DNA of 64,000 bases from Phoenix dactylifera (Eukaryota > Streptophyta > Magnoliopsida > Arecales > Arecaceae): positions 18,501 through 82,500 of the forward strand of contig NW_024068280.1 in the NCBI RefSeq assembly GCF_009389715.1. The letters are read 5' to 3'. A program made the translations under genes and the position numbers. How positions within the stretch are numbered: position 1 is the first letter of the stretch; every line of letters begins with the position of its first letter. Positions 1-64,000 of this stretch are shown here, piece by piece. The notes beneath the pieces were generated by a model, which saw nothing but the letters and a program-made list of their open reading frames with translations, was not told the DNA's origin and did no database searches.

Positions 1-2299
1 GGGGGAGAGAGCACTCACCTTGGTCGATCCGCCGTGCCGCCGTCTTCGGCTGCAGTATAGAGGCCCCTTTTCTCTCTCTTGCTCTCAGGGAGGGAATGAA
101 CTCTCGCCCTTTTTTTCCCCTCTTGTTTCACAGGAAAGAAATGAGGGGAGGGCGATGAAGAAAAGAAAGAAAAGAATGAAAGAATGAAAGAAAGAAAGAA
201 AGAAGAGAGGGAAGAGGGGACTTACCCGTGTGCGGCCGCGAGTGTTGCCGACATTGCGGGGAGCGGCCATAAACGTCGCGGGAGCCGCCGGCCTCGGCTT
301 GGCCACAGGCAGCAGGCCCAGCTGCGGGCATCGGCGGCAGGCGCCACCGGCCGTGGCCTGGCCCTCCCAAGCTCGCCTTTCTTTCTTCACGGGAGAAGAA
401 TAGAGAGAGGAAGAGAGTGCTTGGGGCGAGAGAGAATATGGGAGGTTTGAGAAGGGAGAATGAGGAGGAGAAGAGAGAGAAAGAAGAGGCGAAGAGAGGG
501 AAAGAGAAGGAGATGGAAGAAGAAGAAGAGAGGAAAAGAGAGAGGGAGAGCTACGGGAAGAAAAAGAAAAAGGAGTAGGGAAGCTTCGGGAAGAAGCAAG
601 GAAGAAAAGGAAAAAGAAAATAAAAAGAAAAGAAAAAGAAAAGAGAAAGAGAGTGGGTTAATGGGTTGGGTTCGGGTTAACGGGTTGGGTCCGAACCCGA
701 ACCAATGCAATTCGATTTAAAGAAATTAAATCGATTTGGGTCAGCTCGGATTGGGTCTGATCTAAATCCAACTAGGTTGGGATTTAAATTGATTAAGCCA
801 AATAAAATTAATTGGGTTGGGTCCAAGTTTAATTGGGTCTGAACCCAATCAAATTGGACTGTGTACTGATTGGACTCGGACTGGCCTTGGGTCAAGCCCA
901 AAGTATTTTAAAATGATGGATTAAATTGGATTCAGTGGGCCCGGGTCGGCCCTAATCCAAGCTCAAGTAAACTGTTTAGAGACCAATTTAGCCTTGGGCT
1001 GACTCTGACTCAAGCCCAAATGAGCTACATTGACCTTGGACCAAAATTAAACCCAATTAGACTTGGGTTGAGCCTAATGACCCAATCAGAAGACCAAATT
1101 GACTAGAAAGGGGCTAGACCCAATCATGAACCAGGCCCAATCCCTTAATTAAAAATCCAATTGACCTATGCGGACCCAATCTGGTTTTAAACCGAGCCCA
1201 AAGGCTCCAAATTGGGTAAATTGGACTTGGGCTAGATCCTTGGTTGGGATCCAATCAAGTAAGTTCATGGTACGATGAACTAAGAAATTATATAATAAAT
1301 GAATAAGGAATAATGTGATCCTTATGATAATGTTTTAGGTGATCGAGGATTTGTCACCCAGATTTGAGGAATTGGAAAGCAAATTAACTATAAGTAACCT
1401 GCCTTAATCTTATTACCTTATGGATCATGTATGTATCATATTTTATAAAGATTTTAAAGTGTTATTCATGCATTCTGAATTATGTATGAGATGTATTATG
1501 ATGTTATAAATGCATTGAACATAAGATCAGTTGTTAATTGCTATTAACGAGCTTTCATTCTACCTATGTGTACTATTTGTGAAAAATACTACTTATGGGC
1601 TCTCAGGTGCTATGGATGGCCCCCGCCAGTAGGTAAGAATAACTGAGCGTATGATCCCCGCCAGTGGGTAAGAATAACTGAGCGTATGGCCTCCGGCAGT
1701 GGGTGAGAATAACTGAACGTATGGCCCCCACCAGTGGGTGACAAATAACTAAGCGTGTGATCCATGCCGTGGGAGTTAAGTGCGGCAACCTGAGAGTGTA
1801 GGCTTTAAACCTGAATTACCGGCATAAAGTTTTACGATGCATTTCTCATGAAAAGATATGTTGTTACATGCACCGATTTACCGGCTCAGTATAAATATTT
1901 TATTATAAAAAGCTATTAGTTGATGCATATGTTAGCTTCTCAAACCCTGCTTAAAAATGTTTAGTATTATTTTTGATCCAGTAAGATTATGCAGAATTAC
2001 TTACTGAGCTATGTAACTTATACTCATTTATTTATATTTTTTTTCAGATCACCCCCAGGGATAGCAGTAAAAGACTTCAGCATCAGGGTTCTTTCTCTTT
2101 GGGTAAACATACATTTTGTATACATAAACTGTTTAGAAGCTCTGTACTTTGCAATTTCTAGTAAGTTACACTGGAAATGTTACATATGAAAGCATATCAG
2201 TTTAACTACCCTGTGATTCATGTATGAGATTTTGTGCTATCGTGGGCGGTAGTCGGCGATAGCACGGCCGTGCTACGGATTCGGATCCGGGTTGTGACA
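1..2299 (+). mobile_element. 3' part of a long del/Tekay-like gypsy LTR, 5' end outside the window
   Basis: The segment ends in GGGTTGTGACA at 2299, immediately before sequence shared with copy B of the duplicated block, so 2299/2300 is an insertion boundary. Inside are features usual for long chromovirus (Tekay/del) LTRs: a purine-rich stretch (130-650), a region dense in TTGGGT and CCCAAT words (655-1260), a short tandem array (1610-1780), and a motif near 2002 (TTACTGAGCTATGTAACTTATAC) that also occurs near 4828 and 30800 in the two solo LTRs. No protein-coding domain is present; the open frames here are low-complexity. Whether it is a solo LTR or the end of a whole element cannot be told. 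If it is a clean insertion, its left flank outside the window should carry AGTTT, the five bases at 2300-2304. Confidence 0.65.
1610..1780 (+). repeat. Four degenerate 42 bp tandem units inside the LTR
   Basis: The phrase CCGCCAGTGGGTAAGAATAA followed by CTGAGCGTATG recurs about every 42 bases, roughly four times, with point changes in the last units. It lies in the LTR and has no coding potential. Solo LTR sequence near 4440-4560 has a similar but non-tandem pattern of GCCCC-ACTAGTAGATATAA phrases, so this is probably a lineage-specific expansion. Confidence 0.7.
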
Positions 2300-5200
2300 A
2301 GTTTTAAAAGGACTCTTTGTTTTTTTTTTTCTTGGTGGGGAGGTCTGAAGAATGTGAGGGCCATTGCTAACTTTTCTCATGACTGTAATTGGTGCTTTCA
2401 AACTTGGAACATTGTCTTCCTTTAATGGGAGAGGAAGTAGGTGAGATGAACGTCGGCAGTGTGAGAAGGTCAGTTTGGAGTCTTGGACTCATCTGAAACA
2501 TTGCTATGGCTGGCTAGCTGCCAACCAAGGGTTTTCATGCCACTGTCAACCTAAAACAAGATGACGTATGAGTTGGGTAGCCCAAGGGAAGCCACGAGGC
2601 AGTTTGAGTTGGCTGGAATTCTGAAGAGTTGAAAGTGGACTAGGCTCTTTTCTTTTTGGGTCTCCTTGGTTAAAACACATGGAATATGCTTGTGAAACAA
2701 TACTTATTTCTAAATCCTGATGTATTAATGATGGAAAAGAGGAAATCTACCTGTCCAGGCCCAATTTGATGGCTACCCCCCCAATTCCCCCCCCCCCCCC
2801 CCCCCCCGCGGTCATGCCATTTATACTTAGCAACCTGAGTCTTTGGTTGTGCATCATTTGAGCCTGAATGATTATAGGGTACGTGAATCTCTCTCTCATT
2901 TTCTCTAAAAAAGAATTTTATATTATTTAACATGAATTGTGTCGATGGACCCCAAACATTTTATAGATAATTTTGCTATTAAATCAAAATAAAATTTTAT
3001 TTTTAATTAAGAAATAGTTCTGCTCTTCTGTACCTCATATATTTGGAAAGAGCGAAACGTTAATTGCAAATCCAAATAAGGGTGAGAACAAAATTAGAGA
3101 ACTCTCTTGTACAAAAGTGAAAACACATAGAGCACTGCTACTCGTAGCACCACTCTAATCCCCGAACCATTCTTGTGATGGCCTGTTCCGCTCGACCAGC
3201 CTGATCCGAACTTGGACCAACCCAAGCTCACATAAAAAAAAGGTAAAATAGAGAGGAAGATGGGAGTCTTCTTCTTTGTTCAACCCCAGGTGGGAGTCGA
3301 CTGCCAAGAGCCAAGGTAACATTGTGATCTTCGTTCTCTTCCCTTTTTCTTCTTTCCATGTCTTGGAATCATGGTCGTCGGCCGAAAAATTGGCCAGAAA
3401 TTGCTCGAAAAAAAGGATCCCTTGCTTTTCTCTATTTTGCCTTCTTTTCCCCTTTTTCGACGACCGCCGCAGTTGACACTCGTCGTCGAAAGTCTTGGCC
3501 TCTCCCCTATGTCGACCTTTGGCCGATGCCAAAGCCCCTAGCCGCCGAGAAGTGGATTGCGACCCAAGATCGATCGAGCCATAACCTCTTGTTCGACTCT
3601 ATTTTTGGGATGATTCCAACCGACCACCTGCTGCCGCCTGTTGATCGCCGTTGCCGCTTGCTGCTACTTCACCGGACCGTGACCACGGCGGCCACCATCC
3701 CACCTCTCTTCCTCCCCTATTTACCGAGAAAGAAAGAAGGATAGAAGAAGAGAAGAAGAAGAAGAAGAGAGAGTCACCCCTCTCTTGTTTTTCTCACTTC
3801 CTTCTCTCTCATCTCCCTATTTCTCTCTCCAAGAAGACCTATGGATCCACGAATCGTGTCCCATCGATTTAATCTATAAATCTGAGTTGATCCCTGAAAA
3901 GAGACCCTAAACTATCCTAGTGCCCGAGTCGCCTACTGGACCAATTACCCCGGCCCTATTGAATGTCCCTAAAACTCGCTTGTTGATTGATCTTAGCCTG
4001 ATTGAGTCCAATTCATTGAAAGAATCGTCTAGATCTGATCTTTTTTTTATCATTTTATTAAAATTATCAATTAAAAATTAATTTTGTTGTTAATATTTTA
4101 AATAGGTCTAGCGGAGCCATCTAGCGAAGTTTGACGGTCTAAGACGAAAGAGGTAAATAGACCTTACACTCCTTATTATTTTTTAAATAATCATTTCGTG
4201 CTAAAATTTGCTTGTGAAAAATCATGCTTTTCTTAGAATTATGGATCATCATATGTGTTATAAAAATTATGCCTTATTATGAAAAATAGTTCTATAAATA
4301 TTTTAATGAAAATAGTTTTGTTATGAAATATGAATTTGATCGTGCCATTTAGTATTTTTTATCTATTTATATGTATGTTTTGTAAAAAAGAAGAAGTTTT
4401 CTAAAGGCTTTCAGATAGCTATGTATAATCTCTAGAACGGAGAAAATCGACGCCAGGAGCTAGTATCCATACGAACACAGGCCCCACTAGTAGATATAAA
4501 GTTGGCATACGAAACATAAATCTATATTGATTACGAATATGGGCCCTGTCACGAGTATAAGGTTACCGTAGCATGAATATCTGTGAGCAATATTTGAACT
4601 TTGATATGACTAAATGGCAAAAGAACAACTTATGTATTTATATGAAAATATACTTGGAACTATGTTTATGAAATATAAATGATTTATGCACGCATGATTT
4701 GCTTTATAACTTATTTTATTATATTGTATTATGAAATGTGTATTTTGTAATATCTGTTATTTTTTTAAAATAATTTATTGACATGTAAAAACTTATGTTT
4801 GATTTGGTTAGGTAGTGAAAGATTTACTTACTGAGCTGTGTCGCTCATATACCTCTATTTTCTTCTCTCTCCAAACGAATAAGGTCGATAAGAACAAAGA
4901 ATGGTCCATGCCTACAGTTTTAATAGCAAGCTTGGTGATCTATCATAGCATAGTAGAACTTTAGTTTTTCAATTGATTATGAAATTGTAGTTTGTGATTT
5001 TCTGAATAGAAAGGATTATGGGTTTGGTATTTATGTTTGGATTTGGATGCTCTGAACCAATATTGGTTTTATCTAATGGATGATAAAATTAGACTTTTAA
5101 TTATTATATTTTGTTTGTAATAGATTTGAAAGCTAAATATAATATTGGTTTCGTATTATCGTGAGCCGTACTCCTCAATAACACGATCATGTCATGCTCT

Positions 5201-5593
5201 GGATATGGGGCACGACCATTCTACCCCCTTCTAAGCACCAATCCCCACGTCATTGGTGCAGCATTTGGCCATGCTGGGTGCAATTCAAGAAGCACGACCA
5301 TACAGCCAATCGCTGAATCCCACATTCCAGTGGGGAATAGGGTGGTGAACCTTCTTTTTTTCCAAAGCACAGCGTATTGTACCAGGTTTGGGTTATGTTT
5401 TATCCTACAGAAATCTTGACCTGAAGTGATCTTCTGGGACAGAACATGCAGTACATCGTCCTCTTCGGCCAGGACTTGATTGACCCGTGCCCTCGACCAA
5501 ATGCATCACGTTTTCTAGTTGTATTGACATCCAAACTTCAATCAATCAATTATAGGATCAGCTATAAGCTTAGGCACACAAAAGTTCATGAAA
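2300..5593 (+). repeat. Duplicated block, copy A
   Basis: From AGTTTTAAAAGGACTC (2300) to about 5593 the sequence aligns by eye, in the same orientation, with 22340-31572. Shared landmarks include GGTGGGGAGGTCTGAAGAAT (about 2335 and 22378), AAACACATGG (near 2673 and 28345), the whole solo LTR, and the terminal GGATCAGCTATAAGCTTAGG (near 5552 and 31530). Copy A lacks the LINE found in copy B and carries a run of about 20 C at 2788-2807 where copy B has a short G-rich tract. Copy B lacks about 21 bases found near 2366-2386 of copy A. No gene is recognised. The block sits just upstream of the RID3-like gene in copy B, so it may be part of an ancestral duplicated gene neighbourhood. Confidence 0.85.
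3174..5217 (+). mobile_element. Solo LTR (Tekay/del-like), copy A
   Basis: The element begins TGTGATGGCC and ends GGATATGGGGCACGACC. It is flanked by the direct repeat ATTCT at 3169-3173 and 5218-5222, the expected 5 bp target duplication of an LTR retrotransposon. No internal region, primer site or second LTR exists, so the full element was lost by LTR-LTR recombination. The body contains a GA-rich microsatellite (about 3725-3775) and the motif TACTGAGCTGTGTCGCTCAT near 4830, common in chromovirus LTRs. The last two bases are CC instead of the CA seen in copy B, consistent with decay. The same insertion with the same flanks occurs at 29049-31183. Confidence 0.8.
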
Positions 5594-6050
5594 GGGAAGA
5601 CTTGTAAGTCTCTCCAGCAATGAGGTGCAAAAGCAAGATGCCATACTAAACTAGGAATATTCATCAGAAGAAGAGTTGCTTGCACAAGAGACATAATGGA
5701 CAAGACAACCATCATACAAGTTTCACTGATAGCAGAATGGTAAAATGGAGGGACAAAAGGAAAAGGATACAAAACATAGGCCTGACGTGTTGGAAACGAA
5801 CAAAGGAGAACAAGAAAACATGAAAACTAAAAGAAATAACACCGGAAGTGTAGGTGCAGGGAAGGGCATGATGTAGAAGGTGCTCAGAGAATGTAATATA
5901 ATGACTATTGTTGCTGCAAGCTGGGACCATAGCCAAGATGCTCTTTATGCAGAAAAGAATATTATAACCAACGATGACACACATAAGACAAGTTTATAGG
6001 TTGTTTAGCATGGTCATTAAACAAAGGAAAAAACAAGTACAACCAGCGAC
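5594..6050. other. Unassigned single-copy-like sequence
   Basis: This stretch follows the breakpoint of the duplicated block and ends at the CAGTG target duplication of the Tat element. It continues, in the pre-insertion sequence, at 18665. Open frames of 76-92 codons exist on the minus strand, but they show no domain, no splice context and no codon pattern that I recognise. I see no RNA gene or repeat. Confidence 0.4.
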
Positions 6051-6055
6051 CAGTG

Positions 6056-6803
6056 TGTTACGGGGGAACTCAGCCACCATGCCCCACGTGACCGACACGC
6101 GCGCCCAAGAAGACTACAGCTGCCCCTTGATCCAGTAACCCGACCCCGAGTCGGATATCTTCGGCTTCGCAGCCCGACCCCGAGTCGGCTGCCCCTTGAT
6201 CCAGTAACCCGACCCCGAGTCGGATATCTTCGGCTTCGCAGCCCGACCCCGAGTCGGCTGCCCCTTGATCCAGCAATCCGACCCCGAGTCGGCAATCTCT
6301 CGACAACGACAGGCTGTTACCCTGAAGCACGCCACGACCCTCTGCTCCACTACTCCCTGCAACGGTCGTATCCGGCGCTGCTCCACGATCTCCTGTGACA
6401 GCCGTACAAGGCGGAGCTCCACTACGCCCTGTCACGGCCGTACCCAGCGCTGCCCCACGACGCCCTGTAACGGCCATGTCAGTGGCAACTCCATCGTGCC
6501 ACACGATGACCATCCCCCCCGAAGGACCCCCCAGCCTGGTATATATGCTGCAGGGGGGAGAAGGGGGGAGGTAAGCAAGAACTTCCAGTGCATTCTCCTA
6601 CTACCTGCAATTACCTCTCCTTCTCCTCCAATCTCCTCTGACTTGATCGTCGGAGGGCCCCCACGACCCCAGTGGTGGTGCGAGGCTTGCTTGCAGGTTC
6701 TCCGGTAGAAAGTGGAGCGTAATCAACACCAATCAAGGCGACTCAGACGGAACCCCGTTCACACCGCTGTGCCAATCGTTCTCGGTTTGGACCACCAGCA
6801 ACA
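6056..6803 (+). repeat. 5' LTR of the Tat element
   Basis: 748 bp, TG...CA. It contains two full copies and one partial copy of a 69 bp unit starting TGCCCCTTGATCC at 6121, 6190 and 6259. Each unit carries two CCCGACCCCGAGTCGG words, themselves near-palindromic (CCGACCCCGAGTCGG). The promoter TATA element is at 6540-6546, followed by a G-rich tract (GGGGGGAGAAGGGGGGAG) directly abutting GTAAGC. That leaves a possible splice donor in the transcribed leader, which I cannot confirm. Confidence 0.95.
6540..6546 (+). promoter_or_regulatory. TATA box of the Tat 5' LTR promoter
   Basis: TATATAT in the context CCTGGTATATATGCTGC, about 260 bases before the LTR end. The same element is at 18396-18402 in the 3' LTR. 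Placement within an LTR upstream of the R region fits an RNA polymerase II promoter driving the sense gag-pol transcript. Confidence 0.6.
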
Positions 6804-6805
6804 GT

Positions 6806-6823
6806 TGGCGCTAGAGGAAGGGA
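6806..6823 (+). other. Primer binding site of the Tat element
   Basis: TGGCGCTAGAGGAAGG starts two bases after the 5' LTR end (6803). A TGG start complementary to a tRNA CCA end at this spacing is the normal primer site. The specific tRNA was not identified. Confidence 0.75.
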
Positions 6824-6843
6824 CGAATCTCAGAGCGATCGTA

Positions 6844-9355
6844 ATGGCACGGCGAGGTGGTCGTGGAGCTTCCAATGCCTCCGGTCGCGGGGCCTCTCGC
6901 GCCTCCGGCCGGGAGGCCGCTGCGTCTCCAACACATTCTCAGCAACACTCCACCGTTCCACCCCCCATTCAGATGGTCGAAGCCGCTCAGTTCGACCAGT
7001 TAGCCTAGCAGGTTCGCACCCTCGCGGAGGCAGTGCAGAACCTGCAGGGTGTGATGTCTCGGGCGCCGCAGCGGGCCCAGGAGCCGCTGCTCCCTGAGCG
7101 CTCACCTGTCCTCCTCAACCCGCGCTCCTTCCTCTCCCATGGGGAGGAGCGCCGGCGCGAAGAAGACTCTCGAGCACGGTCCATTCTGCCGGGACCTTCC
7201 CATCGGAGCTGCGCGGGGTACGAGAGGCGGGCCCGGGCGCGTTCCCAGACCCCCCAGTCCTCAAGGAACCCGCGCTCCAGTCGGTCCCCCTCTCGGTGCT
7301 CCTTGTCTCCCACCCATCGGTCGCGCTCTCTGGACCGGCGGGTGGACGATCTCCACTGACAACTCCAGGTCCTGAAGGGCCACTCCAAAGATTCCTTCGC
7401 CGACTTGGAGATCTCCTCCCAGCCGGCGCTTGCCTCGAGGATCCTGCGGACCCCGAAACCGCCGGGGTTTAAAATGCCGGCGATCGAGCCCTATGACGGG
7501 GCGGCGGACCCGCGAGATCACGTCGAGAGTTTCAGGACTCTTATGCTCCTCCACGGAGCATCAGATCCTCTCCTCTGCAAGGCCTTCCCAGCGACCCTCC
7601 GTGGCCCGGCAAGGGCGTGGTTCGCCGGCTTGGAGGCTAACTCAATCCAGTCCTTCGACCAGTTTACTCGCCTCTTCATCACCCATTTCGCCGTCAGTAG
7701 TCGGCGGCGACTGGTCTCCGACTCCCTCTTCGATATCCGGCAAAACGAGGGAGAAAGCTTGCGGGATTATCTTACCCGCTTCAACAAGGCTACGCTGGAA
7801 GTTCGGAACCTGAGCCAGGAGGTGGCTCTTTCAGCCCTGAAGCGTGGCTTCCGAAAGGGCAGACTCACCTTCTCCCTGGACAAACGCCTGCCGCGGAGCT
7901 TCCCGGAGCTGTTGTCCCGGGCGAACCAGTATGCGGACGCCGAGGAGGCGGCCGCCCACCGGAGCAAGGAGGCCGCCGAGATCCCTCCAAAGCTCGGGAA
8001 GAAAAGGCGAAAAGAGGCACGCCAGAGGAGGAGCCCGACGCCTCAACGTCGGCGCAGAAGCCTGTCGCCGGCGAGGAACCACGGCGCCCTACGCCCTCGT
8101 TCTCCGCCCCGACGTTTCAACCGGTACACTCCTCTCCTGACTCCCCGGACCCAGATCCTCATGGAAATCAAGGGGCGGGAGGACCTCCCGGTCCCGAGAC
8201 AGATGAAGAAGATCCCTGGGAGGAGGCCCTCTCGGGCGTACTGTGAGTACTACCGAGACCACGGCCACGACACCGAAGACTGCTTCCAGCTTCGGGACGA
8301 GATCGAGGCTCTCATCCGCCGAGGGCGTCTCGGTCGATACGTGAACGATCGACGTCCCCCCGCAGACTCGCGTCCGGCCGACCCGGCCCCTCCGGAGCCT
8401 CTGGAGCAGAATCGACCCGTCGCGGGCGTGATCCATACTATCACTGGGGGCTGCCCCCGGCCCGAGAGGAACGCAGGGGGCTCGACTGAAGCATCAGGGG
8501 CAGCCGTCGCAAAGAGGCAGAGGGTCGGTAATGTAATCACTTTTTGTGATGAAGATGTAAAGGGGGTTCAGACCCCCCACGACGACGCCATGGTGATCTC
8601 CCTCACTATGGCAAACTATGATGTAAGGCGTGTTCTTGTGGATAGTGGAAGCTCAGCTGATATTTTGTTTTACGAGGCCTTCCAAAAGATGAGCTTGTCC
8701 AGACAATTGTTGCACAAAACATCCACCCCCCTCATAGGATTCACTGGAGACGCTGTCTCGGCCGAAGGTGTCGTTGAGCTGCCTGTGACTGCGGGCGTTG
8801 CACCCGCAGAAGCCACGGTGCGGCTCGGGTTCTTGGTCGTCCGTGTTCCCTCGGCCTACAACGCTATCCTCGGACGACCCGGACTGAACGCCTTTCGCGC
8901 GGTGGTCTCAACGTACCACTTGCTCATGCGGTTCCCCACGGCGGCCGGGATTGGAGAGGTCCGAGGTGACCAACCGACCGCAAGGCAATGTTTCCTAGCA
9001 ACTCTCAAAGGGAAGAAGCCCGTAGAAGCCTTAAGCGTCGAGTCCCTCGACGCCAGAGACGAGGTGGCCTTGCGGCACGGGAAGCCGGCCGAAGGTGTGA
9101 TCGAAGTTCCCCTCGAGGAAGGTCGCCCGGACCGGACGGTCCGGGTCGGCACCAATCTCGACCCGGGAGCTCGGGCTCGGTTGGTGGAATTCCTCCGAGC
9201 CAACGCCGATGTATTTGCCTGGTCGGCGGCCGATGTACCTGGGATCAACCCGGAGGTCATTTCTCACGCCCTCAATATCGACCCAACCCACCGACCAGTA
9301 AAGCAGAAGAAGAGACACTGTGCCCCGGATCGGATCCGAGTGGTCGACCAGGAGG
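6844..9355 (+). pseudogene. Tat gag-protease frame, interrupted
   Basis: One reading frame runs from ATG 6844 to about 9352 with two in-frame stops, TAG at 7006-7008 and TGA at 7357-7359. After the second stop it is open to 9384. Gag signatures follow: a capsid-like region (about 7460-7950; PYDGAADPRDH, WFAGLEANSIQSF, RFNKAT), an arginine-serine-rich linker, and a zinc-knuckle-like CEYYRDHGHDTEDC near 8240. The retropepsin active site VDSGSSADIL lies near 8640, with the flap-distal ILGRPGLNAF near 8870. The frame loses register with pol near 9352, where reverse transcriptase continues one frame away. The protein would have formed virus-like particles and cleaved the polyprotein. The two nonsense codons lie in the N-terminal third, so an internal start at 7405 would still give capsid and protease. 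Confidence 0.9.
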
Positions 9356-12311
9356 AGACAAGCTCTTGGAGGCAGGATTCATAAGGGAGGTCAGCTACCC
9401 CGAATGGCTGGCAAATGTCGTACTTGTCCGGAAGGCGAGCGGAAAGTGGAGGATGTGCGTCGACTACACCGACCTGAACAAGGCATGCCCCAAGGATAGC
9501 TTTCCGCTTCCGCGGATAGACCAACTGGTCGACGCGACTTCCGGATATCAGCTGCTGTCTTTCATGGACGCCTTCTCCGGCTACAACCAGATAATGATGG
9601 CTCCACAGGACGAGGAGAAAACTGCCTTTATAACAGACCGGGGGCTGTACTGTTACAAGGTAATGCCCTTCGGTCTGAAGAATGCTGGCGCCACTTACCA
9701 GCGCCTCGTCAACAAAATCTTCAAAGAGCAAATCGGCCGGAACATGGAGGTGTACGTGGACGATATGCTGGTGAAGAGCCGCCATGCAGACCAGCACATC
9801 GCGGATCTGGAGGAGACTTTCGCCACCTTGCGGAAGTTTTGCATGAAGCTGAACCCAGCGAAGTGCGCCTTTGGCGCTTCGGCCGGGAGGTTCCTCGGTT
9901 TCATTGTCAACCAGCGGGGGATCGAAGCCAACCCGGACAAAATCAAGGCCATCCAAGATATGTCCCCTCCGACCAAAGTGAAGGAGGTTCAGGAGCTCGC
10001 TGGGAGGGTCGCCGCGCTCGGACGATTTGTGGCAAAATCGGCCGAACGCTGCCAACCTTTCTTCAAGGTGTTGAAACGCCCGAAAGACTTCCTCTGGACG
10101 GCCGAATGTCAAGCAGCATTCGACCAGCTCAAGGAATACTTGGCGTCTCCTCCCCTGCTGTCCAAGCCGCAAGAAGGGGAGATGCTCTACCTCTATCTGG
10201 CGGTCTCCCCAACCGCAGTCAGTGCGGTACTGGTTCGGGAAGAGGCAAAGCTCCAGAAGCCTGTGTACTACATCAGCCGGGTCCTACGGGATGCCGAGAC
10301 GCGGTATACGAAGGCTGAAAAGATCGCCTTCGCGCTGCTGACCGCGACCAGGAGGCTTCGCCCCTATTTCCAGGCCCATTCTGTCACCCTCTTGACCGAT
10401 CAACCGCTGCGGCAGATCCTCAGCAATCCTGAGAATGCGGGACGGCTGGTGAAGTGGGCAGTAGAACTTGGTGAGTTCGACATCCGCTACCAGCCCCGAC
10501 CCGCCATCAAGGCCCAGGCGCTCGCGGATTTCCTCGCTGAGTGCACGGTGCAGGAGGCGGAACCTAGGTCGCCGGAAACACCCAGCCTCGACCTCCCGAT
10601 TTGGACGCTTCACATCGATGGGTCGTCGAACCCCGAAGGTGGAGGGGCCGGGCTGGTCCTCACCAGCCCTGATGGAGTGATAGCCGAGTATGCCTTGAGG
10701 TTCGGATTTCCAGTGACCAACAACGAGGCGGAGTATGAGGCCCTAGTCACGGGACTCAAACTCACCAAGGAGCTCGGCATCCGGCGCCTGAAGGTCTTCA
10801 CCGACTCCCAGCTGGTGGTCGGGCAGGTCCGTGGGGAGTTCGAAGCCCGGAACCCGACCATGCAGAATTACGTCCGGAAGGTGCAAGCACTCATTCCCGA
10901 CCTCGGCAGTGTCGACATCCAGCAGGTCCCAAGAAGTGAAAATGCCAGGGCCGACAGGCTGTCCCGCTTAGTGAGCGCAGACGCGCACAACTTGTCGAGG
11001 GCGATCTACCTGGAGACCCTGGATGCCCCGAGCATCGGCGAGGCTGGAGCGGTGATGGTGATTGATCCGGAGCCGTCTTGGATGGACCCGCTTGTCACCT
11101 ACCTCGCCGAAGGGATCCTCCCTGAAGACGAAGATCAAGCTCGGCGACTTGTTATGAAGTCCGCCCACTACGTAGTCAATGAAGGGAGGCTGTATAGGAC
11201 CTCGTTCACCGCCCCCCTCTTAAAGTGCCTCCGCCCCTCGGAAGCGGCCTACGTCCTCGGCGAAGTCCACGAAGGCGTTTGCGGATCCCACTTGAGGGCT
11301 AGGTCCTTGGCGCACAAGATCATGAGGCAAGGCTATTATTGGCCTACCTTGTTGGAGGACTCAAAGGATCATGTACGGAAATACGACGCCTGCCAGCGCC
11401 ACGCCAACGTCCAGAGAGTCCCTTCTGTCCCCTTGGCACCAATCACTGCACCCTGGCCCTTCGCCCAGTGGGGAATGGATATCCTCGGACCATTCCCCGT
11501 CGCTTCAGCTCAGCGGAAATTTTTGATTGTTGCAATCGACTACTTCACCAAGTGGGTGGAGGCAGAGCCGCTGGCCATTATCACGGAGGTGCAAGTCCGG
11601 AAGTTCGTGAAGAAGAACATCATTGTCCGATTTGGGGTACCTCGGGTCCTCATCTCGGATAATGGCCGACAGTTCGACAACAAGCATTTCCGTGACTTCT
11701 GCGAGGAGTTCGGGATCGAGCATCGGTTCACATCTGTGTCGCATCCCCAAACCAACGGCGAGGCCGAGGTCACAAATCGGACAATCCTCCAAGGAATCAA
11801 AGCGCGAATCGGTCGGACGGGGCAAGCTTGGGTCGAAGAACTCGAGAATGTCCTTTGGGCGTATCGGACCACGCATCGGACCCCTACCGGGGAGACGCCT
11901 TTCAGCCTAACCTATGGCACGGAAGCCGTTGTCCCCGTGGAGCTCGGACTCCCCTCACCTCGGGTGGCCGCGCACCGACCCGAGGCCAATTCGGAGCAAC
12001 TCCGAGGGAACCTGGATCTCTTGGAAGAAGCGAGGGAAATGGCGCAGGTTCGGATGGCGATGTATCAGCGGAGGGTGGCCCGATATTACAACTCCAAGGT
12101 CCGACCGAAGCTTTTCAGAATCGGAGATCTGGTGCTAAGGCGAGCTAAAGCATCTCAACCTGCGGAAGGTGGGAAGCTAGCGCCAAATTGGGAAGGCCCG
12201 TATAAGGTTCGCTGGGTAAACCGACCTGGCTCCTACCAGTTGGAGGCCCTAGATGGTCGAGAAATTCCAAGGAGCTGGAATTCCGCTAACCTGCGGATGT
12301 ATTACCAGTAG
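9353..12311 (+). pseudogene. Tat pol: RT, RNase H, archaeal-type RNase H, integrase
   Basis: This frame is open from before 9353 to the TAG at 12309-12311, but it is out of register with the gag-protease frame by one base. Reverse transcriptase: WRMCVDYTDLNKACP near 9448, YVDDMLVKS at about 9753. First RNase H: about 10180-10540, ending ALADFLAE. Second RNase H: from WTLHIDGSSNPEGGG (about 10606) through FTDSQLVVGQV and ENARADRLSRL; this second copy defines Tat. Integrase: zinc-binding segment 11270-11400, catalytic core with D near 11478, SDNGRQFD near 11655 and GEAEVTNRT near 11758. The zinc segment has Tyr (codon 11382-11384) where the HHCC motif needs its first Cys. With the frame break, this points to a non-autonomous copy. 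Confidence 0.92.
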
Positions 12312-13470
12312 AACGACGATGCCAGAAAGACAGTTCAAAAATATATAACACTTTGCATTTCAATAATTTCTGGTTACAACGGCGTGCTCGTGTGATTACA
12401 AGGAATTCCCAGAGGGGAATTAGGGTGTAAAGAAAGTAAAGAAGAGGTGGAGACTCCGAGGAGCTGAAGATCTGGGATCCCGAAACCTTCATCTGAAGCG
12501 GTTGCAATCCCGCCGGAAGTAGGTGCTTCCAACCGGAGGCGCCATCGGCGTCTCACGAAAGAGACGAAGAGCCGGCGCGGATGAAGAAGAAGTGGACGAA
12601 GGAGAAGTCCACACTGCCTCCAACCGGAGGCGCCATCCACGCCCCACGAAGAGGACGAGGAGCCGCCGCAGACGAAGCTCCCGCTGCCTCCAGGGGAACG
12701 CCACCTCCAAGGGATATTCCGGTCCTCCCCAGTGTTAGGGGAGAGAAGGAATACAAGGGGGAAGAGCATATGGAGGCGCGGTCCCGGATCAAGCACCTGG
12801 TGCGGAGCTCAATCGGGAGGCCGAACTTCAAGGAGGGGAGACGTGATCCCGGATGAAACGCCTAGAGCGGAGTTCCGCCGGGGAGAACCTCCTTGTTGAT
12901 CCCAGATGAAACGGCTAGTTGGCGGAAGTCGCGAAGGGCGCGCCTCCCGTTCCTTCGGCAGGGGTCTCTCAACCATGCGCCGGAGAGGAGGCCCACGATC
13001 CATGGCAACCTGAACAGCTCCGGCTTGGCAGGCTCCATCGCACCTGCACCTATATTTATAGCCAAACTGCGGCCCCCCGGTCGTTCCGATACGGGTGGCT
13101 CCAATAAATGCGGGCGCATTGAATCCGGAGCCGATCCGGCTCTCGAGGCGTATCTTCCCGCGATTTCCTAAGCGTCATTCTCCTTAATCGCATTTTTTGT
13201 GCAGGACACTCCGGGTGGCCTGTACCCCTAGGTCCACGTATCTCCGCTCGCGCCCCAGGCCGCATCCGCCTCGAAGAACGCGCGTATCGCGGCCGCTTAA
13301 CTGACACTCCTCGCAAGCAGCAACTGGCGATCCGATTTCCCAGGTAACCCCTTAATTAGCACTTAATGCCCATCTGGTGTTCCCCAGGCGACGCTTGGAG
13401 AGGAGGAGAAATACAATCGCAGCTGGCCATGGAGAAATCCCGTCGGGCGGCAAGCGACAGGCGCACGACC
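12312..13470. other. Non-coding spacer between Tat pol and the tandem arrays
   Basis: GC-rich sequence after the pol stop. It holds imperfect repeats: CTGCCTCCAACCGGAGGCGCCAT and relatives near 12527 and 12614, and diverged copies of GATCCCGGATGAAACG near 12785, 12847 and 12900. CCTCCAACCGGAGG is itself an inverted repeat. Near 12340-12390 the minus strand reads like the 3' UTR of a second antisense transcript (compare 14850-14900), but no convincing ORF accompanies it. No domain was recognised. Confidence 0.5.
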
Positions 13471-14084
13471 AGCGAGCGGAATTTCCCGAGGCTCGGCCCT
13501 CGGATGCCAGGCTAACCCGATGATCATCCCGGGAGCAGACTAGCCTGAAGCCCCGACCGGTCGCCTCGGCTTGCGCCAGCCTTGGCCGACCAACGAGCGG
13601 AATTTCCCGAGGCTCGGCCCTCGGATGCCAGGCTAACCCGATGATCATCCCGGGAGCAGACTAGCCTGAAGCCCCGACCGGTCGCCTCGGCTTGCGCCAG
13701 CCTTGGCCGACCAACGAGCGGAATTTCCCGAGGCTCGGCCCTCGGATGCCAGGCTAACCCGATGATCATCCCGGGAGCAGACTAGCCTGAAGCCTCGACC
13801 GGTCGCCTCGGCTTGCGCCAGCTTTGGCCGACCAACGAGCGGAATTTTCCGAGGCTCGGCCCTCGGATGCCAGGCTAACCCGATGATCATCCCGGGAGCA
13901 GACTAGCCTGAAGCCCCGACCGGTCGCCTCGGCTTGCGCCAGCCTTGGCCGACCAACGAGCGGAATCTCCCGAGGCTCGGCCCTCGGATGCCAGGCTAAC
14001 CCGATGATCATCCCGGGAGCAGACTAGCCTGAAGCCCCGACTGGTCGCCTCGGCTTGCGCCAGCCTTGGCCGACCAACGAGCGG
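13471..14084 (+). repeat. 121 bp tandem array, about five units
   Basis: The anchor AATTTCCCGAGGCTCGGCCC recurs at 13480, 13601, 13722, 13843, 13964 and (changed) 14085, each step exactly 121 bases. Units differ by only a few substitutions. Minus-strand frames of 81 codons through the array are a by-product of the unit being nearly a multiple of three with few stops; each unit shifts the frame by one base. The array sits between the convergent pol and antisense genes. Confidence 0.97.
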
Positions 14085-14790
14085 AATTTCCTGAGGCCTA
14101 ACCCTCGGATGCCTGGCTTAGCGCCGGAAGAATTTCCTGAGGCCTAACCCTCGGATGCCTGGCTTAGCGCCGGAAGAATTTCTTGAGGCCTAATCCTCGG
14201 ATGCCTGGCTTAGCGCCGGAAGAATTTCCTGAGGCCTAACCCTCGGATGCCTGGCTTAGCGCCGGAAGAATTTTCTGAGGCCTAACCCTCGGATGCCTGG
14301 CTTAGCGCCGGAAGAATTTCCTGAGGCCTAACCCTCGGATGCCTGGCTTGGCGCCGGAAGAATTTCCTGAGGCCTAACCCTCGGATGCCTGGCTTGGCGC
14401 CGGAAGAATTTCCTGAGGCCTAACCCTCGGATGCCTGGCTTGGCGCCGGAAGAATTTCCTGAGGCCTAACCCTCGGATGCCTGGCTTGGCGCCGGAAGAA
14501 TTTCCTGAGGCCTAACCCTCGGATGCCTGGCTTGGCGCCGGAAGAATTTCCTGAGGCCTAACCCTCGGATGCCTGGCTTGGCGCCGGAAGAATTTTCTGA
14601 GGCCTAACCCTCGGATGCCTGGCTTGGCGCCGGAAGAATTTCCTGAGGCCTAACCCTCGGATGCCTGGCTTAGCGCCGGAAGAATTTCCTGAGGCCAAAC
14701 CCTCGGATGCCTGGCTTGGCGCCGGAAGAATTTCCTGAGGCCTAACCCTCGGATGCCTGGCCTAGCGCCGGAAGAATTTCCTGAGCCGGG
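14085..14790 (+). repeat. 46 bp tandem array, fifteen units
   Basis: The anchor AATTTCCTGAGG recurs every 46 bases from 14085 (14131, 14177, ...) to 14775, exactly fifteen steps. The unit reads AATTTCCTGAGGCCTAACCC, then TCGGATGCCTGGCTTAGCGCCGGAAG. It resembles the first 46 bases of the adjacent 121 bp unit (AATTTCCCGAGGCTCGGCCC, then TCGGATGCCAGGCTAACCCG), so it probably arose by amplification of a truncated 121 bp unit. A TTAGCG/TTGGCG variant is clustered: TTAGCG in the first units, TTGGCG in the middle. Confidence 0.97.
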
Positions 14791-14941
14791 AGTCAGCGAG
14801 ACGCTACCAAGAGTTAAAAAGAAGAAGGACGAAAGTGAAATGGAGAAACTCTATTTGCATTAACTTTCATTGTTTCAGGGCTGAGACCCATACAACTTGG
14901 CAAAACGCCAACACACAAAGAAAAGAACAAAATACAGAAGG

Positions 14942-17309
14942 TCAGCTTGGAGGAACCCCCGGGTCGAGAACGTCGGGCACGTCCGTAGGGGGTAGGGAGA
15001 CGGTTGGAGAAGCAGCAGGCAATGGCGCCGGAGGGGAGTCGAGAAGGGAGATCCCACTTAGGTCAATTTCGGGGTACTTAGCCGACACCCTTGCCAGGCC
15101 TTCCTCGAAGCCTAAGACAAAGGAGTCGGACCCCGCGTCCGACATATCACGGACGAACTCGTCGGACTGACGATAGGCCTGTACCGCCTCCGACATATCA
15201 CGGGTGAACTCGGCGGACTGACGATAAGCCTGTACCGCCTGACGCCCGATCTCCGCACTCTTCTCGGCCAGCGTCGCCTCTGCCCGCTCCATAATCTGAG
15301 CCTTCGCCTCCAAGACCTTCGCCACAATCCGGTCATCCGCCTCGGAGGAGACCCTCAGCAGATCAGCCTGAGCCTCCTTGTGCTTCGCCTCGGCAGCAAT
15401 GCGAGCAGCCTCAGCCTCCTCCAGGCGCGAATGAAGCTCCTGGTCGCTCGCGCGGAACTTCTCCAAGGCCGACTCCAATTCGCCCAGCTTGGCTTCAAGA
15501 GACCGGGTTCGGTTGCGGGCGTTGTCGGCTGACCGCTGGGCCTTCTCCCACCTCTCCCGGTAGTCGGCAGCCTTCCGGGACTGCTTCTCGGCCCGCTCCT
15601 CCGCCTTCTTGATCTCGCCCTCGAGACCCGAGGCAACCTTGAGCTGCTCCCGAGCCTCCAACAGTTGCTTCTCGAGGGTGGCGAAGCCGAGTGCCCGCTC
15701 TTCGGCCACCTGGAGCCTCGTCTCGAGGTCCCTGGTCGTCCTCCCCGCCGCAGCCTGACCTCCCTCCTCTACAGCCTTCAGTTGGCTCTCGGCCCTCGCC
15801 AGAAGCCTCGCCTGTTCCTCGTAGCACTCCTCCAGGCGGACCATGTACTGGGCGAGCTAAGAGATGGAAAAACGAGGGCGTCAGGTGGGGATCAACAGAG
15901 CCTATAAATGAGGAAAGTGACCAAAAGAGCACTCACCGACATGAGACAGACGCAGCTGGCAGCCCCAACGTCAGGGACCCTCATCTCCCGGACCCGCCTG
16001 CGGTCCTTCTCCAGCAGCACCGTCTCGATGAGGTTTCGGGCGCCGGCGAAAGTGAAGGCCGACCCCGACTTCTCCCCGGAGTCGGACGGTGGTTCTGCAG
16101 CCTTACCCTTACCCATCGCTTGGGGAAGAGTCATGCTGACCATGTTCGGGGCGGGGACCGCCCCTGGAATTGACAGGGTCCCGCTCGGCCGGGGCCTCGG
16201 CGCGTCCCTCCTCGTATCATCCGGAGCCGACCGAGTCGAAGGCTGGGCTGGGGACCGATCACGTCCGACCCGTCCATCTCGGGCGCGCCCGGGTGATGCC
16301 TCCGGAGAAACGGTAGTCTCGGCATCAGAGGGCTGATACAGCGTCAACTCCCGGTCCGCGCCCGCGGCGTCCCCCTGATCGGTGGGTCCGGACCCGTCTG
16401 TCGGCGTCGGAGTCGCCTGCCGGCAGGACTTCTTCGCCGGTGGGGCCCCGCTCGGAGGAGCTCGTTTCTTCCTCCGGACTGCTTCCAGTAGGGATGTCCT
16501 ACCAACAGCCGTTGCCTTGTCCGACCGCATGACGTCGTCGATCTCTGCAAAAAGGACGAGGTGGTCGGAGGTTGAGAAATTGAAGGAAAGAACGAGACGA
16601 AAGAAGAGAAAAGAGCTAAAAAAGAAATGGTGGCGGGCTCACGGTCAGCGGGGACCGAGCTCAGACCGACGTTCACCAAGGTATCCTCGGAAATAAGGCG
16701 AGCCACCGGGGGGAGCCGGCCCTCGGCAACCAACTCCTTCAAGACGGCAACGCCATCGGATTCCTCCCTCGACAACCTCGATAGGCCAATCGGGGACTTC
16801 ATCGGCGTCTCCCAGGTTGCCCTGATTCCCCAAGAGGGATCTGCGTCAACGAAAAAGAAGCGCTCCTTCCAGCCGTGAATGGAGGTAGGAGCCTCCTTGA
16901 CGAGGCCGCACCCTCGCCGCGCCGCAAAGCACCACCACCCTTTATCCTGGGGGTGGCCGCTCAGGCCGTAGCATTCCCAAAAGACATTCAGGGTGGCGGG
17001 AACCTCGTGCATGCGGCAGAGAACCTGAAAGGCCGTCAGGGCGCGCCATGAGTTCGGCACCAGTTGCGTCGGCGCCACTCTTAAACCCCGAAGCACCTGA
17101 ACGACTAAGTCCGAGGGGGGAAAGCGGAACCCGGCCTGAAGAATGCCCTCATTGATGGCAACCTTCCCTGGAGGAGGATGGGACATCCTCTCCTCAGGCC
17201 CCGGGAGTGTAACATTGCAGGCCTCGGGAAGGTGGTATCGAGCCACGAACCTATCTAGGTCTTCGGCGACCAACTCCGACTTAATGCGGTCTGCTCTCAC
17301 TTCGTCCAT
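14942..17309 (-). CDS. Spliced antisense gene of the Tat element (gypsy-type antisense ORF protein, three exons)
   Basis: Proposed exons on the minus strand: 17309-16643, 16544-15937 and 15856-14942. Introns have canonical ends (GTGAGCC...TTTGCAG and GTGAGTG...CTCTTAG), and phases match: 667 nt leaves one base that pairs with a 608 nt exon, and the third exon is in phase 0. Together they give 2190 nt, about 729 codons plus stop, with no interruption. The N-terminal ~220 residues (MDEVRADRIKSEL; YHLPEACNVTLPGP; FPPSDLVVQVLRGL; WWCFAARRG) resemble the family Pfam names Transposase_28 (putative gypsy-type). The middle is basic and proline-rich (RRKKRAPPSG). The C-terminal exon is a long predicted coiled coil (about residues 430-600), then a Pro-rich tail. 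Function is unknown. It converges with pol across the arrays. The intact spliced frame contrasts with the broken gag-pol, which suggests either selection or chance in a young copy. Confidence 0.8.
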
Positions 17310-17827
17310 CCCTAATGGCCAGTGAATCTACGGTCAGGACAGGGTCAAGAAGGGGGAAAGGACCGGAACGACTGGAGTACACTAATACAAAAGGAGAGTA
17401 TGGAGAGCCCTAAATTAAAGAATGGGGCAACTCACCGGAAGAGAAGGAAGAACGGCTCCGAGAGCGTCAAAGGAGGAGCAAGCAAACAGTCCGACGGCGA
17501 TGACGGCAGCGCAAAGGAGAAACTCGAAGATGTCTGTAAAGAGAAAGGCGGACGGAGGAGGACCCCCGGTTAAATAGGCGGAAAGGTGGGTGACGCCCCG
17601 GTGACGCCAGAGGATGTCTGGCTGCCGAAGGGTCGCTCGCGCCCCAAAGGCGAATCGACGCCATTAAGGAAGGATGTCCGCCGAAATCCTCAGACTGCCA
17701 GGTCAGCAACAACCGCCATACGCTATAAAGAAGACGGGGAGCTCGAAGCGCGCGCGCCTCTCCGAGGGATGGCGGCAATCTCGAAGCATCACTTCCTTCA
17801 CCCGTTCCCCTTCTGGTTCCAGGCTCG
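17310..17827 (-). promoter_or_regulatory. Leader/promoter region upstream of the antisense gene
   Basis: No ORF of its own. Read on the minus strand, a TATTTAA element occurs near 17568-17575 (context CGCCTATTTAACCGG), about 260 bases upstream of the ATG at 17309, a plausible promoter for the antisense transcript. The plus strand also has GCTATAAAG near 17722. Which, if either, is used cannot be told from sequence. Confidence 0.4.
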
Positions 17828-17842
17828 GAAGTGGGGGGCTAC
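17828..17842 (+). other. Polypurine tract of the Tat element
   Basis: GAAGTGGGGGGCTAC directly abuts the 3' LTR start (17843). A purine-rich tract here primes plus-strand DNA synthesis in LTR retrotransposons. Confidence 0.85.
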
Positions 17843-18659
17843 TGTTACGGGGGAACTCAGCCACCATGCCCCACGTGACCGACACGCGCGCCCAAGAAGA
17901 CTACAGCTGCCCCTTGATCCAGTAACCCGACCCCGAGTCGGATATCTTCGGCTTCGCAGCCCGACCCCGAGTTGGCTGCCCCTTGATCCAGTAACCCGAC
18001 CCCGAGTCGGATATCTTCGGCTTCGCAGCCCGACCCCGAGTCGGCTGCCCCTTGATCCAGTAACCCGACCCCGAGTCGGATATCTTCGGCTTCGCAGCCC
18101 GACCCCGAGTCGGCTGCCCCTTGATCCAGCAATCCGACCCCGAGTCGGCAATCTCTCGACAACGACAGGCTGTTCCCCTGAAGCACGCCACGACCCTCTG
18201 CTCCACTACTCCCTGCAACAGTCGTATCCGGCGCTGCTCCACGATCTCCTGTGACAGCCGTACAAGGCGGAGCTCCACTACGCCCTGTCACGGCCGTACC
18301 CAGCGCTGCCCCACGACGCCCTGTAACGGCCATGTCAGTGGCAACTCCATCGTGCCACACGATGACCAACCCCCCCGAAGGACCCCCCAGCCTGGTATAT
18401 ATGCTGCGGGGGGGAGAAGGGGGGAGGTAAGCAAGAACTTCCAGTGCATTCTCCTACTACCTGCAATTACCTCTCCTTCTCCTCCAATCTCCTCTGACTT
18501 GATCGTCGGAGGGCCCCCACTACCCCAGTGGTGGTGCGAGGCTTGCTTGCAGGTTCTCCGGTGGAAAGTGGAGCGTAATCAACACCAACCAAGGCGACTC
18601 AGACGGAACCCCGTTCACACCGCTGTGCCAATCGTTCTCGGTTTGGACCACCAGCAACA
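17843..18659 (+). repeat. 3' LTR of the Tat element
   Basis: 817 bp, same ends as the 5' LTR and a TATA element at 18396-18402. It has three full 69 bp units plus a partial one (starts at 17908, 17977, 18046, 18115), one more than the 5' LTR, and that accounts exactly for the 69 bp length difference. About eight substitutions separate the two LTRs outside that unit (by-eye count). Confidence 0.95.
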
Positions 18660-18664
18660 CAGTG

Positions 18665-19033
18665 CTTTGGAACTTTGGTTCTCTACCAGCATTTTGTACA
18701 AAACAGAAACTTTCTAATCACTTTTTTTGGTTAACAGTCCTAAACAGGCCCTACTTCAATGATTTTAAACTATAAAAAATGTTAATCTTAGAGGATGGTC
18801 TTTAACTAGGTAAATAATTTACATGAAGCTCTTCATTAACTAGGTAAACCTGAGAGTTAGTTCTCCACGAGATAACTTTGTTAGACCAGGCCTACTCTTT
18901 TGTCCTGAAATATGAGCTGGTCACAAAATAACAACCGGCAAGACGAACTGCTGGTCGAACTCCTTTCACCTTTGCTCCATCTGGAGCCAAACCTCAAACG
19001 ACAACGACACCTCATAAATACAACCAAAGCACG
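18665..19033. other. Unassigned AT-rich sequence between the Tat element and the gag relic
   Basis: Continues the pre-insertion sequence from 6050. It has no convincing exon; the last ~100 bases grade into the gag relic. TAACTAGGTAAA is repeated near 18805 and 18838. The missing first exon(s) of ALKBH2 were looked for here and not found. Confidence 0.35.
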
Positions 19034-19735
19034 TTGCCTGCCAACCGAGACAAAGGCAAAGGACCGCTAAATGACGCTATGCCATCCAACGATCCCCATC
19101 AATGTTACAAATGTAAACAAGTAGGACATGTGGCAATGAAGAGTCCTAACAAGGTCCTCTATCTTGGGGAGCAGCAAAACATGCTCGAGGGAGATAATGT
19201 CGACGAGCAAGTCTATGAGCCCAATCTCGATGACGTGCAGGATAGTGACAATGATTGTGCTTATGAGGACCATCATGTAGGATGCATTCGGTCCACCCTA
19301 GGAGTCATCAGATGTGCTTTGACCCAACCTAAGGAGACCGATGACTTGCGTCGAAGCACAATCTTCCACACATACATCAAATGTGGGACTAAAGATTGTA
19401 AAGTGATTATCGATAGCGGCAGTTGTATCAATGCGGTTTCAATTAGCATTGTGTCCCGCCTAGGATTGAAACCAACTCCTCATCCAAATCCTTACAAAGT
19501 ATCTTGGGTTGATACTTCTTCTATTGCCATCAATGAAAGGTGTCTTGTTCCTATCCAATTCCTTTCCTATGAGGATGATGTTTGGTGTGACATTGTACCA
19601 ATGGACATGGGGCACATTATCTTGGGCTGCCCATCGCTCTTCGAGCGAGACATGACTATTTTTGGACGTTCGAACTCGTGCTCTTTTGTCTTTGAAGGCA
19701 CAAAAATCAAGTTATCTTTCTACTTTCTTTTTTGA
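19034..19735 (+). pseudogene. Chromovirus-like gag zinc knuckle and protease relic
   Basis: A 233-codon open frame with a CYKCKQVGHVAMKS zinc-knuckle segment (near 19104; the last Cys of CCHC is replaced by Ser) and a retropepsin-like domain: VIIDSGSCINAVS near 19403, then SWVDTSSIAINERCLVPI and VWCDIVPMDMGHIILGCPSL. This pattern belongs to Ty3/gypsy polyproteins of chromovirus type. There is no reverse transcriptase after it: within 50 bases the sequence becomes the acceptor side of an ALKBH2 intron. No LTR flanks it. It is a fragment that appears to lie in, or just upstream of, the ALKBH2 intron. Confidence 0.75.
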
Positions 19736-19784
19736 CTATGCCAAAGGGTTCAATCTTAAATTATGTATGATCATTTTTCTGCAG

Positions 19785-20617
19785 CCAGAGACACATGCTA
19801 TGTTGCAAGTGAAGGGTTTACAGAATTAAAATATAGTGGGTATCAGCCTCATGCATATTCTTGGGATGACTACCCTGTGCTTAAAGACATTCTGAAGGCG
19901 GTGAGTGCTCTTCCACATGCAGGTGTAGCTAGCGGTATACAATGAATTTGTGATTTTTATTGTAATTACAACTGCAAATGAGGGATATTAGTATTAAATT
20001 GCAAATCAACTATATGGCATCATCTGTATCAGTAAAAATTTTTTGTTTGACTACTGTTTTTGGGTTGCCTGTTTCTTGTTTCGAGTGACTTGCTGAATTA
20101 TATATATGGCAGGTCCATGAGGCACTTCCAGGAAGTAAATTTAATAGCTTGTTATTGAATAGATACAAGAGTGGCTCAGACTATGTGGCCTGGCATTCTG
20201 ATGATGAGAAGTTGTATGGACCAACTCCAGAAATTGCATCAGTCTCCTTTGGATGCGAACGAGAATTTCTATTGAGGAAGAAGCCAGCCAAAACACCTCA
20301 AGGTATGTCAACTCTGACATTTATCTGATTCCTAATTTTCAGTTTCTGGAAAAAAAAAAGCAATATTAAGGTTTATGATATTGGAAGTCCTGTTAATTAC
20401 ATGTTCCAATGCTACACCAGCTGCTCGAGGTGCAGAAAAATCAGCAGGCAAGCGACCAAAGGGCAGCCCCTCAGACCAGCATGGCTTTGTGCTGAGGCAT
20501 GGCTCTTTGCTAGTGATGAGAGGCTACACGCAGAGAGATTGGGTTCACTCAATACCCAAGCGCGTGAAAGCTAATTCTGTTAGGATCAACCTCACTTTCA
20601 GGCTTGTACCGACCTGA
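19785..20617 (+). CDS. ALKBH2: ALKBH2-like DNA alkylation-repair dioxygenase, last three exons
   Basis: Exons: 19785-19900, 20113-20302 and 20421-20617 (stop TGA). Splice sites are canonical (CTGCAG, GTGAGT; GGCAG, GTATGT; ACCAG), and phases join without a break. The translation has the AlkB-family signatures: RDTCYVASEGFTELKYSG, then FNSLLLNRYKSGSDYVAW, the Fe(II) HxD in AWHSDDE, SFGCEREFLL, the distal His in DWVHSIPK, and the 2-oxoglutarate-binding arginine in RINLTFR. The family removes 1-methyladenine and 3-methylcytosine from DNA by oxidative demethylation in the nucleus. About 167 residues are encoded, roughly the catalytic C-terminal part; the N-terminal exon(s) were not found between 18665 and 19784 or in 5594-6050. 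Either the upstream exon lies farther away across the insertions, or the gene is truncated. Confidence 0.88.
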
Positions 20618-20935
20618 AGATCTACAGGACAACTACTGACAGAGATCAGTGTTACTGGTTCAAGAAGGAATTTATCTCGATTGTAGTGGAAACCAAATAG
20701 GCCTCTTGCCCTCAAGATCTTGTACCCCATTCGAGGTATTTAATTTCCCAATCTGGTTTCTTTAACACCATTTTTTGAGGATAATTTTGCTCTCACAATA
20801 TTCTAAATATAGTTCTTTTGCTGCATGTAAGGGTTAATACATTCACATACCTACCTAATATGGTCAAACCTTGATGGCCATCTCAAATCATACTAGATTA
20901 GCTCGCATATTCCAAGCACAATTTTCTGATAATCA
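20618..20935. other. Convergent intergenic spacer with 3' UTRs
   Basis: About 320 bases separate the ALKBH2 stop and the RID3-like stop. The genes converge, so both 3' UTRs and poly(A) sites should lie here. AT-rich tracts are present near 20740-20830, but no diagnostic signal or ORF stands out. Confidence 0.6.
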
Positions 20936-22165
20936 TTACGTAAAGTAGTCCGTCTTGTTGGCTTCCTCTTTACCATTCTCTCTCTTGGCTTCTTTGAGAA
21001 GGAGACCCAAGAGCCTCTTGTAGATGTCTATCACAGCCTCAAGCTTGTCAATGGCCCTACTCCTGTCCTTCACTGCTACACTCAAGCATTCATCCACATC
21101 TCTCAGCTCATTAACATTTCTACCCATCTCCCTCTCACAAAACCGCCCATTGGACACGACTTCATCTCCCTTTCGAGCTCCATTGATCGCATTGATCCCT
21201 TTCACCACTATAAGATCGCTAAGGGCACCCCCCGCAAGTCCAATAATCCGAACCACCGATGTGCTCTCTACATCCCAAATCCTTATGATCCCATCTTCGG
21301 AAGCTGATATCAAGTTCTGATGCCCGTGTGCCATTGCCACTGCCATCACTGCTCCATTCCGCTCTGATTCCCATGCTGTAACCTCTGCTCCAGCATCTCG
21401 TAGCTTTCTTCCTCCTACTCTTAGTGGTACAACATATATCCTCCCATCTGATCCACCAGCATAGAACTCAGAACTAGTAGGATCCACAGCAACACACCAA
21501 ATTGCGCACAGGAATTGCACAGTTCGCAGCTTGACACCATCTGCCAGGCTCCAAAGCTTACAAGTGCAATCAAGCGAGCTTGAAACTACAGTAGCATTGC
21601 ATCCGCCTGGCCCTGCAGCGATGCCTGTCACCGACGAGCCATGCGCAGAGAATTGGTTCAATGCAAGTTGGGCAGGATCCTCTTCATTGGAGGCATCATC
21701 TAGAAGTCGAAGGATTGGGAATATTGCTATGGTGCCATCATCACCGCCCGATATTAGTAGAGAGCCATCGTCGTTGACGACGAGACACGACACAGCCTGG
21801 CGGTGTGCCCGAAACGAGCGGCACAGATCACCGGAGGGAAGAGAGAAGGCATGGATGCAGCCAGAGAGGCCCCCAGAGAAAAGGTAGGAGCCGTCTGGAG
21901 TCGCAGCAAGGGGAGCTACTGGTTCGGGGGCTTGGATGCAGTGGAGAGCGGCGGAGGACCACCAGTTGTAGAGCCTAATAAAGCCTGCAGCAGCGGCTGA
22001 AATGTGCGAGGCGGCAATGAGGGTGTTGCCAGCGAGGGCGAGCCCTTTGCGAGGGGGGCGGCTGCCGGAGAAGTGGGCAAGCAGGGTGCCGGTGAGAGGG
22101 TCGTGGGCTGTGATGGGCTTGTCGGGGGAGCTAGTGAGGATGACCTCTCTCCAGAAGGATGCCAT
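20936..22165 (-). CDS. RID3: RID3-like WD40-repeat protein (WDR18/Ipi3 family)
   Basis: Single-exon ORF of 409 residues with ATG at 22165. It begins MASFWREVILTSSPDKPITA, followed by DPLTGTLLAHFSGSR. WD40-type blades are visible: LFSGGLSGCIHAFSLPSGD, LISGGDDGTIAIFPI, VVSSSLDCTCKLWSLADG, FYAGGSDGRIYVVPL and LISASEDGIIRIWDVES. A C-terminal helical, charged tail follows (about 345-405: DECLSVAVKDRSRAIDKLEA). This arrangement matches plant ROOT INITIATION DEFECTIVE 3, related to Ipi3/WDR18, a subunit of the Rix1-type 60S ribosome maturation complex. RID3 in Arabidopsis acts in callus and root-meristem development. Length is close to the family norm and there are no interruptions, so it is likely functional. 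It converges with ALKBH2. Alternative: another single-exon WD40 protein of the same subfamily. Confidence 0.85.
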   Translation of the reverse strand: MASFWREVILTSSPDKPITAHDPLTGTLLAHFSGSRPPRKGLALAGNTLIAASHISAAAAGFIRLYNWWSSAALHCIQAPEPVAPLAATPDGSYLFSGGLSGCIHAFSLPSGDLCRSFRAHRQAVSCLVVNDDGSLLISGGDDGTIAIFPILRLLDDASNEEDPAQLALNQFSAHGSSVTGIAAGPGGCNATVVSSSLDCTCKLWSLADGVKLRTVQFLCAIWCVAVDPTSSEFYAGGSDGRIYVVPLRVGGRKLRDAGAEVTAWESERNGAVMAVAMAHGHQNLISASEDGIIRIWDVESTSVVRIIGLAGGALSDLIVVKGINAINGARKGDEVVSNGRFCEREMGRNVNELRDVDECLSVAVKDRSRAIDKLEAVIDIYKRLLGLLLKEAKRENGKEEANKTDYFT

Positions 22166-22339
22166 GGCCGTTATCAGAATTCAAGGAATGATGCAAGCTT
22201 TGTAAGAGTATACGAAGGATGGAAAGAAACATGATAAATATGGATAACAGCTCAGCACCGTTAACAAGCGCATGATGTATACTGTTATCAGCAGGAGAAA
22301 GGTGGAAAGGGTGGAGGAGAGAACGTTGGAAACGAGGTG
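22166..22339 (-). promoter_or_regulatory. Short upstream region of the RID3-like gene
   Basis: Only 174 bases separate the ATG from the start of duplicated block copy B. No clear TATA box is present. The 5' UTR and promoter therefore probably extend into the duplicated block itself, which would make copy A a possible orphan promoter copy. Confidence 0.35.
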
Positions 22340-22720
22340 AGTTTTAAATGACTCTTTGTTTTTTTTTTTTTTTCTTGGTGGGGAGGTCTGAAGAATGTGA
22401 GGGCCATTAATTGGTGCTTTCAAACTTGGAACATTGTCTTTCTTTAATGGGTGAGGAAGCAGGTGAGATGAACGTCGGCAGCGTGAGAAGGTCAGTTTGG
22501 AGTTTTGGACTCGTCCGAAACATTGCTATGGCTGGGTAGCTACCAACCAAGGGTTTTCATACCACTGTCAACCTTAAACAAGATGACATATGAGTTTGAT
22601 AGCCCAGGGGAAGCCACGAGGCGCTTTGAGTTGGCTGGAATTCTAAAAAGCTGAAAGTAGACTAGGCTCTTTTCTTTTTGGGTCTCTTTTTTTTTTTTGT
22701 GGTAAAAGCGGCTACTCATT

Positions 22721-25700
22721 TCATATAACTCTAACGTGAGTACAACCTGCTAAATCGCGAGAAAGTAAAAAGAGCAAAGAAGGAGGAACGTCATAATCAG
22801 ACGTCCAGGTAAAATCACCGGAGTGCCGGGCAACATAAGAGGCGACCCAGTCTGCGACCCTGTTCGCCTCCCTGAACACATGTCCTATCTGAACATCGTG
22901 CATCAACCGCACCATCCTCCGAGCCTCCCGAATAAGGGGATGGCCATCCCCGAACCGATCCGCCCCTCGAAGCCAGTTGACAACCACAGATGAGTCTCCC
23001 TCAAGACAGATCCGCTCCACACCAAGTACTCGCCACACATAGGATAATTCCTCCCAAGCCGCCCGCAGCTCTGCTCCAACCACTGTGAGTCCAGGCGTGC
23101 GTCGTCCTCCTACTGCTATCATCCTGCCAAGGTGGTCCCTAACCACAAAACCAACCCCTCCAGCCACACCATCCACTGACCGACTGCCGTCGAAGTTTAT
23201 TTTGAGATAGCCAATGGGTGGGGGTACCCAGGAAACAAGGGCAAAACGGGGCGCTGAAGCAGCGTGGAGAGTACCCCAGATGTCCCTGACTATCCCAGAA
23301 GAAAACCGCATAGTAGCCGCAAAAACCTCCCTCGCAGATAGCGTCGCTCTATCCACCACCCTCCTCGGGGACGACCTCCTCCCCTCAAATAGTCTGGCAT
23401 TCCTATCCAACCAAATGTGATAGGACAGGTATGCCACCAAAATCCCTACCTCCACAGATCGGGGGCTCGACATGGATGCTCTCACCATCTGTATCATATC
23501 CTGCGCAGAAACTATCGAGTCGGGTAGTAGGATCGGTGATCTCCTCCATATCTCTCTGGCTCTGGGACAGTGCAAGATAACATGCTCGATCGTCTCCTCA
23601 CTATCTGCACACTCCTCACAGCACTGAGAGACCGCCATGCCACGCGAGGCTAACAGACTCCTCGTAGGAAGGCAGCCCCAGGCCACCTTCCAGATGAATA
23701 AAGCCACTCGCGGGTGAATCCGCAATCTCCATATCCAGCCACCCTCAATCTGACGAGCCGGCTCCCTACCGAGCAGTGCACGGAGATCTCTGACACGCAC
23801 TCGCGTCCGTCCCGTCGGACCCCATACTAGCCTGTCGCCCCCCCCGTCGATGGGAACCGGAAGAGACAAAACCGACTCCGCCAGCTGCTCCCCAAAGACC
23901 TCCCGGACCATCTCCTCCCTCCATCGGGCCCCCTCTGATGTCAGCAGCTCGCTAACCCTGCAGCCATCTAAACTCGTCAAATCAACCATAGTCGGCATGC
24001 GACAGATCGGTATCTCGGTCACCCAGCTATCCTCCAGCACATCAATAGACCGACCATCGCCTATGATCCATCTAATCTCTGGAAGTACCACCCCTGCTCG
24101 AGTACAAATCTCCCTCCAAATCGGAGAATGGTGACGACCAGCTCGCATCCCAGGAACCAAGGCACCATATTTGGCCCTCATCAGCGAGGACCACATACCC
24201 TCTGGCTCAAGCACAAGTCTAACTGCATGTCTGGCAATCAGTGCCTCCCGTGTCGCCACTAGGGACTGCACCCCCAAACCTCCATAGCTAGCCGGCTGGC
24301 ACACAACATCCCAGGACAATAAATGGATACCCCCCTGCCACTGCATCTCCCCCAAATAAAGTTCCTGAACAGTTGCTCAAGAGACCTCAGGACTGTAACT
24401 GGAATGAGAGTATTGGAAAGTAGAAAGATAGGAACCGAGGTAAGAACTGAGCGAACCAGAGTGATCCTACCCATCATCGAGAGTGTATGCATCTGCCACC
24501 CCTCTAGTCTCCGTCTGATGCTGAGCTCCATAGCTGTACAATCCCTCCGCCGCAACCGCTGACCGTAGAGTGGGACCCCTAGATATGTCATCATGCCCAC
24601 CTGCTCTCCCACCCCCAGGGTCTCCACTATAGACCGCCTCACTGCCACTTTGGTCTTTGGGCTGAAAATAATAGATGACTTGGTCAAATTGACCCGCTGT
24701 CCTGATGCTGCACAATAGTCCCGAATAATCCCACAGATGATCCAGGCCGTCTGCACCGACGACCTGACCAAGAGCAAACAGTCATCAGCAAACAACAAAT
24801 GGGAAATCGGAAGAGCTCTCACCACCGGTCTATAAACCTCCAACTCCTGAGAAGCCACTGCCCGTCGTAGTGCTCTAGACAGTGCATCTGAGCACATGAT
24901 GAACAATAGGGGGGAGAGGGGGCAGCCCTGACGCAACCCCCCTGCCGACACAAAAAATCGGGATGGCGTCCCGTTCACCAGGATAGCAAAGGAAGGGACA
25001 CACACACAGCCCATCACCCACCTGATCCACGTCTCAGGAAATCCAAACCTCCGCAAGGACTGCTGCAAGAAATCCCATCTCACCCTATCATAGGCCCTCT
25101 CCATATCTAGCTTGATCCCCATCAAACTCCTCCTCACCGGAGCCCTACCAAGATCGAACATGAACTCCTGGGCAATAAGTACATTGTCAGAGATACTCCG
25201 CCCCTCCAGAAAGGCCCCCTGCTCTGGGCTAATAAGCCTAGGAAGAACACACCGCAATCGGACCGCAAGGATCTTCGCCGTCGCCTTGTACATGGTCGTA
25301 CAAAGGCTAATCGGACGAAAGTGACTCGGCTCCGTGGCATCCTGCCGCTTCGGTATCAAGGTAATGAAAGTCCTCTGCCACTCTGATGTCATCACAGCTG
25401 TGCTGAAAAACTGCTGTATAGCCGCCGTCACATCTCGACCCACTATCATCCAATATCTCTGAAAAAATAAGGGTGGAAAGCCATCCGGCCCTGGAGCCTT
25501 GTCCCCCGTGAGGGACCTCACTGCCTCTCTGATCTCCACCTTCGAAACTGGTCTAGTCAATTCTGCTGTCTCCTCCTCTGATACCCCTACCTCAGGCGAA
25601 AGGATATCCACTATGCTCCCACCTGTAGGCTGCTCTGTCCACCTAGCCCTGAAAAAACTCTCCATAACCCTCTGAATCCTCTCCGGATCCTCCGACAGCT

Positions 25701-26861
25701 GCCCCCCCTCATCCCTGATAACTCTGATTCTGTTCTGATGCCTCCTGATAACTGTCGCCTGGTGGAAAAATCTAGTGTTTCTATCCCCCTCCACAATCCA
25801 TTGTACCCTCGATTTCTGTCTCCAAAAAATCTCCTGCTGTCTAAGGAGACCATCATGCAATGTCAATAATGATCTGAGCTCCCCCATCTCCCCATCCGCA
25901 AGGCCACCCCCTGGTCCTCCTAAGCCTGTAACCTAGCAATAGCCTCCTCAGACTCCTCAATCCTCCTAAAAATGTCTCCCACCTCCTCACGGTTCCACCT
26001 CCTCAACCGCCTCCTTGTCAACTCCAATCTGCGGGACACCCGATACATAGCATCTCCTCTAACTGGTGCACTCCATGCCTCCCTCACCATCTTCCATGAT
26101 CTCGGATAACAAAGCCATATTTTCTCAAATCTAAAGGGAGGTCGTACTGGAATATAAGTGTCTGTACTCACCAGTAATGGACTATGATCCGACGCCATCC
26201 TGGGCAAGTGGCTCACACGGTGATCCGGGAAGCTCTGAATCCACCCAGCAGTCGCACAGGCCCTATCAAGTCGCTCTCATACTCTCGCCTGGCCCTGCTG
26301 ATTGTTGCACCACGTAAACCTGGGACCGGAGAACCCCAGATCTATCAAACCATTCGATGTCAAAAAGTCTTGGAATTCCCTAACCTTCCTCTCATAAGAA
26401 AAAGGCTTCCCCCCCATCTTCTCCTGAGGATCAACAATGCAATTGAAGTCACCAGCCACCATCATAGGATACTCCTGACTAATCAACTGAGACGCCTCCT
26501 CCCACAGTCTCCGCCTCTCCCTGAAGTCAGTACTGGCATACACTGCAGCAAGCACCCATGAAACTCTGCTGCCCTCCGAAATCACTACAACCACCTCCTG
26601 TGTACATACATGGAACACATCCACCCTACAAGAGCCCTGCGCTCAAGTGACTATAATACCACCCGCCAACCCCTGGGACTCCACTGCATAAAATCCCCAT
26701 GACCGGGGAACCGCTCTCCTAGCCTTCTGTAGACTCCTACCGGATAGCCGGGTCTCAAACAACACACATATCTCCGGACTATGCAACTGCACCATCCTGC
26801 GGAAAGCCGGCGCAAAAGAAGGCTTCCCCGCGCCACGACAGTTCCATAAGATAACCTTCAT
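22721..26861 (-). pseudogene. LINE ORF2: endonuclease, reverse transcriptase, zf-RVT, RNase H
   Basis: The start ATG at 26861-26859 overlaps the ORF1 TGA as ATGA. Endonuclease: MKVILWNCRGAGKPS, GDFNCIVDPQEK, SDHSPLLVS. Reverse transcriptase: DKAPGPDGFPPLFF, LLFADDCLLLV near 24800. zf-RVT: WKVAWGCLPTRSLL. C-terminal RNase H: INFDGSRSVDGVAGG and ICLEGDSSVVVNWL. Lesions: in-frame stops at 26643-26645 and 26277-26279, another at about 25920, and two frame changes, near 25905-25915 and near 24340-24350, both at runs of G (C on the plus strand). The poly(A) tail follows within 25 bases of the ORF end. Without these, the frame would cover about 1380 codons. It nicks target DNA and reverse-transcribes the LINE RNA. 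Confidence 0.9.
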
Positions 26862-28329
26862 GGGTCACCCAGGGAAACATCACAACCCCCTACCCCGGGG
26901 CTGCAATCATGAAACACAGCTTCTTCATTAGTCCCTCCACTCTCCGAGCCTGCCATCCTCACCCCCTTTGCTGCATTCATCAAACGATCAACCATTCGGT
27001 GGTGATCCTTCCCGTCACCAGCTTGTGCCAAATGGCACACACGGTCACCAGTGGCATCCTCAATCACCACAAGCCCCCCTGTCAGCCCCCCTCTTGCCTC
27101 AGTGTTGGCATCACCACCAAGCTTGATGGAGCCTGACTCACCCACCACCTTCCTCCTCAATCCCATCTCAGAAGAAGGGTGGTTTGGGAGACTCGGGACA
27201 ACCTCACCACTGTGCCCCCGTGCCGCACGGCACTCACCTTGCTTTGAGCTATTCCCCACACCGCCTACATCTTCTGCGCCAGTAGCCAAACCATCACCCC
27301 CAGCCACTCCACCGTCGGACTCCACCATCAGACCCTTACCGGCACCAAACGACCCCGCCGTCTTCACTTCGGCCGAAACTGCCGCCGCGGTAAGCACCGG
27401 AGCCAAACGCCGCCCAAACGACTCCGCTCCCCCCGATGCCTGCGGACCATTGCTACCAGCCCTGAGCACCTTTTCCCTCCGGGGAGGCCGGCCGCGCGCC
27501 GTCGCAAGAGGCGGAGGGGAGCTCTTGGACCTCCGGCGGAAGGTAGTCCCCGGCCGCCCTGGCCTCACCACCGAGGGATCAGAATGAGCCTTCCCCCCCA
27601 TGGAAGGACCTCCCACCTTCTGGCCCACCGTGTAGGGTGGACTTCTCGCCCGTTTAGACGGACTCGGGCCCGGTCCACCCGAGCATTGGCCATCTCCGGA
27701 GTTGGGCTTCCCCACACCCGGGCCCAACTCGAATTCGGCCTGCCCCTCCGACTTCTCACCCAACTCGGCACCCGACCCGGACCCGGGCGCGAGTTGACTC
27801 GGTCCTCCCGTGGCCACTCCCAAGGAGACATCCTTCTCCGGTGTCCGCCGGCGAGCCACCTTGGTTGGCTTCTGCCACCCCTCAAGATCCGCCGGAGAGG
27901 TCGCCGGAGATGAACCAGCCCCCACCACACTCGGACCAGGAGAGGAAGGTGTGGGCACCGAGCTCTTCCCCGCCCTAGCTTCGTTCATCTCCTTCCTCCG
28001 GCTAGACGACACCGGCGCCCGTCGGAATCCGGTCCGGTTAGTGACCAGCCACGGACCATAAGCCCGCTCCACCCCCCTGGATCCATCTTCCTCCCTGGCC
28101 TCCTGCCCAGTAGCCTCCATAACCTCCTTCTCAACAGCAGTTTTCCTCCCCTCCTCCATCTCCGTTTCCTCCACCGCCTCCCTCGCCGGAGACCTAAAGG
28201 TACACTGCACCTCTGAATGGCCGATTCTCCCACAGTTGAAGCATGGTTCCGGCAAGTTTTCATATACAAAACCTTGCCAAAACTTCGTCTCTACCCCTGC
28301 CGAGCTCCCCATCACGAAAGTTCCCGGTG
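26858..28329 (-). pseudogene. LINE ORF1, 5' truncated
   Basis: The frame is open from the element edge to the TGA at 26858-26860. It starts FVMGSSAGVETKFWQGF and has a CFNCGRIGHSEVQC zinc knuckle (CX2CX4HX4C) near 28225, typical of plant L1 ORF1. A long low-complexity, basic, Ser/Pro/Gly-rich tail follows. The in-frame ATG at 28351 lies in the flanking duplicated block, not in the element. The nucleic-acid-binding N-terminal domain expected before the knuckle is absent because of the truncation. Confidence 0.85.
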
Positions 28330-29048
28330 TGGGTCTCCTTCGGTAAAACACATGGAAAATGCTTGTGAAACAATACTTATTTCTAAATCCTGAAGTATTA
28401 ATGATGGAAAAGATGGTGCCATGTGAGCGGTCACGTTGTTTGATTCATAGTAGCCAAAAAAAAAAAAAATGGTGCAGCTTCTGCCGTATTCAAATGGGTG
28501 GAAGGGTTTATAAGCTGATCTTGCATGGTTCTCCAATTTTGCATGTTACTCCATGTCTAGTTCAGTGCTTATAAAATCAAACTAGTTTACAATATAATTC
28601 ACCTTAACATAGGAAATGCTGAATTTGAAATTCTACATGATATATACTTTTAATCAATTTGAGCCTGTGTGATTTATTAATGGGGGCTTATGGGGGTGGT
28701 CATGTCATTTATGCTTAGGTCTTGGGTTGTGCATCATTTGAGCCTGAATGATTACAGTGTAGGGGAATCTCTCTCATTTTCTCTAGAAAAGAATTTTATA
28801 TTATTTAACATGAATTGTGTCGGTGGACCCCAAACATTTTATAGATATTGCTGTTAAATCAAAATAAAAGTTTATTTTTAATTAAGAAATGGTTCTGTCC
28901 TTCTAAACATCATATATTTGGAAAGAGCGAAACATTAATTGCAAATCCAAATAAAGGAAAGAACAGAATTACAGAACTCTCTTGTACAAAAGTGAAAACA
29001 CATAGGGTACTACTACTTGTATCACCACTCTAATCCTGAAACCATTCT

Positions 29049-31183
29049 TGTGATGGCCTGGTATGCTTGATCGACCTGATCTGAGCTTGGCCCAGCCCAA
29101 AGCTCACATAAAAAAAAAGGGTAAAATAAAGAGGAAGATGGGAGTCTTAGCCATCCACCTCAAGCTCTATCCTTTCTCTCCCTCTCCGTCCATTTTTTTC
29201 GTTGAGTTCATGGTTGTCTGTCACTGTTCTTGCCAGAAATTGGGGTCACTGACGCCTCCAGAGCCGAGGTAACATTGTGATCTTCGTTCCCTTTCCTTTT
29301 TCTTCTTTCCACGTCTTGGAATTATGGTCGTCGGCCGAAAAATTGGCTAGAAATTGCTCGGAGAAAAGAATCTCCTGCTTTTCTCTGTTCTGCCTTTTTT
29401 TTTCCTTTTCCAACCACCGTCGCCGTCGGCACTCATCGCCGAAACTCTCAGCCTCTCCCCTGCATTGACCTCTGGCCGATGCCGGAGCCCCCAGCCGTCG
29501 ACAAGTGGACTGGAACCTAAGATTGACCGAGCCATAACTCCTTGTTCAGCCCTATTTTTGGGATGATTCCAATCGTCCACCCGCTGGCGCCTGTCGCCTT
29601 CGTTGGTCGCTGCCGTTGCCTGCTACTACTTCGCCGAACCATGACCGCGACAGCTTCCAGCCTACCTCTCTTCCTCTCCTGTTTACCGAGAAAGAAAGAA
29701 AGATAGAAGAAGAGAAGAAGAAGAGGAGAGAGAGAGTCATCCCTCTCTTGTTTCTCTCTCTTCCTTCTCTCTCATCTCATTAGTTCTTTCTCCAAGAAGA
29801 CCCATGGATCCATGAACCGAGTCCCATCGATTTAATCTATCAACTCGAGTTGATCCTTGAAAGAGACCCTAAACTGCCCTGGTGCCCGAGCCGCCTACTA
29901 GATCGATCACCCCGGCCCCATCGAGAATTCTTGAAACCTCTATTGATAAAGCTTATTGATTGATCTTAGTCTGATTGAGTTCAATTCATTGAGTGAATCG
30001 TCTAAACCTAATCTTTTTTATTATTTTTATTAAAATCATCAATTAGAAATTAATTTTGCTCTTAATAGTTTAAATATGTTTAGCGGAGTCATTTAGCAAA
30101 GTTTGACATTCTAAGATGAAAGAGATAAGTAGACCTTACACTCCTTATTATTATTTAAATAAACATGTTTTTCGTACTAAAATTTGCTTGTGAAATTATC
30201 ATGCTTCTCTGAGAATTATGGATCAACATATGTGTTATGAAAATCGTACTTTATTATGAAAAATAGTTCTTAAATATTTTAATGAAAATAGCTTTGTTAT
30301 GAAATATGAATTTGATCATGCCATTTAGTATTTTTTATCTATTTATATATATGTTTTACGAAAAAGATATAAGTTTTTTAAAGGCTCTCAGGTAGCCATG
30401 TATGATCCCTAGAATGGAGAAAATCGACGCCCGAAGCTAGCACCATACGAACATAGGCCCCGCCAGCAGATATAAAGATGGCATAGGAAACATAAATCTA
30501 TGTCGATTATGAACATGGGCCCTGTCACAGGTATAAGGTGACCGTAGCATGAATATCTGTGAGCAATATTTGAGCTATGATATGACTAAGTGGCAGAATA
30601 ACGATTTATGTATTTTTTAGCAAAATAAACTTGGAGCTATGTTCATGAAATATGAATAATTTATGCACCCATGATTTTCTTTGTCACTTATTTTATTATA
30701 TTGTATTATAAAAAATTATTTTGTAATATCTGTTATTCTTTTAAATGATTTATCGATATGCAAAAACTTATATTTGATCCGGTTAGGTAGTGAAAGGTTT
30801 ACTTACTGAGTTGTATCGCTCATATACTTCTATTTTTTTTCTCTCCAGACGAATAAAATCAATAAGAACAAAGAATGGTCCGGCTTAGAGTTCGTGCTAG
30901 CAAACTTGATAATATATATAGGAAAGTAGAATTTTATTTTTTTAGTTGATTATGAAATTGTAGTCAGTGATTTTTTGAATAGTAAAGATTATGGATTTGG
31001 TATTTATGTTTGGATTTAGATGCTCGGAACCAATATTACTTTATTTAATGGATGATAAAATTAGATTTTTAATTATTATATTTTGTTTGTGATAGATTTG
31101 AAAGCTAAATATGATGTTGGCTTCGTATTATCGTGAGCTGTATCTTTCGGAACCATATCATACACCGGATATGGGATGTGACA
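29049..31183 (+). mobile_element. Solo LTR (Tekay/del-like), copy B
   Basis: Begins TGTGATGGCC and ends GGATATGGGATGTGACA, flanked by ATTCT at 29044-29048 and 31184-31188. Same element, site and orientation as 3174-5217, so the insertion came before the block duplication. It keeps the terminal CA. A GA microsatellite (about 29690-29745) and the TTACTGAGTTGTATCGCTCA motif near 30803 are shared. No coding domain. Confidence 0.82.
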
Positions 31184-31572
31184 ATTCTACTGCCTTCTAA
31201 GCACCAAACCCGAAGTCATTGGTGCGGCATTCGGCCACCCAGGGACCAGGGTGCAGTTCAAGAAGTGCTGCCACACAGCCAACCGCTGAATCCCACATTC
31301 CAGTGGGGAATAGGGTGGCGAAGCTTTTTTTTCTCTCTTTCCAAAGCACAACGTATTGTACCAGGTTTGGGTTAATATTTTATCATACAGAAATCTTGAC
31401 CTAAAGTGATCTTCTGGGACCGAACATTACATCGTCCTCTTCGGCCGGGCCTTGCTTGACCCGTGCCCTCCACCAAATGCATCACGTTTTCTAGTTGTAT
31501 TGACATCCAAACTTCAATCAATCAATTATAGGATCAGCTATAAGCTTAGGCACACAAAAAGTTCATGAAGGA

Positions 31573-33203
31573 AAAAGAAAGATACCGATGATTAGCTTCT
31601 TTTTTTCATTTTTCTGCAGAAAGGGTTAGGATTATATAGTACAAAATATTAAGGCAGATACAGATAACAAGATACAGAAAAGAAAAGAAGAAAAAGCGGG
31701 AATTTGAAGAGTTCTCTCCTTAGCCTTTTATTTTAAATGCTTTGGTGCCATATTTCGGTCAGGGAAACTTGAAGCAAGAGAGATCTACCATAAAGTCTAC
31801 AACAAGGAAGCAGACAAACCTTCCGTTCTAATTAACTTGTAATCTCAGGCTTGCGCAGCTAAAGAGATTCTTAAAAACCAATATAAATTTTTAAAAGAAG
31901 TTTAAATTAAGAAAGCAGACCAATGTACGGGTTTCTGCTCATCTTTGCAACCGCAATTTTTAACGGTAGAGTAAAAACACAATTTTCATCGATTTTAAAG
32001 TTTCAGATTGATGCATTATTTTTCTCTGCCTCCACAGCAAAATTTAGCAACTAGCACTTTCTGTTTGGCACAATGGAAATGCAATATCAAAAGCATTCAT
32101 GGTAACTGAAGGATAATTTCATGAAAACAAGGGCCCTGATTTCCGAAAGAAAACTTTCATTCAAATTTTGGACACCCCAATACAATCCATTCTCACATAT
32201 ATCCAAATGGTAGCAATCAAATAGATCACAACAATTCACCAGACATTAGATTTCCCCTCCTAGCCTTAAAAATCCCATGGAAGTTTACAAGTGTTAAGTG
32301 ATGGACCTCCATAATTGCTACTGTTGCAAACTAAAACGCACCCCTAAAATGTCACTACAAATGAACAAAAGAAATACACCACCATTCAATCTCTGCTGCG
32401 CACCGATCAGCACAAACTTGATATTAGGGCACAAATACACCATCAAAGTGTTTGAACAGATCTGTTTGGAGCTAGTTCGTTAAGCTAATTAGCTAATTCT
32501 AAAAGACAACGATCTTTATGGCATCTCCAACTTGACAACATGGTCCAATTTTCTTCTAACCGGAGATTTGGGTGCCAACTGAAGCATCAAATTACATAAC
32601 TGCAACACGTATCAACTATTACCTCTGCATTCTCAAAGACAGCTGATCTTCCCAAATGGCATACGTCCTAAAGATTGATATTTACCGCAAGAACTGGATT
32701 GTGAATAGAGGATGCAAGTCAATGCATCTGTCATGGCCCGCTCAATTGCCACAGAGTTTGATCAGAAGTTAGTCAAGTGAAAAGCAGTAAAGGAAGACGT
32801 TTGTCTGACAGAATTTGTCTACCTGGAGGGGGAAAAATTGCTGCCAATGCACACTCTCTATGTAAACTTTGCAAAAGCTATATACTTTAATTTCACAATG
32901 ATGGAATCACTACCCCTCTTCCAAGGCCATTTCAAACTTCCTGTGGTATGGTGATAACATTTCTTACATGAAGACTGAGCGTGGGAAGCAGTGAACAGAC
33001 TAACAAGATCCATATCACATATGCTGATCTGCCATCATCAAGTTCTTATGCATTCAATATTCTAGGTCGCTTTTCCAGCGCATCACTTCCATGCACTATG
33101 CATCAATTACATGCAAAAATGGAGAAAAAGAAAATTTTTAGTTGCAACCACATTTTCAATGGAAGATAGTCTAGAGTCTCAGACTTCAGCAAATGGGATT
33201 AAT
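31573..33203. other. Unassigned AT-rich sequence
   Basis: Begins at the right breakpoint of copy B. It is AT-rich without long ORFs (maximum about 62 codons) or recognisable exons, LTRs or RNA genes. A polypyrimidine tract ending in CTGCAG near 31617 could be a stray splice acceptor. Probably intergenic or intronic. Confidence 0.4.
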
Positions 33204-33474
33204 TTGTCCTAAAAGCTTAAGCTGATAGGATAAGGTAGATTTATTTATATATTTTTATATTTTCTTACACTCTCCCTCATATATGGGCCGAACTGTCCTT
33301 CTAATGAGTGAGCCCAATATGTGAAATTTTTAATAATGAGGTTAAAGAGTGCGGAGACAGAATTCGAACTTAGGACCTCTGCTCTAAATACTATATTGAA
33401 ATCACCACTTGCCCTAAAAGCTTAAATTGATAGGATGAGGTAGATTTATTTATATATTTTTATATTTTCTTACA
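33204..33474 (-). mobile_element. Decayed TRIM (terminal-repeat retrotransposon in miniature)
   Basis: On the minus strand an 81 bp LTR (33474-33394) starts TGTAAGAAAATATAAAAATA and ends GATTTCAATA. It is followed at once by a degraded initiator-Met tRNA primer site (33393-33381: TAGTATTTAGAGC) and about 110 bases of non-coding internal sequence. Next comes a purine tract GAGGGAGAG (near 33271-33279) directly before a second TGTAAGAAAATATAAAAATA (33269 leftward, about 62 matching bases). LTR, primer site, tiny internal region, polypurine tract and LTR in about 270 bases is the definition of a TRIM. The far LTR is truncated near 33204 and no target duplication is visible. It encodes nothing and would have needed an autonomous element's enzymes. 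Confidence 0.75.
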
Positions 33475-33937
33475 ATGGCTAAGAAAATTTATAAGAGGCT
33501 CATCATCAGGATCTCTTGTGCCATCTAAGCTGGAAGCATCTTCCTTTTTCTTCTTTCATTCACTCGTCTAGATCCTCTTTGAAGCCCATTTCAGTTTTTT
33601 CCCCAACTTTGAGAATTCGAAACTCTTTCCCTTTATCTGAGACAAACAGAAAAGGTAAGGACAAAACTATTTGGTAGACTACAAGGAAATAAGAAAGCTA
33701 GGGTAGAATGCAAAACGACTGAACAGATTCAAATATTAACTAGATTTTGAACAGATGTGCGGATGACTCTCATGCAGGGTCCAAGGAGAGAAGATGTGCC
33801 TATGGATGGTGTTTTCAGCAGTCTGCCCATCAAGCTTCACAAGATGAGCTCAGCAAGGAGGGAATACAAGTTTGATACATTAGTCTTAAGAGAAGCTGGA
33901 AGAAGCCAAATTGGAGTACTGTTCTATTCGTTGGTTC
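33475..33937. other. Unassigned flank of the Copia insertion
   Basis: A pyrimidine-rich stretch (33535-33625) and a 66-codon frame (33757-33957) are present, with no domain. I see no promoter or RNA gene. It ends at the Copia LTR start (33938). Confidence 0.35.
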
Positions 33938-35095
33938 TATTAGATGTATACCCCTAGAAATCAATTTTGTAAGACAATTTTAATAATTATTGAATTATTT
34001 ATGTCTCCTTTTCATATATATGTTTATTTGTTTATTGGGTATTTTATTGTGACATGAGATGTTCACATGGTATATATGTTGAGTAACATTGTAGAACGAC
34101 CCCACAGATGATTAATGAATCATAGGCGCGGAGTGGTGGCCATTCGGTTCCTTGTTAACTCATTTTGTTCTAGGCCGAGTTACATATTTTAGGCCTACAC
34201 TCGTTGTGCCGCTATATACATAGGATGATAGGCTCCATCATTGAGGTAGAGACTTTAAACAAATGAGTGGGTGTAATGTAAGAGTACATGCACTGAACGA
34301 GATCTAATATGATTACCTTCTGGAAGTGATCACTGATGTTAAGAAGAGTATTCAACATAATTAGTTTATATATCCTTTGTCCTGAGAGGTCTATGCGATA
34401 TATTTGGTGTGTTCTTGTGCTTTGACTAAGTCAATTGTTGATAGTCTTCTCAAAATCAAATATACAAGTAAAGTTGGATCTTAAGTACACTAGATAAATT
34501 TGCATAGATATTCAATAAAAAATCCACCAGCCTCAGTTTGAGATAGTATATTTAGTATCTCTTTATGAAGTTGGACCAAAAGAAAAACTGGCCAGTCAGA
34601 TTTATAAAAATTGTTTTCATCATATTTTATTATTATAATACATAAAATATTTATTTGTGAAATTATTTTAAAAATAATTTTTGGGGTCCAACTGAATTAC
34701 AGAATAAGAATTAAAAATTATATAAGCTAGGGACTATTAACTTATGTGGAATATAGTGCGGTGGAAGGATAAATAAACAAAATTATATGCAAAAAAAAAT
34801 TTCACTAAATTAATCTCCTGTTCTTCGGGGTCAATTGCAAAGTGTTGATGGACAATTTTGCAATTTGTAGAAACCTAAAAATTCGAAATTAAAAGAATAT
34901 AAGGAGTTTTGTTAAAAATTATTTTTCAGTAATCCTACGACCGAGAATAGAGATCCCTAAGGATCGCATACAAATCATTGCCTAGGATTTTATATGGTGG
35001 CTATAAATAGTCAGGGTTGGCCATTAGAACCATACGATAAGAAGTTACCCCAAAGTTATGAGAGCCACAACAAAAATCGTTACAGATTTTTTTCA
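33938..35095 (+). repeat. 5' LTR of the Copia element
   Basis: About 1158 bp. It starts TATTAGATGTATACCCC, the first dinucleotide changed from TG as seen in its 3' partner (TGTTAGATATATGCCC at 40113). A good TATA box, TATAAATA, is at 35002-35009. The LTR ends TTTTTTCA three bases before the primer site. Confidence 0.85.
35002..35009 (+). promoter_or_regulatory. TATA box of the Copia LTR promoter
   Basis: GGCTATAAATAGTC lies about 95 bases before the primer site, appropriate for a polymerase II start inside the LTR. Confidence 0.6.
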
Positions 35096-36599
35096 ACTGG
35101 TATCAGAGCCTAAGTTTTTCTAAGAACACGGATCTTCCCTTGTTGATCAAATAATTGATTTTATTTTAGATTCATTATATTAGTATGATTGTATATTAAT
35201 TTTTGGATTAAAAAAAAAGGAAAAGGAAAAGGATTTCTCTGTTCATCTTCTCCCGCAACAGCCTTTCTTCCCCGCTTCAAATCCTGTAGACCCATTCATC
35301 GAGGATGATGAAATGAGGAAGAAGAAGAAGAGGAGGAGGCAGGGCCTCCCTGGACCCACGTTCGGCCTCCCCGGGACGCGGATGCCGGGAACCCGCGGAT
35401 GGGACGCCGCGGACCCTCGTCCGGCCTCCCCAGGATGCGGATGCTGGGGACCCGCAGCCGGCATGCCGCAGACCCGTGTCCGGGGCGCCGCGGACCCGCG
35501 GCCCGTAGCTGGCCTTCCGGTCCCGCGGCCCGGAGCCTTGGTTCTGCGGTCCGGGAGCCCGGTCCCGCGGCTGGCGGGGCTGCTCCCGCCCACCCCACGG
35601 CCGCCGCGCGCCTCGTGGCGCGGCGGGGGCCCGGGGAATGCCGCCGGCCATGCGTGGTGGCCAAACACACACAAAAAAAAATGGCAGCAGAGGAAAGGAA
35701 GAAACAGGGGTGGCGGCGGTGAAGGGAAGAAGAACATAGAGAAAAGGAAAATAGAATATAGAATTGTTTAGGTTTTCTTTTGATTGGGCTTGGATTGGAC
35801 CTTTTATTTGGTCAGCCCATGTTAATTTTATTTGCATTTTATCTTGATGGACCTGAGTGAGCCTAAGAGTTAGTAACCTTTTAATTATTATTTAAATGTT
35901 AAATAATTTGAATTAAGCCCAATTAGTATGATTAATATACCCAAGCTTATGCATAACAATTTGACTAGATATCTGGGTTTGACCCAATCTGATCATTTAT
36001 TATTATAATAATATTTTCAAAAAATATTAATTAATTAATTGATTATTATTTAATTCAAAAAAATATATAAGTGCTAAATAGGGTTATTTCATAACACCTA
36101 TGGCCCTTCATTGTTGGTAGATTGGAACACTTTTAATTAATTTTGGTTGAAACTAAAATAGTTAAAGCCATTATTAATTTTTGGAGTTCTGGTTTACTTT
36201 TTGAAAAAATAAATGTGTGTGTATTAGTAGTGGGGGTGTTATTAAAATAGTAGGACAATCTCACTAAAGATACATTCTATTTAAACAATGGTTAGTACTT
36301 AACCAAATAAACACATATGCTAAAATAGCAAAGGATTGTGTTTGATTTGGTGGCCAAAAGAAAATCAAGAGTCATAGAAATTTGCATATAAGATATATGA
36401 CATGTGATATGATCATGATGAATAGTATCTATTCGCTTTTACAAGTTGTACCATAATTACTAAAATGGAATTATTGTTGTACATAGGGTAAAAGTTCTTG
36501 ATATCCTTTTAGATAGCGAATATAATTATTATATTTTGGTATATCTTTAAATATGATTATTATGTTTGCTAGATTACTTTGTTTGAGTGGGAAGTACTA
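35096..36599 (+). other. Copia leader with a GC-rich inset
   Basis: After the primer site (35098-35109) an AT-rich leader is broken by a strongly GC-rich block at about 35320-35650. That block contains imperfect repeats of GGCCTCCCCGGGACGCGGAT and GACCCGCGG phrases. Several overlapping frames of 100-190 codons run through it on both strands because it lacks A/T-rich stops, and none resembles a protein family. 35770-36590 is AT-rich and empty. Confidence 0.6.
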
Positions 36600-39500
36600 T
36601 TGGTTTTCAAAAACCCAAGACTAATGGAAAACATATACGTGAATGTTTTTGCATTTTAATCATGAACTTTAACCCTTTACCCAAAATTTTAGATAATAAC
36701 CGTTTGACTAAGCCAAATTTTATTGATTGGAAGAGGAACCTAATGATTGTTCTCACTGCTGAAAAGATTGTCCATGTCCTAATAGAAGACCCACCATAGC
36801 TTGTTGTAGATTGTGCCACTGAAGTGTAAAGGGTTGCTTTTGATAAATGGTACGATGACAATGAGCTTGCTAGATGTTATATACCGGCCTCTATGACCAA
36901 TGTGTTGCAGAAGCAATGCGAGGGTATGCCTACAGTAAGAGATATGCTGATGCATCTCCAGAAAATGTTCAAAGAGCAAAGCAGGTCTGCACATCAGCAA
37001 ATAATGAAATTGCTGATGACCACCAAAATGGTGGAAGGTACTTCAATTCAGGATCATGTTTTGAAGATGATTTCTTACATCGACGAACTGGAGACTCTAG
37101 GTGCAAATATAGATGGTAAGACCAAGGTAGATGCAATTATTTCATCTTTGCCTGAAAATTATAATCAGTTCATACTTAATTACAATGTGAGCAAGATGAG
37201 TTCGACTATGTCTGAGCTACTCAACATGTTGCAAGCAGCAGAGGAACTGATTAAGAAAGAGAAAGGTTCTCTTATACTATTTGATAAATCAGTATCCTCC
37301 TCTGGAACCAAGCCATTTCATCCTAAGGGCAAAGGTTCAACAATAAGAGGAAGTGGTCTCAGAAGTCTCAGTCTGGTCCTCCAGCTAGGGAGACTAAGGA
37401 ACAGGATAAGGGCAATACAGAGAAGAAGCCAAAAAGAACTTGTTTCCACTATGGCAAGCCAGGACACTGGAAGAGAAACTGCTGCACTTATCTTGCTTCT
37501 CTGAAGAATAAGAAACCTTTTGAAGGTATGTTTATCATTGAAATTAATTTATTGAATGGTCTTTATATTCTAAATCATATAGTAGACTCAGTTAATTATG
37601 TTGAGGAAGATGCGGGTACTAGTGTGAAAAACCTTAAAAAAAAAGAGGGATGTGAATCCTACTTACATGTGGCATCTAAGGCTTGGTCATGCTAATCTTG
37701 ATAGGATTAATAGATTAGTCAAGGGTGGGCCTTTGAAACTTTCAAAAGTTGAGCCTTATCCAGAATGTGAACCATTTTTGCAAGACAAGATGACCAAGAG
37801 GCCCTTCACAAGAAAAGTAGCTAGAGCCACAGGACTATTAGAGTTAGTACACACTGATGTATGTGGTCTGTTTAACCACATAGCTAGAGATGGTTTCTCA
37901 TATTCATCACCTTCATTGATGATTATTCCAGATATGGTTACATATATCTGATGAAGCATAAGTCTGAATCCTTTAAAAAGTTCAAAGAATTTCAGAATGA
38001 AGTTGAGAATCAACTGGAAAGGAGTATCAAAGTACCCCACTCTGATAGGAGAGGTGAATACTTCTCAATTTAGTTTCAAACTCATCTTAGAGAAAAGGGC
38101 ATCATCTCACAATTTACTCCCCTTAGCACACCACAATTAAATGGTGTTGTAGAAAGAAGGAACAAGACCCTATTAGATATGGTTCATTCGATGATGAGCA
38201 TGTCGGAATTACTTGTGTCTTTTTGGGGTTATACCTTGGAGATAGCTGTTTATATTTTAAATAGGTACCCACTAAGGCAGTACCTAACACTCCATATGAA
38301 TTGTGGACAGGCAAAAAGCCAAGTCTAAATCATTTCAAGATATGGGGATGTCCAGCTCATATTAAAAAGTTTAACCTCGATAAGTTGGAATCAAGGATTG
38401 AGAAGTGTTCATTTCTAGGTTACCCCAAAATGTCCACCGGTTATTATTTTTATGTTCCTAGTGAGCATAAGGTAACAGAAATGTTACTTTTCTGGAGAAA
38501 AAGTACAACCTAAACCAAGGCAGAAGCGAGATTGTTCTTGATGAGCAATCAGCTGAGCCTGTAATAGAGGCAATTGAGAACAATAAGGAACAAGAAATAG
38601 TACCCACTGATGATCCTGAATCGTTCAGAGATCAAGAGCCTAGACGGAGTAAGAGAATAATTAAACCTCTAATGAGATACTCAATGTTAAATGAGGTTTT
38701 ACAATTGGAATAAGAGGACTTGGATGATGATCCATATACTTACTCAGAGGCAATGAGCGATAAAGATGTTGCACACTGGAAAGTGGCAATGGAATCAGAG
38801 ATGGACTCTATGTATTCCAATGAGGTCTGGACATTGGTAGACCAACCAGAAGGCATTAAGCCTATAGGTTACAAATGGGTCTACAAAAGAAAAAGAGGAT
38901 CTACTAGAAAGGTGGAGACCTTTAAGGCTAGATTAATGGCAAAGGGTTATACTCAGAAGCCTGAAATAGACTATAAGGAAACTTTCTCGCCAGTGGCCAT
39001 GTTGAAGTCAATAAGGATTCTGTTATCTATAGCTGCTCACTATGATTATGAGATATGGTAGATAGATGTTAAAACTGCATTTTTAAATGTGTACATCCAA
39101 GAGAAGATTTATATGGCACAACCTGAGGGCTTCATATATCCTGGAAGTAAATCTAAGGTGTGAAAGCTAATCAAGTCTAATTATGGACTAAAACAAGCAT
39201 CATGTCACTGGAACATCCAATTTATTAAGTCAATCAAAGAGTTTGGTTTCTTACAAAATATGGATGAGCCTTATGTTTACAAGAAGATTAGTGGGAGCAC
39301 TGTCATGTTCCTAGTCCTCTATGTAGACGATATTCTACTCTTAGGAAATGATGTCGGGGTGATGTCATCTGTGAAAGTATAGTTGTCGAACCATTTTTCA
39401 ATAAAAGACCTCGGGGAAGCATCTTACATTCTCGAGATCAAATTGTTTAGAGACCGAAAGAAGAGCCTTCTATGACTTTCATAACTTAACTACACTGACA

Positions 39501-40097
39501 GGATATTAGTAAAATTCAACATGCAAGATGCCAAAATAGGGTTCTTATCCTCTGGGGATGGCATTCATCTCTCAAAGAAAATGAGTCCTAAGACTCAAGA
39601 GGAGAGATATAAGATGAGAAGCTATCTCTATACCTCAGCAGTTGGGAGCCTCATGTATGGAATATTATGTACAAGACTAGATATCGATTATGCAGTTGGT
39701 GTAGTGAGTAGATAACAGTCTGATCCAGGCCCTGAGCGTTGGACAACGGTAAAGCATATCCCTCAAGTATCTAAAAAGAACTAAACACTATTTTCTAGTG
39801 TTTGGAGGTGAGGATCCGCTAATTGTCAGAGGTTATACTGATTCAATCAGACTTTGATAATAGAAAATCTACATTTGGATTTGTGTTTACACTGGGTAAA
39901 GGGGCGATGTGGTGATGTTAAAGATAGAGAGGAGATTTCATCTCATACACGACATCGTGAAATGTGGCGATGTACTGGTGTTAAAGATAACATCAAAAGA
40001 GAACATTGCAGATCCGTTCATAAAGACATTGACACTAAAGATGTTTGAGAACCATCTTAAGTCAATGGAAATTAGATATGTGTATGAGTGGTTTTGA
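36600..40097 (+). pseudogene. Copia gag-pol polyprotein, degenerate
   Basis: Gag (UBN2-type): ILDNNRLTKPNFIDWKRNL near 36690, then ISYIDELETLGANIDGKTK; zinc knuckle CFHYGKPGHWKRNC near 37440 (second Cys replaced). GAG-pre-integrase: MWHLRLGHANLDRINRLVK near 37665. Integrase: LELVHTDVCGLF near 37840 and a GVVERRNKT-like segment near 38147. Reverse transcriptase: WVYKRKRGSTRKVETFKARL near 38877, LYVDDILLLGNDV near 39320. RNase H relic 39640-40097. Stops occur at about 36797, 37950, 38071, 38511, 38713, 39060, 39163, 39380 and others, with several frame changes, so it cannot be translated whole. It is the damaged core of the 33938-40464 element. Confidence 0.88.
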
Positions 40098-40112
40098 GTA
40101 CAAGTGGGAGAA

Positions 40113-40464
40113 TGTTAGATATATGCCCATAGAAATCAATTTTGTAAGACAATTTAATAATTATTGAATTATTTATGTCTCCTTTTCACATATATGTTTA
40201 TTTGTTTATTGAATATTTTATTGTGACATAAGATATTCACATGGTATATATGTTGAGTAACATGGTAGAAGGACCACAGTGATGATTAATGAATCATAAG
40301 CGCAAAGTGGTGGTCTTTCGGTTCCTTGTTAACTTATATTGTTCTAGGCCGAGTTACATATTTTAGGCCTACACTCGTTGTGCCGCTATATACATAAGAT
40401 GATAGACTCCATCATTGAGGTAGAGACCTTAAGCAAACAAGTGGGTGCACTATAAGAGTACATG
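40113..40464 (+). repeat. Truncated 3' LTR of the Copia element
   Basis: TGTTAGATATATGCCCATAG to GAGTACATG, collinear with 33938-34290 of the 5' LTR at high identity by eye. It is cut by the minus-strand gypsy LTR. The missing two thirds should be found beyond that gypsy element if the insertion was clean. Confidence 0.85.
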
Positions 40465-40984
40465 TGATAGTCAATTTTAAAGACCACGCAATAGCACGTA
40501 TCTTGTAGGATAGTGATTACGGGTATCGATCCACAAGGATTGGGGTACGATTGTTTTCGTAAAAATATGTGAAAAGGAGAGTTTGTGAAGAATATTAAAC
40601 TAAGTAATTTAATAAGAAATGCAATTAATAATGATATAAGTAGAAAAACTTAGGATAAGGAATTCACCACTAACATAGCAACAAGGGTTATTAGTAATTT
40701 ATTTCGTTCTTGGATTATTATGCAAATTGGCTACAAGCCTAATAAATATTTGAATAAAATTTTACAAAAGTAATTTAGGCATAATCCATCTTTAGTTGGC
40801 ATGCAATGTCTATCCTAATCTAAGGTGGCAGCACACTGCATCTTCCTTAAGCATGAACTATTTTATTTTTACTTAGTGATCATGAAGAACAAGTGTATAA
40901 ACATCATACTTAAAATCACATAATTTAAATACGGCCTCTTCAGGATGCTCTCTTCATCAAAGATAACATTCCTACTGATGGTGG

Positions 40985-43055
40985 ACATTTTTGAATGAGG
41001 ATCCTAGAACAAATAACCCTTGACCCCTTGTGGATATCCGATGAAGACCATCTTTTGCGATTTCGAATCAAGTTTGCTTCTTTCGGTTGCCTCCACTAAT
41101 GCATAGGTTGGACAACCGAATACCTTTAGGTGGCCAAGCTCCACCTTCTTTTCACTCCAGATCTCCTCTGGAATGCCTCCATCAAGCTTTCTACTGGGGG
41201 ATCTGTTAATAAGGAAACAAGAGAAAGCTATTGCATCACCCCAAAAAGTTTTGGAAAGTGATATTTGCAGCCTCAAACTCCTAGCCTTCTCTGTCAATGT
41301 ACGGTTCATCCTCTCAGCCACACCATTCTGTTGGGGAGTCATCCTTACTGTGAGATTGCGTTTGATGCCATGCTCCTCACAGTACCTTCTAAACTCAGAG
41401 CTTGTGTACTCCCCTTCATTGTCAGACCTTAGGCACCTCACTGCCTGCCCTGTTTCCTTTTCAACTTCAACCCTCCAGGATTTAAACCGAGCAAACACCT
41501 CTGATTTTTCCTAATCAGATAGACCCATACCTTTCTGGAGAAGTCATCAATAAAGGTCAAAAAATACCTTGCTTCACCTCTAGCTGAAATAGGCGTCGGT
41601 CTCCAAACATCCGAGTGAACTAGCTGCAGAACGCCTTCACTCCGCTTGAAACTGTTGGCAAACTTTACCCTATGCTGTTTGCCATTAATGCAAGGCTCAC
41701 ATATGTCATTCCCTTCCTTTTCAACTACTGAAATCAGACCTCTCTGCTCGAGTTCTGTGAGCCCCCTGTCGCTCATGTGACCCATCCAATAGTGCCACAG
41801 TTTGTAGACCAACTGTTTCTCTTGTGCTGCCGCCAACACCTCTGCACCATCTGTCACCACTGAGCCTTCCATATCATAGAGATTATTGGCCATCCTTCTG
41901 CCCTTCATCACCACCAAGGCTCCTTTGGTGATCCTCAAATAACCGCTGCCCGTTTGGCTACCAAAAGCACACCCGTGCTTCTCCAAGTAACCCAATGAAA
42001 CAGATTCTTCTTCAACTCCGGGACATGTTTGACATTGGTAAATGTTCTAATGACTCCATCATACATCCTCACCTTAATGGTGCTTACCCCAGCAACCTTG
42101 CAAGGATGATCATCACCTAAACTCACACTCCCTTCATCGGTTTTTCTTATAGGTATCGAACCACTCCCGATATGAAGTGTAGTGATGCAAACATGCTGAA
42201 TCCAATGTCCACCAACTATTTTCCTCCATGTGACCATCTGAAACAAGCAAGATATTATCTCCACCGTCTTCAGATGTAAGAGCACCGCCATGACTGGCCG
42301 AACCACCCTTGAAAGAGTTCTTTTCCTTCTCAGATTTTAGCAAATGACAATTTCTCCTTATGTGTCCAATCTGATGATACTTGTAGCACTTCCAAGCCTT
42401 CTGCTTGCCTCGAGACTTAGATCTGCCCTTGGATTTCTCTCTAACCCTTTTTCGAGGCCTCCCTTGCCTCTCATCAATAGCAAGAACCTCTGAGTTAGAA
42501 CTCTCCTTTCAAATCTTCTCTCTTTGCTCATTAGATCGAAGAACACCAATCACTTCTTCATAATTCAGGGTGTCTTTTCCATACACCAGGGTAGTGATCA
42601 ACCCATCATATGATCCTGGGAGAGAATACAGCAGTAGAAGGGTCCTATCTTCTTCCTCAATCTTCACATCAAGGCTCATAACCTCCGAGCAAACTTGATT
42701 GAACTTCTGAATATGAGAAATCAGGTCTCCTCTTTCTGGTATCAGCAGACTATATAATTATTTCTTCAACCACAGTTTATTAGTCATACTCTTGCCCATA
42801 TAGGTGTTCTCTAATCTCTTCCATAGCCCTCTGGCCGTTGTCTCTGAGCAAATTCAAGCACATACGAATCGTGCTAATAGCAATCTCCTCCAACTCCTCC
42901 CAATCTTCCAAACTAATCCTTTCCGGTCTTTTTCTAACCAAGACCTTATAGATTCGCTGTTGCACTAACAAATCCTTCACCCTTTGCTGCCATAGGGTGA
43001 AGTTTTCCTTGCCATCGAATTTTTCAAAATTTGCTTTAAGATTTTCCGAAGCCAT
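40985..43055 (-). pseudogene. Copia gag-protease-integrase, minus strand, truncated
   Basis: Gag starts at ATG 43055: MASENLKANFEKFDGKENFT, LWQQRVKDLLVQQRIYKVL. A zinc-knuckle region lies at 42340-42420 (CYKYHQIGHIRRNC-like on the minus strand). Protease region about 42130-42300: WWTLDSACLHHYTSYREWF, the usual Copia protease segment with Ala where Gly is expected after DS. GAG-pre-integrase: LWHYWMGHMSDRGL. Integrase: LVHSDVWRPTPISARGEARY, then CLRSDNEGEYTSSEFRRYC and MTPQQNGVAERMNRTL. Frames change between segments and stops occur (for example near 42510 and 42770), so it is not translatable as one protein. Confidence 0.88.
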
Positions 43056-43161
43056 AACACCAAACAGAGATTTAATGAACGCAAAAAATTCTGTTTTGAA
43101 GGCTTACCACAGATTTTGATTTTCCTCCACCGAATCAGCAACCAATGGCTCTGATACCAAT

Positions 43162-43813
43162 TGTAGGAGACTGAACGAATCTGATCCCAATCATGAGAAG
43201 ATAAACTGCCACAAAGCACAACACCTGGAGACTTTCCTTGGCAGCTAGAGGCGTGGATTATTGGTTCTTTGATGGTGGAGGAGAACAAGAGCCAAGCGAA
43301 AATAGGCTTTTCTTTCTTATGGCCTAGGGTTCTTGGAGATGGCGGCTTAAGTGCATGAGAGGAAGAAAAGAGAAGAGAATAGGATTTTCAGGGAGAAAGG
43401 AGTATCATCTGATTGCATTCCATCATACACAAAATATGTGAGTGTATATATACATAGTTAATCATGATCCAAATCCAAAAACTCTCCTAGGTTAAACCAC
43501 ATGAGAAAGCACTCAACCCAAGCCCATGTACACCCATGACTTGCATGCTCTCTCTCCCTTTGAGCCTAAACCTAGCCCAATAATAGTTAGCCCCCTCAAG
43601 ACCCAAATACTTGAGTCTCAAGCGGGTAGAAGACTAAATTCCGTCTCTACCTAAATCTGCAACAGGCCTGGGTCGACCCTTTAACAGCATAAGTCGGCCC
43701 TTGCTCTTCAGGGGTCGACTCATTAACAGCATGAGTCGACCCTTGCTCTTCAGGGGTCGACTCATTAACATTATGAGTCGACCCTTACATTATTTTTACT
43801 GCAGTTTCTTACA
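43162..43813 (-). repeat. LTR of the minus-strand Copia, with hairpin repeats
   Basis: 652 bp. In plus orientation it starts TGTAGGAGACTG and ends CAGTTTCTTACA, imperfect inverted ends (10 of 12). It adjoins the primer site. A TATA-like TATATATA lies near 43445-43453. Between 43668 and 43790 it carries about three 42 bp units holding the 12 bp inverted repeat GGGTCGACTCAT / ATGAGTCGACCC. Confidence 0.7.
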
Positions 43814-44127
43814 TTCCTTGCTTTGGATGCACCACACTTGTGCCCACACATTAAGATCAAAGAAGTTCATACAATTCCAAGAATAGAAATAAAAAATACA
43901 ATAACCGTTATCGCCTTTGTTCGGGCTTCATCCTGCCCTAGTGAAGAGATCAGCCTTCCATGCAATGGGAAATGGCAGCAACGATGCAGAGGGCCTCCAT
44001 CATGACTGGGTTCCTTTCTTCCTCGTCTCCTCCCTTTCTATGACTTATGTGAGACCTCTCAGAAGAATGAATCGGATGAGCCAAGATCAGTCAGAAAGAA
44101 TGAATCTCGAGGAGGAGAACTCTCCTC

Positions 44128-44135
44128 CTTTTATA
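44128..44135 (-). promoter_or_regulatory. TATA box of the minus-strand gypsy LTR
   Basis: GGCTATAAAAGGAGG on the minus strand, about 1.55 kb into the LTR. Canonical plant TATA with a following purine-rich leader. Confidence 0.55.
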
Positions 44136-45687
44136 GCCTCCCTGTTACGCTTGTTATTAGCTGGAGGATTTGATCTTCCGAGTGAGAAGATAAGGGCAAG
44201 GAACGGCCTCTGCTCTGCGGACGTGGGCTAGATGCGTAGAAGATCTGATCCGAATGTTGGGAAGGAGATAAGCTGGGAGCTGATCGCGTTGAAGGAGTCG
44301 GCTTGATCCTTGGATGCAGGGGATGATGCTCACGGTTGAGATGAGGGAAGTCATTGGGAGGACCTCGGAGGAGTTGAATCCACGGACGTTGATTCATTCT
44401 GCATATGGGAGCTGCTGGATTTGCTGGATCTATGGATGTGAAGTGATCCCGAAAATGTTGTGGCTCTGATCCGTGATGAAGAGAAGATGGATGCCGATTA
44501 TGCTGATCAGTGAAGCTCGGGAGGATGACGTTGAATCCTTGCTGGACATGGGATAAGGATGAAAAACAAACGTGGAGATGCACGGGAGAAACGGACGACC
44601 ATGTGGGATGTGCAAAATGCTGGGATGAATCCTTTGCGGGTGGAAGCTGATCGTGTGAGGATTGGTTGCGGATGCTTGGAGGCGGCTCTGTTCTTTGGAT
44701 GCAGAAGGGAAACTGAAGCATGGACGTGAGAGGATCTCGGAGGCTGGGAGGAGCTGGAACTTATCTGTGGGAGGATGGACATGGATCCTACGTGGACAGT
44801 GGGGAACACATGAGATGAGCGGAAGCTTGGGCTTTATCCGTGAATGCTAAAGTTAATCCGAAATGCTATGATGTGTGGGAGGAATCACGTGGATGGGAGG
44901 AAGAAACGGATTCATGAGCTGGGATGCAGGGGATTCGGAGGAGGAAAGAGAAGGCTTGGACTCTGTTTTGTTAAGCTGGAAAGTTTGGACGTGTGATCTG
45001 AGAGGATAATCGTGGGAAGGATGACGATGAACGTGAAGACGTGGAAGCTAGGGAGGGATTTGCGGATGGAGTTGGACCATGGTCGCGGGAGAGGATGGAA
45101 CGCGAGCTTGCATGATGATGCAGACGGCTGGGAATGAGCGTGGACTTTATTCCATGCGTTGAGAAAGGTGATTGGGGTCAACTCGGATTGGTTGGGAGAT
45201 GGCTCTATTTTGAAGCTAAAACAAGGAAGGTCTGGACAGTGGAGGGAAATAGTCTTGATGGGTGAACACGTAAAGAGAAGGAAGACTTGAATGGCTGATT
45301 GCACATGAAGGCTGATCCATGATACATGTTCAAATAGTTCAACGTGGGAGATTTTGGGACAGAATGTTAGAACATGAACAAAAGGTCGAACATGATTGGA
45401 TGTGAAAGAAATAGTAGAGTTGGGATGAACGGCTGAATCAGAAATCTGAGAGGATTTGATTCGCGGGGTGCATGCGATTTGGGTTCAGAGATCATCCCAA
45501 ATGAATTTGACTCGACCTGCATATATTAGACTCGACCAATAAAATCAAGCAAACTCGAATTATCTTTAATAATGCAATGATTAAGGGGAACACATTTTCT
45601 CATATTTAAATTTAAAATATATGCATAGAAATAATGATAAGTGCTATGAGTAAGAGGTTAATTTATGCATTATTTAGCACTTATCAC

Positions 45688-45954
45688 ACCCCCAAACCCA
45701 CATTTTGCTAGTTCTCGAGCAAAATAAAAAAATAGAGAAAGAAATTGTGGAGTAATTGAGTATTCCCTAATTGATTTTGATAAGCACAAAGCATTTTGAG
45801 TATATCTTATGTTGTACTAATAAATTCAATCTAGTGTTTCGGCAAATATGTGTGAATTTCTGTTTAAGTGCCTCGAGCTTTGGTTCAAAGTAATTTGGCT
45901 AAGTGTTGGACCAATTTGAACCAAAGTCTGCATCACGAGTTGACTCCGGGTGTG
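45688..45954 (-). other. Polypurine tract and 3' internal remnant of the gypsy element
   Basis: Minus-strand reading: GCTCGAGAACTAGCAAAATG, then TGGGTTTGGGGGTG directly before the LTR. The phrase about a cis block ending in a G-rich tract is typical of the Athila/Tat group 3' end. Beyond about 45950 a different repeat begins. No coding sequence remains. Confidence 0.5.
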
Positions 45955-46260
45955 TTGCCCAAGGTGACAACCCAAGAGGAGGGGGGGGGGGGGTGAATTG
46001 GGTTTTTCTAAATTTTTGGTGCTTTAAAAGTGTTCTTAGTTAAAGTGCGGTGGATGCTTTCTTAAATTATTTGAATGAATTAAACTAGAGCAAAGATGAA
46101 AGATCATGCAAGAATAAGCATAAGAACAAGCACAACACAAACACAACGATATATAGTGGTTCGGTGCACCCTAAGGCACCTACGTCCACTCCCCAAGCGT
46201 TCCCTTGGGAATTTTACTATAACCCCTCAGATTACAGTAGGATTGTTTTCCGGGCTCACA

Positions 46261-46435
46261 ATCAAAAATCTTTACAATTGATTTTTCAGGATCACCAATA
46301 AACCTAACTATTGGTTTTACGGGCTCACCAACAACCTACGTTGGTTTTGTGGGCTCACCAACAACCTATGTTGGTTTTACGGGCTTACCAACAACCTACG
46401 TTGGTTTTACAGGCTTACCAACAAACCTTACAACA
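46261..46435 (+). repeat. 30 bp tandem hairpin array
   Basis: Units begin at 46261, 46291, 46321, 46351, 46381 and 46411 (partial), exactly 30 bases apart. Each holds an inverted repeat with complementary changes: AATCAA...TTGATT, ACCAAT...ATTGGT, ACCAAC...GTTGGT (three times). The stem is thus preserved while its sequence changes. Confidence 0.85.
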
Positions 46436-46844
46436 AGAATAAAGAACAAGGAACTAAAGCTCCTAAATGAGCAAATAAAACAATTATGAGCTACAAAGAA
46501 GAGTTTAGAATATAATTATCGCTTTAATAAGGCTCTTCTCTTCTTTGTCAAGATTGCTTCACTCTTCAAGGGTTGGTGGAGCTCTTAATGTCTCTTGGAA
46601 TCTGCTCAACCACTTTCTTTTGGCTCTTTGAATGAAGCTTGCCTTGCTAGGATTTTCTCTTGAATGCACTGATATTTTTTCAAAAGCTTACTTCCTCTGA
46701 TGAATACTTCCTCTTAAATACTTCTCCATCCTCCAAATAGTCCTTTCTGACCGTTGGATTGAAGAAACTAGCCGTTTATAGCCGTTGGGAGTCCAAAATG
46801 CACTTCTGCACAACTAGCCGTTATGCTTCTGCCCGTGCTTGGGT

Positions 46845-47165
46845 CGATCCAAACTTTCCTGGGGTCGACTCAAACCACTGTTCATCAGACTTGGGTCAGC
46901 TCAAGCTTTTCTTGGGTCGGCCCTCTCAGAAAATCCAGAGACTTGCTTTCTTGACATTTCAATCTGGGGTCGACTCAACTTTTTCAATGGGTCGGCTCAA
47001 CTTGGGGTCGGCTCCACCTGGGGTCGGCTCAAGAAAACTTGGGGTCGGCCCTCTCAGTAAATTCCAAAAGGCTGTATTTTCAGATGGCTGAAGCTGGAGT
47101 CGGCCCGAGCTTTTTCTGGGGTCGACCCAAGCTGGGGTCGGCCCGAGCTTTTCTTGGGTCGACCC
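46845..47165 (+). repeat. GGGTCGRCYC word cluster
   Basis: About a dozen occurrences of GGGTCGACTC, GGGTCGGCTC, GGGTCGGCCC or GGGTCGACCC separated by 10-40 variable bases (AAGCTTTTCTT, AACTTGG). The words are palindromic or near-palindromic and some contain a SalI-type GTCGAC core. A similar word is used in the LTR at 43668-43790. Confidence 0.7.
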
Positions 47166-47187
47166 AAGATCTGTGTCATTTGTGCCA

Positions 47188-49512
47188 TGTTAGATGTATG
47201 CCCTAGAAGCCAATCTGACTGACACATTGTTAATTCTAGGAACATAATTTTGTACTTGACTATTTATTATTGAATAAATAAAAGGCATCTTTTCATTCAT
47301 ATTATTTATGTGTCTATGAATCGTCCAAAAAATTAATAAGATGATGATGCATATTCTCAAGAGTTGAGAATTTGAGCCATGTATCATTGGTGATTAATTT
47401 CTAAATGCTCCTGATCAATGGATCATCACGAGGACGGTGATCGATCCGATCAGTGCACAGATCACTTTCCTTCTGGATGGACGAGACTTGAGTCCACAAT
47501 GTAGGGACACTGAAGTGATAGTGCAGGTGCTTGTTAGAGAACAAGGGTACTGAGCGTGACCAAGACAAGAAGTCACTTGGATGTCTATCCACTCGTCAGT
47601 GACTTGCTTGATGTTGCAGTAGTATGACTGGTCCTTTGACCTGCGGTGCTTCAGCTACTCACAGTGAGGTTATTGTAGTTTGACTACACGTATACATGGT
47701 CTCTAGTCATATAGGTCCTTGTAGTGTAGATTGGCTGCAGTAAGTTCACTGTAGGAGTAGGGTATGCACTTACATGGAATCTATCGACCTTGATAGAAGA
47801 GGAGTGATCCTATGTGATTTGTTAGACTGAGTTCTAAGACCTTGGCCAGGGCAGTAATATAAAGTGGAGAAAGAGTTTTCCACTATCGAACTCGAGTCGA
47901 ATAAATCTTGACATATGACAGACGAAGGGGTTTGACGAGTTATCCATGACCTCCGTCCTGTAGGGATCCATGATAGTAGGACTGTATCACACGATAACTA
48001 CACCTAGAGGTTCATCATTCTATTCTACTGGGTAGCCACTACATGCTGCTAGGTGTCACTGGTGGATGGTGGGACTCACAGAGATTATCTCGATGATCGA
48101 TAAACCCTAATGAGTAGAGTTGGAATCGTTCCAATCCATTGAAAGGAGTTTTCAATGATATTGTGATAGAGATCATAATATATCTCACTACCAGTCAGAG
48201 TAGAACCTATGGGGTCACACACACTAGAAGTAATGACCGATCCGATGGTTGAATCGTGATTAGGAATCATAAGTAATCAATTTGATTGATAATAAGTTGA
48301 AGAAGGAACAAAGGGAATTGATTAATTGGACTTAAAACAAGAGTCCTGCTTGGAGTAGGATTCATAGAGTCCTAATTAGATTAGGACTAGAAATTCTACT
48401 TGGACTGGAATTCCTACTTGGACTGGGAATCCTATTTGGAGTAGGACTAGGAGTCCTACTTGGAGTAGGATTCATAGAGTCCTAATTGGATTAGGACAGG
48501 AATCCTACTTGGACTGGGATTCCTACTTGGACTGGGAATCCTATTAGGAGTAGGACTAGGATTCCTATTTGGAGTAGGATTCCTATAATCCTAATTAGAT
48601 TAGGAGTTTTGAATTAAATTTGGATTCCTACTTGGAGTAGGATTCCTAGAGTCCTAATCGGATTAGGACTTCAAATTCAAATTAGAGTCCTAATTGGATT
48701 AGGACTAGAATTAAACAAATCCTAATTGGATTAGGATTTCTTAAGTCCTAATTAATTATTAATCCAATGAATCAAGATGGCTCCTAATTAGATTAGGATT
48801 GAAGAGTTCAATTGAGTCATGGTTCATTCAAGTTCTAATTGGATTAGGACTAGCATAGATTGAACCCAATTGATTCATGATTTGGACTAAACCAAATAGG
48901 AGCCCTAGATGCTATTTAAGAGGAGGCTTGGGGGCTGACCTAATTCATATGAGAAGCTCTCCCCTTGTGGCCGTACGCCCCCTTTCTCCTCTCCTCTTGG
49001 ATCAGCCGCAAGCAAGAAGGAAAAAGATCCATGGTGGTCTCCTTCTTCCTTCTCCGTTTGGGATTCAACGCAAGAAAAGGAAAGGCTGCATCTAGCTTTT
49101 TGGATCTTCTTCCTTGATCCTTTCATCTTCTTCCTCCTCCCTCTAGCATTCAAGGGTTGATTGAAAGGAAGGTGATCAGCCATCAAAGTAATCTCTGCAA
49201 GGGAGCTAGCACCCCGGGGAGATTGGAGCACTTGGATTGGTCCTCTGCTTCGTGTGGATACCCGTAGAGGCCGGGCACTTGAACGGCTTCAAGCGAACCC
49301 TCATCCAAAACCACGATCATCAGTTTGCGGTGATCATCTACCCGCACAAGGTGAAGATCTGATCTTCTAATGTTTTTAAAAGTTTTTAATCCTTATCTAT
49401 CTACGAACGGTTTTTGAACAACGTTCATGCGATGAACGGTTGATCCCGCGCATGCCTCTTCCGCTGCATCTGAATTTTTGAATTTCAGCGGCATGGGCGG
49501 GGCTTTCTAACA
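47188..49512 (+). repeat. Long 5' LTR of the Copia element
   Basis: 2325 bp. TATA-like TATTTAA at 48913-48919, about 600 bases before the LTR end. Its U3 part contains the covarying hairpin array (48340-48860). The TGTTAGATGTATGCCCTAGA start is close to the other Copia LTR at 33938/40113, so the two share a broader LTR family even though lengths differ about twofold. Confidence 0.9.
48340..48860 (+). repeat. Array of covarying 17 bp hairpins in the LTR U3
   Basis: Many copies of a 17-base inverted repeat with loop TGG or TAG: TCCTAATTGGATTAGGA, TCCTAATTAGATTAGGA and TCCTACTTGGAGTAGGA. The seven-base arms change together (AAT with ATT, ACT with AGT). Spacers are irregular, so it is not a simple tandem satellite. 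Confidence 0.85.
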
Positions 49513-51062
49513 GTGGTATCAGAGCCTAGGCTTCGTAGATTAAGGTAAAGATTAATTATTAATAGGCTTATTAGATCTGAAAATTGAAGGAATATGCATG
49601 CTGAAAATTTTCTGCATGCAGATTTTTTCTAGGGTGCTGATTTTTGCATGCTGATTTTTATGTGATAAGATGATGATTCTAATTGCATTATTAATGAGAT
49701 TACAAAGTTTGGAATCATGATTAGCATGATCAGCAACCTAGGTCATGAGATAATCAGTTAGTTTTCAGATCTGAAAATTATAATTGCTGCATGTGGTGAT
49801 GATCATAGGATTCAAACCCTTTTGGTATTAAATGTAAAGACCTGCGATGTGATCTGCAATGTCATGTAATTTTTCAGATGCTTGCATGCATCTTATTTGA
49901 TGTTTTGAGAGGCCCGCGTGCCTCCTAAAAGAAGATGTAATTTATTATTATTTTTATTTTACATCTGGTTGTATTTCTGTGATGTGATGTACGTCAACGA
50001 TCAAGTTGAAGACAAGGCATGAGATGAACAGGGGTCTAAGCGGTTGATGGCGATTGGACAAGAGTTGATCAAGGATCGAATCAAGGAGGCTTGGAACCAA
50101 TTCAAGAGTTAAAGACCAGTTGATCGATTGACGTGCATGTGCTTGTAATACGACCTAACTAGAATCCATGATCATCACCTATTTAAAGTTTAGCTTTAAT
50201 TATTGCTGCGATTATAACTGCCTGCAATGTGCCGTTTGCATGTGATGTGAATGAGAGTCGGGTAGATAGGTTTACATGTGATGTAGCAAACCCAATTGAG
50301 ACCTAAATTAAAACCTCCTCAATCAAGTCGAGAGTGAACCAACATGAGCAAGTCATATTAGATTAATTGATCTAATTGGTGTCTAGGAAAGCATGAAAGA
50401 TGGTTACTTAATTAGGACCTTACTCTCTGAGTAAGGGGAGCCTCCCACCTGCTTACCTGGCCAATTGTTCGATTACCTCTTATGAAAAGCTCAAGGTTGC
50501 AAACACTAAGACCTGATTAACCAATATTAAGTCAATAGGTCTTCCACTGTAGTAGGGCTGCTAAAGCCTTTCTGATGTTGATTTGTCTCGGCTGGATACA
50601 GTGGTCAAGTTGCATCGGGGGGCTGGACCTCTCTATAGACATGAGATGTTGTAGGGTAAAGATGGGGTTGGGCACCAATAACTGTTAGGTGAGGACCCAA
50701 TGACGACTTTATTCCTACGGTTATACGGTGGGTCTGACTTAACTAAGAAATGGGACCAATAACTGTTAGGTGAGGTTTTCATGGCTTAGAGACCAAGTTG
50801 CACTGCAACATGCTTGAGAAGCATTGTACAAGAGTTGTACATTCATCAATCTATGTGTCACCAATAACTGTTAGGTGAGGTGGCATGTAAATCGGTGGGA
50901 CCACAGTACCCACTAGAAATCCTAGTCGTGTGAGATTTCCGTTTTCCTACCAGGGAAGTGTGAGGAATTCGAGAAAATAGTGGGAGTTACATTTGTTCTA
51001 AAAGACCATAGAACAGATTAGGATCAAGTACAAAAGTCTAACTAGAATCTTTACTCTCTGCA
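49513..51062 (+). other. Non-coding leader of the Copia element
   Basis: About 1.5 kb between the primer site and gag. It contains three copies of CAATAACTGTTAGGTGAGG (50676-50694, 50757-50775 and 50862-50880) spaced about 80 and 105 bases apart in otherwise unrelated sequence. No convincing ORF. The positions fit a packaging or RNA-structure region, which is inference only. Confidence 0.55.
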
Positions 51063-52398
51063 GATCATAATGTCAGCCTCAAACCCTTTTGACTCATATC
51101 TTATAGAACAACTATTTGACCAAACCCAATTATAAAGACTGGCTCCGCAAATTTCAAAATAGTTTTGAATTATGAGAAATTAGGGTATGTGCTAGACCAT
51201 GGAATCCCCGTGTTACCAATCTATCCGATCACTGATCAGCATAAGACGCATGCTAAGTGGACGAACAATGACAATAAAGTTAGGTGCTGCACAACGGCAT
51301 CCATGTCCAATGAATTACAATGCTAGCATGAGAACATGAGACTGCCAGGGACATATTAAATCACCTGCAAGAGTTGTATGGTGATCAGAGTCACGCAGCT
51401 CGGTTTGAAGTGTCCAAGAGGCTCTTCAAAGCCAAGATGCACGATGGGTAGTCTGTCCATGATCATGGTTTGACCATGATAAAGGACTTAGAGAAGCTTG
51501 AGAAGCTTGGCATGACCATGCACAAGGAATTGCAAACGAATTTGATCCCGCAATTCCTTCCAGCTTCATATGAATAGTTTATAGTAAACTACCATATGAA
51601 CAAGGTTGTATGCACTAAAATAGAATTGTTAAATAAATTGGTAACTACCTTAGGGACCTTGAAGAAGTTCAAGGGGCATCGTTTTCGCTGTCAAGTTGGT
51701 TTCTACTTTCAAGAGAGAGTCTATTTGGAAGAAGAAGCCTGCGAAGAAGCAGAAGACTAAGAAAACACCAAGTAAGAAAGTTCCAAGAAAAAGGCCAATT
51801 GCAAGGAAAAGTGTTTCCATTGCATCATGGACGGCCATTGAAAGAGGAACTGTCCTACATACATGGGAAGCATAAAGAACATGAAGGGTGACAGACCTTC
51901 AGAAGGTTTGTCAGATATGCTCAGGATACTTAGGGACTGTTACCTATTGCTAGCAGAAATTTGATTTCTGTATTTTATTTAGCATAGAAAGATTTTTATT
52001 TAAAAATAAATTGATTCAACATGGTTTTAAGATTGACAGTCTCTATCACATACATATGGATGTATCTGTGAATATATCTGAGCAAACAGTGAATACCATA
52101 GGATCTAATGAGATAAATCTAAAGTATTTATGGCACCTCAGGCTTAGCCATATAGGAGAAGACAGAATAAACAAATTGGAGAAACATGAGCTTTTGGGCT
52201 CATTGACTTCCGAGTCATATTTGATTTGTGAATTCTGTCTTCAAGGAAAGATGGCCAAATTATCCTTTGTAGGACACAGGGAGGTCCACTGAAATACTTA
52301 CCCTAGTTCACACTGATGTGTGTGGCCCATTCGATGTGCAGGCTAGGGGTTGTAATTTTTACTTCATTTTACCGATGATTACTCACGGTATGGATATG
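51063..52398 (+). pseudogene. Copia gag to partial integrase, degenerate and truncated
   Basis: ATG near 51070 (MSASNPFDSYLIEQLF), then gag UBN2-type text across frames: FELEKLGYVLDHGIPVLP-like near 51190, then LYGDQSHAARFEVSKRLFKA near 51400 and HKELQTNLIPQFLPASYEQF near 51520. Zinc knuckle CFHCIMDGHWKRNC near 51815. GAG-pre-integrase: LWHLRLSHIGEDRINKLEKH near 52126. Integrase begins LVHTDVCGPFDVQARG near 52305. Several stops and frame changes break it, and the Athila insertion removes the rest. Confidence 0.85.
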
Positions 52399-53936
52399 TG
52401 ATGAGAGCACAAAAGTGCGATCTATACATCACTTAAATTAGTATTATTGCTAACAAATAATGATAAAAGTGCTGCATTAATATTATATTTTTGTGGGGTG
52501 CAGGTGATTATTATAAATCAAAGCTAAGATGCGCATTGGGTCCAAACATCACCGAGTCCGTGAGCCAGCTCTCCCGAGTTCCAGCCACATCAACCTTCTC
52601 AGACCTCGTCCGCGTGTGATCAGCTCCCATCATCCCGCGAGCAAAATCCACCGCGATCTAGCCTCTCCCAGACATCCCGCGTCCGTGATCTCAGCCACGC
52701 ATCCCAGCTCCAAACCTCCTTCCGTTCGCGATCGGATCTTTGCCGCGTCTGCAAGCCAGCCGTCCACGGTTCATCCTCCTCACAAGCGCACACCTCATCC
52801 CAGCAAAGATCCAGCTTCCGTCCGCTTCTTCCGCGAGCCATCCACCATGTCCCAGCGCGTGTGATCCGCTCATCCCGTTCATCTCATGAATTCGACTCTG
52901 CATCCCAGCCAGGATCCGTGATCAGCTTCCTTCACGCGTCCGGAGATCCCGCGGCCAGCCGGGATGTATGCTTCGAACGACCACCCAACCTCCCTTACCG
53001 AAGATCCCGGCTTCTGTGAAGCTTCCCTGCAGCCACGTTCACGGCCAGCCAGCATCCGAATCCCAGCAACCATGACCCCGCGATCATGACCCCGCGATCC
53101 ACGCCCCAGATTCATCGGGTCAGCTCATCACCACCGCATGTGAAGAAGGGATCGAAGGCCAGCTTGACACCTCTCTCGGTTGGGGGGGGGGGAGTTGTTA
53201 TATATATCCCCCATTCGGTGAACCAGGAGCCGGAGTCCCCATTCAAAGAAGAAACAGAGGAGCCCCTGTTATTCAAAAGAAAAAGAAAGGGAACAGGGGA
53301 GCCCCTGTTTCCGAAAAGAATAGAAAAAAAAAAGAGAAAAGAGGGACTAATGTTTGAATTGAGTGGCTAATTTCTTAGGGAGGGAGATGGAGGAACCTTT
53401 GATGTATTGCTCTTTGAAGTAAACTCTAAATTTTTGCCTTCAATGAATCATATTTACTGATATGTTTTTGATCCATGCATAGTTATTTCGTAGATAGCTC
53501 TTTAATGGATTATGATTATTGATATATGGATTGCTTTAGTATTTGATTCATCGTAGACGTAGAAAGCACGATGAATGCTTAGAAATTGAGTTCATATGTT
53601 CATGAAATATATACCATGATTAGATCTATCCTACCATTCATTTTTAATCAAAAACCATAGAGTTTATTTCTTGGATGCAATATCATCAAGGGGGATTCCA
53701 GATCCCTACCATCTTTATTTCATTGAACTTTGTTTAGTTGCATATCATCTTTGTTTTTAATTTCTGAAAATCAAAACATCATCTTAATCCACGAATTTAT
53801 TGAATTAATTAATCTAAAATTATATTAAATAATCTAATATATATTTCGTTCCCTGAGGATTCGACCTCGGACTCCCGAGATTTTACTACTTGTGCGATTC
53901 TCCTGCACTTGGGAGAACAATTTTATTTTTGCATCA
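52399..53936 (+). repeat. 5' LTR of the Athila-type element
   Basis: 1538 bp with 5 bp inverted ends. TATA element TATATATAT at 53199-53207, just after a run of 10-12 G (53182-53192). The GC-rich 52520-53110 portion has many CCGCGATC and CATCCCGC phrases and no stop-poor gene; the frames there are not proteins. The terminal part has CTGAGGATTCGACCTCGGAC, common in this LTR class. Confidence 0.9.
53199..53207 (+). promoter_or_regulatory. TATA box of the Athila LTR
   Basis: GTTGTTATATATATCCCCC follows a G run. About 740 bases before the LTR end. Confidence 0.55.
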
Positions 53937-53942
53937 AGTTTT

Positions 53943-53961
53943 TGGTGCCGTTGCCGGAGAA
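53943..53961 (+). other. Primer binding site, tRNA-Asp type
   Basis: TGGTGCCGTTGCCGGAGA six bases after the LTR end. The Athila/Tat consensus site begins TGGCGCCGTTGCC, so one base differs. The assignment to tRNA-Asp rests on that known family. Confidence 0.8.
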
Positions 53962-54358
53962 CGGCTGATTTATTAGTATAATTTTAGATTTAATCAGTAT
54001 CTTATTATTTAGTCTTTTTCTTTCAAAAAAAAAAAAAATTCTGCTGTTTTTATTTCCTGCACAGTCTGCATCAAACTCTGATATCTGAGTAATCCACCGT
54101 CTGATTGCACTCAAATATCTGATACTTTTAGGACCATTAAATTAATATAAACTTTGCTGCTGTCTGCTTTGAATTTTCTGTGTTTAATTTTTTTGTTTAG
54201 AATCAGAATTTTATTATCATCATATCTCATTAACCCTTGTTGCTACTTGAAAATTGATAAGAACTTTAAGAAAAGATCAAGGGTAATCATTAAAAAAAAA
54301 TAAAAATAAATAAAAAAAACAAAAAAAACAAACAAATAAATAAACTCTGAAATTTTGT

Positions 54359-57300
54359 ATGCTAGGTTGGAATAGGGACAACACTGGACGTCTGAGTCGA
54401 CAACCTTTTGACAATTCCTTAGGACACATCCTTGAAATTCCTTCGCAGTATCTCACACCTTGTGAGATGGCAAATTTTCCTGATGATGTAGGAAGTCACC
54501 ATGGTGATGAAGGTAGACCCCCAGTTATGACACTTCGACAATACTTACATCCCACTAGGACTAGTCAACCTTCATGCATGATTATTCCTGAAAATGTAGG
54601 ACACTTTGAAATCAAACCAGGAGTAATTCAATTGCTGCCCAAGTATCATGGAATAGAATCTGAGAACCCTTATCTTCACCTTAAGGATTTTGAGGAAATT
54701 AGCATCACATTTAGAGTGCCAAATGTATCGGAAGATGTCCTTAAATTGACCTTGTTTCCTTTTTCCTTAAAGGATAAAGCCAAAACATGGCTTAACTCCT
54801 TGAGACCTAGATCGCTAGGAACATGGCAGGATATGCAAAGAGAATTCTTGAAAAAATTCTTTCCCGCACAAAGGACTAATTTTTTGAAAAGGCACATTAG
54901 TAATTTCCAGCAAAAAGACCATGAAACATTTTATGAATGCTGGGAGAGATTTAAAGATTTGCTTCTCTCTTGTCCTCATCATGGGTTTGAAACATGGAGA
55001 ACCATTAGTTTCTTTTACGAAGGGTTGTCTCCACAGTTGAAACAATTTATAGAGACTATGTGCAATGGTCTATTTCTGGAAAAGCAACCCGATGAGGCAT
55101 GGGACTATTTAGACTCTCTCGCAGAGACTGCACAATTATGGGATACAGGGGATAGAGTGAATAAACCTTTGCCTAAGACTACTAGCATTCCACACGGGGG
55201 CCTTTACAACCTTAATACTCAGGATGATATTCAAGCTAAAATGGCAGCCCTTACTAGGAAGGTAGAGAAAATTGAACTTAGAAGGACTGAACCCGTCAAG
55301 ACCGTAGAGCATAACAACGAGTGTTGTAGGATTTGCGAGATGCCTGGCCATCTCATCACTGATTGCCCCACAATACCCGCATTCAAGGAAGTCTTGCACG
55401 ATCAGGCCAATGTTATGAATACCTATCAAAAATCTTTCAATAATCCTTTTTCGGGTACTTACAACCCTGGATGGAAGAACCATCCAAATTTCAGGTGGAG
55501 GAATGACCAACCTCAACAAGTATATAACCCAACTCCTCCACCTCCGCACCCTCATTATGCACATGCACCCCCTCAAAAACCCAGTCTCGAAGAAACTTTA
55601 CAATCTTTCATGCAAGGTCAAGCTAAAATCAATGATGAATTAAGAAATCAACTGACAACGCTGACCACTGCTTTAAGTGCTCAAGAGAAGGGTAAGCTAC
55701 CAGCTCAACCACAACCTAACCCTCAAGTCTACGGCGGTAGCAATGCATCATCTTCAACTTCGCATAAAGAGCAAGCAAAGAGTATAATAACATTGCGAAG
55801 TGGAAAGATTATTGACCGACCAGTCCCAGAACAAACTCAAGCCATACCTGATTCTGACCCTTTAAAGACAAAAGAAAAGGATAACGAAGAAACTGAAGCA
55901 CCAACATCTACTGAAAAAATTGAATGTCCTTTTCCTGCACCATTTCCACAAAGATTAAAGCCCTTGCAAAAGCTTGAACCAAACTCTGAAATTCTTGAGC
56001 TTTTTAAGCAAGTAAAAATCAATGTACCTCTTCTTGATGCAATCAAACAAGTGCCTTCCTATGCAAAATTTTTAAAAGATTTGTGCACTGTCAAGCGTCG
56101 TTTAAATGTCAAGAAGAAGGCATTTCTGGCTGAAAATGTGAGTGCAATTTTACAGCATAACATTCTTCCTAAATATAAGGATCCAGGTTGCCCAACTATC
56201 TCGTGCATCATTGGCAATTTTAGGATTGAGCGAGCATTGCTAGATTTAGGAGCGAGTGTGAATTTGTTGCCATATACGGTATATGAGCAACTCGGTTTGG
56301 GTGAGTTGAAGCCAACAACTGTGACCTTACAATTAGCTGACAGGTCAGTGAAGGTTCCTAGAGGGATTATCGAAGATGTGTTGGTCCAAGTAGACAAGTT
56401 CTATTTTCCTGTTGATTTTATCGTACTGGACACACATCCGGCTTCCAATTCACCATCTCAGATTCCGGTCATCTTAGGACGCCCATTCCTTGCAACTTCT
56501 AATGCATTGATCAATTGTAGGAATGGTGTCATGAAACTTTCTTTTGAAAATATGACCTTGGAACTGAACGTCTTTAGTATAGGTAAACAACCCAGTGATC
56601 ATGAAGAAAGTAAAGAAGTTGAATGGGTTGAAACCATTGCGGAAGAATATTTGTTAAAAGAAACATTTACTGAATCGGCCGACAATGGTTTGATAGATTG
56701 GTGTTCTGAAGGTACTACTGATGATACGGTCCCACCTATTTTAGATAACTCAGATGTCATGATGGTCAATGGGTGGAGACCGAGAATAGAGGAATTTGAA
56801 CATTGGCCATCTCGAGGAGCAAAGATAGTACCATCCCATGAACAAGCACCTAAGCTCGAGTTGAAACCTTTACCGAAGGAACTCAAGTATGCCTTTCTTG
56901 GATCCGATGACACTTTTCCTATAATCATCTCATCTGATCTTGATCATGCCCAAGAAAGAAAATTACTTGGTGTTCTAAAGAATCATAGAGGAGCTTTAGG
57001 GTGGTCTATTGCAGACTTGAAGGGGATTAGCCCTTTAATTTGCACGCACCGGATATATTTGGAGGACAATGCCAAAACCACAAGGCAAATGCAACGCAGG
57101 TCGAATCCTACGATGAGAGATGTGGTTAAAGCAGAAGTCCTCAAGTTGCTTGACGTGGGTATTATTTACCCAATTTCCGATAGCAAGTGGGTGAGTCCAA
57201 CTCAAGTCGTGCCCAAAAAAGCAGGTCTGACAGTAGTCAAAAATGAGCAGGGTGAGTTAGTCCCGACTCGTGTCTCGACGAGTTGGCGCATGTGTGTTGA

Positions 57301-59542
57301 CTACCGCAAATTGAATTTGGTCACTAGGAAAGATCACTTTCCCCTACCCTTCCTAGACCAAGTTTTGGAAAGAGTTGCAGGACATAATTTTTATTGTTTT
57401 CTCGATGGCTATTCTGGATACTACCAAATCGAGATTTCACCAGAAGATCAAGAGAAGACTACTTTCACTTGTCCTTTTGGTACATTCGCTTTCCGTCGGA
57501 TGCCGTTCGGGTTATGTAATGCACCTGCAACATTTCAAAGATGCATGCTCAGTATTTTTGAAGACATGAACGAAAAATTTTTAGAAGTGTTTATGGATGA
57601 TTTCTCTATTTTTGGTGATTCTTTTGATGATTGTTTATTACATTTACAAGCAGTCTTAGCTCGATGCATGGAAAAGAATCTGATACTAAATTGGGAGAAA
57701 TGCCACTTCATGGTGCCAAAGGGAATTGTCCTAGGACATATTATTTCATCGAAGGGCATGGAAGTTGATAGAGCTAAGATTGATTTAATCGCCAAGCTAC
57801 CTGCACCCAAGACAGTTAGAGATGTTAGATCATTTTTGGGTCATGCCGGATTTTATAGGAGGTTCATCAAGGACTTTAGTGTCATAGCCCGACCATTATG
57901 TAACCTCCTATCCCTTGATACACCGTTCAATTGGACTGAAACATGTCAAGAGGCATTCGAAAAATTGAAGGCTATGCTTAGCACTGCACCCATCGTGCGA
58001 CCACCTGATTGGTCGTTACCTTTTGAGATCATGTGCGATGCTAGTGACTATGCGATAGGAGCTGTCCTAGGACAACGCAAGGATAATAAGCCATATGTCA
58101 TCTACTATGCAAGCAAAACCTTAAATGATGCTCAAATGAATTACACCACCACCGAGAAGGAATTGCTTGCAGTAGTATTTGCATTAGACAAATTTCGTTC
58201 TTATATCCTTGGTGCTCCTATTGTTATCTTTACAGATCATGCAGCGCTAAAATATTTATTGGATAAGAAAGATGCCAAACCACGCTTAATACGATGGATA
58301 CTTTTACTCCAAGAATTTGACATCACTATCAAAGATAAAAAGGGAGTAGAAAATGTAGTTGCTGACCATTTATCACGGCTAGTTTTTAATGATTCGGTGC
58401 CACAGTTGCCCATCAAGGACTCGTTCCCTGAAGAGCAATTGTTTGCACTTTCTACTATGCCATGGTTTGCTGATATTGTAAACTTTCTTGTCACGAACCG
58501 GATGCCGGAGCATTGGGGATCGAATGATAAGAATAATTTTTTACGTGAAGTAAGAAGTTATTATTATGATGCCCCCTATTTGTTCAAGTATTGCAATGAT
58601 CAAATCTTTAGAAGATGTATTCCGGATCATGAGATACAAAGTGTACTCTCTTTTTGTCACGCCAATGGTTGCGGAGGACACTTTGCATCTAAGAAAACGG
58701 CAGCTAAGGTGTTGCAATGTGGTTTTTATTGGCCTACACTATTTAAAGATGCCCACGAGTTCTGTAGGACATGTGACCCATGTCAACGTGTTGGAAGTCT
58801 AACTCGTAGGCAAATGATGCCTCTTCAGCCCATTACTGCTATTGAAATTTTTGACATGTGGGGTATTGATTTCATGGGTCCGTTTCCACCATCTTTTGGC
58901 CATGAGTATATTTTAGTTGGTGTTGAGTATGTGTCAAAATGGGTAGAAGCTGTTGCCTGTAGAACTAATGATCACAAACCTGTTTTGAAATTTCTAAAAG
59001 AAAATATTTTTTCACGATTTGGAATGCCCAAGGTTATAATTAGTGATGGGGAAAAACATTTCTGTAATAAGCCTTTTGAGATCCTATTGCAAAAGTACGG
59101 TATCACTCATAGAATTGCAACTCCTTATCACCTGCAGACTAGTGGCCAAGTAGAGTTAGCCAATCGGGAAATTAAACAAATTTTAGAGAAAACGGTGAAT
59201 CCATTACGCAAAGACTGGCCTTTAAAACTTTCTGACGCATTGTGGGCTTACCGTACTGCTTATAAAACTATTCTTGGTATGTCCCCGTATCGGCTAGTCT
59301 ATGGAAAAGCATGTCATCTACCTGTTGAAATAGAGCATAAATCGTATTGGGCCATTAGAAAATTAAATTTTGAATTGTCCGATGCTGGTTTAGCTCGAAA
59401 ATTACAATTAAGTGAGTTGAATGAAATTCGTCGGGATGCGTATGACAATGCTAGACTTTGTAAAGAACGAATGAAAATTAGGCATGATAAATCAATTCTA
59501 AGAAAATCTTTTGAACCTGCACAAAAAGTTCTTTTGTATGAC
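54359..59542 (+). CDS. Athila-type gag-pol polyprotein, long open frame truncated after integrase
   Basis: A single uninterrupted frame of about 1728 element-derived codons; the last ten codons (to the TAA at 59570) come from the adjoining LTR. Gag: residues about 70-260 ([19 protein letters not shown]). Zinc knuckle [14 protein letters not shown] near 321. Protease with the Athila-style DLGAS site near 628. Reverse transcriptase [11 protein letters not shown] near 974 and [11 protein letters not shown] near 1078. RNase [17 protein letters not shown] near 1221, then [10 protein letters not shown]. Integrase zinc segment near 1433-1470, catalytic D near 1502, SDGEKHF near 1561 and GQVELANRE near 1595. 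The C-terminal integrase tail stops at KVLLYD. Openness over 5.2 kb suggests fairly recent activity. ATG 54359 is the first in frame; MANFPDD 36 codons later is an alternative. Confidence 0.9.
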
Positions 59543-61037
59543 TGGTGTGCTGTCGTAGGCAACCAAAAATAAAACCTATACTTCTAAAAATATATATGTA
59601 GTAGTGCGAGTAAGGATCGTTCCCACGGAGAGTATCTAGCCTAGTTTTATGCAACTTGAACAAGGACGGAGGGGGGGTTTGAGTATAATGAAAATAATAA
59701 AACAACTAAAGAAGAATTCAGATTTAAGTATTGAAATCAATCAAAAGAACAAATCTTGGTCTAAGTCAACATCTACCATCGGAATTTTACAACTGATCAT
59801 TGATGCAAAGATATCAATTTGCACTTTGAATGTCCACCGATAGAAATATTTTTCTATCTCTTCTTAGTTGTAGTTAATTAAAAACAAGCGATCTAATTAA
59901 CCCTAACTACTAAACAACCCAAGACAAGCGCTAAAGGTTTAATCTAGTAGCAGCCTTAAGAATTAGAGAGATCGATGAAACTAAACAACACAAACACAAG
60001 CGGTTGCATTTGATTTAGCCGAGTATTCTTCCTAAGATCTGAAAATTTCTAATGCAGCAAATTATTAGATCTTAGTTGCTTCACAGATTAGAGGAATCAA
60101 ACAATTACGGATTTGATATCTAACCTAGCAGTAGATTGCAACGAATAATAAACTAGTAGGCCTCCTAGTCATTAAACGAAAATAATCATGAAAATATGCA
60201 CAGAAGGACATTCGACATCAAAGCATGAATTGAACAATGAAAACAAATTCAGATCTCACAGTTTTATTGATTCCGAGGCTTCTGTTTTCTTAGACCAATA
60301 AAAGCTTTAGCCACGCAGAGCCATGGATGCAAACTTCCAAGGAGAAAAGAGAAAGAGGAGTCCTCCAAGAGAAAAGAGAAAGAGCCCCCTTTTCAGCCCC
60401 CTTTCTTTCACCTTTATCCCTTCCAAAAAAATCTCCTAACAAATATTCAAATCTGACTAATTACGAAAAATAAAATAAAGTCCTAATATAACTGGGAAAG
60501 TGGTGTTTCCAGCTAGGATTTTCGTGCATCAAATCTGGAAACTTCTGAAAATTGACCGAGTCAAATCCACGTATTGCAGGCTAAGGACGTGCAGCAACTT
60601 CGAGATCAATTTTGACCTTGATAAAGTCAGTATCTATCAAAACTCAAAACATGAAAGTTGTAGATCGTTTTCTTGGCTTTTCACAGCATCTTGAATCATC
60701 TCAATCAGAGCTCGGATGAAAAAGTTATGCTTAAATTACGAAGCAATATCGAAACTGTCCAAAATCATCCAATTAGCTTCGTTTTGTACTTAACGCTTCC
60801 ATTTGCATCCTAAATCAAAATATAAGAATAATGAGTACATTTAGGCACAAAATAAGTACAAAAGACTAAACATTAAGAAAGAAAAATATGACATTTTGCA
60901 TTCTCATCAAATTTCCCCACACTTAACTTTTGCTCGTCCTCGGGCAAAACTCAAATTCACTTTTCCGAAAACACCAAGGTTGCAATGCCATCAACAAAGA
61001 ACAACCAAGCTCTTCAAAACTCATAACAACTATTCTT
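59543..61037 (-). mobile_element. Gypsy LTR with 3' internal tail, minus strand
   Basis: On the minus strand the right part (61037-60910) reads like the end of an Athila/Tat internal region: CGAGGACGAGCAAAAGTTAA, then GTGTGGGGAAATT, a purine tract. The LTR starts TGATGAGAATGCAAAATGTC at 60909. It runs left for about 1.35 kb through AATCAATAAAACTGTGAGAT and CCGTGGGAACGATCCTTACT (59610-59630). The left end is ambiguous: AGGTTTTATTTTTGGTTGCC, then TACGACAGCACACC, resembles an LTR end followed by a primer-site-like TGG. It therefore joins truncated sequence rather than a clean insertion. No target duplication found. Small open frames here are not genes. Confidence 0.65.
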
Positions 61038-61395
61038 CACTACAAAAGAAAGGGTATCTTCCGACGCTTTTTTTGGTCTCTCCCGACGCTTATAAGCGTC
61101 GGTGAATTCCCAGCCCACGCTTCACAAAGCGTGGGTCACACGTCGGGCAGGTGGGCGTGGGTCGGGTTTAACCCGACGCGTCAAAAAAGCGTCGTCGGTC
61201 TATCCCGACGCTTTTAAGCGTGGTTTTTTTTACAAGACTCCGACGCTTATAAGCGTCGGCAAGAACGTTGGTCTATCCCGACGCTTTTAAGCGTCGTTGT
61301 TTTTTAATAATCCGACGCGTATAAGCGGCGAGAACGTTGGTCTATAGTGTTGTGTTTTTGTAATATTCCGACGCTTAAAAGCGTCGGGATAGACC
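61038..61395 (+). mobile_element. Truncated CACTA (En/Spm-type) transposon end
   Basis: Starts CACTACAAAAGAAAGGGTAT, the expected CACTA terminal sequence. It is followed by subterminal repeats built on a 20 bp perfect palindrome CCGACGCTTATAAGCGTCGG (61083-61102 and about 61241-61260), with variants CCGACGCTTTTAAGCGT and CCGACGCTTAAAAGCGTCGG (about 61369). The phrase AACGTTGGTCTAT recurs three times. No matching right end (TTGTAGTG) and no transposase were seen. Possible 3 bp target CTT precedes it. Confidence 0.8.
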
Positions 61396-61953
61396 CATGT
61401 TCCCAATATCAATGCCTGTCGACGATACATTTTCGCATGGCTTGTCAGTTGCCCCAGTCACCCACCCGCACCACTATTTTATCATGGTCGCATGCTTCCC
61501 TGTCGGACGACGGGCCGCTGAGACATCCGGTTGCATCAAGCATTTGTACTGTTCCCCTTTCTTTGAACCTTTGTTTGAAAGCCTTTCACAAATGAAACTA
61601 GAACATAGATTGTTCCCAAGCAATCAAGACAATCGGACAAGCAACAATGTCAAGAATCACAGATAGAATAAGTTTATGCGCTTTTTCACCGGTGACTCAA
61701 AACTACGAATACAACATGTTTTACGGGACATCATCAAAATAAAATGCCATATTCAGGGCTTCCATCCAGGATCTTGGTTGCACTTAAATTACAAGGGGGG
61801 GCATCCAACGGTTAACTGCTGATCTCGAGCCCAGGGGCGTGCAGCGTCCCCATGAGCAGCAAAGGATTAAGTGATAACGCAAAGAATCTCGACTCTGGCT
61901 TCTCTGTAAGTTTGAAATCAGTGATCTGGTGATCTGGGTTCCTCTGGGCCATC
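61396..61953. other. Unassigned sequence between the CACTA end and the PRP19-like fragment
   Basis: Mixed composition with no domain. Frames of 60-90 codons on both strands are unconvincing. The part nearest 61954 continues the third PRP19-like exon in frame but has unrelated sequence, so it may be foreign 3' sequence or a read-through terminal exon. Confidence 0.4.
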
Positions 61954-62393
61954 CCAACTTAACGCATGTCACTTTTCCTGGCCATGGAAGACAGCCGATA
62001 AAACGTGAGACCGAGCAAAAGAATATATATCGATTGTTAAAATGATTGGCAAAATTTATGATAATAAAAAGCGTATAACGTATCTAGACCTGTGCCTGAT
62101 AAATCAGAGAGTGTCTTAATCTGATTCCATTCCATCTTTACACTGGCAACTTGGTAGACCCTGCACCAATCCATTTGAAAATAAACCTGATCAATCACCA
62201 GAAAGAATTGGATAGAAAAGGCTTTTTGGCAAGTGTGCCCCAGACTCCCATGTTGTGGAAGCATCTGATCATCATCCCTTACATGTAACATAATTCTGAG
62301 ACAAATTATTCTACAAAGGAGTTTTCCTGAGAAGCATATACCTTACATCCGAACCCGCAATTGCAAGATAGTTTCCACTATAGTCGAATTCCA
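61954..62393 (-). pseudogene. PRP19: PRP19/MAC3-like WD40 C-terminal fragment
   Basis: Three minus-strand exons with correct splice ends and phases: 62393-62342, 62160-62090 and 61977-61954 onward. Read together they give VEFDYSGNYLAIAGSDVR, then VYQVASVKMEWNQIKTLSDL, then SGTGKVTCVKLG. This is the recognisable penultimate portion of the plant pre-mRNA-processing factor 19 WD40 domain, a U-box E3 ligase and spliceosome (Prp19/NineTeen complex) component. After VKLG the reading frame continues (WPRGTQITRS) but no longer resembles the family's last WD strand, in any frame. No U-box, coiled-coil or other WD exons exist between 62394 and 63199. I call it a fragment or pseudogene; a complete gene would need upstream exons that are not seen. 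Confidence 0.7.
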
Positions 62394-63199
62394 CTGCAAA
62401 TAACAGCATACTTTCTATGCATTAGTAAAAATGCTTAAACTAATTAGCCCGGGAAGAACTAACATATAGACAAGAGTTCCACATACTACTAAGACAGGAA
62501 TATGAACACCAGAAATTTAGAATACCATTATCATGTAATTTAGAATACCATTATCATGTAATGCCGGCGGTGAGAGTCCCTCCCACACTCCCTCGTAGCT
62601 CTCCAACATCCATACAGGAGCACTCTACCAGAAACATAGATTCAGGGAACTTCAGATTGTACCAGCAATACAACTAGAGAAGCAGAGGGAAGATCCAAAG
62701 GAGCAAATGGAAGGTCCAAAATAAGAAATCTTATGAAAATGGATGATGAGCTCACCTTCTATGCAGACTATTTGGAGTTGAGCCCTCCTTTGACCAACAT
62801 GATTCTATTAACAAGTGAACAACAATTAATATAATGATCTCACAACTGGCTTGTATAATAACAAAGACACCATTTTAACTATGTAAACAAATTACGTTTT
62901 GGACAACTAGATGAGGTAGCAGCAATATATTGCAATGCTTGATCAGATGCCAACTGCGGCAGAAGATTTCCAAAGGTTCTTCGGACAAAATTTTTATACC
63001 GAAAGAAGAATATACATCTGCTTTCAGACATAAAAGCAATAACACATGGCTGATCACACCAATCCCAGCAACATTGGACATATGATGCATGAACATCACA
63101 TTATTCAATCCTCAAAGATCCAGAATCTCCCCCTTTCTTGGTTATTTTGAGCACATCTAATAGAAGCAAAGCTACCACTTAGCTAACTGGACAGGCATT
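62394..63199. other. Intervening sequence between two minus-strand gene fragments
   Basis: No exon matching PRP19 or the saposin gene was found. A possible cryptic exon near 62803-62757 (minus) has an acceptor-like end and a GGTGAGC donor but encodes only about 16 unrecognised residues. A 23 bp direct duplication (AATTTAGAATACCATTATCA plus TGT) is at 62514-62559. The 3' UTR of the saposin gene should start at 63199. Confidence 0.45.
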
Positions 63200-63663
63200 T
63201 CACAGAGATATCCCCTCATCACAGAGATTCATCAGACGGCACCGGTCACTGGGTTTCTGCTTGTCAAGTTTTGACAGGATTAGGGGAACATACATGCAGA
63301 CAATTTGCTTGCACTGCAAAATTATAAATTAATAATAATAGATCATTTTTTCTGTCATACATCATTATTTCTTTGTCATACATTCTGATGAAGACCATGC
63401 CATCAGTGATTGTTTAGAGAGATGAAATACTTACTTGCTCTTCATTCTCATCTGCTTCTTTGCAGTTCTCAATAAGAGTCTCCATTATCTTCATCTGAAT
63501 TAGAAGTGCAAATAAAACCGATAGTTACCAGAAGAAGAGGATAAAATATATACTATAGTATTTCATCGATCCACAATATGATTACCCTCAGCTTAGGAGC
63601 CTTTAATTGAATGAAAATATTTTTGACAGATTTGCGGCATGCTAAACAAGTGTTCTCCTCTGT
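63200..63663 (-). CDS. Saposin B-type domain protein, last three exons
   Basis: Exons 63663-63586 (78 nt), 63494-63435 (60 nt) and 63313-63200 (114 nt with TGA). All are in phase with canonical splice ends (CATCAG, GTAAT; ATTCAG, GTAAGT; TTGCAG). The translation reads TEENTCLACRKSVKNIFIQL, then KAPKLRMKIMETLIENCKEA, then CKQIVCMYVPLILSKLDKQK, ending LCDEGISL. The Cys spacing (C-x2-C ... C ... C-x4-C ... C-x5-C) and the leucine/proline pattern fit a saposin B domain, a lipid-binding helical fold usually found in secreted or vacuolar proteins. The N-terminal exons and signal peptide lie beyond 64000. It looks intact here. Alternative: a proactivator/saposin-like fragment, but the clean exon structure argues for a real gene. 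Confidence 0.8.
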
Positions 63664-64000
63664 CTGATGGTAAACAACAGAGATTTAGCTTCACCAGTGT
63701 TAAATAATACCACAACAACAATGCAACATCATGGAACTGGGGTTGAACAATGATATAGTATTGTTACCACTAGTTGTTCAGTGTGCAAGCATTTCATTTC
63801 ATTTCGAATCCTTTATTTTATTTTCGAGAACTAGGATGGGAGGAAAACCTGGCTAATTCTAAGTGTGCAAGCATTTTAATGTTCAGTAATTTGCTAATAC
63901 AGAATAATCCATATTATAAGCTGAGCTTCTACTTGTAATTTTCTACAATATTCAGCTACCTCACTGCATCACCTGCTGTAAATGAAAATATTATTTTGAA
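63664..64000. other. Intron of the saposin-like gene
   Basis: AT-rich with no recognisable exon to the window edge, as expected for the intron upstream of the 63663 acceptor (minus strand). CAAGCATTT followed by CATTT or TAATG recurs near 63788 and 63868. Confidence 0.5.

What the first reader, a model, noticed from the sequence alone, without database searches (positions are those of the whole stretch)
14942..17309. Intact three-exon antisense gene in a young Tat retrotransposon whose own gag-pol is broken
Seen: minus-strand exons 17309-16643, 16544-15937 and 15856-14942 join in phase with GT-AG introns to about 729 codons without a stop, while the sense gag-pol has two stops, a frame break and a changed integrase zinc residue. 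Known: some Tat elements carry antisense ORFs, and Pfam names a putative gypsy-type family for such proteins. Inference: the antisense product may be expressed and kept for a role (regulation of the element, trans-complementation, or assembly through its coiled coil) that is not established. The combination of a conserved N domain, a basic middle and a long coiled coil in three exons is worth a dedicated look.
Basis: partly seen in the sequence, partly recalled or inferred. Interest (0 to 1): 0.8.

Follow-up and report, generated by a model that had tools for sequence, protein, structure and literature searches.

The report
Spliced antisense gene in palm retrotransposon
A jumping gene in what looks like the date palm genome carries, on its opposite strand, a second gene cut into three pieces by two introns; related copies show that this gene and its splice sites have been kept by natural selection, so it probably makes a real helper protein for the element.

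Summary
In detail: three minus-strand exons (17309-16643, 16544-15937, 15856-14942) join through GT-AG introns of 98 and 80 nt into 729 codons plus stop, inside an LTR element (6056-18659, target-site duplication CAGTG, LTRs differing at 7 of 748 sites) whose gag frame has two stops. Open length alone is modest evidence here (1 of 500 shuffles does as well). Related copies decide it. In 39 sister copies plus the window, ATG and all splice dinucleotides are intact (40 of 40). A distant subfamily, 34-38% identical in exon 1, has both introns at the same place and phase, a matching ATG (24 of 24), a TATA box 248-282 nt upstream (21 of 24), and dN/dS of 0.18, 0.23 and 0.13 in exons 1-3; shifted frames give above 1. 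So it is a protein-coding gene, spliced by inference; no RNA was seen. Antisense Transposase_28 ORFs are a published hallmark of Retand elements (PMC11963269), but that survey counted single ORFs and never mentions introns. 'Antisense intact, gag-pol broken' means little: in the same eight elements RT is under stronger constraint than this gene. Function is inferred: a nuclear, oligomeric, DNA-binding accessory or regulatory protein.

The parts
6056..6803 (+). 5' LTR (748 bp, TGTTA...CAACA), preceded by target-site duplication CAGTG at 6051-6055
   Evidence: self-comparison
6804..12311 (+). gag-pol region: gag-frame stops at 7006 and 7357, change of frame within 8988-9382, Tyr at 11382 in the integrase zinc finger
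13466..14785 (.). two tandem arrays (spacing 121 bp and 46 bp) between pol and the antisense gene
16643..17309 (-). exon 1 of the antisense gene, 222 codons + 1 nt, holds Transposase_28 (PF04195) at residues 54-115
16545..16642 (-). intron 1, 98 nt, GT-AG, phase 1; same place and phase in the distant subfamily
15937..16544 (-). exon 2, begins with a basic cluster (RRKKR...AKK); no Pfam match
15857..15936 (-). intron 2, 80 nt, GT-AG, phase 0; same phase in the distant subfamily
14942..15856 (-). exon 3, long heptad-rich stretch and a conserved C-terminal motif ending ...PEIDLSGI
17570..17578 (-). CCTATTTAA, TATA-like box; TATTTAA starts 267 nt before the ATG; invariant in the 39 aligned sequences
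17328..17435 (-). putative 5'-UTR intron (GTGAGT...TAG); donor hexamer and terminal TAG invariant in 39 sequences; no clear counterpart seen in the distant subfamily
17843..18659 (+). 3' LTR (817 bp, one extra 69-bp unit), followed by CAGTG at 18660-18664

Best explanation
This is a genuine protein-coding accessory gene in three exons, carried by a Retand-type (Tat) Ty3/gypsy element and read against gag-pol from its own TATA promoter between the gene and the 3' LTR. Shown by comparison: matching start codon, two introns at fixed place and phase, and protein-level purifying selection in all three exons. Inferred: the mRNA is spliced in the cell; because the introns lie on the strand opposite to the genomic RNA, they are not recognised in that RNA and survive reverse transcription. 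Inferred with less certainty: the protein enters the nucleus through the basic cluster of exon 2, oligomerises through the exon 3 coiled coil, and its N domain binds DNA or chromatin to regulate the element or guide its nuclear steps; it can act in trans, so that single copies may lose it.
For: ATG and splice dinucleotides intact in 40 of 40 close sequences. Distant subfamily (34-38% identity in exon 1): donor 1 GT 23 of 25, acceptor 1 AG 23 of 25, donor 2 GT 22 of 24, acceptor 2 AG 23 of 24; splice-site identity 0.930 against 0.825 and 0.762 in the rest of the introns; dN/dS 0.184, 0.230, 0.132 over 24 copies (276 pairs), shifted frames 1.11-1.95; 12 non-overlapping pairs give 0.30, 0.43, 0.33, upper 95% limits at most 0.51. 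Exon 3 needs splicing to be read: in 18 of 24 distant copies its frame has a stop within 40 codons upstream and no Met between that stop and the exon, and none of the 24 has a Met in the first 39 codons of the exon. Close family: variants shared by 4 or more copies show dN/dS-like 0.48 against 0.80 for singletons. TATA in 21 of 24 distant copies. The one distant copy followed further has pol on the opposite strand with a tandem array between.
Against: No transcript evidence. In the young family the contrast is marginal: Fisher p 0.04 for variants in 4+ copies, 0.17 for 2+, and by exon 0.83, 0.52 and 0.06; singletons themselves have somewhat more synonymous changes than expected (p 0.03). 13 of 40 close sequences have a broken or truncated frame, and one of three further young copies lacks exons 1-2. 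Most distant copies carry stops or odd-length gaps. Exon 2 of window and distant subfamily is barely alignable (hhalign probability 0.5%), and both have a Met near the start of exon 2 (residue 6 in the window, residue 5 in 23 of 24 distant copies), so a start inside exon 2 is not excluded. No solved structure or second Pfam family resembles the N domain, so DNA binding rests on a published prediction.
Confidence: 0.68

Rival explanations
1. The antisense transcript matters as RNA: it pairs with genomic RNA and feeds or dampens small-RNA silencing; the frame is incidental.
For: The 2.19 kb of coding exons would be complementary to the genomic RNA; the authors of PMC7264820 raise this possibility.
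Against: Selection against amino acid change in the right frame of all three exons, not in the shifted frames, is not expected of a pure RNA function.
Confidence: 0.1
2. A structural role: the coiled-coil protein helps particle assembly or nuclear import of the integration complex rather than regulating transcription.
For: Long heptad region, basic cluster at the start of exon 2 in both subfamilies; a nuclear import role is discussed in PMC7264820.
Against: Own promoter and antisense placement separate its expression from gag-pol; the Grande relative is reported nuclear (PMC7264820). Not excluded here.
Confidence: 0.2
3. Separate, unspliced antisense ORFs (or chance openness in GC-rich DNA), without a joined product.
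For: Shuffled sequence of this composition has long open runs; each exon lies in its own ORF of over 600 nt in the window; exon 2 has a conserved early Met and the window's exon 3 has a Met at its fifth residue.
Against: Splice dinucleotides are better conserved than the rest of the introns, the codon split by intron 1 stays in phase in both subfamilies, and the distant exon 3, the most constrained of the three, has no early Met.
Confidence: 0.05

Closest known systems
Antisense TRP28 (Transposase_28, PF04195) ORFs of Retand-lineage elements (Vicient 2025, PMC11963269; parts 1-3 of 5 read)
   Same: Antisense between pol and 3' LTR, PF04195 domain, tandem arrays in the same region, LTR and internal lengths in the published range; 97% of clusters carry it.
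   Different: Published as single ORFs (600 nt or more, shorter ones only if they hold TRP28); the main text has no word beginning 'intron' or 'coiled'. Here one three-exon gene with conserved introns and measured purifying selection. The separate TRP28 and Smc antisense ORFs of that survey may be exons of such a gene (inference).
gene23 of maize Grande (Gomez-Orte 2013; not held, known through PMC7264820)
   Same: Antisense, transcribed from a promoter upstream of it, nuclear protein.
   Different: Exon structure could not be checked; the paper is not held.
HBZ of HTLV-1 (named in PMC11963269)
   Same: Works-like comparison only: antisense gene of a retroelement making a nuclear protein.
   Different: No homology claimed or tested; the HTLV antisense promoter lies inside the 3' LTR (PMC7264820), here the TATA lies outside it. 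That HBZ is spliced is recalled.

Membership tests
Retand lineage (Tat clade) LTR retrotransposon | RT phylogeny places it with Retand | not tested
   No tree with reference RTs was built.
Retand lineage (Tat clade) LTR retrotransposon | Second RNase H-like domain (aRH of Tat) after the RT-RNase H | tested here: met
   RT_RNaseH at 400-497 and RVT_3 at 544-660 of the pol ORF. A passage of PMC6317226 speaks of a domain described in the Tat lineage, abbreviated aRH there; that RVT_3 stands for it is recalled.
Retand lineage (Tat clade) LTR retrotransposon | LTR 315-1,194 bp, internal region 7,380-12,869 bp, pol-3'LTR region 2,933-6,566 bp | tested here: met
   748/817 bp, 11,039 bp and 5,531 bp; ranges from PMC11963269.
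Retand lineage (Tat clade) LTR retrotransposon | Antisense TRP28 ORF between pol and 3' LTR | tested here: met
   PF04195, 42.9 bits against a cut-off of 26.2, E 5.6e-11.
Potentially recently active Retand element (identical LTRs) | LTRs identical | tested here: not met
   7 of 748 mismatches and a 69-bp unit difference.
Spliced antisense accessory gene | Spliced mRNA observed | not testable with these tools
   No RNA data available.
Spliced antisense accessory gene | Intron position and phase conserved between diverged subfamilies | tested here: met
DNA-binding protein | Similarity to a known DNA-binding fold | tested here: inconclusive

The most novel reading that the evidence does not exclude
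The antisense ORFs catalogued as separate TRP28, Smc-like and other ORFs in Retand elements across flowering plants are exons of one ancestral intron-bearing gene. Such an element would carry an independently promoted, spliced nuclear regulator on its back strand, which can keep introns only because it is antisense: a plant counterpart, in works-like terms, of the antisense regulators of deltaretroviruses.
Probability: 0.5. Interest if true: 0.68.

Novelty: new variant of a known kind. Interest (0 to 1): 0.5.

Why it matters
Antisense TRP28 ORFs are near-universal in recently active Retand elements (97% of clusters, PMC11963269), yet the function of their product is unknown. If the coding unit is a three-exon gene, an ORF-based survey sees fragments of it; the full protein (N domain, basic linker, coiled coil, C-terminal motif) becomes a concrete target for localisation and binding tests, and the introns become a simple marker for its mRNA.

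Tried and rejected
Considered that the intact antisense frame beside broken gag-pol shows preferential retention: rejected by age arithmetic and by RT constraint. Considered that young copies with RT 99-100% identical (40 of 40 scored, of 2,862 candidates) but absent from the top 40 lack the gene: three were looked at. L086 has lost exons 1-2; L085 keeps the region with 20 gap openings in 3.2 kb, more like assembly indels; L087 keeps what was fetched (to 15302) with 3 gap openings. Considered a shared 5'-UTR intron: no clear counterpart in the distant subfamily. Considered recent host-gene capture: the gene is also in a distant subfamily, whose pol is 64.8% identical in the one copy followed, so it is old in these elements. 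The N domain gave no PDB match with exon 1 alone and only two weak ones with the profile (E 1 and 1.1), and no second Pfam family at a convincing score. Paper searches: held no paper; led to PMC11963269 and PMC7264820; of the other papers listed only PMC6317226 was opened on this point (passages). No text on introns in these antisense genes was met; that is not proof that none exists.

Rows dropped. L047 (truncated) from the variant and leader counts (39 of 40 sequences). Of 30 PF04195 loci: L049 (more diverged) and L059, L067 (near-identical to others) before alignment; L062 and L073 (no homologous downstream part) before splice counts; L063 as well before intron-2 counts and dN/dS (24 used). 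Codons with stops or gaps were skipped in dN/dS. The 30 loci are the best-scoring of 150 scored of 3,465 candidates, so exon 1 is biased towards conserved copies; exon 1 outside PF04195 still gives 0.35. For one search, eight elements other than the window were in both top-40 lists; seven were used, the one on C375 (truncated gene) was left out; being chosen by high RT identity they may understate RT divergence.

Full report
WHAT IS THERE. The window lies in a 773 Mb plant assembly of 2,391 contigs. Its contig C1 is 40,814,151 bases long; a paper on the date palm BC4 male assembly gives 772.3 Mb in all and 40.8 Mb for linkage group 1 (PMC6794320, passages), so the source is very probably Phoenix dactylifera. 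The element spans 6056-18659 with CAGTG on both sides; LTRs are 748 and 817 bp and differ at 7 of 748 aligned sites plus one 69-bp unit. With a recalled grass rate of 1.3e-8 this is about 0.4 million years, more under slower palm rates. Pfam finds gag, RT, RNase H, a second RNase H-like domain, integrase zinc and core domains.

THE ANTISENSE GENE. Exons 17309-16643, 16544-15937 and 15856-14942 on the minus strand join to 729 codons and TGA; introns are 98 nt (phase 1) and 80 nt (phase 0), both GT-AG. Residues 54-115 match Transposase_28, PF04195, 42.9 bits. Exon 2 begins with a basic cluster; exon 3 holds a long heptad-rich stretch (heptad contrast 0.485, best of 300 shuffles 0.370; a single Pro in residues 426-690). 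One of 500 shuffles matches the observed open length, so openness alone does not prove a gene.

CLOSE COPIES. The search scored 40 copies, the window among them, of 1,674 first-look candidates; the 39 others were fetched. All 40 sequences keep ATG and the four splice dinucleotides; 27 of 40 keep the whole spliced frame. In 39 of these (L047 left out), singletons show 160 nonsynonymous, 110 synonymous and 8 stop changes against a context-matched expectation of 174, 95 and 9 (synonymous excess p 0.03); variants shared by four or more copies show 26 and 32 with no stop, dN/dS-like 0.48. Fisher for 4+ against singletons gives p 0.04, for 2+ p 0.17; by exon (2+) 0.83, 0.52 and 0.06. This test alone is weak. 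In eight elements with both parts read, dN/dS is 0.27 for RT-RNase H and 0.43, 0.54 and 0.34 for exons 1, 2 and 3; exon 3 has a higher dS (0.046 against about 0.02), which hints at exchange between subfamilies.

DISTANT SUBFAMILY. A PF04195 search of the same genome gave 3,465 candidates, of which 150 were scored, all over the cut-off. The 30 best were fetched as loci. In 29 of 30 the similarity to the window's spliced protein ends at or before residue 223 and in L073 at 231; exon 1 ends at residue 222. Twelve intact exon 1 translations (of 24 examined) are 34-38% identical to the window's. The end of exon 1 lines up with the window's and is followed by a donor. Counting by eye in the printed alignments: donor 1 GT in 23 of 25, acceptor 1 AG in 23 of 25, donor 2 GT in 22 of 24, acceptor 2 AG in 23 of 24. 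Start codon ATG in 24 of 24. A TATA box lies 248-282 nt before it in 21 of 24; in the window TATTTAA starts 267 nt before the ATG and is invariant among 39 sequences.

SELECTION. Over 276 pairs of 24 distant copies NG86 dN/dS is 0.184 in exon 1, 0.230 in exon 2 and 0.132 in the 145 codons of exon 3 used; shifted frames give 1.11 to 1.95. Twelve non-overlapping pairs give 0.297 (0.239-0.377), 0.429 (0.355-0.510) and 0.332 (0.254-0.423); exon 1 outside PF04195 gives 0.346. Splice dinucleotides are more alike (0.930) than the rest of intron 1 (0.825) and intron 2 (0.762). Against a tidy picture: most distant copies carry one or more stops or odd-length gaps, as old copies do.

SPLICED OR SEPARATE. 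In 18 of 24 distant copies the exon 3 frame meets a stop within 40 codons upstream with no Met between it and the exon; in 5 a Met lies between, and in 1 no stop was met; none of the 24 has a Met in the first 39 codons of exon 3. So the constrained start of exon 3 is hard to read without splicing. Exon 2 does have an early Met, at residue 5 in 23 of 24 distant copies and residue 6 in the window, and the window's exon 3 has one at residue 5, so additional starts are possible.

HOMOLOGY ALONG THE LENGTH. The C-terminal motif of exon 3 is shared (15 of 46 residues, E 3e-5 in a two-sequence comparison; hhalign E 2.8e-4, probability 41%). Exon 2 is nearly unalignable (hhalign probability 0.5%), with only the basic start and the end just before intron 2 looking alike. 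One distant copy was followed further: pol lies on the other strand (64.8% identical over residues 114-1107 of the window's pol ORF), with a 117-bp tandem array between. So that copy shares the layout.

WHAT IT DOES. Shown: a protein is selected for, and splice signals are kept. Inferred: own promoter, spliced mRNA, nuclear entry, oligomerisation, DNA or chromatin binding, action in trans. Published support for the inference: Grande gene23 is transcribed antisense from a promoter upstream of it and its protein is nuclear (PMC7264820, parts 1 and 2 of 3 read); the TRP28 domain is predicted to bind DNA (PMC11963269, parts 1-3 of 5 read). That introns survive because the genomic RNA is the other strand follows from the anatomy.

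KNOWN OR NEW. Antisense TRP28 ORFs occur in 97% of Retand clusters (PMC11963269). That survey took ORFs of 600 bp or more, shorter ones only if they hold TRP28, and its main text has no word starting with 'intron' or 'coiled'; its separate antisense TRP28 and Smc ORFs are what a three-exon gene would look like to an ORF finder, as it does in this window. The 2020 review asks for a look at antisense and spliced transcripts. Hence a new variant of a known kind, of moderate interest.

Noticed in passing
window 12320-13460: Stretch between pol and the tandem arrays, 99-100% identical (as printed) in 40 of 40 scored copies of 1,805 candidates, with a minus-strand TATAAATATA at 13060-13051 and a 140-codon minus ORF at 12374-12796 without Pfam match: perhaps a second antisense unit.
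   Followed up: partly
window about 15135-15240: A 17-residue unit (AVQAYRQS.EF.RDMS) stands twice in a row near the end of exon 3; copies L045 and L046 have a 51-bp deletion in exon 3, perhaps of one unit; its place was not checked.
   Followed up: partly
L086 1328-1335: A young copy lost exons 1-2 and part of the leader (15842-17545) by a deletion with 8 bp of overlap at the junction, as expected of illegitimate recombination.
   Followed up: partly
L085: 20 gap openings in 3.2 kb beside 45 mismatches: probably uncorrected long-read indels in some contigs, so single-base frame breaks in this assembly deserve caution.
   Followed up: no
window 3307-5592 and 29260-31569: Two 2.3 kb stretches 85% identical, with a further pair at 2839-3270 and 28719-29148: another repeat family.
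   Followed up: no
window 20936-22165 and 22721-24355: A minus-strand WD40-repeat ORF and, beside it, an ORF with RVT_3 and zf-RVT domains, which looks LINE-derived.
   Followed up: no
L070 528-773: A second partial copy of exon 1 upstream of the full one.
   Followed up: no
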